Source: an uncultured Desulfocapsa sp.
Lineage (GTDB): Bacteria; Desulfobacterota; Desulfobulbia; Desulfobulbales; Desulfocapsaceae
Reading direction: 5' to 3'
Length of the DNA stretch: 45,500 nucleotides
Assembly: GCA_947311475.1 (NCBI GenBank)
Contig: CAMZLK010000079.1
Location: forward strand, 1 to 45,500
The translations under genes and the position numbers were made by a program. Shown piece by piece: positions 1-45,500 of the stretch (its first letter is position 1; every line of letters starts with the position of its first letter). The notes beneath the pieces are model-generated. The model ran no database searches and was not told the origin of the DNA. It was given only the letters and a program-made list of their open reading frames with translations.

Positions 1-10
1 AAAAACAAGA

Positions 11-133
11 TGGACTTGGAAAAACCTTCATATTCGAGGCACGGAAATTTCTTATCTTTTCGGCGTACTAGGGTACGTTGAAAAGATAAGAAATTTGCAG
101 TAACGAAGAAGATGAAGAGTTTTTACGAGTCCA
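11..133. repeat. Long imperfect palindrome at 3' end of the NIF3 gene
   Basis: Two arms of about 60 bases can pair over their whole length. The core is perfect: 17 bases at 45-61 (aaatttcttatcttttc) are the reverse complement of 80-96, and gtac at 65-68 pairs with gtac at 73-76 around a tagg loop. The outer parts pair with mismatches, from tggact at 11 to agtcca at 133. It ends five bases beyond the stop of the minus-strand NIF3 gene, so its transcript could fold and end or protect that mRNA. It resembles, in its gaagatgaag flank, the palindromes at 10,499 and 38,035, so it may belong to a dispersed palindrome family rather than being a simple terminator; there is no clear T-run. Confidence 0.7.
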
Positions 134-137
134 TCAA

Positions 138-962
138 TTAAAAATCATTTTTATAAAAGGTAGTAAAGGCCGGTTTTTCCGACTCGGATTGCAGTATCTG
201 CAAATCCCAGTTACATTCCAGCGACCGGGCAACTATTTGTTTTTCCAGTAAAGCAAGAGCCGGACGTTCAGTCGCATAGTGCGTTCCATCAATCACACAA
301 AAACCGACTTCCTCAGCCCAGCGAGCTGTTGAATGCTTTATCTCTGCAGAAAGATATACATCTGCATTCTGCAGGAATGCCTCCTCAACAAAATCAGAAC
401 CACTCCCTCCACAGACAGCCACTGTCTGTACTTTTTCAGGCGGTTTTCCTGCAAGCATCACATTTTTGAGATCAAGAGCAGCAAATACTTTCTGCATAAA
501 TTCTTTGAAAAACAGAGGCGTTACGTAGCTACCAATCCGTCCTGCCCCCTGACTTTTGTTTTCCGATGAAGGCATTCGGCGCAGAGGCGACAATTCTTTT
601 AAACCAAGAAGCATGGCCAAAGCATCGCTCACTCCAGGAGCTGCATTATCAAAATTCGTATGACAGGCAATCACATTAATCTTCTTTGATAATGCAAGCT
701 CAAGAAATGCCCCTTCCGGAGAACTGGTATGTACAAAAGGAAGGGGATGAAAAATACAGGGATGGTGAGTTATTAAGGTGTCTGCGCCACGCCTGATGGC
801 TTCTTGAAGAAGTGGCAGCGTTGGATCAAGGCCAAGAAGAACAGAATGGGACTCACGTTGGGGATCACCAATCAAAAGGCCCACATTATCCCAGCTCTCA
901 GCAATTTTTGAGGGAGCGATTGCATCAAGACCATTTAAGAGTTCAACTATCTTAACAGCCAT
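138..962 (-). CDS. NIF3/YbgI family dinuclear metal-centre protein
   Basis: 274 residues, the usual length for the short NIF3 (DUF34, YbgI-like) proteins, which form a hexameric ring with a two-metal site in each subunit; they are often labelled GTP cyclohydrolase 1 type 2, but the physiological reaction is unsettled. Metal-ligand signatures are visible: SWDNVGLLIGD near residue 23, THHP near 65, ACHTNFDNA near 99, and the C-terminal DGTHYATERPAL with the paired His and Glu. ATG at 962. A minus-strand terminator (998-1031) separates it from the upstream tRNA gene, so it probably has its own promoter in 963-997 or relies on read-through. The downstream side is closed by a long palindrome. Family assignment is secure, function is not. 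Confidence 0.9.
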   Translation of the reverse strand: MAVKIVELLNGLDAIAPSKIAESWDNVGLLIGDPQRESHSVLLGLDPTLPLLQEAIRRGADTLITHHPCIFHPLPFVHTSSPEGAFLELALSKKINVIACHTNFDNAAPGVSDALAMLLGLKELSPLRRMPSSENKSQGAGRIGSYVTPLFFKEFMQKVFAALDLKNVMLAGKPPEKVQTVAVCGGSGSDFVEEAFLQNADVYLSAEIKHSTARWAEEVGFCVIDGTHYATERPALALLEKQIVARSLECNWDLQILQSESEKPAFTTFYKNDF

Positions 963-997
963 TAGAAGCCCTCACCTAATTGCCTGGGATCAGACAT

Positions 998-1031
998 AAA
1001 AAAAAGGTACAGCCCTTGTGGGATGTACCTT
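998..1031 (-). terminator. Rho-independent terminator downstream of the tRNA
   Basis: Read on the minus strand: stem AAGGTACA (1031-1024) pairs perfectly with TGTACCTT (1011-1004), with CCC/GGG continuing the stem inside, followed by a run of eight T (1005-998). It lies between the tRNA (3' end 1178) and the NIF3 start (962) and would end tRNA transcription. Confidence 0.75.
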
Positions 1032-1177
1032 TGGATTTCTGGCTTCTTAAAGCAGGTTTTTTTGTCTGCTTCAGCAAAAGCGGGTATGAAGGGTGAGGCA
1101 GTTGGCCTCTCTCTGTCTGAGAAAAAGTTTCGTCTATTCAAGGAACCTGGTCATTTGTGCAGATTCTATATGTAAAA

Positions 1178-1253
1178 TGGTGGGCGCAGTAGGATTTGAA
1201 CCTACGACCGACCGGTTATGAGCCGGTGGCTCTACCAACTGAGCTATGCGCCC
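1178..1253 (-). tRNA. tRNA with CAU anticodon, probably elongator tRNA-Met
   Basis: A complete 76-nt cloverleaf on the minus strand: acceptor GGGCGCA/TGCGCCC, D-arm GCTC...GAGC, anticodon stem CCGG/CCGG with loop CTCATAA giving anticodon CAU, T-arm GTAGG TTCAAAT CCTAC, discriminator A and encoded CCA. The first acceptor pair G-C and the normal D-loop argue against initiator tRNA. CAU also occurs in tRNA-Ile2 (lysidine-modified); the body looks more like elongator Met but this was not tested with a covariance model. Confidence 0.93.
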
Positions 1254-1273
1254 GCTCCGGCATCAAAACCCAC

Positions 1274-1303
1274 TATATAAAAACAGCTGCGCTTAATTGT
1301 CAA
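1274..1303 (-). promoter_or_regulatory. Sigma-70 type promoter of the CAU tRNA
   Basis: On the minus strand a perfect -35 TTGACA (1303-1298) is followed after 18 bases by TATATA (1279-1274); the tRNA 5' end is 20 bases further on at 1253, a normal distance for a short tRNA leader. Confidence 0.7.
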
Positions 1304-1412
1304 CAAAAAAAGCACCACTGTTGAGGAAATCGATGTTTTTATATTCCGTCATGGTTTATCTTTTGTTCTTCCCTGATTGAAAGATCCCCCTATTCACGAT
1401 ATAACAGAGGCC

Positions 1413-3242
1413 ATGATCTATAATAATCTTCTTTTCTTTCTTGTCGCCATATTCCTGTTTACCATGACCAGCGGAACCGAGGCTCCCCAGCTTCCCTTTC
1501 TCGGCTCGATGGTGATATTTTCCATACTTCTTTTCACTTTTGATCGCATTGCAAAACGTCTTTACGCAAAAGTTGCCGGAGATGGTTCCGGCGCATATTT
1601 TGACACTGAAAAACGCCTCTCACTGCTGGCTTTGCTCTTCTATGCGGCTGCTCTTTTTTCCTGTGATATCCACTACTACCTGAGCCCGCTTTCCCTGAAT
1701 GGACTCTTTCCATCCTTTATCAATATTGGGGGCCTTGCCTTCTTTTTCCTCTTCCTGCTCCTGATGTGGAGGCGGGCGAAACCTTCCTATGAAAGGGTAT
1801 TTAGCCGGAAATACACAGGTGGCACCTTTCTTTCTACCAACACCAAAGCAAATCTTCCCATTGTTTTCCCATGGATTTTTCTTTCGCTGGCCAATGATCT
1901 TCTCAGCCTGCTCCCTTTTCCCGCAGTCAAAACCTTTCTCCATTCAGAAGCTGGCGAGTATACCTCTTTTATATTATTTCTCCTCCTGCTTCTGATCTTC
2001 TTCCCACCCATGGTGCGCAAACTCTGGGGCTGCACTCCTTTTCCAAAAGGTACATTACTTGATCATCTGCAAGGCTTTTTTAAAAGCCAGCGCTTTACTG
2101 CAAAAATATTTATCTGGCCACTTTTTGAAGGAAGAGTCATAACGGCTGCTGTCCTTGGGATCTTTCCGGGTCTGCGTTATGTCATGATCACTCCCGCTTT
2201 ACTTGAAAATTTATCACTTGCAGAGCTCGATGCTGTGATGGCCCACGAAATCGGCCACATCAAGAAAAAGCATATGCTGCTCTACCTTTTTATTATTTCC
2301 GGTTTCTCAGTTCTGACGGGTTTTATCCTGGAGCCATTTACCTTCTTCCTTCTTTCGAGAAGCAGCTTTTACGCACTTCTCGGGTTCACAGGACTCACGG
2401 CTGAAAACCTGCTCACAGTATTCATGGCTGTCACCATTCTTATTGCCATGCTGCTCTATTTTCGTTTTTTCTTTGGTTACTTTATCAGGAACTTTGAACG
2501 TCAGGCCGATCTCCATGTGTTCAAAGCTCTTGGCAGCAGCCATTCCATAATTTCAGCATTTGAAAAAATTGCTGTTCTGTCAGGAAACATCAGAGACTTA
2601 CCTAGCTGGCATCATTTTGGTATCGGCCAAAGGATAGAGTACCTTGAAAAATGCGAACAGGACAAGTCCTGGATTACACGACATAACCGAAAGGTCTGGT
2701 TAAGTCTGGCTGTTTATCTTCTCATTCTTGTTATCGCATCTTTTGGCCGGAACCTCTTACCAACTGAGACCTGGACGAAGGGGTATGAGGAAAAATATAC
2801 AGAATTCATCCTCGACCAGAAACTCCTCCGGGAACCTGACAAAGCGCTGTGGCTTGGGATTGCAGGTGATTTGATGCAGCATAAAAAGATGGAAAAAAAG
2901 GCCATTGCCGCCTATGACAAGGCCCTTGAGTTGGAACCGTCAAACCCAAAACTGCTCAACAATCTGGCCTGGTTGCTCCTTACAAGTGATGACCACACAC
3001 TGCGTGATCCCGCAAGGGCACTCAACCTGGCTCGTCTTGCGGTTTTACAGGTACCTGCCGGATATGTTCTGGACACGTTGGCCACAGCCTATTGGGCCAA
3101 TGATTTTAAGGAAAAGGCAATTCAAACAGAAAAACAGGCAATCTTTGCCGACCCTGAAGAGGGGGAATATTATCGAATACAAATTCATAAATTTAAGAAC
3201 AGAACATACCTCTCAAGCAAAGCAGAGAAAAACATTGAATAA
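1413..3242 (+). CDS. M48 family metalloprotease with membrane segments and C-terminal TPRs
   Basis: About 609 residues. The zinc site is HEIGH at about residue 278 in VMAHEIGHIKKKH, and the third ligand lies in FERQAD at about 362, both typical of M48 (HtpX/Ste24-type) peptidases. Several hydrophobic stretches precede the active site (residues 1-20, then three more up to about 200) and two or more lie between HEIGH and the third ligand, so it is an integral inner-membrane protease. The last 120 residues carry TPR-like repeats (KKAIAAYDKALELEPSNPKLLNNLAWLL), suggesting a protein-protein platform in the periplasm or cytoplasm. I chose ATG 1413 because it opens directly on a membrane segment; an in-frame TTG at 1377 would add 12 polar residues and has no ribosome site. 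Likely role: membrane protein quality control; substrate unknown. Confidence 0.85.
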   Translation: MIYNNLLFFLVAIFLFTMTSGTEAPQLPFLGSMVIFSILLFTFDRIAKRLYAKVAGDGSGAYFDTEKRLSLLALLFYAAALFSCDIHYYLSPLSLNGLFPSFINIGGLAFFFLFLLLMWRRAKPSYERVFSRKYTGGTFLSTNTKANLPIVFPWIFLSLANDLLSLLPFPAVKTFLHSEAGEYTSFILFLLLLLIFFPPMVRKLWGCTPFPKGTLLDHLQGFFKSQRFTAKIFIWPLFEGRVITAAVLGIFPGLRYVMITPALLENLSLAELDAVMAHEIGHIKKKHMLLYLFIISGFSVLTGFILEPFTFFLLSRSSFYALLGFTGLTAENLLTVFMAVTILIAMLLYFRFFFGYFIRNFERQADLHVFKALGSSHSIISAFEKIAVLSGNIRDLPSWHHFGIGQRIEYLEKCEQDKSWITRHNRKVWLSLAVYLLILVIASFGRNLLPTETWTKGYEEKYTEFILDQKLLREPDKALWLGIAGDLMQHKKMEKKAIAAYDKALELEPSNPKLLNNLAWLLLTSDDHTLRDPARALNLARLAVLQVPAGYVLDTLATAYWANDFKEKAIQTEKQAIFADPEEGEYYRIQIHKFKNRTYLSSKAEKNIE

Positions 3243-3265
3243 AAAGCACCACAGGAGACATACAA

Positions 3266-4111
3266 ATGGTATTATTAGGAGCCCACGAATCTGTGGCAGG
3301 CGGCATACACCTTGCCTTTGACCGTATAAAAGAAGTCGGTGGTGATGCTCTGCAGATCTTCACCCGCAACCAGCGGCAATGGAACCCTGCCCCTGTGACA
3401 GAAGAAGAGCGAAAACTCTTTGCTGATGCCTGGCAGGAATCTGCTAACATGCCCGTTGCCTCGCATGCGTCCTATCTTATTAATCTTGCATCAGGAAAGC
3501 CAGATCTTGTTAAAAAATCCATCACTGCCTTTGCTGATGAATTAAAACGCAGTGAGTTGCTGAATATCCCTTTTGTGGTTATGCACCCCGGATCCCATGG
3601 GGGAGATGGCGTTGCCAGCGGCATTGAAAGATTTACTACAAACCTGGATCTTGCGCTTAAGCTTGCAGATAATCAGGTCATGGTCTTGCTTGAAACCACG
3701 GCAGGACAAGGCACAGGGCTGGGCAGTCGTTTTGAGGAACTGGCAACAATTATTGAGGGTTCAAAATATCAGGAAAAACTTGGTATCTGCGTGGACACCT
3801 GCCATATCTTTGCCGCCGGCTATGATATTCGCTCGCCAGAAAGCTACCAGGAAACCATGACTGAATTTGATAGATTGGTCGGAATAGATCGAATAAAATT
3901 CTTCCATCTGAATGACTCCAAGAAGGGTCTCAAATGTAAAGTAGATCGACATGAGCACATAGGTAAAGGCGAGATAGGACTGGAGGGTTTTCGTAATCTC
4001 CTGAACGATCCCCGTTTTGCAGACCATCCCATGACTCTTGAGACGCCAAAAGGAAAGGACTTACAGGAAGATCGGGATAATCTTGCCACGCTGCGTAGTC
4101 TTATAAAATAG
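3266..4111 (+). CDS. nfo: Deoxyribonuclease IV (endonuclease IV, AP endonuclease)
   Basis: 281 residues, full length for Nfo. It cleaves DNA 5' to abasic sites in base excision repair using three zinc ions. The fold signatures are clear: GAHESVAGG at the N-terminus, HASYLIN near 65, VMHPGSHGGDG near 105, ETTAGQG near 142, CVDTCHIFAAGYDI near 173-187 and HLNDSK near 213 followed by DRHEHIGKGEIG. Start ATG 3266 has AGGAGA at 3253-3258. It follows the M48 gene by only 23 bases in the same direction, so the two are probably co-transcribed. A hairpin overlapping its stop separates it from the convergent purL. Confidence 0.96.
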   Translation: MVLLGAHESVAGGIHLAFDRIKEVGGDALQIFTRNQRQWNPAPVTEEERKLFADAWQESANMPVASHASYLINLASGKPDLVKKSITAFADELKRSELLNIPFVVMHPGSHGGDGVASGIERFTTNLDLALKLADNQVMVLLETTAGQGTGLGSRFEELATIIEGSKYQEKLGICVDTCHIFAAGYDIRSPESYQETMTEFDRLVGIDRIKFFHLNDSKKGLKCKVDRHEHIGKGEIGLEGFRNLLNDPRFADHPMTLETPKGKDLQEDRDNLATLRSLIK

Positions 4112-4120
4112 ACTACGCAG
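4091..4120. terminator. Hairpin between convergent nfo and purL
   Basis: Perfect 10-bp inverted repeat: ctgcgtagtc (4091-4100) and gactacgcag (4111-4120) around a 10-base A/T loop. It covers the nfo stop codon and lies 21 bases from the end of purL. No long T-run follows on either strand, so termination efficiency is uncertain; its symmetry would let it serve both convergent genes. Confidence 0.5.
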
Positions 4121-4141
4121 CAGGGAATAATTTAAAAGCTG

Positions 4142-7100
4142 CTACCCCACACACCAATCATACGCATTACGAAACATCTGCATCCACGGTGAAACCTTTA
4201 AATGTTTCATCTCTTCCGGCAGATAATGTGCCTGCCATGCAAGAAATACCCGTTCAGGATGTGGCATCATGGCAAGATGACGTCCATCGGGAGAGCAGAG
4301 TCCAGCCAAACCATCAGGTGAACCATTTGGATTAAAAGGATAGGCTTCTGTTGCATTCCCCTCATCATCCACATAACAGAGTGGCGCCAAATTCTCTGTG
4401 AGCACCCGCTCTTTTACCGCTTTATCGGGAAATGTAAGAAGTCCTTCACCATGATCAACATGGATACCAAAAACCAGGCCCTCCATGCCTTTCAACATAA
4501 GCGACGGACTTTTTCCAACTTTTACCGTAGTCCAGCGGGACTCAAAGCGGCCAGAAAGATTATGGATAAATCTAGGCTGTTTCTCGGCCTCAATATCCTG
4601 CCATGGAACCAGACCAAGGAGACCAAAGAGCTGGCAACCGTTACAAACTCCGAGACTGAAAGTGTCGGGGCGTTCGTAAAATTCACGAAACATTTTTTTC
4701 AAGGTATCATTAAAGCGGATGGTTGCAGCCCATCCTTTGGCAGAGTCCGGAACATCAGCGTAAGAAAATCCTCCAACTGCGGCAAGACCTCTAAAATCAT
4801 CAAGGTTTATTCGGCCCGCAAGAAGATCACTCATGGTGATATCCCAGGGTTCAAAGCCTGCTGCATAAAAGGCTGAGCTCATCTCACGATCGGAGTTAGA
4901 GCCTTCATCCCGAAGGATGGCAACTTTTGGTTTGTCTGTTTTTGTCAAGAGAGCGGCTGGTGCGGGCTCAGGACTAAAGCTGAGCTTATAGGCAGGCCCT
5001 TTCCGATCATAGCAGGCCTTCTTTTCCTGATCCGCACAGTCCGGATTCACCTGGAGTCGTTCAAGCTGATAGCTTGTCTCTTCCCATGTCGCGCGTAGCT
5101 TGCGCATATCTTCATTCAGTACTGTTTCGCCATTAATTCGAATCTGAATCTGCTTTTCCTTAACACTTTTACCAAGAACAACAGAAACCACATCGTGACT
5201 TGCAAGGATCTGCTGTAAATCGTTCAGATTGTCATCCGCACATTCAAGTACCAGCCCTAATTCTTCAGAAAACAAGGTCGCTAATGGAGCATCCGTTGAT
5301 TGCAAATCGATGTTCAAACCACAGTTTCCAGAAAATGCCATTTCCAGAACAGTGGTGATGATTCCACCATCACTGCGATCGTGTCCTGCTGTGACTAATC
5401 CTTTTCCAATGGCCTCCTGAACGGCAATAAATGCCTGTTTCACAGCTTTGGGATCATCCATATCCGGGCAGTCATTTCCCAAACGGGATCTGGTTTGCGC
5501 CAGTGCCGAACCACCCAATCTATTCTTTCCATTTGCAAGATCAATAAAAAGAAGCGAGGACGCGCCAGCCTGCTTGAGATCAGGTGTCACAACCTTATTG
5601 ATATCGCTCATCGCCGCATAGGCAGATATGACCAGCTCGCGGGGAGATTTAACTGTTTCATCACCCACCATGGTAGCCATGGAGAGGCTGTCTTTCCCAC
5701 CATCAACGGCCATTCCCACGGCGATCATGGCATCACACATGCCTTTGGCAGCATCAAAGAGCGCAGCACCTTCACCGGGAAGCTTTGGTGCCCACATCCA
5801 GTTTGCAGAACATTTCACCTGCTCCAGATCATCTATCCTGGCCCAGACAAGGTTGGTAAGAGATTCACCAACTGCCATCCTGGCACCTTTTGCAGGATCA
5901 ACCAGCATTTTAATGGGCTGTTCACCGATGGCAGTCGCACCACCACTGAGGCTAAAATGAGACTGGGCGACCACTGCCACATCACTCACAGTGAGTTGTA
6001 ACGGGCCACAACATTGCTGCTGGGCAATGAGTCCGGTAACGGCACGATCCACCTTATTGGTAAGGAAACGTTTTGAACCGACAGAGACCAGTCGCAGCAC
6101 ATCATGCAATGCAGCGACCACAGTCAGATCATCAGGGAGTTCCAGAGGTTTCAGATCCGCCTTTGAACGATTATCCTCAAAGGTTTTAACCGGAATATCA
6201 CCAAGCAGTTCTGAAAGATCAATATCCACCGGTGTGGAACCGTCAAGTTCGTCACGTACCACAAACTGCAAATCGCCGGTAACTTCACCCAGCACCTCGC
6301 AGCCTACTTTTTCACGATCACAGATTGCCTGAAACTGTTCAATATTTTCAGGGCTGATCAGAAAACCGTTTCGTTCCTGATATTCTGCAACATAGATTTC
6401 AAGCACAGACATGGTGGGATCGCCAACCCGCATTTTGCGGATTTCAATATAGCCACCTGAATGTTCTACAAGCTCTTTCAAGACGTTCGCAGGCCCTCCG
6501 GCACCCTGATCATGGATAACATCAATGATGGTCTTATCACCCATTTCATTACATGCCCGGATGACACGATTCATCTTCTGTTCCATTTCGGCGTCACCAC
6601 GCTGTACGGCATTAAAATCCAGCTCTGAGGCGTTTTCGCCCTGAAGCATGGAAGATGCGGCACCACCGCCAAAACCAACCCGATAGGCAGGGCCACCCAC
6701 CTGGACAATCTTCATTCCCTTTAATTCTTTATCTTTTTCTGTGTGCCGATCATCAATCTGGCCGATACCGCCTGTGAACATAATAGGTTTTAAAAAGCCC
6801 CAGCGTTCACCATTTTCAAGACGAAGATCAAAAGAACGGGTAAAACCCTGAATCATGGGTTCACCAAATTTATTCCCGTAATCGGAGGCTCCGTTACTGG
6901 CCTCAATCTCAATATCCAGCGCTGAAGCCAGATTCTCGGGGCATTGGTAGGAATTTTCCCACGGAAGGGTGTAGCCGGGGATATGAAGATTTGCCACACA
7001 GTAACCGGTGGTACCAGCGATAACAAATCCGCCTTTTCCCGTTCCCTGGACGTCGCGAATACGCCCGCCCGATCCTGTTTCAGCACCGGGAAAAGGTGCA

Positions 7101-7945
7101 ACTCCTGTGGGGAAATTATGGGTCTCGGCAGTAAGCAGCATATGATAACATGCGTCACTTTCTTTTAAAGCGCAGGGAGCCCCCGGTGTCTGCGGTATAA
7201 TGGTATGGATATCATGTCCTTCCACCACACTGGAGTTATCCTTAAAGGCCACCAGACTCCCTTTGGGATTTTTATTTAAGGTTTCAATAACCAACTCAAA
7301 AAGAGTTGCGTCCTGTTTCTCGCCATCAATCACCTGGTGGCCTCGGAAAAAGCCATGGCGTGAGTGTTCGGAGTTGGCGTTATTGAGATCCATAATCTCT
7401 ACAATGGTGGGATTACGATCATGTTTTTTTACAAAGTAATCGTAATAAAAGTTACGATCACGCTCGTCCATGGAAATACCGGGGATTTCAAGAAGTGCAT
7501 CCGGCCCTCCGCCTATCATATCAACATCGTACACGGCTTCCGGCTTAATCCCGGTTTCGAAGGTGGAAAGTGCTTTCGGATAAGGGCATTCTGTCATTCT
7601 ATCGTGATTATCCCGAACAAAAGTTTCAAGATCCTGCCCTGCTTCAACAAGGTACCTGCGTGATCTTTCCACACGGGAAACGCAGTCAAGTCCTGTGGCA
7701 TTGCAGATGGAAACCATATTCGACGACCAGGCCGTTGCAAAGTTAAGCCGTGGCCCCATTTCCACCACCCGATCCCCGGTAAGTAATGACTTATCGGTTA
7801 CAGAATCTGCCAGGAACCCATCTGCCAGAATAAGCTGTAACCGGCTCTTCTCCTCTGGCGACAATGGATGGCTGGATTCGATATTAAAACAATATTCACG
7901 ACCCTCATCAATTTTTCGATATAACTGGCTGACAATTAATGACAT
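4142..7945 (-). CDS. purL: Phosphoribosylformylglycinamidine synthase, single-chain type
   Basis: 1267 residues, the large single-polypeptide form (E. coli PurL is about 1295) that fuses PurS-like, synthetase and glutaminase parts. It converts FGAR plus glutamine and ATP to FGAM in de novo purine synthesis. Visible signatures: HNFPTGVAPFPGAETGSGGRIRD in the first synthetase half (written here as two adjacent motifs), GGKDSLSM in the second half, and a class I glutaminase at the C-terminus with GVCNGCQ (nucleophile Cys at about 1102) and MMPHPER. ATG 7945 is preceded by AGGA on the minus strand. Convergent with nfo and divergent from the ATPase gene at 8120, so it is a single-gene unit; the 174-base divergent spacer holds an imperfect palindrome around ATGAATGTTCAT that might be an operator, unproven. 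Confidence 0.97.
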   Translation of the reverse strand: MSLIVSQLYRKIDEGREYCFNIESSHPLSPEEKSRLQLILADGFLADSVTDKSLLTGDRVVEMGPRLNFATAWSSNMVSICNATGLDCVSRVERSRRYLVEAGQDLETFVRDNHDRMTECPYPKALSTFETGIKPEAVYDVDMIGGGPDALLEIPGISMDERDRNFYYDYFVKKHDRNPTIVEIMDLNNANSEHSRHGFFRGHQVIDGEKQDATLFELVIETLNKNPKGSLVAFKDNSSVVEGHDIHTIIPQTPGAPCALKESDACYHMLLTAETHNFPTGVAPFPGAETGSGGRIRDVQGTGKGGFVIAGTTGYCVANLHIPGYTLPWENSYQCPENLASALDIEIEASNGASDYGNKFGEPMIQGFTRSFDLRLENGERWGFLKPIMFTGGIGQIDDRHTEKDKELKGMKIVQVGGPAYRVGFGGGAASSMLQGENASELDFNAVQRGDAEMEQKMNRVIRACNEMGDKTIIDVIHDQGAGGPANVLKELVEHSGGYIEIRKMRVGDPTMSVLEIYVAEYQERNGFLISPENIEQFQAICDREKVGCEVLGEVTGDLQFVVRDELDGSTPVDIDLSELLGDIPVKTFEDNRSKADLKPLELPDDLTVVAALHDVLRLVSVGSKRFLTNKVDRAVTGLIAQQQCCGPLQLTVSDVAVVAQSHFSLSGGATAIGEQPIKMLVDPAKGARMAVGESLTNLVWARIDDLEQVKCSANWMWAPKLPGEGAALFDAAKGMCDAMIAVGMAVDGGKDSLSMATMVGDETVKSPRELVISAYAAMSDINKVVTPDLKQAGASSLLFIDLANGKNRLGGSALAQTRSRLGNDCPDMDDPKAVKQAFIAVQEAIGKGLVTAGHDRSDGGIITTVLEMAFSGNCGLNIDLQSTDAPLATLFSEELGLVLECADDNLNDLQQILASHDVVSVVLGKSVKEKQIQIRINGETVLNEDMRKLRATWEETSYQLERLQVNPDCADQEKKACYDRKGPAYKLSFSPEPAPAALLTKTDKPKVAILRDEGSNSDREMSSAFYAAGFEPWDITMSDLLAGRINLDDFRGLAAVGGFSYADVPDSAKGWAATIRFNDTLKKMFREFYERPDTFSLGVCNGCQLFGLLGLVPWQDIEAEKQPRFIHNLSGRFESRWTTVKVGKSPSLMLKGMEGLVFGIHVDHGEGLLTFPDKAVKERVLTENLAPLCYVDDEGNATEAYPFNPNGSPDGLAGLCSPDGRHLAMMPHPERVFLAWQAHYLPEEMKHLKVSPWMQMFRNAYDWCVG

Positions 7946-8119
7946 GGATAATTCCTGAAATATAAATGAATGTTCATATAAATTAAGGCTTCATAGCACT
8001 CAGTTTATAACAGATAGCGGTCAGAGTTAAAAGTTTCTTGATAAAGTATGGGAAAAAGAAGACAATAGCAGGAGTATTATTCCAATATCCTTAGTATTTT
8101 TTTAGCATCCTACGACATT

Positions 8120-9919
8120 ATGCCACTACTAAACAGCGACGCCCTCCTCGATATCCTCTCAAAAAAGAGGCTGATAACCAAGAAACAACGTCAGTTTATC
8201 ACCCTTGAAAAAGGAAAACAGCGTAACAAACTTCTCAAACAATTCAGCTCGGAACGAAAATTTGATAAAAGCTATCCCGATCTTGTGGATGTAATTGTTT
8301 CCTTTAAGCTGGATGCCGGTAGACGAAAAGGTGTCACCCTGGATGAAGACACTATCATACGGGCAGTGAGCGAGGTTTGTAATATCCCTTTTAAAAAACT
8401 GGATCCCCTCAAGCTTGATATGGATACGGTCACCAAGACCATTCCACGAAATTTTGCCATCAGACATCTGCTGTTACCCTTTAATTTTCAAAACGGAATT
8501 TTAGAAGTTGCAGTATATCACCCAGACAATACAACCGTCTTAAAAGATATTGAGCAGGCCAACCAGGTAAAGATAAAACCTTATCTGGCTCCAAAAACTG
8601 ATATTAAGAAAATCCTTTCCGAATTTTTTGGCTTTCAGCAATCTATCAGTGCGGCAGAAGATCAGTTTGGCGGATCGGGAATTGGCGGGTCTGTGGATAT
8701 TGGAAATCTGGAACAGTTTGTTAAAGTATCCTCTGCCAAAGAGATTTCTTCATCAGATCAACATATTAAATCGGCGGTTAATCACCTTTTCAACTACGCA
8801 CTCGATCAAAATGCCAGTGATATCCATGTGGAACCCAAACGAGACACCTGTATGGTTCGCTTTCGGATTGACGGCGCCCTTCACACAATCTACAACCTTC
8901 CAAAAGCTGTTCACGCTGCCATTGTAGCACGGATTAAGTTCCTGGCCAGACTTGATATTGCAGAGAAAAGAAGACCTCAGGATGGTCGAATTAAACTTTC
9001 TCTCAGTGGCGACAAAGAAGCCGAAGTTCGTGTTTCCACTGTGCCTGTTGCCTTCGGGGAAAAAGTAGTCATGCGTATCCTTGATCCGGATGTGATTTTT
9101 CAGGATCTGGACAGGCTCGGCTTTTCTCAGCGGGATCGAATTGTCTATAATTCCTTTATCAAATCTCCCCATGGGATTGTGCTTGTTACCGGCCCCACAG
9201 GATCTGGTAAATCGACGACCCTCTATTCCACACTGGAAAAAATCGCCACACCTGAAACAAATATTGTTACCGTGGAAGATCCGGTGGAAATGGTGTACGA
9301 AGCCTTTAATCAAATTTCAGTACAACCTCTTATTGATGTCACGTTCTCAACCATTCTCCGTAATATCCTGCGCCAGGATCCGGATGTTATCATGATCGGT
9401 GAGATTCGCGATTTTGATACGGCATCTCATGCGGTTCAGGCTGCTATGACCGGTCATCTGGTATTCTCCACGCTCCATACCAATGATGCGGTTTCTTCCA
9501 TTGTTCGCTTAAGGGATTTGGGGCTGGAACCATTTCTCATCTCTTCCACCCTGCTGGGCTCACTGGCCCAGAGACTGGTACGAACCGTCTGCCCCCATTG
9601 TATAGAATCTTTTGAAATAGAAGGGAACGAACTTATAAAACTTGGCTTTCCGGTTGCAGAAAAAGAAACCTACAAGCTGAAACGAGGCAAAGGGTGCAGA
9701 AAATGCAGAGGAACGGGTTTTAAGGGAAGATGTGGTATTTTCGAAATTTTTCCTCTCTCAGAAAAAATGAAAAGAATGATCTCAGCTGAAAAGAGCACAG
9801 AGGAACTAAGACAACTTGCAATCCGCGAAGGAATGACTACTTTACGGGAGGACGCCTGGGAAAAGGTAAAAGCTGGAATTACTACTTATGAAGAGGCCAT
9901 GCGGGTAACCGCTGATTAG
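8120..9919 (+). CDS. GspE/PulE/PilB family secretion or pilus assembly ATPase
   Basis: 599 residues. An N-terminal MshEN/T2SSE_N-like region (about 1-170) is followed by the ATPase core: Walker [11 protein letters not shown] at about 357-366, Asp box with VEDPVE, Walker B region [12 protein letters not shown], and His box FSTLHTND. A tetracysteine zinc site typical of GspE/PilB follows (CPHC near 490, CRKC near 527). It powers assembly of type IV pili or type II secretion pseudopili at the inner membrane. No pilC, pilin or gsp genes are visible nearby, so which machine it drives cannot be told; it is an orphan ATPase here. ATG 8120 lacks a clear ribosome site. smpB follows after 11 bases and may be co-transcribed. 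Confidence 0.9.
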
Positions 9920-9930
9920 ACAACGGAAAA

Positions 9931-10416
9931 ATGGGAAATAAGGGTACAGACAAAGCTGTTAAAATTGTCTGCAAAAATAAAAAAGCCTTCCACAACTACC
10001 ACATCGATGCCAGATACGAGGCAGGTATGGTATTGCGTGGGCCTGAAGTAAAATCGCTGCGAGCTGGTAAGGCCAACCTGCGTGATGGCTATGCCCAAAT
10101 CGATTCCCGGGGTGAACTCTATCTGCATAATGTCCATATTTCCATGTACAGCTTTGCCACCCATAACCCAAATGAACCCATGCGGGTGCGTAAACTGCTG
10201 CTTCACAAACGGGAATTGCGCAAGCTGATAGGAAAATTAAAGGAAAAGGGCCTTGCGCTGATCCCTTTGAAGATTTACTTTGTAGGAAATGGTAAAGCTA
10301 AGATCGAGCTTGGCCTTGCACGCGGTAAGAAATTGTATGATAAACGGGCATCTCTGAAAGAAAAACAGAGCAACCGTGAATTGCAGCGTGCCATGAGACA
10401 TGGTCAGATCGGCTGA
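9931..10416 (+). CDS. smpB: SsrA-binding protein SmpB
   Basis: 161 residues, standard SmpB length. It binds tmRNA and carries it to stalled ribosomes. Signatures: [10 protein letters not shown] near the N-terminus, [19 protein letters not shown] in the OB-fold, and a basic C-terminal tail with GKKLYDKR followed by many Lys/Arg that enters the empty decoding channel. The tmRNA gene begins 174 bases downstream, so both partners of trans-translation are neighbours. It starts 11 bases after the ATPase gene. Confidence 0.97.
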
Positions 10417-10498
10417 GTGTAATAATAAATCAACAACGCCTAATTTCATTTATTACGAATAGGCTATTATCAAAAGACACGTTTAGCAGTGCTTCAGG

Positions 10499-10558
10499 TT
10501 CATCCGTTTGAGTATTGGCGTAATAGTAGAGCTATACGCCAATACTCAAACGGATGAA
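10499..10558. repeat. 24-bp perfect inverted repeat between smpB and ssrA
   Basis: Arms 10,499-10,522 and 10,535-10,558 are exact reverse complements (ttcatccgtttgagtattgg followed by cgta), with a 12-base loop. Pairing continues imperfectly outward for about 15 bases more. The outer flank (cggatgaagatggagtgctg) matches that of the palindrome at 38,035-38,109 (cggacgaagttgaggtactg), so this is one member of a dispersed palindrome family. No T-run follows. Confidence 0.8.
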
Positions 10559-10590
10559 GATGGAGTGCTGATGAATATGTTTCAAGACAA

Positions 10591-10950
10591 GGGGGCGAAA
10601 CGGATTCGACAGGGATGTGTAAGCTTTACGTTGCATGCCGAGCTTTCTATCTGCTCGTAAAACTGATGGAAACTTAATTATAATCGCCGACGATTATAAC
10701 TACGCACTGGCAGCTTAGACTGCTGTGCCGTTCCCCCGGCCTTCGCCCGTAAGGCTGGATCGGAGCGCCGACTAACGGGCTGGTTCTTCTGCTGCGTCTA
10801 CCGGCAAAAGAATAAGATTTAGTAGAATAGCGTCAGTGTACTCTGGTTCCGGCGGGGCCACTTTCGCGAATCTTAAAGCCCGGAACTAAGCATGTAGATA
10901 CGAGAGGGGAGCATTTTTGGACGCGGGTTCGACTCCCGCCGCCTCCACCA
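10591..10950 (+). ncRNA. ssrA: Transfer-messenger RNA (tmRNA)
   Basis: About 360 nt. The 5' end GGGGGCGAAACGGATTCGAC and 3' end GGGTTCGACTCCCGCCGCCTCCACCA (given here as a known tmRNA end) form the tRNA-like domain: GGGGGCG pairs with CGCCTCC, T-arm present, CCA encoded. The resume codon GCC starts a tag frame at 10,686-10,718 reading ADDYNYALAA then TAG; the ALAA end is the standard proteolysis signal. It rescues stalled ribosomes with SmpB, encoded just upstream. One-piece type. A strong terminator follows at once. Confidence 0.97.
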
Positions 10951-10953
10951 TTT

Positions 10954-10997
10954 AGCTCGTTATACCAATTCATCTATGGTATGACGGGCTTTTTTTA
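10954..10997 (+). terminator. Rho-independent terminator of ssrA
   Basis: Stem agctcgttatacca (10,954-10,967) pairs with tggtatgacgggct (G-T pairs allowed) closing at 10,990, loop attcatcta, followed by seven T. It starts four bases after the tmRNA CCA end. Confidence 0.9.
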
Positions 10998-11148
10998 TTT
11001 CTCAACCCTTGAATTTTACACGTAATCCCCGCGCGCACAGTACATAAGAATGCGTGGTTACGTTTCTCCAGCAACACCATTTTTCTGTCTTTGTACGGTA
11101 GGAGAGCCCTTACCTCCATTAACAAACAGACCTTCTGTACACACTCTT

Positions 11149-14100
11149 TTAAAGAGACGAATAATATGGTGAGGGTACAACCGGGTAAGCCCTATAGATA
11201 TGACTAAATATGCTTTCCGACAAAACTTCCACCTCATCATCGCCATAACTATCCATCGGTAGACCGGATTGTTCATCAAATAAAAAATCATATATATTCT
11301 GCCTCACAGCATCCCGGCAGGATTCTTTTTCCCGCCAGTTGGCAATGCGCAGTTTTTTGTCCTTCAGGGTTTCCAGAAGTATCGTTGCCACTTTTTTCAG
11401 GCGGTTAATTTCTTTTTTTGACAAATTCGGCTTACAAAGCAAATCGTACAAGGCCAGGGTTTCCTCATCGAGCCCCTCTTTCACAGCCCGTTTTTCTTCA
11501 TCGCTTAGCTCGTTGACGAGTATTAATAATGCCTCAAAGGTTTTCTCAATGGTAACTCTGTCCTTTTCCCGGTTATACTCGGCAACGATCTCCTCATAAT
11601 GTTTTTGAAAATCAGTTCGGAGCGGATTCTGCTGCAGAAGTTTTCGCAGTCGATCTTCAATCGCGGATTTCATGCATTGAACCGCTGTTCGCTTAGTCTT
11701 GCTTATCTTGAACTCCTGCCTTAACCTGTCAAAATTAATCTTGCTGATATCGTATATCGTGCTTTTTTCTTTTGTCTCTGCCGGATGAGTATCAATCACT
11801 TCGTCAACAATCTGGTGCAAATCCTGGATGATCTTACTGATATCAATCGCTTCCCGGTCTCTCTGCAAACTCTTATAGATGATATTAATGGCATCCCGCT
11901 TACGTTTAAAGTCATTTATTTCCGGGCGAATATTGATGCAGGCCTTAAACTTTTTAAAGACGGTACGAGCCATGATTTCGAATCGTTTTCTGGTTTGATC
12001 GTTCTCGTTGACCGCTTCTTTGGCCGCCATAATCTCTGCATTCCGCTTAAAACCTTCCGCTGCAAAAATTCTATCCAGCAGAAAGCCCTCTCTCTTTAAA
12101 AAATCCCGGACAAGCTGGATGGCTTCACCAAGCTCTGCCAGTAATTCCTCATTGGGCCGCGCCGGGTCAATCTCAACCCCATCACCACCATGACCGTCAT
12201 CCTCACGACCGGCAAAGGTGGCCAGCGCCTTACGCAGATTTTTAAGGATGCCACAATAATCAACAATCAAGCCGTTATTCTTCCCCTCAGCAACTCGATT
12301 GGCACGGGCAATGGCCTGCATTAAGGTGTGGGCCTTGAGGGGTTTATCCAGATACAGGGTAGCCAGGCTTGGCACATCAAAACCAGTCAGCCACATGGCA
12401 CAGACAATGGCCAGCCGGAAGGGATGCTCTTTCTTTTTAAAGGCACTTTCCAGATCAATGCGGTCACCATCTTTGTTAATAAACCCTTCTTTGATCAAGG
12501 TACGGTGGGGGATAATATCCAGATCCCAGTTACGAAATCTCTCCACCTCACCCTGCTCTTCACTGATCATTACCGCAATCTCGGTTTCCTGCATCCAGCT
12601 TATCTTACGGGTGTGGTAGAGTTGTTCCTGTTCACCTGGCTGCGGTGGCTCTTTTTCAAGCTGTTGAAGACTCTCCTGCCAGTAAAACGTAATCAGTTTA
12701 TGCATCCGTACACAGGTAATCTTATCAATACAGACCAGCATGGCCTTGCCGTTCTCCCACCCGGTGGAATAATGGTGGACGAGATCACGGGCAATCTGAT
12801 CCAGACGCGGCCCTGCGGTTATGATATGATAATCCCGCTTGAGTTCCCGCTCTAATCGCTGTTCCACATTAACATCATCAATCTCGAATTCTTCCAGTTT
12901 TTCAGCAATTTTTTCATTCAACTCAGCGGTAGCCACCCCGAGATTTTCACCTCGGGCATCGTAGTAGAGTGGTACGGTGGCCCCATCCTCCACGGCTCGC
13001 TGAAAATCATAGGTGGAAATATAATCACCAAAAACCCGTTTGGTAATCTCATCATCGGAAAAGAGAGGGGTGCCGGTAAAACCGATAAAACTGGCATTGG
13101 GCAGGGCGTTACGCAGGTTCAGGGATAGGCTGCCGTACTGGCTGCGATGGGCCTCATCGGTGATGACGATGATGTCGTCCCGTTGTGAGTATGGCTCGTT
13201 GGGTAAAACTTCTTTGTTAAATTTCTGAATCAGACTGAAAACAACAGACTTATGCTCGGCGAGTAACCCCTTGAGATGTTTGCCACTGCCCGCCCGACAG
13301 GGGTCTTTATCATTGTCCACCAGACCGCAACCGGCAAAGGTTTTGTATATCTGTGAATCCAGATCTTCCCGGTCGGTGAGCACCAGAAAGGTGTAATTAC
13401 CACCAAGGGAACGATGCACCTTCTTGACAAAAAAGACGATGGAGTAAGATTTTCCCGAGCCTTGGGTATGCCAGAAAACCCCTAAGCGACCATGCCGCTC
13501 CTGGCGTGATTCAACCCCGCAAATGGCCTTGTTGACTCCCAGGAATTGATGGTTCCTGGCAATGATCTTGACAGGGGTGCCGCCTGATTCATCAAAAAGG
13601 ATATAATTTTCAAAAAGATCCATGAGATTGGCCTTGGAACAGACCCCTTTGAGCAGGGTCTCCATGGCCACCACCCCTGGTTCATCCTCTGCCAGCCGTT
13701 TCCATTCACCGAAATGCTCATATTGGGATGAGATAGAGCCGACCTTGGCCTCAATGCCATTGCCGATAATAACGAGGGCGTTATGGTGAAATAGCTGGGG
13801 AACCGTATCTTTATAATCAGAAAAATTCTGTTCATAGGCCGCCTTGACATCTTTATGGAGGTTTTTCACCTCCATAAAGATCAGGGGAATGCCATTAACA
13901 TAGCCGACAAGATCGGCCCGACGGCGATAGATCTGGCCTTTCAGCCATAACTCCCGCACCACCAGAAAATGATTGTTTTGCGGATTCTCAAAGTCAAAGA
14001 CCCGCAGCCGTTTTTTCAGCCGTTCCCCCTTTTCATTGCGAAAGACAACCTCAACCCCGTTTCGGCAGAGCCTGTCCTTGCTCCGATTGGTGGTGAGAAT

Positions 14101-14358
14101 CAGCTGGGAACTACTGCTTTCCACTATTTGCCGAACCGCATCCCGATACGCCTCTTCCGGCAGCCCAGGATTCAGCTCAATAAGTTTCTGGTGCAGATAA
14201 CGAGCTAAGACCACCTCCTGCTCAGACTCCCGCCCCAGGGTCCCTGCCGCGCCCAGTTTTTCATCAAAGGCGTAGATCGACTCATCCCAACCCAGTTCAT
14301 TTAACAGGTAATCGGCGGTGGTCTGCTGAACGAGGGTATCTTCGGTGAACTGATTCAT
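11149..14358 (-). CDS. hsdR: Type I restriction enzyme R subunit (translocase/nuclease)
   Basis: 1069 residues, normal for HsdR. It translocates and cuts unmodified DNA in complex with HsdM and HsdS. The N-terminal PD-(D/E)XK nuclease shows RADL (Asp about 149) followed by EVK (about 163-165). The SF2 motor has Walker A HTQGSGKS near 297-304, DEAH at 401-404 and TGTP at 428-431; a coiled, charged C-terminal region follows for subunit contacts. Last gene of the minus-strand operon; its ATG overlaps the rhuM stop by 4 bases (ATGA). The motifs are all intact, so the restriction arm looks active. Confidence 0.96.
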   Translation of the reverse strand: MNQFTEDTLVQQTTADYLLNELGWDESIYAFDEKLGAAGTLGRESEQEVVLARYLHQKLIELNPGLPEEAYRDAVRQIVESSSSQLILTTNRSKDRLCRNGVEVVFRNEKGERLKKRLRVFDFENPQNNHFLVVRELWLKGQIYRRRADLVGYVNGIPLIFMEVKNLHKDVKAAYEQNFSDYKDTVPQLFHHNALVIIGNGIEAKVGSISSQYEHFGEWKRLAEDEPGVVAMETLLKGVCSKANLMDLFENYILFDESGGTPVKIIARNHQFLGVNKAICGVESRQERHGRLGVFWHTQGSGKSYSIVFFVKKVHRSLGGNYTFLVLTDREDLDSQIYKTFAGCGLVDNDKDPCRAGSGKHLKGLLAEHKSVVFSLIQKFNKEVLPNEPYSQRDDIIVITDEAHRSQYGSLSLNLRNALPNASFIGFTGTPLFSDDEITKRVFGDYISTYDFQRAVEDGATVPLYYDARGENLGVATAELNEKIAEKLEEFEIDDVNVEQRLERELKRDYHIITAGPRLDQIARDLVHHYSTGWENGKAMLVCIDKITCVRMHKLITFYWQESLQQLEKEPPQPGEQEQLYHTRKISWMQETEIAVMISEEQGEVERFRNWDLDIIPHRTLIKEGFINKDGDRIDLESAFKKKEHPFRLAIVCAMWLTGFDVPSLATLYLDKPLKAHTLMQAIARANRVAEGKNNGLIVDYCGILKNLRKALATFAGREDDGHGGDGVEIDPARPNEELLAELGEAIQLVRDFLKREGFLLDRIFAAEGFKRNAEIMAAKEAVNENDQTRKRFEIMARTVFKKFKACINIRPEINDFKRKRDAINIIYKSLQRDREAIDISKIIQDLHQIVDEVIDTHPAETKEKSTIYDISKINFDRLRQEFKISKTKRTAVQCMKSAIEDRLRKLLQQNPLRTDFQKHYEEIVAEYNREKDRVTIEKTFEALLILVNELSDEEKRAVKEGLDEETLALYDLLCKPNLSKKEINRLKKVATILLETLKDKKLRIANWREKESCRDAVRQNIYDFLFDEQSGLPMDSYGDDEVEVLSESIFSHIYRAYPVVPSPYYSSL

Positions 14359-15341
14359 TTCAATTTGCCTGTAATCCGTTTGATTTCCCGGTCAAAATCT
14401 GAAATATATTCAGCATCTTGTTTCTGACGATATTCTGAATACTCCTGTTCCGCCTTTAACTTTGCTTCGATTGCACTGACTGTCCCTTTGTCTTCTAAGA
14501 TTGGGTAATTTGATAACTCCAAAAAACTATGGAGAAATTGTTTCCAGTCAGCCATCTTCATCAAAATCTGCCGCTCGGCCCGATTTTCAGCAAGATCAAG
14601 ATAGGCAGAAATTATTCGGTTTAATTCTTTGATATGAGCTTTGCTGAGGTAATTTTTGGCAACAGACACATCAGATTTTACAATTTTGCCATCTGGTGCC
14701 TGTTTCCAGTTGGTTAAACCCATATGAATCTTAGTGGCATCGGCTGATTCGTAAATAATTTCTGCTGCAGTTTTACCCGTTATGGCCCAGTGCAACTTGT
14801 TTTGAACAGCGGAAAAAAAGGCTTTAGTCTGGGGTGATTTTTTGTCATAATCAACGGCCAAGGCATAAATATCAGTAATTTTCTGATAAAAGCGGCGTTC
14901 ACTCGCCCGGATTTCCCTGATTCGTTCCAGTAACTCATCAAAATAATCTCTGCCAAAGCTTTTGCCTTGTTTGAGACGTTCATCATCCAGAATAAATCCT
15001 TTAATAATATATTCTTTGAGGGTTTGAGTGGCCCATATACGAAATTGAGTAGCCTGGTAACTGTTTACCCGGTAGCCAACAGCGATGATGGCATCAAGAT
15101 TATAATATTTGGTTTTATAATTTTTTCCATCAGCGGCAGTATGTTCCAAAATGGAACATACTGAATCTTCCACAAGCTCAACGGATGAAAAAATGTTTCC
15201 CAGATGCTTGGTAATTGCTGGTCTCTGGACATTGAACAGCTCGGCAATTGCTTTTTGAGTTAGCCAAAAATTCTCATCCAGAAAGGTGACCTCAATTTTC
15301 TTCTCCCCCTCATGGGTCTTGTAAAAGATAATTCCGCTCAT
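14355..15341 (-). CDS. RhuM family protein (copy 1, in type I RM operon)
   Basis: 328 residues. RhuM-family proteins were named from a Salmonella pathogenicity island; their biochemical role is unknown, but they are frequent passengers of type I restriction loci. Visible parts: an N-terminal winged-helix-like region (FWLTQKAIAELFNVQRPAITKH), then the family block around AADGKNYKTKYYNLDAIIAVGYRVNS (two adjoining motifs), and RIREIRASERRFYQKITDIYA. It lies between the protease and hsdR genes with gaps of 6 and -4 bases, so it is translated with them. A paralogue with the same blocks lies at 24,781-25,842 on the other strand. An accessory or regulatory role in the restriction locus is inference. 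Confidence 0.85.
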   Translation of the reverse strand: MSGIIFYKTHEGEKKIEVTFLDENFWLTQKAIAELFNVQRPAITKHLGNIFSSVELVEDSVCSILEHTAADGKNYKTKYYNLDAIIAVGYRVNSYQATQFRIWATQTLKEYIIKGFILDDERLKQGKSFGRDYFDELLERIREIRASERRFYQKITDIYALAVDYDKKSPQTKAFFSAVQNKLHWAITGKTAAEIIYESADATKIHMGLTNWKQAPDGKIVKSDVSVAKNYLSKAHIKELNRIISAYLDLAENRAERQILMKMADWKQFLHSFLELSNYPILEDKGTVSAIEAKLKAEQEYSEYRQKQDAEYISDFDREIKRITGKLK

Positions 15342-15347
15342 AACACC

Positions 15348-17855
15348 CTAAACTTCAATTTCAACTGGAACAGCAACACCAATCTGGTTAGCAACAGGCG
15401 TATAAATATCTATCCCCTGTTCGGGTGTCGTAATCGAAACAATCAAGGCGTATCTGGTCTTCCGGCTCCACCTGCCAAGATGTGCCCGTTCACGCCACCA
15501 GCCAATGGTTGGGTAGATTGCTATCAAATTTGATAATGCCAGATCAGAGGCGTACCCTTTCCAGATGTCTGAGTGGATTGAGCCTTTATCTCGAGCCTGC
15601 CCCAGCACCCAATGATCAGCAGCACTGGCTGTACCCGGATGACCGTTCTCCTTGTCTCTGGCTTTTTTATTGATCCGACGCACTAACTGCTTTTTTTCTT
15701 CTCCAGATGAGTTTAATTCAAAGCGTAATCCGTGTGACGCATAACGATAGCGATCCTGCCAGCCAATCTCACCTGGACCTGGCTCAACAAAATAGGACAG
15801 GGTGATCCTCATCTCAACTTTGGTGTCATCAGGGAGGGATTGCAAAGCCTCTAGTGGCCACGGTAGGTCATATAGATGCATATCCTTGGTGCAATATCCG
15901 CTTCCGGTCTCCTTTTTCGCAAAGGGCTGCAACTCTGACTGGATGATCATGGTTAAACTGTTGCTGGCAGAAAAGCGTGCTTTTTGTAAATCAGGCACCC
16001 CATAGCCACAGATACGGAGCAATCGTTTATAAGATGTCTTACTCTCATCAGACATAAATTGTTGTTTTAGCGTTGTGGGCCATTCTGCCGAATGAACCAT
16101 AAGGGCACGGATTGTTTCTGGCCAATAATCTGGATACTCCGCCTGAATTTGGGCAGCAAACCACGCCGCTTGCGCAGCAGCAGCACTGGTCATATTGAAA
16201 GGGTAAAAATGGGCCTGTTGCGGATCGAAAAAGGTGGATAGAGTCGAAAGGTCATCACATTCCGTGATAAAATTGCTGGAGTCTTTGGCAATATTGCCCC
16301 CCTCCATGACAATTTCAGGTTTGATTGGCCACTTATCCTCCCACGGCAGGGAGGTGGTTGAAAAAGGAGATAACCCACCCGCAGGAGCTATCGCTTCATA
16401 GCCCGTCATGGTTGAGTCTCTAATCTGGTCAAGCTCAGTGAAGGCTCCTACGGTTAAGGCATTCCAGGATTGGGCCGGATCATGAATGGATTCCCCTAAT
16501 TGCGTTTTGGGGTAATCGCTGCACTCGGCTAAACTTCTCGCCTCATTGCAATTCCCGGCACTAACAATAAAAAACTTTTGTTCCTCGTCTTCAGCCCCTG
16601 AACATATTTGATCCAATTCCGCCGACCAGGAAGAAGGCCTACCTTGGTCTCTGGTGTCATCGGCGGTTATAGCCATGCAAGTTATGCGTTTCCTGTTTGG
16701 TGCTTGAATAATGGCTTTTGAAACCGCCTGAGATATAACATAGCCCCATAATTCAGGTTCTGTTGAGCCACTTGGGGGTATAATTTTGATTGACTCGAGG
16801 TAATGTTGCAGGCTTATCACCTCATCATGGCACAGGATTTCCTGAAGATTACCATAGGCTGCAACACCTGCCATCAAGGTTCCATGCTTATCATGGTCAT
16901 GACTGCCCCAGTCTGGATGCACTGTCTGACAATCTTCATCCTGCAGGCAAGGGCTGAGAAGAGGGTGACCGTTATTAACTCCAGTATCAAGAATACAAAC
17001 AGCAACTTCAGCATCTTGAGAGACTTCTAGACGCTCAAGGATATTTTCTACCCACTCCGCCTGTTCCCTATTTTCCTGATCCAACCAAAATGCTGCGGTT
17101 TCCTTGGCCCGACGGTATTCGGCAATATCATCTGATAACCTGGTGATACTTTCCAGTTGATTACGATTGGCATGAATAATTTTAACGGTTCTCTCGGGGA
17201 AACGAACCACGCCAGATTTGTAATTAATCTGCTGTTTATCAAGTAATGCTGTGAAACGCTGAACCACTTCTTCCTGATCAGAACTTAACCAAACCTCACA
17301 CCACTGAGGCTTATCCGTTGGCATCAGATCCTTGGCATCCTGCCAGAACGATTCGACTTCTAAAGCCTTACGAATAGCAGAAATACTTTCAAGTAAGTTA
17401 GCATTTTTGGGTTGACCGGATCTGGCATTATCCTCTGTTGCATAGCGCTCAATTTGCTTGAAAAGCAGTTCTCTCTTTGCACTCGGCACATAAACGGTTG
17501 CAAATATAACCTCAACACTATCTGTTTTATCTGCAACCGACACGATTTCCTTGCGAACATTAAGGAGGCGGGTCCAGCTTTCCTGGTTTGCACCCCGCAA
17601 ATTTTCAAGACTCTTGGTGACCAACTCGTAACCTTGCTCTCCCTTAAATTCGAGATAGACACCATTTCGCTGAGAGCGATACACAACAGCATCATTTTCA
17701 GCATCAGCCCAGGCCTGTTCAAGCTGTTGGTGCAGAAGAATACTATGTCCGGTACGATCTCTGGTAGGGCGAGGTTTACCATTGCCACCACCTGTGCCAG
17801 TAAATGGCTCTTGTTCAAAGTCGGTAATAACAAGGTGCGGTAAATTTGTTGGCAT
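15348..17855 (-). CDS. ietS: Subtilisin-like (S8) serine protease, IetS-like defence protein
   Basis: 835 residues. The catalytic triad of an S8 peptidase is readable: Asp290 in ILDTGVNNGHP, His324 in DKHGTLMAG, Ser557 in NMTSAAAA, with oxyanion Asn435 in VSAGN. There is no signal peptide, so it acts in the cytoplasm. About 280 residues precede the catalytic domain, and about 230 follow. The gene sits 5 bases after an AAA ATPase gene; a cytoplasmic subtilase paired with such an ATPase is the IetAS arrangement, reported as a phage-defence system. Ribosome site GAGGG precedes ATG 17,855. The ATPase may gate or target the protease (inference). The assignment to IetS rests on domain pairing and size, not on a search. 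Confidence 0.8.
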   Translation of the reverse strand: MPTNLPHLVITDFEQEPFTGTGGGNGKPRPTRDRTGHSILLHQQLEQAWADAENDAVVYRSQRNGVYLEFKGEQGYELVTKSLENLRGANQESWTRLLNVRKEIVSVADKTDSVEVIFATVYVPSAKRELLFKQIERYATEDNARSGQPKNANLLESISAIRKALEVESFWQDAKDLMPTDKPQWCEVWLSSDQEEVVQRFTALLDKQQINYKSGVVRFPERTVKIIHANRNQLESITRLSDDIAEYRRAKETAAFWLDQENREQAEWVENILERLEVSQDAEVAVCILDTGVNNGHPLLSPCLQDEDCQTVHPDWGSHDHDKHGTLMAGVAAYGNLQEILCHDEVISLQHYLESIKIIPPSGSTEPELWGYVISQAVSKAIIQAPNRKRITCMAITADDTRDQGRPSSWSAELDQICSGAEDEEQKFFIVSAGNCNEARSLAECSDYPKTQLGESIHDPAQSWNALTVGAFTELDQIRDSTMTGYEAIAPAGGLSPFSTTSLPWEDKWPIKPEIVMEGGNIAKDSSNFITECDDLSTLSTFFDPQQAHFYPFNMTSAAAAQAAWFAAQIQAEYPDYWPETIRALMVHSAEWPTTLKQQFMSDESKTSYKRLLRICGYGVPDLQKARFSASNSLTMIIQSELQPFAKKETGSGYCTKDMHLYDLPWPLEALQSLPDDTKVEMRITLSYFVEPGPGEIGWQDRYRYASHGLRFELNSSGEEKKQLVRRINKKARDKENGHPGTASAADHWVLGQARDKGSIHSDIWKGYASDLALSNLIAIYPTIGWWRERAHLGRWSRKTRYALIVSITTPEQGIDIYTPVANQIGVAVPVEIEV

Positions 17856-17860
17856 TTTGA

Positions 17861-18829
17861 TTACCCTCTGGCCCCTTTATGGGTTTCTTGCCGTTCGTGC
17901 AGGGTAACCAGAAGTTGTTTGGCTGAGATTTTATTGCGGTCAGTAAGGATGGCGTTTTTTATGGCATCCCGGCAGGCGTGGTCTATTTCGGCGTGGCTGA
18001 GACCTTCGCTTATTTTGAGAACCTGTTTCCAGCCGAATCTTGTGGCCATAAAGGTTCCCAGAACATTGGCAATGAGTGCTTTTCGTTCCTCCGTCTCCGG
18101 GTTTTTATAATAGAGTACATCGTCAAAGCGGCGGAACAGAGCACGGTCGAGTAATTTGGGGTTATTCGTTGCGGCTATGATTAAACTATCCGAAGTGTCT
18201 TGCTCGATAAATTGCAGAAAGGCATTGAGCACCCGGCGCATTTCACCCACCTCATTATCCAGTGAGCGGTCACCGCCAATGGCGTCAAACTCATCAAAGA
18301 GGTAGACTCCATGCTCCTGCTGGATCAGATCAAAAATCTGGCGCAGCTTGGCACTGGTCTCACCCATGAATTTAGTCACCAGTCGATCCACCTGGATGGT
18401 ATGGAGTTGCAGGTGAAGTTCCTTGGCCAGTACCATACCACTCATGGTCTTGCCGGTTCCCGGTGGGCCAATAAGCATGATCTTACGGCGATGTTTCAGG
18501 CCGTGGGATTTGAGTTTTTCCTGTTGTCGATACTCATGCACTACCCGCTGTAAACGCTCCCGCACCGCTTGGGTGGTAACCATGGCACTAAGGGGCACCG
18601 ACGGATCTTCTGTTAAGACCAGCCCTTGCAGATTTTTAGGGAATGAAACCAGTTTAGGCCCTTTTTTCTTGCGCTCGGCATCAATAATATCACGGATATC
18701 ATGGGCCAAGCCCTTATGACCCTGACGGGCTTCATGGGCTGCCACTTGGAGGGCAATGGTGAAGAAACGTTCGGAATCTTTACTGAATTTCGAGCGAATT
18801 AATGATTTAAGCTGTTCTGCTGTTGCCAT
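17861..18829 (-). CDS. ietA: AAA ATPase, IetA-like partner of the S8 protease
   Basis: About 322 residues. A single AAA module of the FtsH/spastin type: Walker A GPPGTGKT, Walker B VYLFDEFD, sensor-1 ATNN and an RRFD arginine finger, with a helical N-terminal part. I place the start at ATG 18,829 (MATAEQLKS) because GAGGT lies 8 bases before it at the end of hsdS; an in-frame ATG at 18,853 would overlap hsdS by 20 bases and lacks a ribosome site. It is followed after 5 bases by the subtilase gene, giving the ATPase-protease pair of IetAS systems. Embedded between hsdS and rhuM/hsdR, it shares the restriction promoter. Its job as activator or substrate-loading motor is inferred from the pairing. 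Confidence 0.8.
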   Translation of the reverse strand: MATAEQLKSLIRSKFSKDSERFFTIALQVAAHEARQGHKGLAHDIRDIIDAERKKKGPKLVSFPKNLQGLVLTEDPSVPLSAMVTTQAVRERLQRVVHEYRQQEKLKSHGLKHRRKIMLIGPPGTGKTMSGMVLAKELHLQLHTIQVDRLVTKFMGETSAKLRQIFDLIQQEHGVYLFDEFDAIGGDRSLDNEVGEMRRVLNAFLQFIEQDTSDSLIIAATNNPKLLDRALFRRFDDVLYYKNPETEERKALIANVLGTFMATRFGWKQVLKISEGLSHAEIDHACRDAIKNAILTDRNKISAKQLLVTLHERQETHKGARG

Positions 18830-18833
18830 AGGG

Positions 18834-19976
18834 TTATACCTCAATCTCGCCATTCATCAGGCGGGGCAGGAGAAGGTCGCGGGCCTGGGCTAGTTTTTGG
18901 TTTTGTTGTAATAACACTTCAATTTGTGCATGCATCTGACGTGCTCTACCGTTGAACTCCGCTTTGATTATTTTCTCAGGGTTTAATATAAGACGACTGT
19001 AGGCAAAGTTACGATTGAGCCCAGGAACAGCAACATCGGTATTGATAAAGGTCATATTCTTTAAAGTATAATAGAAGTAGTAATCCGATTCTTCAGGTAA
19101 GATATAATAGACGGTATCAATAGGCCAACAGTCGCAAACTGACCAATAAACACTTCCAACATTTCCTTTTCGGCCAAGAATAATGGCAGAGGCCTTAACA
19201 ATAGCTTTGTCATGTGAACCCACAATACCACTTGACCCATAAACAGGATAGTCTCCATCAACACGGGAATCTTTTTTTAGAGCTTTTCCGTAATTGAGTA
19301 CAGCACATTCTCCAAGAGCTTTTCTTTCCCAACCCTCTGGTACACCATCAATGATTTTGGTGTGTTTATGGCCGGGGAAGCGGAGGTGGATAAACCACTC
19401 CTTATAGAGCAGTCGGGCCGACTCCTCCAGCAACTGTATCCGCCGCCGGTTGTTTTCGATCAGGTCGTCGTAGGCATCTATTATTGAGGCTATAGTTTCT
19501 TGAGTATTTACACCTGGAATTCGGACTTTAACTTTATAGATTCTTTCTGGGGCTGTATGACGGACTTTAGTCCCTGTCGCACTTCCTGATATTTGTCCTC
19601 TAACATTATATGTATTGAAAAGATGATAAAGGTATTTGGGAGCCAAAATATTTTTATCTATTTCGTCAATTTTACCAAGTCGTTGATTGTGGAGATATTT
19701 ATCGGACTCAGGAATCCATGCTGAACTGCCAAGTAAACCAGCCCCTTGTTCGGTCATTGCTACAATTAGATCATTTTTTTTCAGCAAAAATGTGTCCGGG
19801 AAATCTCCTGTGTAAAAGCGCTCTTTTGCTGGCCTAACTCTGAACCCACCTTTCTCGTGAAAGTTACCTGGGGTCAAAAGCATCAACACCCCACTGCTTG
19901 AAAAATATTGGCTTTTAAACGCAAAGCCATGCTTAATATGGATTGCATCGCCAAGAAAAATTTCTCGCCAACTCAT
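18834..19976 (-). CDS. hsdS: Type I restriction-modification specificity subunit
   Basis: 380 residues, the usual length. Two target-recognition domains, each followed by a conserved helix: the first helix is at about 165-195 (DAYDDLIENNRRRIQLLEES), the second at the C-terminus (QNQKLAQARDLLLPRLMNGE). It selects the bipartite DNA site for methylation and restriction. Its start overlaps the upstream AlbA_2-type gene by 4 bases and its stop is followed by the ATPase start. Nothing suggests truncation, and no second hsdS fragment or inversion repeat was seen, so no phase-variable shuffling is apparent. Confidence 0.95.
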   Translation of the reverse strand: MSWREIFLGDAIHIKHGFAFKSQYFSSSGVLMLLTPGNFHEKGGFRVRPAKERFYTGDFPDTFLLKKNDLIVAMTEQGAGLLGSSAWIPESDKYLHNQRLGKIDEIDKNILAPKYLYHLFNTYNVRGQISGSATGTKVRHTAPERIYKVKVRIPGVNTQETIASIIDAYDDLIENNRRRIQLLEESARLLYKEWFIHLRFPGHKHTKIIDGVPEGWERKALGECAVLNYGKALKKDSRVDGDYPVYGSSGIVGSHDKAIVKASAIILGRKGNVGSVYWSVCDCWPIDTVYYILPEESDYYFYYTLKNMTFINTDVAVPGLNRNFAYSRLILNPEKIIKAEFNGRARQMHAQIEVLLQQNQKLAQARDLLLPRLMNGEIEV

Positions 19977-21448
19977 ACCCCACCCTCCAGCACTCTCTCA
20001 ACTTCCCTCTCCCCCAACGCCGTCAAGCGATACCGCTGTTTACTACTCCGTGGTTTATCCGGGATAGTCATTTCAATGAGTTGCAGGGCAATGGCTGGTT
20101 GTTGATAATGCTCACGGAAATGCTTTTCATCGACCAGTTCCAGTTTCTGTTGAATCTCTTTGCGGCTCATTTCCCCATGCAGCAATACCAGCATTCTGTG
20201 GACTTCGGGGGTGACTTCGGGGGTCACTTCGGGGGTGACTTCGGGGGCGACTTCCCCGGTAACATCTTCGCTGGCCTCGGCTAAGGGAATGATCAGCTCA
20301 AAGCCGTGCATGGTATCCTTAAAGATTGGTTTGGAGCCATGGGCGTAGAGGGGCAGGTATTTATTGATATTGCGGACGCCGGAGCCAAGTTCATCGAAAC
20401 GGCCCAGTTGGATCATAAACTTGCAGATGGTGGGGTTCTTGGAAAAGGGGCGCAGGTTTTCCAGGGTGATTTCACTGAAATGATGCTGGGTTCCGGGGTT
20501 ATCAAAGATCACCCTGTCTTGGTAGATCATTAATCGGGCCGGGGAACCGCTGCTATACTCCCGGTGGGAGACGATATTTGACACCGCCTCCCGGAAAATC
20601 TTGTCCCGCAGGCTGATTCGTTGGGTTCCCTCCAGATAAAAGGGGTCGTTGAGATGTTTCTCCACAAAGCCCATCATCTGGTCATAGGCATCAATGAGGT
20701 TGGTTCGGATCATCAGACGATCGTCATAGCGTTCTTCATTGTCCCGGCGCAGTAAACAGTCAATTTTATAGGCGGGTACGGCCTGGGCAATGGCAACATC
20801 ATGACCGAATATCAGGATTCCTGCCAGGGAAAGAACTGTTTTGCCGGTGTCAGGATCAGTGGTGTAAAATCCGCCAATATGCAATAACTCTTCGTCGGAT
20901 AGATCGGCCCATGGGTGCTGAGAGTTGTAGGAGCGCATCAGCCGTCTGGCCCGGTCAAAGAGTTCGGGTCGCAGGTCTGCCATGGAGCTGAAACGAATGG
21001 GGCGTTGTTCGCTGAAGATCCCCAGCTTGCGGTTGAGCAGTCCGGCCAGTTGGTGAGTTCCCTGCACTCTATAGTCACCATCCTCACTGCGCAGGAAGAT
21101 TTCGCCCTTATGTTTATGGAGTTGGGAGCTGAGTGGAACCTGAATAACAATAATGGTTTTACCGTCAATCTCGGTTGCATAGGGAAAGAGCAGGTAGGGC
21201 AGATCAATTTTCTGGGGGTTATTGGAGAGATTGGCAATATCCACCTTCATGCGGCTAATGGCGTTTTGATCCACCCCAATGATCTCACCCCTGTCTGAAA
21301 CGCCGAGAAAGATCAGGCCGCCATCGGTGTTAAGAAAGGCGCAAACCGTATCAAAGAGATTGGCTGGCAGCGTATCCACCGCCTCTTTAAATTCGGTATG
21401 CAGTCCTTCCCCTTCGGCAATAACCTCAAGCAGGTGGGCGGTATTCAT
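19973..21448 (-). CDS. AlbA_2 / RecG-like ATP-binding protein in the RM operon
   Basis: 491 residues. The N-terminal AlbA_2 (Schlafen AlbA-like) domain shows EGLHTEFKE near residue 15 and FLNTDGGLIFLGVSDRGEI near 40-58. The middle part contains RISLRDKIFREAVSNIVSHREY and ELGSGVRNINKY, the HATPase_c_4-like block of the COG2865 group. A linker of PEVT repeats at about 395-413 is encoded by a 12-bp tandem repeat, then a winged helix ends in IPDKPRSSKQRYRLT. Probably a DNA-binding ATP-dependent regulator; such genes commonly sit between hsdM and hsdS, but their role there is not settled. Overlaps hsdM and hsdS by 4 bases each. A frameshifted relative lies at 25,915-27,380. Confidence 0.88.
   Translation of the reverse strand: MNTAHLLEVIAEGEGLHTEFKEAVDTLPANLFDTVCAFLNTDGGLIFLGVSDRGEIIGVDQNAISRMKVDIANLSNNPQKIDLPYLLFPYATEIDGKTIIVIQVPLSSQLHKHKGEIFLRSEDGDYRVQGTHQLAGLLNRKLGIFSEQRPIRFSSMADLRPELFDRARRLMRSYNSQHPWADLSDEELLHIGGFYTTDPDTGKTVLSLAGILIFGHDVAIAQAVPAYKIDCLLRRDNEERYDDRLMIRTNLIDAYDQMMGFVEKHLNDPFYLEGTQRISLRDKIFREAVSNIVSHREYSSGSPARLMIYQDRVIFDNPGTQHHFSEITLENLRPFSKNPTICKFMIQLGRFDELGSGVRNINKYLPLYAHGSKPIFKDTMHGFELIIPLAEASEDVTGEVAPEVTPEVTPEVTPEVHRMLVLLHGEMSRKEIQQKLELVDEKHFREHYQQPAIALQLIEMTIPDKPRSSKQRYRLTALGEREVERVLEGGV
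20202..20261. repeat. 12-bp tandem repeat coding for PEVT linker
   Basis: Four consecutive 12-base units acttcgggggtg/c (20,202-20,249), the fourth with one change, followed by a diverged fifth. On the minus strand they encode repeated P-E-V-T/A. Units are a multiple of three, so copy number can change without breaking the frame. Confidence 0.9.
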
Positions 21449-23559
21449 AGCGCTAATCCTGCAAAATTCCGGGCAATCTTTGCTGCCAACTCCACCGCTT
21501 CGCCATTAAGTTCGGCCAGCTCCGCATGGATATCGGTCAGGGTCGCCTCAAAATCAAAATCTTCATCCACCTCTTCCGGTGCCACTCCCACATAACGGCC
21601 AGGGGTCAGGCTCCAGTCATTGGCGGCAAGTTCCTCCTGGTCAACCAGCTTGACCAGCCCCTCCACATCACAGAGTTTGCCCTCCGGAAAGCGGCAGAGA
21701 AGCCAGTGGGCCTGATGATAAAAATAACGAACCTGCTTGAGCTGTGTCACCAGCTCTTTCCGAGCGGCTTCGGCCTGTTTTGTAAGATTGTTCCTGCGAC
21801 TACCATTGATCTCTGTAGTCCAGAGCGGGCTCTTTTTGGCGTGAAGCTCCTTTTCGCAGAGTTCAAGCAGACGGTTGATTAATTTAAAGGCATGGTCAAC
21901 CAGTTTGATCAGGTCACGGGCCTGTTCCGCCAGCCCTGCCAGTCCCTGCTTGTTTTCTATAAAGGCACTTAGTTGTGAGATGGTCGGGTTTGCCATATCC
22001 TGCCATTGCGTAAGATTATCCTGGGTTGATGTCTTGAACGCTATGCTGGATTCCTGCAACTGGGCAAGGGTGGTGAGTAATTCGCCATAGCTCTCGGCCT
22101 GCACGCCATCTGAGGGGATACTTTTTAAAAAGGGGGTGACGGCAGTATGAATGGTCTCAAGGCGGGTCTGGTATTGTTGGAGAAGCTCAGCTTGCTGCGC
22201 TTCAGTCAGGCTTTTGCTGGTGTAGTTTGCCAGTAAATCGGTAAAACGCTCGGTCTGACCACGGTAGAGCCAGACAATGGCGGTGATATTTTCGAGTTGT
22301 TCCGGGGTGAAGTCAAAGATCTTGCGGGTTACCTTGCGGTAGATATTGCGGGCATCAATCATCAACACCTTATCCCGATGTTCCGCAGGTTTGTCCTTAT
22401 TTAAAAACCAAAGCTGGCAGGGTACGGAGCGGGTGTAGAAGAAATTACCACGAATATCGATCATGGCATCCACATGGCCAGTCTGAATCAGGGCCGCCCG
22501 CATCTTGGCCTCATCCCGCCCGGCACTGGAGGCCTGGGATGACATGACAAAACCGGCTCGGCCAGTGTCATTGAGGTAGCTATAGAAATAGGAAATCCAG
22601 AGATAATTGCCATTGGAGACCTTGCCCTTCTTGTTGACCCCCGGCAGACCAAAGGGCAGTCGTCGCCCCATATCGCTCTTGATCTTATCCGCATCCACCT
22701 CATCAACATTAAAGGGGGGATTGGCCATGACATAATCTGCCGTGCCCCAGAGACCGTCATGGGGATCTTCGTAATAGGAAATGGCCTTTTGGATATTACC
22801 CTCCAGACCATGCACAGCCAGGTTCATCTTGGCCAGGCGGATGGTGGTGGGGTTTTTCTCCATGCCATAGAAGGTGAGGAGTTCGCCGGGATTTTGCTGT
22901 ATACGCTCGACAAAATGGGCGGACTGGACAAACATACCGCCCGAACCACAGGCAGGATCAAGCACCTTGCCATGATCTGGCTCAATGACATTGGCAATGA
23001 GCTGTACCAGAGAGACCGGGGTAAAAAACTCACCGCCGTCATGGGCCTTGAGATCGGCAAAGCCGGTGAGAAAATATTCGTAGATACGACCGAAAATATC
23101 ACCAGTGGCCTTTTTAAGCACCTCTGGATTTAAAGTACGCAGTAACTGGCCTAACACCTCATTATCCAGTTCCCTATATTCTGCCTTGGGTAACTGGTCT
23201 TTGAGGTTGCTGTAATCTTTTTCGATGGATTCCATGGCCTGAATAAGGGCTTCAGCCCGGTCATCAGCATCTGTCAGGGCAACCAGAGAATCAAACTGGG
23301 CAGCTTGGCTAAGAAAAATAGCACCTTTCTGGGAGAAGTCCTCCTTGGTTAAGGCCCGGGTGCGCCCACCACGGGATGGCAGGGTGGCAACCACCTCATC
23401 TTTCACCTTTAAGAAACGGCTGTAGGCATGACGCAGGAAGATCAGCCCCATGACCGGCATAAAGTATTCATTACTGGCGTAATTGGAGTTGGCCCGCAGG
23501 GTGTCTGCTGCCTGCCAGAGCCGTTTTTCAATTGCTTCTATATTGGCTAGTTGTGCCAT
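21445..23559 (-). CDS. hsdM: Type I restriction-modification DNA adenine methyltransferase subunit
   Basis: 704 residues, longer than the common 500-residue HsdM because of a C-terminal helical extension of about 200 residues. HsdM_N helices occupy the first 150 residues; GEFFTP is at 176-181, SAM motif I DPACGSGG at 201-208, and catalytic motif IV NPPF at 280-283. It methylates adenine at the site chosen by HsdS and protects host DNA. It starts 4 bases after the small HTH gene and overlaps the AlbA_2-type gene by 4. All motifs are intact, so the modification arm should be active. Confidence 0.96.
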   Translation of the reverse strand: MAQLANIEAIEKRLWQAADTLRANSNYASNEYFMPVMGLIFLRHAYSRFLKVKDEVVATLPSRGGRTRALTKEDFSQKGAIFLSQAAQFDSLVALTDADDRAEALIQAMESIEKDYSNLKDQLPKAEYRELDNEVLGQLLRTLNPEVLKKATGDIFGRIYEYFLTGFADLKAHDGGEFFTPVSLVQLIANVIEPDHGKVLDPACGSGGMFVQSAHFVERIQQNPGELLTFYGMEKNPTTIRLAKMNLAVHGLEGNIQKAISYYEDPHDGLWGTADYVMANPPFNVDEVDADKIKSDMGRRLPFGLPGVNKKGKVSNGNYLWISYFYSYLNDTGRAGFVMSSQASSAGRDEAKMRAALIQTGHVDAMIDIRGNFFYTRSVPCQLWFLNKDKPAEHRDKVLMIDARNIYRKVTRKIFDFTPEQLENITAIVWLYRGQTERFTDLLANYTSKSLTEAQQAELLQQYQTRLETIHTAVTPFLKSIPSDGVQAESYGELLTTLAQLQESSIAFKTSTQDNLTQWQDMANPTISQLSAFIENKQGLAGLAEQARDLIKLVDHAFKLINRLLELCEKELHAKKSPLWTTEINGSRRNNLTKQAEAARKELVTQLKQVRYFYHQAHWLLCRFPEGKLCDVEGLVKLVDQEELAANDWSLTPGRYVGVAPEEVDEDFDFEATLTDIHAELAELNGEAVELAAKIARNFAGLAL

Positions 23560-23563
23560 GCTG

Positions 23564-23752
23564 TTATCCTTTCACTGAATCTGCACTGGCACCAGATTCC
23601 ACCCACTGGTCAACCTGATCTTTTTTGAACATCCAACGCCGCCCAACCCGATGCCCCGGCATATCACGCTGCTCAATCCATTTGTACACCGTTTCTTTGG
23701 TAACATTGAGGTAATCGCAGATTTCACTGACCTTAAGCCATCTATCTTCCAT
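23564..23752 (-). CDS. Small excisionase-family helix-turn-helix protein
   Basis: 62 residues, almost all one MerR-like/HTH_17 DNA-binding fold: WLKVSEICDYLNVTKETVYKWI with the follow-on basic HRVGRRWMFKK and a final DQVDQWVES. First gene of the minus-strand restriction operon, 4 bases before hsdM. In this position such proteins may act as autoregulators that delay restriction, or may simply be excisionase-like; no integrase is present. The -35/-10 pair and the repeated tactacaag boxes lie just upstream (23,777-23,844), which makes autoregulation plausible. Confidence 0.85.
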   Translation of the reverse strand: MEDRWLKVSEICDYLNVTKETVYKWIEQRDMPGHRVGRRWMFKKDQVDQWVESGASADSVKG

Positions 23753-24149
23753 TTTTTCAATCCATTAGCATCAATTTATATATCAGGGTGCCTTAAAAAG
23801 GCAATCTCTACTACAAGCTACGCCTAATCCGTTATTACTACAAGTTTTTTGTCGATTAGAGACGGTTTTGATGAACTATGATGACCCCGTTTAGTTTTAA
23901 GGGACAATTCGTTATAGGTAATATGCGGATTATCCTTAATGACGGTCAGTAATTGCCCCTGAAAAATTAAAACAACCGGGTACGAACACCGGGAAATAAC
24001 CATTCAACGTATTGCAACATCCTCTCATGCATGGTTTTATTGTTTGATAAACATTAAACTGGGGCTTTACGTGCCATCAACAAAACAACGTCATTCCAAA
24101 AAAATACTGTGACATTCTCAGAGCGCACCTTGGAAGTGCATATGATAAC
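23753..24149. other. Divergent intergenic region with operon control sites
   Basis: About 400 bases without an intact gene. The left third holds the promoter and repeat boxes of the restriction operon. The right end (from about 24,051) is an open frame continuous with the AlbA_2-type remnant at 24,150; it reads through LRAHLGSAYDNLPELDRLIL, so degenerate coding sequence begins before any start codon. The middle shows nothing I recognise. Confidence 0.55.
23777..23844 (-). promoter_or_regulatory. Candidate promoter and operators of the restriction operon
   Basis: On the minus strand TTGCCT (23,804-23,799) and TATATA (23,782-23,777) are 16 bases apart, giving a leader of roughly 20 bases before ATG 23,752. 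The -35 box is part of a palindrome GCCTT/AAGGC (23,790-23,802 region). Just upstream a 9-base direct repeat tactacaag occurs at 23,809-23,817 and 23,836-23,844, 27 bases apart. These are candidate binding sites for the HTH protein encoded first in the operon. Confidence 0.4.
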
Positions 24150-24638
24150 TTGCCAGAGCTGGATCGATTAATCCTTGCTACTGTAGCGACTGAACAGGTT
24201 GCAACACACCACCGGATAATGGAAATCTCCGATGATAACGCCCATGATTTAACACAGGCTTTCCGGCGTCTTGTCAAGGCAGGCTGGCTAAAATCAAGCG
24301 GGCATGGACATGGTACTGTTTATCACCGTCCTGAACAAGCGCTCCCAACACCAGAGCAGGTCTTTGGAGAAGCATTGCCAATTATTGATGAAAGCTCTGA
24401 ACATTTGGAAGAGAGCTCCGCACATTTAAGGGATAGCTCCGCACATTCTAATCGAGCAGAAGAAGGTTGGTTGATAGTAAGTGGAATTGCTAATCCGTTA
24501 ATTGATGATTTACAACTTCTCACCTCGGAAGTTAAACAAGAACTAGCAGCCAAGGCAAACGAAGTACAATCGAGAAAAAAATCCCGAAAATTGAAATGGA
24601 GAGAATTGTTCTTTCGTTGTGCGAAAGCTATTACTTAA
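24150..24638 (+). pseudogene. C-terminal remnant of an AlbA_2/RecG-like protein
   Basis: The readable frame (YDNLPELDRLILATVATEQ, then HDLTQAFRRLVKAGWLKSSG) matches the winged-helix C-terminal region found in COG2865-type ATP-binding proteins, not the N-terminus of a gene. The frame is open without a good start from 24,051 and the first usable codon is TTG 24,150 inside the conserved block, so the N-terminal AlbA_2 and ATPase parts are missing. Downstream there is a low-complexity stretch with repeated SSEHL/SSAHL/SSAHS. It belongs to a different subfamily from the two other AlbA_2 genes here. It could still be expressed as a small DNA-binding protein; a truncated remnant is more likely. Confidence 0.6.
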
Positions 24639-24780
24639 TATTGCAAGTCTTAGCACAGTCAGTCAAATCACCAAAAATTACGCATCAATTATCTACACTT
24701 GCTCTCCACTCGTGAGCGGAAAGAAAATACCCCATGGAACAATACACGGTGGGTGGAGTGGCTAGAAATAAAAAAGAACC

Positions 24781-25842
24781 ATGAAAAAGACTAAAAGTCA
24801 AAACAAGCAGAAGTCCCAGAGGGATGAACTGTCCATTGTCCGCTCATCGGCTGCTGAATATCTGAGCTTTGTTGCAGCAAGTGGCAAGGGAGGTGTTGAA
24901 GCTGTTTATGCCGATGAAAACATCTGGCTATCTCAGAAAATGATGGCCACGCTCTATGACGTTGATGTCAGAACGGTAAATTACCACCTGAAAAAGATAT
25001 TCAACGATAGTGAGTTACAGGAAGATTCAGTTATCCGAAATTTTCGGATAACTGCCGCAGACGGAAAAAACTACAATACCAAACATTATAATCTTTCGGC
25101 CATTATTGCTGTTGGCTATAAGGTCAATTCTGAACGGGCTGTGCAGTTCCGTAAGTGGGCGACCAGTATTATTGAAGAGTTCACCATCAAGGGTTACACC
25201 ATGGATGATGAGCGTCTGAAGAATGATGGCTCTATCCTTGGCAAAAAATATTTTGAAGAGCAGTTACAGCGTATTCGGGAGATTCGCCTCTCTGAGCGTA
25301 AATTCTACCAGAAAATCACAGATATTTATGCCACATCAATTGATTATGATGTGACAGCGCAGGCAACCAAACGCTTTTTCGCAGCGGTTCAAAACAAATT
25401 GCATTGGGCTATCCATGGTCAGACAGCGGCGGAAGTTATTGTGGATCGAGCAGATCATCAAAAAGATAATATGGGGTTGACTACCTGGGAAGACGCACCA
25501 AAAGGAAAGATTCAAAAGTTTGATGTCAGTGTTGCCAAAAATTATTTGACGAAGAATGAAATGGCACAATTGCAACGAATGGTTTCAGCCTACCTGGATG
25601 TTGCCGAAAGCATGGCATTAAGGAATATCCCAATGACCATGCAGGATTGGGAAACACGCTTAAATCGTTTCATCGAAGCTACCGACCGTAAGATTTTGCA
25701 GGATGCTGGAAAGGTAACAGCCGAAATTGCCAAGGCTCATGCTGAAAGTGAATTTGAGAAATACCGAATTGTTCAGGATCAGCTCTTTGTCTCTGATTTC
25801 GATAAAATGCTGGAGAACTTGAAAAATAAGGATGACTGCTGA
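24781..25842 (+). CDS. RhuM family protein (copy 2)
   Basis: 353 residues, about 25 more at the N-terminus than copy 1 at 14,355-15,341. The shared blocks are easy to align: ENIWLSQKMMATLYDVDVRT in the winged-helix part, AADGKNYNTKHYNLSAIIAV, IREIRLSERKFYQKITDIYA, and FDVSVAKNYLTKNEM. Function unknown beyond the family association with restriction and defence loci. Here it stands before a (frameshifted) AlbA_2-type gene and a primase-helicase rather than inside a restriction operon. ATG 24,781 has no strong ribosome site; it directly follows a 140-base spacer that shows nothing else. Confidence 0.85.
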   Translation: MKKTKSQNKQKSQRDELSIVRSSAAEYLSFVAASGKGGVEAVYADENIWLSQKMMATLYDVDVRTVNYHLKKIFNDSELQEDSVIRNFRITAADGKNYNTKHYNLSAIIAVGYKVNSERAVQFRKWATSIIEEFTIKGYTMDDERLKNDGSILGKKYFEEQLQRIREIRLSERKFYQKITDIYATSIDYDVTAQATKRFFAAVQNKLHWAIHGQTAAEVIVDRADHQKDNMGLTTWEDAPKGKIQKFDVSVAKNYLTKNEMAQLQRMVSAYLDVAESMALRNIPMTMQDWETRLNRFIEATDRKILQDAGKVTAEIAKAHAESEFEKYRIVQDQLFVSDFDKMLENLKNKDDC

Positions 25843-25914
25843 CTATTTAAAGAACAACAAAGTAAAAAACCTACTTACTACGATGCGAGCACAGGATCAT
25901 CCAAAATCAATAAA

Positions 25915-27380
25915 ATGAAGATAAACGAACAAAAAATCGCAGAGCTTATCTCTCAGGGTGAAGGAGTATCCCTGGAATTTAAGACCTGCCGCAATCAGAT
26001 CAATCGTGATGTCTATGAGACGGTCTGCGCTTTTCTTAATCGGCATGGCGGTACTCTCCTGCTGGGAGTGAACGATTCAGGAAAGATTACGGGCATTGAT
26101 CCTGAGACAGTGGCACAAATCAAAAAGGATTTTGTTACCGCAATTAATAACCCGCAAAAACTGACTCCGGCAGCCTATCTGTCTGTGGAAGAGATTGAGG
26201 CAGGCCCAAAAAAGATATTGAAGATTTATGTCCCGGAAAGCTCACAGGTACACCGCTGTAATGGCCGTATTTACGACCGTAACGAAGACGGTGGTTTTGA
26301 TGTCACAGATCATACTGTCCAAGTTGCCAACCTCTACCAACGTAAACAGGCAACTTACAGTGAAAGCAAGATATATCCGTGGATTAATATGATCATCTGA
26401 GACCGGAATTAATCGAGAAATGCCGGAGACATGTTCGAATTAATGCAGACAATCATCCCTGGGCTGCCATGGACGATCTGCAACTTCTCAAGAGCGCACA
26501 ACTTTATCAAACCGATCCACTCACCAAAGAAAGCGGAATCACACTGGCTGGTGTAATGTTATTTGCACCGGATTCGCTTATTCTTCAGGTCTGTCCTGCC
26601 CATCGTACAGACTTAATCCTGCGTAAGGTAAACGTAGATCGCTACGACGACCGTGATCTGGTTCGCACCAACCTGATCGACAGCTATGACCGCATTCTCG
26701 CCTTTATAAAAAAACATCTGCCGGATCCTTTCTACCTGGAGGGCATTGAGCGAAGAAGTCTCCGGGATGCCATTTTCCGTGAAGTTGCTTCCAACATGCT
26801 TATCCACCGGGAGTATGCCAACGGTGTCCCGGCCAGACTTGTGATCGAATACGGTACAGTTACCGCCTATAACGCCAACCGTCCGCACGGATTCGGCATA
26901 CTTAACCCGAAAACCTTCGCTCCTTATCCCAAAAATCCTGTTATCGGCGCTTTTTTTCGTGAAATCAACCGGGCCGATGAGCTGGGCTCCGGTATGCGAA
27001 AAATGATGCTGTATGGAAAACAATATGGTGGCGCAGATCCGCAACTGATTGAAGAGGATGTGTTTCGTATGATTGTGAAGGTACCGGAATTTAGTCAAAA
27101 TCCAGCAACCAGTTCCGAATCCCCACAAGTCACCCCACAAGTGACCCCACAAGTCCTCGCTGTATTGCATGAAGCCGACAAGGCTCAAACGGCAAACAAA
27201 CTACAACAAGCAGTCGGATTGAAGGATAGAGTCCATTTCCTTAAAGCCTACCTGGAACCCTTATTGGCTGCAGAATTAATAGAACGAACAATTCCCGACA
27301 AACCTCGCAGCAGTAAACAGAAATACCGACTAACGCCAAAAGGAAAAGAAATATTGGAAAGCAACAGGGGTGACAGGTAA
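25915..27380 (+). pseudogene. AlbA_2/RecG-like ATP-binding gene split by a frameshift
   Basis: Two frames together give one full-length protein of about 488 residues. 25,915-26,400 encodes the AlbA_2 domain (EGVSLEFKTCRNQ, FLNRHGGTLLLGVNDSGKI) and stops at TGA 26,398. The rest continues in the -1 frame (DHLRPELIEKCRRHVRINAD) well before the ATG at 26,469, with RRSLRDAIFREVASNMLIHREY, ELGSGMRK, a PQVT repeat linker and a winged helix ending in IPDKPRSSKQKYRLT. The switch must fall in the dozen bases between TAA at about 26,384 and the TGA. I see no slippery heptamer, so mutation or a sequencing error is likelier than programmed frameshifting. It resembles the 491-residue gene in the restriction operon along its whole length. 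Confidence 0.82.
27123..27158. repeat. 12-bp tandem repeat coding for PQVT linker
   Basis: Three consecutive 12-base units beginning ccacaagt (27,123, 27,135, 27,147) encode P-Q-V-T P-Q-V-T P-Q-V. They occupy the same linker position as the PEVT units of the paralogue at 20,202-20,261 but with a different codon set, so the two arrays expanded separately. Confidence 0.85.
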
Positions 27381-27402
27381 ATAGTGTTAGCGTAGCCTGC
27401 AA

Positions 27403-29829
27403 ATGACAACAATTGATCTTTTAACAAAGCAACTTGAGAAATCCAAAGCTGAATGTACCCGTCTGCAAAAAGAAAATGAACTACTGAAACAAAAATTTGC
27501 TACTTATGGTGAAAGGCCAAAAATCCGTCAAACAATAGAAAAAAGCGAAAAACCAAATCAGCACCTTTCTACATCGATCTCCATTCATTCTCCTGTAGAA
27601 AACAAAATAGAACTTTTTCGGAATCTTTTTCGCGGGAGAGACGATGTCTATCCCGTTCTCTGGCATGCCAAGGACGGGCGTAAAGGCTATTCTCCTGCCT
27701 GTAAAAATGAATGGAACAAAGTTTACTGTAATAAGAAGAAAGTAAAATGTGGGCAGTGTAAAAATCGAAGCCTTATTCCTGTCTCAGACCAGACAATCTT
27801 TAATCATTTAGCAGGCAAGCATACTATTGGTGTCTATCCTTTACTTGAAGACGAAACATGCTGGTTTCTGGCAGTTGACTTCGATAAAAAAGAATGGCAA
27901 TCCGATATAGCTGCTTTTCATGAAACATGTCGAGCCTATCAGATCCCGGCTGTTATAGAACGGTCTCGTTCAGGAAATGGAGGCCACGTTTGGATTTTCT
28001 TTAAAGATCGTGTACCAGCGGCTCTTGCCAGAAAACTTGGATTTGCTCTTTTGACATTAACCATGGATAAAAGGCACCAGATCGGGCTCAAGTCTTATGA
28101 TCGTTTCTTTCCCAATCAGGATACCATGCCCAAAGGCGGGTTCGGCAACCTGATTGCGCTGCCGCTTCAGAAATTCCCACGAGAAAAGGGAAACAGTGTT
28201 TTTCTTGATGAACAATTACATCCATATGATGATCAGTGGGCATATCTTTCAAATATTGAAAAAATATCTCCAAAGGACCTGGCAGAAAAGGTAAAAGAGA
28301 CCAACAAGGCATCTCAAACGATACAAGTCAGGGATAATGGTTCTGACAAAGAAACAACCGACACTCCCTGGACTCTCCCGCCATCAGGAGCCACCAAAGA
28401 TAATTCTATTACAGACCCGCTCCCCGACACCATACATATAGTTCAAGCCAATATGTTGTATATCCCCAAAAAAGGTTTGCCTCCTGCCCTGCATAATCGT
28501 TTGTTCCGTATTGCTGCTTTTCCCAACCCGGAGTTTTATAAAGCCCAGGCCATGCATCTCTCAACATACGGGAAACCACCAATCATTAGTTGCACAGATG
28601 AACATCCCCAGCACATTGCGCTTCCCAGGGGATGTCTTGATGATGTCCGGCAACTACTGGGCGAGTTGGATGTGTCACTGGAAATCGAGGACAAACGATC
28701 CCGTGGAAAACCCATAAAAGCATCATTCACTGGCAAACTACGGAAAACTCAACGAACAGCGGTAAAGAGTATCCGTTCACATGATATCGGAATTCTCAGT
28801 GCTGCCACTGCTTTTGGGAAAACTGTTGTTGCAGCAAAACTCATTGCAGTTCGTAAACGAAATACGCTCATCCTGGTACACAGACGCCAGTTGCTTGATC
28901 AGTGGCATGAAAAACTCGCCATGTTTTTATCCATCCCACAAGAGCAAATAGGAATAATTGGCGGAGGGAAAAGAAATCCGACGAACATTGTTGATATAGG
29001 TATAATGCAAAGCCTGCATCGTAATAAGATCGTTGATAATATCGTTGCAGAGTATGGCCATATCATAATTGATGAGTGCCACCATCTGGCACCTTTTACT
29101 TTTGAACAACTCATGAAAAAAGTACAAGCCCGCTATGTTCTTGGCCTGACAGCAACTCTCACTCGCAAAGATGGGCATCATCCAATAGTCATGATGCAAA
29201 CCGGTCCCGTTTTATTCCAGGTAGGGGCAGATGAGGCTGCTTTTGCCAGATCTTTTGATCATTTTGTATATCCACAACCAACAAGCACAAAAGCACCTGC
29301 AAATGTTGAAACGCCAAGTATTCAAGAAATTTACAAACTATTAGTGGAAGATGATAAACGAAACACACAGATTGCAAACGATGTGATCCAAGCTGTTCGT
29401 GACGGGAGATCTCCGTTACTCCTTACTGAACGGACAGCACATCTTCAACGGATGTTCAACATCTTGGAAAACCAAATAAAAAACATCATCATCCTGAAAG
29501 GCGGTATGGGACAAAAACAGCGCAAGGAAACAATGGCACAACTCGTTGCAATTCCCCCGGATGAAGAACGAGTAATCATCGCCACAGGCCGATATATCGG
29601 TGAAGGCTTTGATGACTCACGGCTTGACACACTTTTTTTGACAATGCCAATTTCCTGGAAAGGGACTTTACAACAATATGCTGGTCGACTGCACAGAGAG
29701 TATGATTCCAAAAAAGAGGTGCTCATCTACGACTATGTTGATGAAAATATCCCCATGCTTCAGAGGATGTACAAAAAGAGGTTAACAGGATATAAAGCTA
29801 TCGGATATGAAGTAATAGAGCAACACTAA
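27403..29829 (+). CDS. TOTE-type primase-helicase (AEP primase domain fused to SF2 helicase)
   Basis: 808 residues. Order: N-terminal coiled coil (about 5-32), a four-Cys zinc site (C100, C109, C116, C119), an archaeo-eukaryotic primase-like domain with VDFD at 158-161 and SGNGGHVW with His195, followed by YDRFFPNQD near 232-240, then a superfamily 2 helicase with Walker A AFGKT near 472, DECH near 559 and GLTATLTR, and a C-terminal helicase half with GEGFDDSRLD. This layout matches the TOTE conflict-system primase-helicase, a family proposed from genome analysis to act in defence against invading DNA. It follows the AlbA_2-type gene by 22 bases, so the two were probably co-transcribed. No partner nuclease is adjacent unless the HsdR locus serves that role. 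ATG 27,403 lacks a clear ribosome site. Confidence 0.85.
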   Translation: MTTIDLLTKQLEKSKAECTRLQKENELLKQKFATYGERPKIRQTIEKSEKPNQHLSTSISIHSPVENKIELFRNLFRGRDDVYPVLWHAKDGRKGYSPACKNEWNKVYCNKKKVKCGQCKNRSLIPVSDQTIFNHLAGKHTIGVYPLLEDETCWFLAVDFDKKEWQSDIAAFHETCRAYQIPAVIERSRSGNGGHVWIFFKDRVPAALARKLGFALLTLTMDKRHQIGLKSYDRFFPNQDTMPKGGFGNLIALPLQKFPREKGNSVFLDEQLHPYDDQWAYLSNIEKISPKDLAEKVKETNKASQTIQVRDNGSDKETTDTPWTLPPSGATKDNSITDPLPDTIHIVQANMLYIPKKGLPPALHNRLFRIAAFPNPEFYKAQAMHLSTYGKPPIISCTDEHPQHIALPRGCLDDVRQLLGELDVSLEIEDKRSRGKPIKASFTGKLRKTQRTAVKSIRSHDIGILSAATAFGKTVVAAKLIAVRKRNTLILVHRRQLLDQWHEKLAMFLSIPQEQIGIIGGGKRNPTNIVDIGIMQSLHRNKIVDNIVAEYGHIIIDECHHLAPFTFEQLMKKVQARYVLGLTATLTRKDGHHPIVMMQTGPVLFQVGADEAAFARSFDHFVYPQPTSTKAPANVETPSIQEIYKLLVEDDKRNTQIANDVIQAVRDGRSPLLLTERTAHLQRMFNILENQIKNIIILKGGMGQKQRKETMAQLVAIPPDEERVIIATGRYIGEGFDDSRLDTLFLTMPISWKGTLQQYAGRLHREYDSKKEVLIYDYVDENIPMLQRMYKKRLTGYKAIGYEVIEQH

Positions 29830-29833
29830 TGAA

Positions 29834-29862
29834 TTGACTTCAGGTGATGGTAATACTAGCAT
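29834..29862 (+). promoter_or_regulatory. Candidate promoter of the CopG/ParE locus
   Basis: TTGACT (29,834-29,839) and TAGCAT (29,857-29,862) are separated by 17 bases, starting 5 bases after the helicase stop. The antitoxin ATG is 34 bases further on. Confidence 0.45.
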
Positions 29863-29895
29863 ATACCCATCAATATCTTCTTCTGAGGAGTTCAT

Positions 29896-30177
29896 ATGAC
29901 CACCACAGCCGTTGCCATCAAAATAGACCTGGAAACAAAAGAGCGATATAAAAAAACTTGCACAAAAAAAGATCGTGCAACCCACTGGATGATGCGTGAA
30001 GTCATTAGTCAATATTTGGACAGAGAAGAAAAACGTGTATCTTTTCATCAGGATGCGGTGAACTCCTGGAACGAATACCAGGAAATTGGACTCCATGCAA
30101 CAGGTGACGAAGTAATACAATGGCTTAATACCTGGGGAACCGATGATGAACAGGACGCACCCGAATGCCATCAGTAA
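29896..30177 (+). CDS. CopG/ribbon-helix-helix antitoxin (ParD-like)
   Basis: 93 residues. The N-terminal strand and helices (TTAVAIKIDLETKERYKK then MMREVISQYLDREE) form a ribbon-helix-helix DNA-binding domain; the C-terminal half would wrap the toxin. A GAGGAG ribosome site (29,885-29,890) precedes ATG 29,896 and a candidate promoter lies upstream. The cognate ParE-like toxin frame starts at 30,165, overlapping this gene by 13 bases, but is destroyed. The antitoxin reads intact and is therefore an orphan here. Confidence 0.8.
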   Translation: MTTTAVAIKIDLETKERYKKTCTKKDRATHWMMREVISQYLDREEKRVSFHQDAVNSWNEYQEIGLHATGDEVIQWLNTWGTDDEQDAPECHQ

Positions 30178-30697
30178 AATTTACTGCCGGTGCTTTACGT
30201 GATCTTGCAAGGTTGCGTGCCTTTCTGCAACACAAGAATCCAATGGCAAGCCCAAAAAGCCGCTGCAACAATTATTCAATCGTTCAGATTATTAAACAGC
30301 ACCCACAAATCGGTTGACCAGCGAAGAACATGATGCCCTGCGGGCAGAAAAATATAAACGAATGTCGAACAAGGAATTTAGAATTTCGAATATAGAAGTT
30401 TTTTTACTTCATCATTCGAAATTCCTTGTTCGATATTCGATATCCATCATTTAGGTAGGAACGATTCCCACAGAAACTTTAATTTTCCGATACATGAGCA
30501 TAGCACCAGGATACAGGGAGTTAACAATAGGATTTAGTCACTACGGCTATGTTTCCTTATACCGCATGAATGGTAATACAGTAATTATTGTTGCCATTCG
30601 TCATCGACTGGAAGCTGATTACACCTCGATTAACATGGAGAAAAAAGATGACAGAATTACAAAAAATCTACAACACACCGCCATGGGATTGGCCTAA
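30165..30697 (+). pseudogene. ParE-type toxin gene interrupted by a 159-bp element
   Basis: The first part reads MPSVKFTAGALRDLARLRAF and then LQHKNPMASPK, a ParE/RelE start. It needs two compensating one-base indels in A-runs (near 30,256 and 30,296) to read KAAATIIQSFRLL before returning to KQHPQIG. There TGA (30,315-30,317) replaces the expected Arg codon, and after PAKN the 159-bp element at 30,334-30,492 intervenes. Beyond it the same frame resumes with PGYRELTIGFSHYGYVSLYR and VIIVAIRHRLEADY, the typical ParE C-terminal half. Removing 164 bases (element plus one copy of catga) restores the frame exactly. The frame runs on to 30,697, overlapping the next gene. The toxin is certainly inactive. 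Confidence 0.85.
30334..30492 (-). mobile_element. 159-bp palindromic mobile element, copy 1 (inside parE)
   Basis: Reverse-complement orientation of copies 2 and 3; 4 differences from copy 2 over 159 bases. It has no gene. The middle is a long imperfect hairpin built from tcgaacaaggaattt and its reverse complement, and one end carries a small hairpin tgccctgcgggca. catga occurs on both sides (30,329-30,333 and 30,493-30,497). Its position inside a recognisable parE frame shows it moved there. Confidence 0.85.
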
Positions 30698-31460
30698 AAC
30701 GGCTACCGCTCTTTTTCTTATTACTCTGCAGGACTCTACCGCCGACAAGGCTGATCGTCTTTTAGCCGCAGAAATGGCCGGAAATTTCGTGATCATTAAT
30801 GATGATCTTGCCGCAGCGCTGTTAAAAATCGTTGAAGACAGCCAGGAATCCGAAGAACTGCGCAGTAGAGCAGTAATTTCTTTCGGTGTTGCCTTGGAAT
30901 ATATTTACATTGACATGGATGAATTTGCTGAGGACAACGAATACAACGACTTTGCAGTCACAGAACAAATGTATCAGCGAATTATCAAGTCTTTGCAGAA
31001 ACTGTACTTTGATGGAACTGTACCCGAAATAGTTCGTCGTCGAACCTTGGAAGCGTCAATTCGAAGTCCTCAAGCATATCATTCAGGTGCTGTACGCGCT
31101 GCATATCAGTCCGGGGAAAAAAATTGGCTTATCACCGCAGTATTTTGCATGCAATATATCCAAGGATTTCAATCGGAAATCCTTGAGGCATTGCAGAGCA
31201 AGGATCCAGATGTAAAATATCAGGCAATTCGAGCTGCTGGCAATTGGGGTATTACTGAATCCTGGCCTGATATCAGAGATGTTTTAAATAACCAAGACGC
31301 AGATACGGAGATGCTCATGGCTGCCATAGATGCCGCAGTTAACATAGAGCATCACGAAGCAATGGCCGTTTTAAACGAACTTCTTGATCGCTCATCCGAT
31401 AATGACGAGATTGTTGATGCTGTCGAGGAGGCATTAGCAATGCTTGATGAGCTTTTTTGA
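30648..31460 (+). CDS. HEAT-repeat protein of unknown function
   Basis: 270 residues from ATG 30,648, which has GGAG at 30,637-30,640; the frame is open further upstream but that part lies within the parE remnant. The protein is a row of helical pairs typical of HEAT repeats, for example SEELRSRAVISFGVALEYI, ALQSKDPDVKYQAIRAAGNW and EMLMAAIDAAVNIEHHEAMA, with acidic surfaces. There is no enzymatic motif, signal peptide or membrane segment. Such proteins usually bind other proteins. It precedes the small ORF and SNF2 helicase in the same direction with a 47-base gap, so a shared transcript is possible. I cannot assign a function. Confidence 0.72.
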   Translation: MTELQKIYNTPPWDWPKTATALFLITLQDSTADKADRLLAAEMAGNFVIINDDLAAALLKIVEDSQESEELRSRAVISFGVALEYIYIDMDEFAEDNEYNDFAVTEQMYQRIIKSLQKLYFDGTVPEIVRRRTLEASIRSPQAYHSGAVRAAYQSGEKNWLITAVFCMQYIQGFQSEILEALQSKDPDVKYQAIRAAGNWGITESWPDIRDVLNNQDADTEMLMAAIDAAVNIEHHEAMAVLNELLDRSSDNDEIVDAVEEALAMLDELF

Positions 31461-31507
31461 TGACCATATCATAAACATAAATATGACAGAATTTGAAGAA
31501 ATGCACC

Positions 31508-31642
31508 ATGAATGAACAAAAATTAATAGCTAAATTACGCTTAATAGAACGATTAGCCTCCGGAGCAACCACAAAGAGGGAAGAAGTTGCTGCAGAACGT
31601 GCTAAAGAAAGGATTCAAAAAACAAAAATGATTCCATCTTAA
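31508..31642 (+). CDS. 44-residue protein coupled to the SNF2 gene
   Basis: Short charged helical protein: MNEQKLIAKLRLIERLASGA followed by TTKREEVAAERAKERIQKTK and MIPS. The pattern KLIAKLRLIE...GATT...E..AA..A recalls the start of DUF2786-like sequences, a weak resemblance. Its TAA is followed at once by the SNF2 ATG (31,643), which argues for translational coupling and for being a real gene. No strong ribosome site is seen before ATG 31,508. Confidence 0.5.
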   Translation: MNEQKLIAKLRLIERLASGATTKREEVAAERAKERIQKTKMIPS

Positions 31643-34339
31643 ATGTACTCAAAGATGCCAAACACGCCCCTCGTCCGGACATTGCAGGCTGTCCTGCTGC
31701 CAGACAGTTCACTTCAACTTGAGGCTGACACCTGGAGCAGCAAACAGAGCAAAAGCAGTACACTGTTGCAACAGGAAATCTTCTCTGTTTATAAAAAAGA
31801 TCGTGGCAACTGGCTCCTCTTTCTCGGTTTTTCCGATGCGGAAGTAGCACTCCCTGCTTCACTCGATTTCTGGCGGCGCTTCAGTGCTCTCTTTGTTCAT
31901 AATCTTCGGCTGACTCCCAATCTGGAGCAACTCCGCCACCAAGTGAAGATTCCCCTCCCCGAACACGAGGTCGCCCAACTGCTGGAAACACTTCCGGCAA
32001 TGATTGGGGGGGAATATATTAACTCCCACCTTCTTTCGACATTCTGGTCTGATCTAAACACGTCTTTTGCCTCATCCATCAAACAGTTTTCCGGCTCTGT
32101 TGCCGAGTTTATCCATCATTATTCCCCCAACGCTCACCTGCTGGGCCGGATCTATTTCCACCTTGTTGAAAACAAAGATGATGATGCACCCTTTGCCTTT
32201 CTGGCTACTTACTCGACCAGGACGTCCGGCAAAGGACAATCAAAACATCTGCCCCTTAAATATGCGCTACAGGAATACCAGGATGACAATAATAAGCTGC
32301 TGGAATTATTGACCACTGTTTATGAGGCGGCAAAAGAAAGCACACTGATTACCGAACTGCTGGAAAGCAACGATCTCTTTTCTCCCCTGGCCTGGACCAG
32401 CCATGATGCGCACACTTTTTTACAGGAAGTTCCACTCTATGAGGAGGCTGGTATTCTCTGCCGCATTCCCGATTGGTGGAAGGTCAAAGGCACAAGCCTT
32501 ACACTGAAAATCAGCCTTGGCGAACAAAGACCAACCATGGTGGGCATGGCTGCCTTACTGGATTTCTCCCCGCGACTGATGCTGGGAGAAGATGAACTTG
32601 GGGTAGATGAAGTAATGCGTCTGCTTGATGAAGTTGAGGGCCTGGCCTTTATCAAAAACAAATGGGTGGCTGTTGATAGGGAGAAACTGGAACAGACTCT
32701 TGCCGCCTATAAAGATGCACAGAATCTTGCAGAACAGGAAGGATTAACCCTGGCAGAAGCCATGCGTCTGCAACTGCAATCCGGTACCAAACTCCTGGAA
32801 ACAGCCGACGCGGATGTACTGGAAGTTGAAAATGGTGAATGGCTGCAATCAGTTTTTCACAAGATGACACACCCCGGCCAACTTCCGAAAATACGCACCG
32901 ACAATCGTTTTAAGGCAAAGCTGAGGCCCTACCAGCAGGATGGGCTGCGTTGGCTTTGCGAACTTGACGGGCTTGGTTTTGGAGCTTGTCTGGCCGATGA
33001 CATGGGCCTTGGTAAGACTGTGCAGATTCTGGCCTTTTTAAATATCCTGACGGGTAATAATAAAGCCACAAATAAGCCTGCGGCTTCACTGCTCATTATT
33101 CCAGCCTCTTTACTTACCAACTGGGAACAGGAAATAGAAAAATTCTTTCCAGATCTGCAAGTATTCTTTGCCCATCCATCCATGCATAAACCTCACAGGG
33201 TAAAGGCACCAACAAACAAAAATCTGGATCACCTGGATCTGGTTATCACCACTTATGCCTTGGCCCAGCGCTATGACTGGCTATCTGAACATAACTGGAA
33301 CTATGTAATTCTTGATGAAGCCCAGGCGATCAAGAACCCGGGTACCAAGCAGACAAGAGCTGTAAAAAAGATTCCAGCTGCCAACCGTATCGCCATGACC
33401 GGCACCCCCGTGGAGAATCGGCTGAGCGATCTCTGGTCATTATTTGATTTTGTTAACCCGGGTCTACTGGGTACGAGCAAAGAGTTTGCCGCCTTCAGTA
33501 AAGGACTCGCCGATCATCCGGGCGGCTATGGCCGTCTGCGCAAAATGACTGCGCCTTTTATTCTTCGTCGCTTAAAAACTGATCGCTCTGTTATCAGTGA
33601 CCTGCCCGACAAAGTGGAAGTGAAGAGCTGGGCAGATCTCAGCAGGAAACAGACAGTTATCTACCAGCAGCTTGTAGATAATATGGCTGAGATGCTGGAG
33701 TCAGCTGATGGTATTCAACGTAAAGGTATGATTCTGGCGGCACTGACCAAATTCAAGCAAATATGTAATCACCCGGACCAATATGCCGGAGTGGATGGCT
33801 ATAATGAAAAAGAGAGTGGCAAATTTGCAAGACTGCGTGAAATAAGCACAACCATCCATGAAAAGCGGGAACAGATGCTGATTTTTACCCAGTTCAAGGA
33901 AATGACAGAACCACTGGCACGTTTCCTCGAAACAATTTTTGGCCGCCCCGGACTCATTCTTCATGGCAGTGTGGCTGTGGGTAAACGCAAAAAAATCATC
34001 GAACAGTTTCAGTCAGATGAGTATATTCCTTTTATGGTACTGTCGCTTAAGGCCGGTGGAGTGGGACTGAATCTAACCAGTGCCAATCATGTCGTTCATT
34101 TTGACCGCTGGTGGAATCCTGCCGTTGAAAATCAAGCCACCGACCGTGTTTTTCGCATTGGTCAGAAAAAAAAGGTAATGGTACATAAATTCATTACCAA
34201 GGGTACCATAGAAGAAAAAATTGATGAAATGTTAGAGCAAAAGGCGAAACTTTCCGCTGATGTGCTGGCTGCCAGTGGCGAGAGTTGGCTGACAGAAATG
34301 AAAAATGACGAGTTGTCCGATCTGTTCAGATTGCAGTAA
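31643..34339 (+). CDS. SNF2 family DNA helicase/translocase
   Basis: 898 residues. The N-terminal half includes a bacterial SNF2-associated (DUF3670-like) region with LLDFSPRLMLGEDELGVDEV near 312-331. The motor has motif I DDMGLGKT near 452-459, DEAQ near 557-560, TGTPVENRLSDLWSLFDF, and in the second RecA half GGVGLNLTSANHVVHFDRWW and DRVFRIGQ. It is an ATP-driven double-strand DNA translocase. In many genomes this type lies directly beside a SWIM zinc-finger gene; here that partner is at 38,516, with a 4-kb block between. The C-terminus ends DELSDLFRLQ, and LSDLF recurs in the SWIM protein. A near copy of the last coding bases occurs at 38,288-38,314. Confidence 0.92.
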   Translation: MYSKMPNTPLVRTLQAVLLPDSSLQLEADTWSSKQSKSSTLLQQEIFSVYKKDRGNWLLFLGFSDAEVALPASLDFWRRFSALFVHNLRLTPNLEQLRHQVKIPLPEHEVAQLLETLPAMIGGEYINSHLLSTFWSDLNTSFASSIKQFSGSVAEFIHHYSPNAHLLGRIYFHLVENKDDDAPFAFLATYSTRTSGKGQSKHLPLKYALQEYQDDNNKLLELLTTVYEAAKESTLITELLESNDLFSPLAWTSHDAHTFLQEVPLYEEAGILCRIPDWWKVKGTSLTLKISLGEQRPTMVGMAALLDFSPRLMLGEDELGVDEVMRLLDEVEGLAFIKNKWVAVDREKLEQTLAAYKDAQNLAEQEGLTLAEAMRLQLQSGTKLLETADADVLEVENGEWLQSVFHKMTHPGQLPKIRTDNRFKAKLRPYQQDGLRWLCELDGLGFGACLADDMGLGKTVQILAFLNILTGNNKATNKPAASLLIIPASLLTNWEQEIEKFFPDLQVFFAHPSMHKPHRVKAPTNKNLDHLDLVITTYALAQRYDWLSEHNWNYVILDEAQAIKNPGTKQTRAVKKIPAANRIAMTGTPVENRLSDLWSLFDFVNPGLLGTSKEFAAFSKGLADHPGGYGRLRKMTAPFILRRLKTDRSVISDLPDKVEVKSWADLSRKQTVIYQQLVDNMAEMLESADGIQRKGMILAALTKFKQICNHPDQYAGVDGYNEKESGKFARLREISTTIHEKREQMLIFTQFKEMTEPLARFLETIFGRPGLILHGSVAVGKRKKIIEQFQSDEYIPFMVLSLKAGGVGLNLTSANHVVHFDRWWNPAVENQATDRVFRIGQKKKVMVHKFITKGTIEEKIDEMLEQKAKLSADVLAASGESWLTEMKNDELSDLFRLQ
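34302..34328. repeat. 27-bp direct repeat, left copy (SNF2 3' end)
   Basis: Matches 38,288-38,314 at 26 of 27 positions, same orientation; shared core gagttgtccgatctgttca. It lies in the last codons of the SNF2 gene. The two copies bracket the block of toxin-antitoxin-type genes. Confidence 0.85.
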
Positions 34340-34550
34340 GGGCTACGGTAACTGTTTAATAGTTTTGCTTATCATAGATGTCCCCGGATCTTTAACAACA
34401 GCATACTTTGAACTAACGCAGATAAACTGCAAGTAAGTGCCTTGTTGCTATCCGTAACATTTTTGATATCATAGCACTCTCATATATTCTCGGAGTCTAC
34501 GCTTACCTGTTTTTTATTGTAGGAATTATGGAGTAAGGCACTAAATAATA

Positions 34551-35210
34551 TCAGGTCGCCAAATCTTCTGATTCAGCCGCAATTTCAGGAAGATCTGTCT
34601 TTAACGCCCAAAAGTCAGCCACTGCTTTCTCCATAATTTGGCGTTCACCCGCACTCAGCAGAGGAAGATCTCCATCAATAAATGATACTGCAGCCCGTAA
34701 TGAGATTGCTGGATTAAATGTCTTCCGATACACAGCGACTGCCGTCGCCAATCCCTCTGTGATAGCATACCCCTGATTCAAAAATTCTATAATATCAAGA
34801 TAATCTTTTTTGTCAGCCCGATCTTGAATCACTTTCAGCTTGGTTGCAAATAAATCATAGGGGGAGGCAATCAATATTCCCGGAGAAACAATCATTGATG
34901 GCTTTTTCACACAAGACAGGGGTAATCCCCAGAAGAATTGAAACTTAACCGGCTCCGGACTGTTTACGGTTAAAGTGATTGAACCTGGTGTGCGGGCGAG
35001 TAGACAATGTTTTTCAAATAGTGGCAGCTCTAAAATCTCATTGCCATTAAATTTTTGTGTGGAGAAAAAGTCAAAATCAATGGACTGGCGATGCCCAAAG
35101 CGTAGAGCAATGGCTGTGCCGCCATACAGGACAAATCTTCCTGGAATCTGGCCAAGATGAGGCCAGAGATTACGCTGACTCTCAGGAAGAATTTCTAATA
35201 ACGGCTCCAT
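34551..35210 (-). CDS. AbiEii/AbiGii-type nucleotidyltransferase
   Basis: 219 residues. The nucleotidyltransferase signature is clear: LYGGTAIALRFGHRQSIDFD with Gly30-Gly31, Ser43, Asp45 and Asp47, and the AbiEii-type ADKKDYLDI at about 132-140. Members of this superfamily include the toxins of type IV toxin-antitoxin and abortive-infection systems, which modify tRNAs with nucleotides. The gene is preceded by, and overlaps by 16 bases, a 109-residue partner that would be the antitoxin. The start ATG lies within the partner's end. Toxicity is inferred from the family, not shown. Confidence 0.85.
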   Translation of the reverse strand: MEPLLEILPESQRNLWPHLGQIPGRFVLYGGTAIALRFGHRQSIDFDFFSTQKFNGNEILELPLFEKHCLLARTPGSITLTVNSPEPVKFQFFWGLPLSCVKKPSMIVSPGILIASPYDLFATKLKVIQDRADKKDYLDIIEFLNQGYAITEGLATAVAVYRKTFNPAISLRAAVSFIDGDLPLLSAGERQIMEKAVADFWALKTDLPEIAAESEDLAT

Positions 35211-35521
35211 ACCGATCCTGTCGCATCTGAGCCGGGAAAACGTGAAGCCGGTTTTGCGTCTGTTTTTAAAACAACCTGCCAGAACCGTAGTGCGCGCCCG
35301 GACAAAACACCAGACGATGCGTGGCGAAGAATATTTTCCAACTCTTTATCAGTGAACTCTTCCTGCAACAGTCTCAGATCAGACAGAGTACCAATATCCA
35401 TAATCTGCGTAACCAGACGGATTGGTTGTTTAAGGGCTTCATCCGGGGTCATCCACCAGACAAGACGACGCGCAGAGTCGAGAAACCGATTTTTATGTCG
35501 CAGGTTAAGGGAAAAAGGCAT
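35195..35521 (-). CDS. Probable partner/antitoxin of the AbiEii-type nucleotidyltransferase
   Basis: About 108 residues from ATG 35,521 (an in-frame TTG two codons earlier is possible). Readable features: ARRLVWWMTPDEALKQPIRL, VTQIMDIGTLSDLRLLQEEF, and ILRHASSGVLSGRALRFW. This all-helical small family is regularly found upstream of AbiEii-like nucleotidyltransferases, to my knowledge without a confirmed function. It overlaps the nucleotidyltransferase gene by 16 bases, so the two are translated together. It could be the antitoxin or a scaffold. There is no obvious DNA-binding motif. Confidence 0.75.
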   Translation of the reverse strand: MPFSLNLRHKNRFLDSARRLVWWMTPDEALKQPIRLVTQIMDIGTLSDLRLLQEEFTDKELENILRHASSGVLSGRALRFWQVVLKTDAKPASRFPGSDATGSVWSRY

Positions 35522-35649
35522 GTACAATTATAACACATTTTACTGATTGGAGTAACGTAAAATATCCAGTAACTCCTCAGTGAGAAGGTGGCGGCAAAAC
35601 CTAAAGAATCTTGGGAATTTGCGAAAACATAAGAAGTAAAATTTCAATG

Positions 35650-35808
35650 TATCGGAAAATTAAAGTTTCTGTGGGAATCGTTCTTACCTAAATGCTGAAT
35701 ATCGAATATCGAACAAGGAATTTCGAATGATGAAGTAAAAAAACTTCTATATTCGAAATTCTAAATTCCTTGTTCGACATTCGTTTATATTTTTCTGCCC
35801 ACAGGGCA
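35650..35808 (+). mobile_element. 159-bp palindromic mobile element, copy 2
   Basis: Exactly 159 bases, from tatcggaaaattaaag to the terminal hairpin tgcccacagggca. It is about 97% identical to copy 1 (opposite orientation) and differs from copy 3 at 7 sites. atg precedes the left end and tcatg follows the right end, as in the other two copies. It lies between the nucleotidyltransferase pair and the DUF2442 gene, in noncoding sequence. Confidence 0.85.
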
Positions 35809-35835
35809 TCATGTTCTGGAATCAGGATAATTACG

Positions 35836-35854
35836 TATACTGTCCCCGGATTTC
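35836..35854 (+). repeat. 19-bp repeat, copy 1
   Basis: tatactgtccccggatttc, identical to 37,798-37,816 in the same orientation; the inner tgtccccggat also occurs at 34,379-34,389. Short GC-rich units of this kind often accompany REP-type (RAYT-associated) repeats. Confidence 0.7.
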
Positions 35855-35963
35855 AACATTTCGTTACAATTTAGCAAAAAGGTGTCATTCTAATTCCCGC
35901 TAAGTCAGGAGTTCTGAAGTTATTCTGATTGGGGCTTTTTTTGTTCGAAAAACTATCATTCTT

Positions 35964-36212
35964 TCAGCACGATTTTTCATATCTCTTACTTTTCTGATAA
36001 ATAAATTCCGGGTCAAGATCCATACGATTCGCCCATTCAACAGAGTCAAAATGTACTTTAACACTGTTAAAGAGTGCTTTGTCTTTTAGCTCTGAAAATT
36101 TTCCAATTTCAAGATACGGAAGCATATCCAATATTCGTTTTTCATCGTTTTCAAAGGTAACTATCAGCTTATAACCCTCAACTGCCAGCACATGTTTTAC
36201 AGAAAGATACAT
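35964..36212 (-). CDS. DUF2442 family protein
   Basis: 82 residues from ATG 36,212, which is preceded by a strong GGAGGTG; an in-frame TTG at 36,224 lies inside that ribosome site and is excluded. Family signatures: VKHVLAVEGYKLIVTFENDE, then LDMLPYLEIGKFSELKD and VHFDSVEWANRMDLDPEFIY. DUF2442 genes typically lie next to a DUF4160 gene, as here (16-base gap), and the pair is often regarded as toxin-antitoxin-like, although the activity is not established to my knowledge. Confidence 0.85.
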   Translation of the reverse strand: MYLSVKHVLAVEGYKLIVTFENDEKRILDMLPYLEIGKFSELKDKALFNSVKVHFDSVEWANRMDLDPEFIYQKSKRYEKSC

Positions 36213-36227
36213 TTTCACCTCCAATAT

Positions 36228-36494
36228 TTATCGTAATGGCTCGATGGCAAAAGGTAATTCACCGTTAGAGGCAAGTTCCCAATCGGCTGATAATTCTTCC
36301 CGGCGTAACTCCGCCCAGGCCAGCACCAGCTTTTTCTGCCTGTTTGGTAATTTCCCCTCCGATATCTCGCCACTACGAATATCAACAACAGCTTTGCTAT
36401 CCTGATAATATGCGTGAAAATGTGGTGGATTATGCTCACCCGGGGCACAGTACATTCTAATAATAATTCCATAAAACATACATATTGTAGGCAT
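36228..36494 (-). CDS. DUF4160 family protein
   Basis: 88 residues. The family hallmark EHNPPHFHAYYQDSKAVVDI is at about 19-38, with conserved His residues, followed by LPNRQKKLVLAWAELRREEL. Ribosome site GAGGAGG lies 4-5 bases before ATG 36,494. It is paired with the downstream DUF2442 gene on the minus strand. A putative toxin-antitoxin-like module; which member would be toxic is unknown. Confidence 0.87.
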   Translation of the reverse strand: MPTICMFYGIIIRMYCAPGEHNPPHFHAYYQDSKAVVDIRSGEISEGKLPNRQKKLVLAWAELRREELSADWELASNGELPFAIEPLR

Positions 36495-36623
36495 TATATT
36501 TCCTCCTCAACCATGCAATAGCACCACTTCCTGCATTGATTTTCCAACCACCATCTCAATTGTCCATCACATACCTGCATAGTCAATTGTACAGAAATTT
36601 TCAAAAGAATGGAACATCCAATT

Positions 36624-36728
36624 TTATACAATATATTTGTTGAATGCAGGCTCCAAAGCTTCCTGAAAATATTTATTTTCCACCTGCTCCGATAATTGCC
36701 GGTACAGTCCCCAGAATTCCCGATACAT
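36624..36728 (-). CDS. Possible 34-residue protein
   Basis: MYREFWGLYRQLSEQVENKY followed by FQEALEPAFNKYIV. ATG 36,728 has GGAG six bases upstream and the composition looks like a genuine helical protein. It lies 130 bases before the DUF4160 gene on the same strand. It may be the surviving start of a longer gene, because the sequence after its stop shows no continued similarity that I can recognise. Unknown function. Confidence 0.35.
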   Translation of the reverse strand: MYREFWGLYRQLSEQVENKYFQEALEPAFNKYIV

Positions 36729-36824
36729 TTAAACTCCAATAAAACTTCAGAAGGATAAGGAATTAATCAAGCAATAAAAATAAACTCCAGCAAAAGAAGC
36801 CAGTACTCTACAGGCATATTCAAC

Positions 36825-37241
36825 TTATAACATCGTAACAGTCAAGCCAACCCTGGTCAAAGCGTTGTTGAATTTCTTGTCAAAGGTGGCAATGTGTGTT
36901 CCCTTTGTTTTTTTGCAATAGGCTGCAAGAACGGCATCACCGTAGTCTGGTATGCTCTTGGGCCAGAGTGAAAGAAGTGTTTGCATATCCACATCAGATG
37001 TGTAGGTCACACCGGGCATGGAAGTCAGGTCTACGACCATCTGCTGAACGTTTTGCGGCTTCAGTGAGTACACGCTGGTCAGGACATAAACAAACTCACT
37101 GACAACACGATGATGGCAGATTATTGATATTTTTAATCGCCCGGCTTTATTGAAAAGTGTGGCAATTTTCTCCTGCTGGCCGGGATTGCGATTGCTTACA
37201 AAAGAAATCAGGCAGTTGGTGTCAATAACTATTTTTTTCAT
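36825..37241 (-). CDS. PIN-domain toxin (VapC-like ribonuclease)
   Basis: 138 residues, COG1569-type PIN protein. The acidic metal-binding residues are present: Asp7 (VIDTNCLIS), Glu49 (VVSEFVYVL), Asp102 (PDYGDAVLAAYCK) and Asp121 (ATFDKKF). Such toxins cleave RNA with Mg or Mn and are held by an AbrB-type antitoxin. The antitoxin frame upstream overlaps it by 4 bases (ATGA) but carries an internal TAG, so an intact toxin sits beside a damaged antitoxin. ATG 37,241. Activity is inferred from conserved residues. Confidence 0.87.
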   Translation of the reverse strand: MKKIVIDTNCLISFVSNRNPGQQEKIATLFNKAGRLKISIICHHRVVSEFVYVLTSVYSLKPQNVQQMVVDLTSMPGVTYTSDVDMQTLLSLWPKSIPDYGDAVLAAYCKKTKGTHIATFDKKFNNALTRVGLTVTML

Positions 37242-37474
37242 GCGTACCTGTCGGTTCGTTTTTTTCTGGCCTGCTGAATATCTTCCTGAATATCCCCGGC
37301 TCCGACATGAATTGAGTTCTTGTATTTCAAAAAATCAACCTAAGGAGGTGAAGTCACAATGATACGACCATCTTCCACTTTCCATTCCGGGGCGTCACTA
37401 ACTGAAAGGGAGAGTTGTTCTCTGATTTTTTTCGGTATTGTAGTTTGGAATTTTGACGAGATAACGGTTTGCAT
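37238..37474 (-). pseudogene. AbrB-type antitoxin with an internal stop codon
   Basis: A 78-codon frame on the minus strand from ATG 37,474 ending in the ATGA overlap with the PIN toxin. The first 44 codons encode a swapped-hairpin AbrB domain (MQTVISSKFQTTIPKKIREQ...WKVEDGRIIVTSPP). TAG at 37,342-37,340 interrupts, and the same frame resumes with VDFLKYKNSIHVGAGDIQED followed by IQQARKKRTDRYA, the usual toxin-binding tail. Only one base needs changing to restore the gene. The second part could be made from a later start (GTT/ATT-poor; no good ribosome site), so neutralisation is doubtful unless the stop is suppressed or is a sequencing error. Confidence 0.75.
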
Positions 37475-37643
37475 GATTTTCTTCCCATGCATAAAATTCT
37501 TAGCTTTTTACTCTAAGGTAAGAAAACACGCCTATCAAGCTTCTCATATCGGTGAGATGAAGTTATACCAGAATACTTATTCAAGCCATATACACACCAT
37601 AGCGGCTGTTTTTCATTGCCACGAATGGAATGCGAAGAAATGT

Positions 37644-37776
37644 GGAGGAATGGGGTCTGGGAGGAATGGGGTCGGGCTTGACAAATGGATGTTTCTTAGT
37701 TCAAGCGGATGACATAATACCAATTTGGCGATAATTCTTTTATCGCAGAACCCGTGCCCAATTGTCAAGCCTGACC
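37644..37776. repeat. REP-like cluster: tandem doublet and flanking inverted repeat
   Basis: ggaggaatggggtc occurs twice in tandem (16-base spacing). ggtcgggcttgacaa (37,670-37,684) pairs with ttgtcaagcctgacc (37,762-37,776) with one mismatch, enclosing 77 bases. The gggtcaggcttgac type of sequence is common in REP-like elements. Confidence 0.6.
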
Positions 37777-37797
37777 TTGTTTCTGCTATTTTCGACT

Positions 37798-37816
37798 TAT
37801 ACTGTCCCCGGATTTC
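37798..37816 (+). repeat. 19-bp repeat, copy 2
   Basis: tatactgtccccggatttc, identical to 35,836-35,854. It stands 22 bases after the inverted repeat at 37,762-37,776. Confidence 0.7.
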
Positions 37817-38034
37817 CGGCGTCTTTCCACTTTTTTGCCGTTTTCATTTTGGCCGATGCGCAAGTCAGTAAACTGTCCATTGACTACCAGTGTTGTTTCT
37901 TAAAGCGGTCTTTTTAACACTCAAAAAGGCTGTTTAAGGACAAAAACAGCCTGTTTTCAGCACTTATATTCTACTAATTCAGTTGGTTGGCTTGGTTCGC
38001 CCCCCTTTTGTCCTCCCTTTTGTCCCTCTCTTGG

Positions 38035-38109
38035 CCTCATATTCGTTCGTTTGGGCCTGCGTAGCATATGCAGTTATATGTGAGCAGGATCAAACGGACG
38101 AAGTTGAGG
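38035..38109. repeat. Imperfect palindrome related to the one before ssrA
   Basis: Left arm from cctcatattcgttcgtttgg and right arm ending caaacggacgaagttgagg pair over about 33 bases with several mismatches. The right flank cggacgaagttgaggtactg aligns with cggatgaagatggagtgctg downstream of the 10,499-10,558 palindrome. The loops and inner arms differ, so it is a family with conserved outer ends. Confidence 0.65.
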
Positions 38110-38287
38110 TACTGGTGAACGCTTACCAAAATTAAGCACGAATTTAAAGTGCCTTTACGATGTTTAAATATTATAATATATATCTGAAATTTCTTAATTA
38201 AATTTCATGCCAAATTCGGCAGTGCGTAAGCGATAGATATTAGTACAAAAGATGAAACTTCAGACGATACATCAGCTGCCTGCGGTG

Positions 38288-38314
38288 AAAATGGCGAGTT
38301 GTCCGATCTGTTCA
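38288..38314. repeat. 27-bp direct repeat, right copy
   Basis: Matches the SNF2 3' end at 34,302-34,328 with one mismatch. Translated in the same frame it reads GELSDLF. It ends four bases before copy 3 of the 159-bp element. Confidence 0.85.
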
Positions 38315-38318
38315 TATG

Positions 38319-38477
38319 TATCGGAAAATTTAAGTTTCTGTGGGAATAGTTCCTACCTAAATGCTGAATATCGAATATCGAACAAGGAATTTCGAATGAT
38401 GAAGTAAAAAGACTTCTATATTCGAAATTCTAAATTCCTTGTTCGACATTCTTTTATATTTTTCTACCCGCAGGGCA
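38319..38477 (+). mobile_element. 159-bp palindromic mobile element, copy 3
   Basis: Exactly 159 bases, same orientation as copy 2 with 7 differences; ends in the hairpin tacccgcagggca. It begins 4 bases after the SNF2-like direct repeat and ends 38 bases before the SWIM gene, so it now forms most of that gene's upstream region. Left flank atg, right flank tcatg, as in the other copies. Confidence 0.85.
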
Positions 38478-38515
38478 TCATGCTCATCCCCCAGTAAAGG
38501 GTGAGGAGATAAAGT

Positions 38516-39517
38516 ATGAGTTACGGCTATTATCCGAAATATGTCACCGTTGCAGAAAAGAGAGCTAAGGCTAAAAAAAAGCTTAAACAGCTGCGAATGA
38601 AAAATCCTGACATCCACCCGATAATCCTTGAGGGGAATGCCCTGGCAACAACCTGGTGGGGCAAGGCGTGGAATAAAAATCTTGAGAGCTATGCCGATTA
38701 CAGCAACCGTATCGGTCGTGGCCGCAGTTACGTCAGGCATCTTGCTGTGCTTGATTTGAAGATTTCCCCGGGTAAGGTTACATCCCTTGTCCAGGGTTCC
38801 ATGGGCGCACCCTATGAGGTGACAATCTCCATCAAAAAGATGAAACAAAAAAACTGGCAGACCATAAAAAAAGAATGTCAGTCCCGCCTGTCTTCCCTGC
38901 CCGATCTGCTGGCCGGTAAAATCCCCAAAGCCCTGCAGGATATTTTTATGGTTCAGGGCCAGGGACTTTTCCCGACTCCTACGGAAATAGCGTTTGACTG
39001 CAGCTGCCCGGATTGGGCTTCCATGTGTAAACACGTTGCCGCCACTCTGTATGGTGTTGGTGCTCGTCTTGATGAGGATCCTGCACTTTTTTTCACATTG
39101 CGACAGGCTGCAATTGATGATCTGGTCAGCCAGGCAGTACAGAGTAAGGCCTCATCAATAATAGAAAAATCCACAACGGGAAGCAGCAAGGTTATTGCTG
39201 ATGATAAACTCTCTGATCTGTTTGGTCTTGACATGGATGATCTCACCCCTGTTAAACCTGCAAAACCCGCCAAAAAGAGAAAGAAAAAAGCGCAAAAACA
39301 AACGGTCGCACCCAGGGATGACCTACAGAGCCACCCAACTGCCACCGCCCTGGTTGCCCATTGTCTCAGCACGAGTCAACATGGCCTCAGCATTAAAGAA
39401 TTACGGGAGAACACAGGCTTTCCGGCAAGAAAATTATACGGTATACTGCATCGCCTGAAACAGCAGGATAAGGTAGAAAACCCTGCATATGGTGTCTACA
39501 AAAACATCCCCCATTAG
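38516..39517 (+). CDS. SWIM zinc-finger protein, partner of the SNF2 helicase
   Basis: 333 residues. The N-terminus (WWGKAWNKNLESYADYSNRI, then GRGRSYVR) is the standard start of bacterial SWIM proteins encoded beside SNF2 helicases. The zinc finger is Cys162, Cys164, Cys171, His173 (DCSCPDWASMCKHVAA). A basic linker (KKRKKKAQK at about 254-261) leads to a winged-helix-like C-terminus (LSIKELRENTGFPARKLYGI). LSDLFGLD at 232-239 echoes the SNF2 C-terminus. Ribosome site GAGGAG precedes ATG 38,516. Its role is probably nucleic-acid binding in concert with the helicase; the exact process is unknown. Confidence 0.9.
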   Translation: MSYGYYPKYVTVAEKRAKAKKKLKQLRMKNPDIHPIILEGNALATTWWGKAWNKNLESYADYSNRIGRGRSYVRHLAVLDLKISPGKVTSLVQGSMGAPYEVTISIKKMKQKNWQTIKKECQSRLSSLPDLLAGKIPKALQDIFMVQGQGLFPTPTEIAFDCSCPDWASMCKHVAATLYGVGARLDEDPALFFTLRQAAIDDLVSQAVQSKASSIIEKSTTGSSKVIADDKLSDLFGLDMDDLTPVKPAKPAKKRKKKAQKQTVAPRDDLQSHPTATALVAHCLSTSQHGLSIKELRENTGFPARKLYGILHRLKQQDKVENPAYGVYKNIPH

Positions 39518-39585
39518 CGCACACTCCACTTTCGGGCTTGCCCTTCTCACACAAGGTGATACATTAATAATGGAGGTGCATAATT

Positions 39586-39624
39586 ATGAAAGATACAACC
39601 ATGACAATTCATACGACCTCGTAA
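39586..39624 (+). pseudogene. Start of a CopG-type antitoxin, cut short
   Basis: ATG 39,586 with a good ribosome site (tggaggtg) opens MKDTTMTIHTTS and then stops. The T-M-T-I pattern is how many ribbon-helix-helix antitoxins begin. The following 70 bases hold no continuation that I recognise. A remnant only; could be chance. Confidence 0.3.
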
Positions 39625-39696
39625 TATCAAATATATGGTTGTGTTTATTTTTCAAAAATTCTTCAATTTTAACCAGGTAAGGAACGAGACTCCGAA

Positions 39697-39834
39697 ATGC
39701 CTATTCTCGGACAAGCGCCCAATTTGATAACAAAATTCTCCAATTGTGAAAAAAAAGAATGCATCTCAAAAAAGCAACTGGTAAATATGATTATGCGAGA
39801 AAATTCATATTCCAGTAATGGAAGGTTTTTATAA
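39697..39834 (+). CDS. 45-residue ORF coupled to the antiporter gene
   Basis: MPILGQAPNLITKFSNCEKK then ECISKKQLVNMIMRENSYSS and NGRFL. Its TAA (39,832-39,834) directly abuts the antiporter ATG, and AAGGA lies 13 bases before its own ATG, rather far. It could be a translated leader that couples or controls the antiporter, or a chance frame. No family recognised. Confidence 0.35.
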   Translation: MPILGQAPNLITKFSNCEKKECISKKQLVNMIMRENSYSSNGRFL

Positions 39835-41010
39835 ATGTCCACAGAAAAACATGAAGGCAGGCAATGGTTATGGGTATTGATCCTGGGCCTCGGCCTGATT
39901 GCTATAGTTCATTTCGTACTCAGTGCTGAAGGTCTGTTACCTGCAATTATTCTGGGAGTTGGCGGCCTCGCTGTCGTTTTCGCCTCTTCCGAAATGATGA
40001 TCAAGGCTGTTGATGGTTATGCCAGGCGCAAGAAGATGAATTCTTTTGTCGCGGGCACCATGGCTGGACTCTCAAGCAATATCCCCGAACTGGTGATGCT
40101 TGCTTTTGTTTTGATTGCAACCCCAAGGGTGGGATTCATCGTCACAGTGCTGACACTACATGTGGGCACAGCGGCTTTCGGCCTATACTGCGGTGCACTT
40201 CCCCGAGATGTTGAGGGAAACGCAACCCTTCCCAAACCACTGGTCGGATTGAGCACCGATTTGTACGCCGCTGCCGGCGGCGTATTTTTCAGCCTTGGTA
40301 TGATCATGCTGCTGATGAAAGCGTTCGAGGTTCGGGATACGGCTCATCCCGCGCTCAACACCACAGACCTTTATTTCTTTGGTACAGTCTTGTTGATCAT
40401 TCAGGCTGTAGCCGTCACACGCCTGGTTAAACGGTTTTCAGGTAAACACCAATCCGCTTCCGATGAGGATGTTCCTGTCGAACAGGCAGATAACCTGGCC
40501 CAAATGCCGATTGCAACCATTCTTGCATTCAGTGTGGCCGGGCTGCTGGCCTCGGTCATCGGCGGCCATTCAGTTGGCGAATTTGCCGGAGTGCTGGTAG
40601 AACACCTGGAACAGGCCGGATACTCTGAAATGTTTGGCGCCATAATTTTAAGTTTGTTTTCCGCTTCTGGTGCCTTCATCATGATCGGTACAGCCCACAT
40701 CCAGAAAAAATACAGTATTGCCATGGCCAATGCCTCCGGTGCAATCACACAGGTTCCCTTCCTCGTACTTCCCATCGCCATGATCATGCTGGCTGTCTTT
40801 ACTCAAACCGGAGTTATACCAGCCGTAGACAACGCCAATGGTGTCATCCCCATCGACATTCACACCACAAGCGCCATTTTACTGGGATTTCCCTCCATGC
40901 TCGTGCTCTGGAAAGCGGTGCAGGACGATGGTAAGGTCAACTGGGTTGAGACCAGTACCATGGTCGCTATCTTTTTACTGGTTATTTATTTGCTGGTTGC
41001 GCACGGTTGA
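39835..41010 (+). CDS. CaCA-family cation antiporter (sodium/calcium exchanger type)
   Basis: 391 residues with about 11 hydrophobic segments. The first alpha repeat is GTMAGLSSNIPELVMLAFVL near 76-95 (the GxxxxxxxNxPE ion-site pattern) and a second inverted half holds SLFSASGAFIMIGTA and ANASGAITQVPFLVLP. A short charged cytoplasmic loop with EDVPVEQADN separates the halves. It would exchange a cation such as Ca2+ for Na+ or H+ across the inner membrane; the ion cannot be told. The usual second GNxxxPE is not perfectly conserved, so it belongs to a divergent branch. A REP-like hairpin closes the gene. Confidence 0.8.
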   Translation: MSTEKHEGRQWLWVLILGLGLIAIVHFVLSAEGLLPAIILGVGGLAVVFASSEMMIKAVDGYARRKKMNSFVAGTMAGLSSNIPELVMLAFVLIATPRVGFIVTVLTLHVGTAAFGLYCGALPRDVEGNATLPKPLVGLSTDLYAAAGGVFFSLGMIMLLMKAFEVRDTAHPALNTTDLYFFGTVLLIIQAVAVTRLVKRFSGKHQSASDEDVPVEQADNLAQMPIATILAFSVAGLLASVIGGHSVGEFAGVLVEHLEQAGYSEMFGAIILSLFSASGAFIMIGTAHIQKKYSIAMANASGAITQVPFLVLPIAMIMLAVFTQTGVIPAVDNANGVIPIDIHTTSAILLGFPSMLVLWKAVQDDGKVNWVETSTMVAIFLLVIYLLVAHG

Positions 41011-41027
41011 GAGCCAGATTAAGGAAC

Positions 41028-41085
41028 GGGGACAAAACAACTTCCCCAATTTGGGCGCCTGGATTGGGGAAGTTATTTCGTCCCC
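41028..41085. repeat. REP-like hairpin after the antiporter gene
   Basis: ggggacaaaacaacttcccc (41,028-41,047) pairs with ggggaagttatttcgtcccc (41,066-41,085) with few mismatches around ccaatttgg-type inner bases. No T-run follows. The ggggacataacttcccc-type sequence is a common REP sequence; it may also end antiporter transcription. Confidence 0.7.
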
Positions 41086-41461
41086 GTCTCTAAGCTTTTA
41101 TTCTTCGTTCAGGCTCTATCCAATAAGCCCATACCCATCAGGGTTACTACCTTTTTTTACACTGTGACCGGATCCCATCTTTCGGACAAGAAAAGAAAGT
41201 AACATCAAGCATTCCCCCCTGCTCTTTTCTTTTTTGCGTTCAACACCATGATTGCTCCTTTTACTTATGTATGTTTTCTCACCTGGCAACTGATCTGAAT
41301 ATTTCCCATTACCTGTTACCCAAACTCTTCAGAATTGTCACAAAACAGAATACAAGATATTCCTGAAAACAAGCTGGCAAATTTCTATTTCTGGATAAAC
41401 ACTGATTATGGTATGTTCAATCCAGCAGTTTATTTGCAACTCTTTTCAGAGGATAAGTAAT
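41086..41461. other. Intergenic stretch without a gene
   Basis: No gene seen. At about 41,190-41,234 aagaaaag and cttttctt form a weak hairpin followed by T-rich sequence, a possible terminator. A fragment tacactgtgaccggatcc (41,158-41,175) is loosely like the 19-bp repeat found at 35,836. The last 12 bases are the leader of the next gene with AGAGGA at 41,448-41,453. Confidence 0.5.
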
Positions 41462-41989
41462 ATGTTGAAATTTCTTGGTGCTATCCTGGTGGTACAGATT
41501 GTGACTATCGGCCTGCTTTTTGCTGTGACCCGAACAGGAATTGAAGATACCCAACTTAGACTAACCATAGCTCTGCTGGAAATTTTGTTTTGTATTTTGG
41601 CAGGGTTCTGGTTTTCATCCATGGCCAGACACCGACATAGAGATGAGCTGGATTCCATTAAAGAACAGCATGCCCGGGAACGGGAAGAACTAAGGGTGCA
41701 TGCTGAGCGCCAAAAAGCCCGAGTGGTGAACAAGAGTCAAAAACAGCTCTTAAAGGAAACCAGACGCGCCCATGCTGCCGCAAATTTCAAGGTGACTATT
41801 TCTTTTGCCGGAGCCTTGACTTTCGGTGCCATTATGCTCTATTCACAGTTTGTTACCTTTGGTCTGCTTATTCTCACTTCTGCAGGTGGTGGCCTGGCCG
41901 GATATCTGGCCAGAGGCAAAATGATGGAAAAATCAAGACATGCCAAGCTGTCAATTAAGCGTCGGCAGCCCCCCAGACTCGATAAATAG
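41462..41989 (+). CDS. Small membrane protein with coiled coil
   Basis: 175 residues from ATG 41,462 (AGAGGA 8 bases upstream; an in-frame ATG at 41,408 has none). Two N-terminal membrane helices (about 4-22 and 33-52), a charged coiled coil (about 56-100, with REREELRVHAERQKARVVNK), then two more hydrophobic helices (about 108-145) with GGGLAGYLARG and a basic tail. I do not recognise the family. It stands alone between the antiporter and the oxidoreductase. Confidence 0.7.
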   Translation: MLKFLGAILVVQIVTIGLLFAVTRTGIEDTQLRLTIALLEILFCILAGFWFSSMARHRHRDELDSIKEQHAREREELRVHAERQKARVVNKSQKQLLKETRRAHAAANFKVTISFAGALTFGAIMLYSQFVTFGLLILTSAGGGLAGYLARGKMMEKSRHAKLSIKRRQPPRLDK

Positions 41990-42210
41990 CCTGACCAAAC
42001 AAGTAGAAGCGCCTGTTATTTTCTGTCGTAATGGCGAAGGGTTTACCAGACGAACCGCATAAAAGCAGTATTTTTTATTTGCCATAGCAGCTACATCCTG
42101 TAAATATAACAACATTCTCAATGTAACTTACTGAGTTATCATAACATCAAAAGAGGCTACCAGAAAACAGGCCTCATTGCTAAAAATACTCCGGGAACAA
42201 AGGAAACATC

Positions 42211-43434
42211 ATGAAAACAGACGTATTAATTATCGGGGCAGGTCCTGCCGGAACAGTTGCAGCAGGTATTTTACGAAAAGCAGATATCAATGTGATCATT
42301 GTTGAAAAACAACAATTCCCGCGATTTGTTATAGGAGAAAGTTTGTTGCCCAGATGTATGGATGTTTTTGAAGAGGCGGGATACCTCGATGTTCTGACAG
42401 AACAAGGGTATCAAAAAAAATATGGGGCCCTTTTTTTGAGAGGGACAGACAAATGTACCTTTAACTTTGATACCCAGTACACCAAAGGATGGTCATGGAC
42501 ATGGCAGGTACCACGGGATCATTTTGATAAAGTCCTGGCGGATGAGGCTGAAAAAAAGGGAGCGGTGATTTTATATGAAACAGCTGTCAGGGATATCTCC
42601 TTTTCCAAGACTGTACAGAAAGTTGAAATTGAAGATAAAAATGGTGCATCCCAAACGATAGAGGCCAAATTTGTCATTGACGCCAGTGGATATGGTCGTG
42701 TTATTCCGAATCTTCTGGATTTAAATGTCGCCTCGTCATTACAAACCAGAAACAGTTTGTTTACCCATGTGATTGACAGTAAAAGACCCTCAGGTGATGC
42801 AGGTGACAGAATCACCATCATCGACAGCCAACCCGGAGTCTGGATTTGGATTATCCCCTTTTCCACGGGTAAAACTTCTGTGGGATTTGTCGGGCACCCG
42901 GAATTTTTTGAAAAATATGAGGGGAGTAATGAAGAGAAGTTACGAAAGATGCTTGCTGATGATAACCTGGCCAAAGAACGTTTTGCCGGGGTAGAATTTT
43001 CTTTTGAACCTGAATTTATTGAAGGTTATTCCATAGCAGTAAAAAAACTGCATGGCGAAGGATTTGTCCTTACTGGAAACGCAACGGAGTTTTTGGATCC
43101 TGTTTTTTCATCGGGAGTAACTTTTGCTGTAGAGTCCGGGATGCAGGCAGCCAAACTGCTTGTAAGGCAACTCAGTGGCGAAGAGATCGATTGGGATGCC
43201 ACCTATGTAAAACACATTTCTCAGGGCGTTGAAACGTTTAGGACATATGTAAACGGCTGGTATGACAATAAACTACAAACAATTTTCTTTGCTGAAAACA
43301 GCAATCCCAATGTTAAGGAGAAGATATGCTCGGTTCTGGCTGGCTATGTCTGGGATACCACTAATCCATTTGTGAGAAATCATAAAAATTCAGTAAACAG
43401 TCTGGTTGATTTAATCGTAAAAGAACAAGAATAA
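42211..43434 (+). CDS. FAD-dependent oxidoreductase (halogenase / geranylgeranyl reductase superfamily)
   Basis: 407 residues. The FAD dinucleotide fold starts at residue 5 with IIGAGPAG. PRFVIGESLLP (37-47) is shared by flavin halogenases and related monooxygenases and GWSWTWQVPRDHFDKVL follows. WIWIIP at about 211-216 resembles the WxWxIP motif of flavin-dependent halogenases, but the catalytic Lys of those enzymes cannot be placed with certainty. GNATEFLDPVFSSGV is the second FAD-contact region. It is more probably an aromatic-ring or polyene oxidoreductase than a proven halogenase. AAAGGA lies 6 bases before ATG 42,211. No pathway genes adjoin it, so the substrate is unknown. Confidence 0.82.
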   Translation: MKTDVLIIGAGPAGTVAAGILRKADINVIIVEKQQFPRFVIGESLLPRCMDVFEEAGYLDVLTEQGYQKKYGALFLRGTDKCTFNFDTQYTKGWSWTWQVPRDHFDKVLADEAEKKGAVILYETAVRDISFSKTVQKVEIEDKNGASQTIEAKFVIDASGYGRVIPNLLDLNVASSLQTRNSLFTHVIDSKRPSGDAGDRITIIDSQPGVWIWIIPFSTGKTSVGFVGHPEFFEKYEGSNEEKLRKMLADDNLAKERFAGVEFSFEPEFIEGYSIAVKKLHGEGFVLTGNATEFLDPVFSSGVTFAVESGMQAAKLLVRQLSGEEIDWDATYVKHISQGVETFRTYVNGWYDNKLQTIFFAENSNPNVKEKICSVLAGYVWDTTNPFVRNHKNSVNSLVDLIVKEQE

Positions 43435-43720
43435 TACAAGTGAGGGAGATGAGCCGCCACGAACTGCACGACCAGCAATCCGCTCTATTTTTTCTTTGAG
43501 AGCCTGTGGTTTTTTTTCAGGCCTGGCAACGCAACTGCCCAAATTATCATAGGGCATTTCAAGACACCTTTGCCAGTCTTCTACTTCACTTTATGATACC
43601 GGTCGTATGTTGTTTAATGTTTCATGAACAAAGAAAAAACAGGTCAATGATTCGGCCAGGCTTCGTAAATATTTGGTAAAGTTTGGGCTTGAATGGAAAG
43701 ATTTCTGATCCTACTATTCT
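43411..43720 (-). other. Region with a degenerate minus-strand reading frame
   Basis: No intact gene between the oxidoreductase and the TPR gene. On the minus strand a frame open from about 43,587 to TAA 43,411-43,413 reads EDWQRCLEMPYDNLGSC and VARPEKKPQALKEKIERIAG with ATG 43,557 inside. The composition looks protein-like, but it has no ribosome site and overlaps the oxidoreductase end, so I take it as a remnant of a gene associated with the truncated TPR protein. Confidence 0.35.
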
Positions 43721-45340
43721 TTACTCAGGCCACTGAAACAACAGTTTTTCAGCAGTTTTCTCCATCCAGGCAGGGATAGCCCCGTGGCACTGCTTTTTGA
43801 ATTGTCTCCAGTCTTCCAGCCAATCCACATGCTCGACTCTCTGGGGGGAAAAGGTCGCACACCAGGCAGTAACACATAACCAATATTCTATATTGTTATT
43901 TTGATCTGCTACCAATAATGTTTCCCAATCTACAAGTATTTGACAGAATAAGAGGATCCGCTTGCTTTCGCCACTAAAGCAACAAGCCTCCACAAAATTT
44001 TTGTATACTTTTAGCTCGGGGATCTTATGCTGCAATACTGTTTTCGGAAAAGGAGGTAAGTCCTCTTGAACGTTTCCTTTATCAGCAGAACCTTCCAACC
44101 AGGCAAGAAAAATTGTATGGCATTTGGAGGAAAAACTGTTTGTTTCGTAACGATCAGGGTTTTGTTCGGACAAACGTTTGTAAATAGCAAGTGATTTCCT
44201 GGCATGAGTCAGTGCTTCTTTATACTCGCTAGCATCACTTAAATGTTTGCCAACATTGTTCAAAGACATGGCATAGTCCGATTCGTAACGATCAGGGTTT
44301 TGTTCGGACAAACGTTTACGAATAGCAAGTGATTTTTTGGCATGATCCAGTGCTTCTTTATACTCGCCAGCATCACTTAAACGGTTGCCAACATTGTTCA
44401 AAGACATGGCATAGTCCTGAGCAAATCGTTTCTTGTTTTTACCGTATAACTGTTGAAACAGTGTGAGGCCTTTTTGGGCAGACATAAGAGCCTGTTCATC
44501 CTGGCCAACCCTATGAAGATTTACGGAATAATTTAATAATGCACCAGCATACTCAACCTTAGATTTGATTCTCTTTTTTCTTTGTCGGAATTTTCTACCA
44601 GCGTTTTCCACCAGAAAACCACTTATAGCGCAAGCCAAACCAGCAAGTTGCACAGACTCTTCCTTGAGCTTTGGTTCAAGTAAACCGGCAAGCTGACTTT
44701 TTGCTGCCAAGGGCAATCGCTTAAAAGCTGCTTCTGCCAACACAGACAACCCTCCCCCCGTTTCCACGGCTACAGACAAAATGTCGTCATGACAATGACG
44801 AAAGTGGCGACTCAGTGCTTCAATCAAAGTTTCGTACAAATCGGGTTGTTGACCTGACAATCTGGCAAGAACGGTCAAAGCATGGCGCCTGACAGGCTGG
44901 CTGGCACTATCTGAGAGCACAGCATCAAGTAATTCATCGGCCTCCATCCCAAGAAGTGTTTGACTGACCAGAGCTTCGCCAAGGAGATCCGGGCGGACAG
45001 CCTGTAAGCCCTGTTTTCCTGGATACAATGGCACCAAGGCATGAAACAGGACATCGAGATCATTTGCATCTCTTGAATCACAATTTACTGCAGACCAATA
45101 CGCTCCGGCACTGCCAATGGTCCTGAAACCTCCTGCCAAAGTGGCCAAAGCAAGCAGCAATTGAGCACGGCGGGCAGGAGCAGTTAAAGCGGTACCTTTC
45201 AGCAAACCCTGCCAGTAACGACGCTCATGATTCAGTAATGCCCTTGTCAAACCTTCTGCCGTGGTTGGACGCTCGCCATGTATTGCCAGTAATGCCGCCA
45301 TCTGCACATATAGCGGCCGGCCAAAATGGTCGCCTGACAT
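43721..45340 (-). pseudogene. C-terminal TPR part of a STAND-type NTPase, N-terminus lost
   Basis: 539 readable residues. The start SGDHFGRPLYVQMAALLAIHG and RPTTAEGLTRALLNHERRYW is the helical region that normally follows a P-loop NTPase domain in STAND proteins, but no Walker A or B motif exists in this frame, and TAA occurs 11 codons upstream of ATG 45,340. Then come helical repeats (about 100-270) and TPRs, with two nearly identical 46-residue units (DYAMSLNNVG...SEQNPDRYE). Complete relatives act as sensor switches in defence or signalling. The frame upstream of ATG adds only NHPAPNGVPE. The sequence has lost its NTPase, so a decayed gene is likelier than a TPR-only protein. Confidence 0.65.
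44144..44419. repeat. Two 138-bp tandem repeats coding TPR units
   Basis: cgtaacgatcagggttttg recurs at 44,146 and 44,284, exactly 138 bases apart, and the matching continues through the unit (46 codons). High nucleotide identity shows a recent duplication within the gene. Confidence 0.8.
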
Positions 45341-45427
45341 TTCAGGGACACCATTTGGTGCAGGGTGATTTTATCCTATCACCTTTATAAAACAACTTTA
45401 AGAAGTTACGTTTAAAACTGGACATTT

Positions 45428-45476
45428 TCTCTCAAACAAGATATCCTTAGTTATCCTGTAAATATTGTTTGAGAGA
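45428..45476. repeat. 12-bp perfect inverted repeat at right edge
   Basis: tctctcaaacaa (45,428-45,439) and ttgtttgagaga (45,465-45,476), 25 bases apart. It precedes a possible start codon at 45,481 by 4 bases. Could be an operator of that gene or an element end; the window stops too soon to tell. Confidence 0.6.
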
Positions 45477-45480
45477 TATC

Positions 45481-45500
45481 ATGCTTTTATCTGAAGTCAC
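45481..45500 (+). CDS. Possible start of a gene cut by the window edge
   Basis: ATG 45,481 with gagag 5 bases upstream gives MLLSEV before the sequence ends. Nothing more can be said. Confidence 0.25.

Follow-up and report, generated by a model that had tools for sequence, protein, structure and literature searches.

CAPP enzymes are demonstrated primase-polymerases (PMC8211822), and proteins that join a Schlafen RNase, a minimal histidine kinase and a wHTH have been proposed as back-up effectors of BREX-type systems (PMC12839542). PMC12458937 spells out a TOTE conflict system as TPR, OB, TBP and Effector. We analyzed a 45,500-nucleotide stretch of DNA from an uncultured Desulfocapsa sp., here called the window, in which a rhuM gene, a Schlafen/AlbA_2 gene and the gene of an AEP-XPB primase-helicase follow one another (Table 1). 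An earlier note on this DNA had called the set TOTE-type and proposed a compact variant in which RhuM and the AlbA_2-type ATPase act as effector or regulator. Our analysis favors, with a probability of about 0.6, a mosaic island that carries a free-standing primase-helicase. The papers searched contained no functional data on this primase-helicase family.

Table 1. Features of the window, in order of position
Feature	Position	Strand	State or content	Basis
tmRNA gene, one island edge	10591..10950	+		ARAGORN; syntenic in L191
Type I restriction operon, divergent neighbor	11149..23559	-	hsdM, AlbA_2 paralogue, hsdS, ietA, ietS, second rhuM, hsdR	PADLOC; paralogue comparisons
Second rhuM, within the Type I operon	14355-15341	-		55% identical to rhuM 24781-25842
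AlbA_2 paralogue, within the Type I operon	19973-21448	-		about 40% identical to the window's Schlafen/AlbA_2 gene
C-terminal remnant of another (third) AlbA_2 ("RNA-binding domain-containing") protein	24150..24638	+		tblastn 34-43% over first 55-79 residues
rhuM	24781..25842	+	353 aa, intact	PF13310 E 1.5e-109; orthologues and their neighbors compared
Schlafen/AlbA_2 gene, first half	25915..26400	+	RNase-type domain with E16/E21/D54 positions; frame lost afterwards	PF04326 E 5e-20
Schlafen/AlbA_2 gene, second half	26469..27380	+	other frame; GHKL-ATPase-like; Fic-like_C winged helix	weak PF13749 (HATPase_c_4); PF21247 E 4e-21; L033 alignment
AEP-XPB primase-helicase	27403..29829	+	808 aa, intact, nuclease-free	PF22548 E 1.6e-104, PF04851; motifs; AlphaFold; CAPP and XPB matches
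Small ORF, probable ribbon-helix-helix antitoxin	29896..30177	+		ORF/sequence reading; weak match to N-terminus of PutA-type regulator model
Toxin-like frame after the antitoxin-like ORF	pair spans 29896-30330	+	broken	sequence reading
SNF2-type helicase gene, other island edge	31643..34339	+		81% DNA identity to L191 and L040, which share the gene

The three genes share one strand and are separated by short gaps, 72 bases between the end of rhuM and AlbA_2 and 22 bases between the AlbA_2 stop and the primase-helicase start. Open reading frames and Pfam searches confirmed the positions, the leading place of rhuM and the 22-base gap that had been described before. The Pfam matches for RhuM, SLFN_AlbA_2, Fic-like_C and AEP-TOTE were all far above chance level, and the remnant ORF in front of rhuM gave no match in the Pfam search. 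The earlier note did not mention the divergent Type I operon, which is complete and bears a rhuM and an AlbA_2 gene of its own.

The primase-helicase consists of a coiled coil (residues 2-34), a prim-pol domain (65-303), a pre-helicase region that matches XPB and UvsW (341-435) and an SF2 helicase (440-808); next to AEP-TOTE, Pfam reported ResIII, DEAD and Helicase_C. Among its relatives, the prim-pol residues D159/D161, S190, H195 and D240 are conserved, and the helicase motifs GKT (472-474), DECH (557-560) and motif VI (Q758-R765) are intact, the motifs of both domains being named as is usual for these families. In the AlphaFold model (mean pLDDT 82), the prim-pol domain superimposed on CAPP (PDB 7nqd) with a Z score of 25.5 and an rmsd of 2.0 Å over 196 residues at 29% identity, and residues 341-808 matched archaeal and eukaryotic XPB as well as T4 UvsW, in agreement with the sequence profile. 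A PADLOC scan found neither Cas1 nor Cas2 among ten proteins in 11149-29829. Pfam, PADLOC and profile scans detected no nuclease domain in or beside the primase-helicase, as the remark that an obvious effector nuclease is lacking had anticipated. In plasmid records, PF22548 proteins are annotated as "DEAD/DEAH box helicase".

The frameshift in the Schlafen/AlbA_2 gene, also reported before, is present in this form only in the window's assembly. In a 94%-identical relative (L033), the gene is a single intact frame of 488 aa, and in a second relative (L191) the middle of the gene is deleted, beginning at the spot of the window's frameshift. The frameshift may be a sequencing error of the metagenome-assembled genome. 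E16, E21 and D54, which we take to be the catalytic positions from what is generally known of Schlafen RNases, were invariant across 12 AlbA_2 relatives and are kept in the window's first half. The part comprising the minimal histidine kinase and wHTH lies in the other frame in the window and in the same frame as the Schlafen domain in L033. In four BREX loci (L211, L214, L215 and L217), orthologues of this gene (62-73% identical) are located between BrxC and PglX, and a paralogue sits inside the window's own hsd operon. The rhuM gene belongs to a close family (79-85% identity) whose members are common in Type I restriction operons. Hsd genes adjoin about half of its 22 close orthologues, and in the window this copy stands beside the hsd operon that holds the second one.

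We then read 96 largely non-redundant primase-helicase loci for recurrence of the neighborhood, on which the earlier note had made its proposal depend, and found it to be weakly recurrent. A Schlafen gene of the window's lineage adjoined the primase-helicase in one of the 96 related loci, L033. The DNA block common to the window and L033 spans exactly 25906-29823 at 92% identity and comprises AlbA_2 and the primase-helicase without rhuM; the pair is kept with its 22-base gap in two genomes. All three kinds of gene occurred together in one further locus (L127), which belongs to another family of the same order and has a primase-helicase 48% identical to that of the window. There the set lies within a Type I restriction operon in the order AlbA_2, hsdS, AlbA_2, rhuM (67% identical), DUF6155-like gene, primase-helicase, all on one strand; it is an independent recurrence of all three gene kinds. 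The remaining loci lack the full set. In a first view from 64 loci, rhuM had seemed never to be adjacent to the primase-helicase, which was overturned in the wider sample by L127, L131 and others; rhuM was found beside fragments of the primase-helicase in L131, L201, L205 and G485:C21.

Within 3 kb of the primase-helicase in the order set, rhuM was observed 4 times against 0.05 expected from its background density and Fic 12 times against 0.4, and AlbA_2 was weakly enriched (2 against 0.3, both cases from one lineage). Because these tests leave in the general clustering of defence genes, the enrichment shows residence in the same islands and not cooperation. Still, since the proximity of rhuM exceeds chance and L127 repeats all three genes, some coupling may be selected; this speaks against the mosaic reading, as does the AlbA_2 and primase-helicase pair with its constant gap. 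The syntenic chromosomal site in L191 carries the tmRNA gene, rhuM, the deleted AlbA_2 and the SNF2 gene, without the Type I operon and without the primase-helicase, and another locus (L034) shares the primase-helicase gene only, with the shared DNA beginning one base before the ATG. The contents of these two loci and the differing usual homes of the genes show that rhuM, AlbA_2 and the primase-helicase move separately.

The distribution of the full-length primase-helicase was patchy, with 48 of 395 genomes in the window's own phylum and 41 of 258 in its order; a helicase relative of roughly 470 aa (about 30-36% identical to residues 358-793) occurred in nearly every genome sampled in the order. 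These genome statistics describe that phylum, other phyla being represented mainly by plasmids, and the order-level search equaled the class-level search genome for genome. In the window's own clade of nine, the partners are AlbA_2, AbiE, HigBA, DUF4143 or none. On a fast tree with long branches, to be read with care, the presence of an upstream partner changed at least 19 times, and the identities of the partners differ. A small DUF6155-like gene, whose match to the DUF6155 Pfam family is below the family cut-off, overlaps or abuts the start of the primase-helicase in nine loci from Desulfobacterota, Azotobacter and Massilia. In two clades other than the window's, a C-terminal nuclease, PLD or DUF559, is fused to the primase-helicase. 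The primase-helicase is better described as an orphan that moves horizontally and often takes the distal position after a toxin-type or restriction gene, which varies from locus to locus (Fic, AbiE, HigBA, VapC, Schlafen, RhuM, DUF6155-like).

We considered whether the three genes could nevertheless form a dedicated RhuM-Schlafen-primase-helicase defence system, as their common strand and short gaps, the distant recurrence in L127 and the rhuM genes beside primase-helicase fragments would allow. This is very unlikely, given that the only repeat of the full set among the 96 loci lies in a Type I restriction operon, where hsdS and a DUF6155-like gene accompany it, that each gene has other usual partners, that the upstream partner of the primase-helicase changes repeatedly, and that the L033 block lacks rhuM and the L191 site lacks the primase-helicase; a fixed three-gene set as a general rule was rejected after the 96 loci had been read. 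What is left of the compact variant proposed before is the compact form itself, lacking the C-terminal nuclease of the two clades, together with the above-chance proximity of rhuM, the repeat of all three kinds of gene in L127, and an AlbA_2 protein with the architecture of the proposed back-up effectors (PMC12839542). A compact variant with a swapped effector is possible, and what is not supported is the fixed three-gene unit. The TOTE label fails in its strict sense. Its prim-pol domain, one mark of such systems, is present as a Pfam AEP-TOTE match, but a TBP gene (PF00352) was found in none of 63 carrier genomes, including the window's own, by a search that detected all four archaeal controls and that a very divergent TBP could escape. 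Moreover, Pfam detected no TPR-cold-shock/OB gene among the neighboring ORFs of 24150-31460. Because no carrier genome has a detectable TBP gene, we rejected a strict TOTE system for the window's set, and a TOTE conflict system proper, with TPR, OB, TBP and effector, is extremely improbable.

Two other explanations concern the primase-helicase itself. It could be a helper of mobile elements with no part in defence, assisting the plasmids, transposons or islands that carry it in their replication, repair or establishment. We found it on 98 plasmid records, 43 of them conjugative; it overlaps the TniQ gene of a Tni operon in L141, follows TniQ in L104, lies between a resolvase and a Tn3 transposase in L108 and stands beside three-recombinase cassettes in L103 and L106. 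On plasmids and transposons, a replication or repair role would fit equally well, and a primase-helicase pair of SCCmec is known (PMC7581432). However, chromosomal copies often lie in restriction or toxin neighborhoods, none of 50,697 phage records covered 80% of the primase-helicase, and the loci read showed no tie to a replication origin or relaxase, which makes a helper role rather doubtful. Alternatively, nuclease-free primase-helicases may use the toxin-type gene upstream (Fic, AbiEii, HigB, VapC or a Schlafen RNase) as an effector in trans, the helicase/prim-pol sensing invading DNA and releasing the toxin; in the window this role would fall to the Schlafen gene, which is now broken. Same-strand partners lay exclusively upstream in 32 cases and exclusively downstream in 10 (p 0.0009), and those upstream were often and recurrently toxin-type (Fic, AbiEi-AbiEii, HigB-HigA, VapC), on plasmids too. 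A close same-strand upstream gene was present in 40 of 63 loci with short forms versus 4 of 19 with nuclease-fused forms (Fisher p 0.0015), a contrast that is suggestive only, because the long forms are confined to two clades with only 3 changes on the tree, so that the comparison is not phylogenetically independent; we set it aside as proof. With toxin-type partners alone, the same comparison gave a Fisher p of 0.22. Furthermore, many short forms have no partner, and the partners often come with antitoxins of their own and may thus be ordinary toxin-antitoxin modules. We regard an effector in trans as unlikely. In a broader form of the same idea, the AEP-XPB primase-helicase would be a defence chassis with interchangeable effectors, either the cis nuclease of the two clades (PLD/DUF559) or, in short forms, an upstream trans toxin (Schlafen RNase, Fic, AbiEii, HigB or VapC), with Schlafen as the putative effector in a branch made up of the window, L033 and L127; we think this is quite unlikely.

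Taken together, these data support the mosaic island with a free-standing primase-helicase. The gene set probably belongs to a mosaic defence island that lies between the tmRNA and SNF2 helicase genes and does not form a dedicated three-protein machine. Such an island would combine three accessory genes, each moving independently: a rhuM from a lineage typical for Type I restriction operons; a Schlafen/AlbA_2-ATPase-wHTH gene, here frameshifted, from a lineage that presumably serves BREX and restriction operons as a back-up RNase effector; and a stand-alone, horizontally mobile AEP-XPB primase-helicase that often comes last, after a toxin-type or restriction gene to which it is unrelated. The primase-helicase may be a defence enzyme working alone, although we hold this to be slightly less likely than not. 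In that case, the XPB-like helicase would open duplex DNA that is foreign or damaged, and the CAPP-like prim-pol would prime or extend DNA on the exposed strand and thereby interfere with or mark the invader. RhuM and the Schlafen protein would keep their own restriction and back-up roles, sharing only the island and the direction of transcription with the primase-helicase. A one-off guess about three genes is replaced by a testable pattern, in which a widespread primase-helicase, annotated only as a helicase, recurs as the final gene after a toxin-antitoxin, Fic, Schlafen or restriction gene, with a repeated small DUF6155-like partner and a fused nuclease in two clades. Defence enzyme, effector carrier and mobile-DNA helper are its candidate roles.

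Compared with known families, the protein has the full-length domain and the prim-pol and SF2 helicase order of the Pfam AEP-TOTE family, and differs in being encoded without TBP, TPR or OB genes and without a fused nuclease, alone or with changing partners. It has the prim-pol fold and motifs of CAPP (PMC8211822), whereas its prim-pol is fused to a helicase. The XPB/RAD25 and T4 UvsW helicases align with both its helicase core and the region preceding it; unlike in these enzymes, the helicase is joined to a prim-pol and found in defence or mobile settings. The AlbA_2 protein resembles the Schlafen back-up effectors of BREX-type systems (PMC12839542) in its architecture and in having orthologues between BrxC and PglX, but its gene is frameshifted in the window and has the primase-helicase and a Type I system as its neighbors. 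Finally, Type I restriction operons that carry RhuM, AlbA_2, Fic and IetAS share such accessory genes with the window, and the primase-helicase is the last gene of such operons in L127, L076 and L053, whereas the window's gene set is divergent from its hsd operon.

In nine loci from three bacterial groups (L-numbers denote loci of other genomes or plasmids compared with the window), a gene for a DUF6155-like protein of about 183 aa lies directly before the primase-helicase gene, which it either overlaps or abuts. The primase-helicase copies at L224, L225 and L227 have no preceding DUF6155-like gene. Toxin-antitoxin modules, namely HigBA, AbiE and VapBC, also occur immediately 5' of the primase-helicase gene and share its strand. 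On plasmids, the gene lies inside or adjoining transposition modules (L141, L104, L108, L103, L106), which are TniQ operons, a Tn3 resolvase/transposase pair or three-recombinase cassettes. An XPB-like helicase of about 470 aa, related to the C-terminal part of the primase-helicase, is present in nearly all genomes of the order (L002, L024-L032), and is probably a core gene.

The AlbA_2 reading frame is broken at the same point in two relatives, the window and the syntenic L191, and in both the RNase-type half is separated from the ATPase half. In four BREX-like loci of Desulfobacterota (L211, L214, L215, L217), BrxC and PglX flank a Schlafen/AlbA_2 gene. The IetA-IetS genes of the window lie within the Type I restriction operon, with hsdS on one side and rhuM/hsdR on the other; the gene order in L200 is ietA-ietS-hsdR-rhuM.

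Positions and loci of the features
Feature	Kind	Position or loci
AlbA_2 break, window	frameshift	26385-26400
AlbA_2 break, L191	internal deletion	L191:9527
IetA-IetS genes, window		15348-18853
DUF6155-like gene before primase-helicase		L126, L120, L081, L078, L053, L054, L127, L137, L226
Toxin-antitoxin module upstream of primase-helicase		L045/L046, L109, L043, L070, L110, L139, L049, L066
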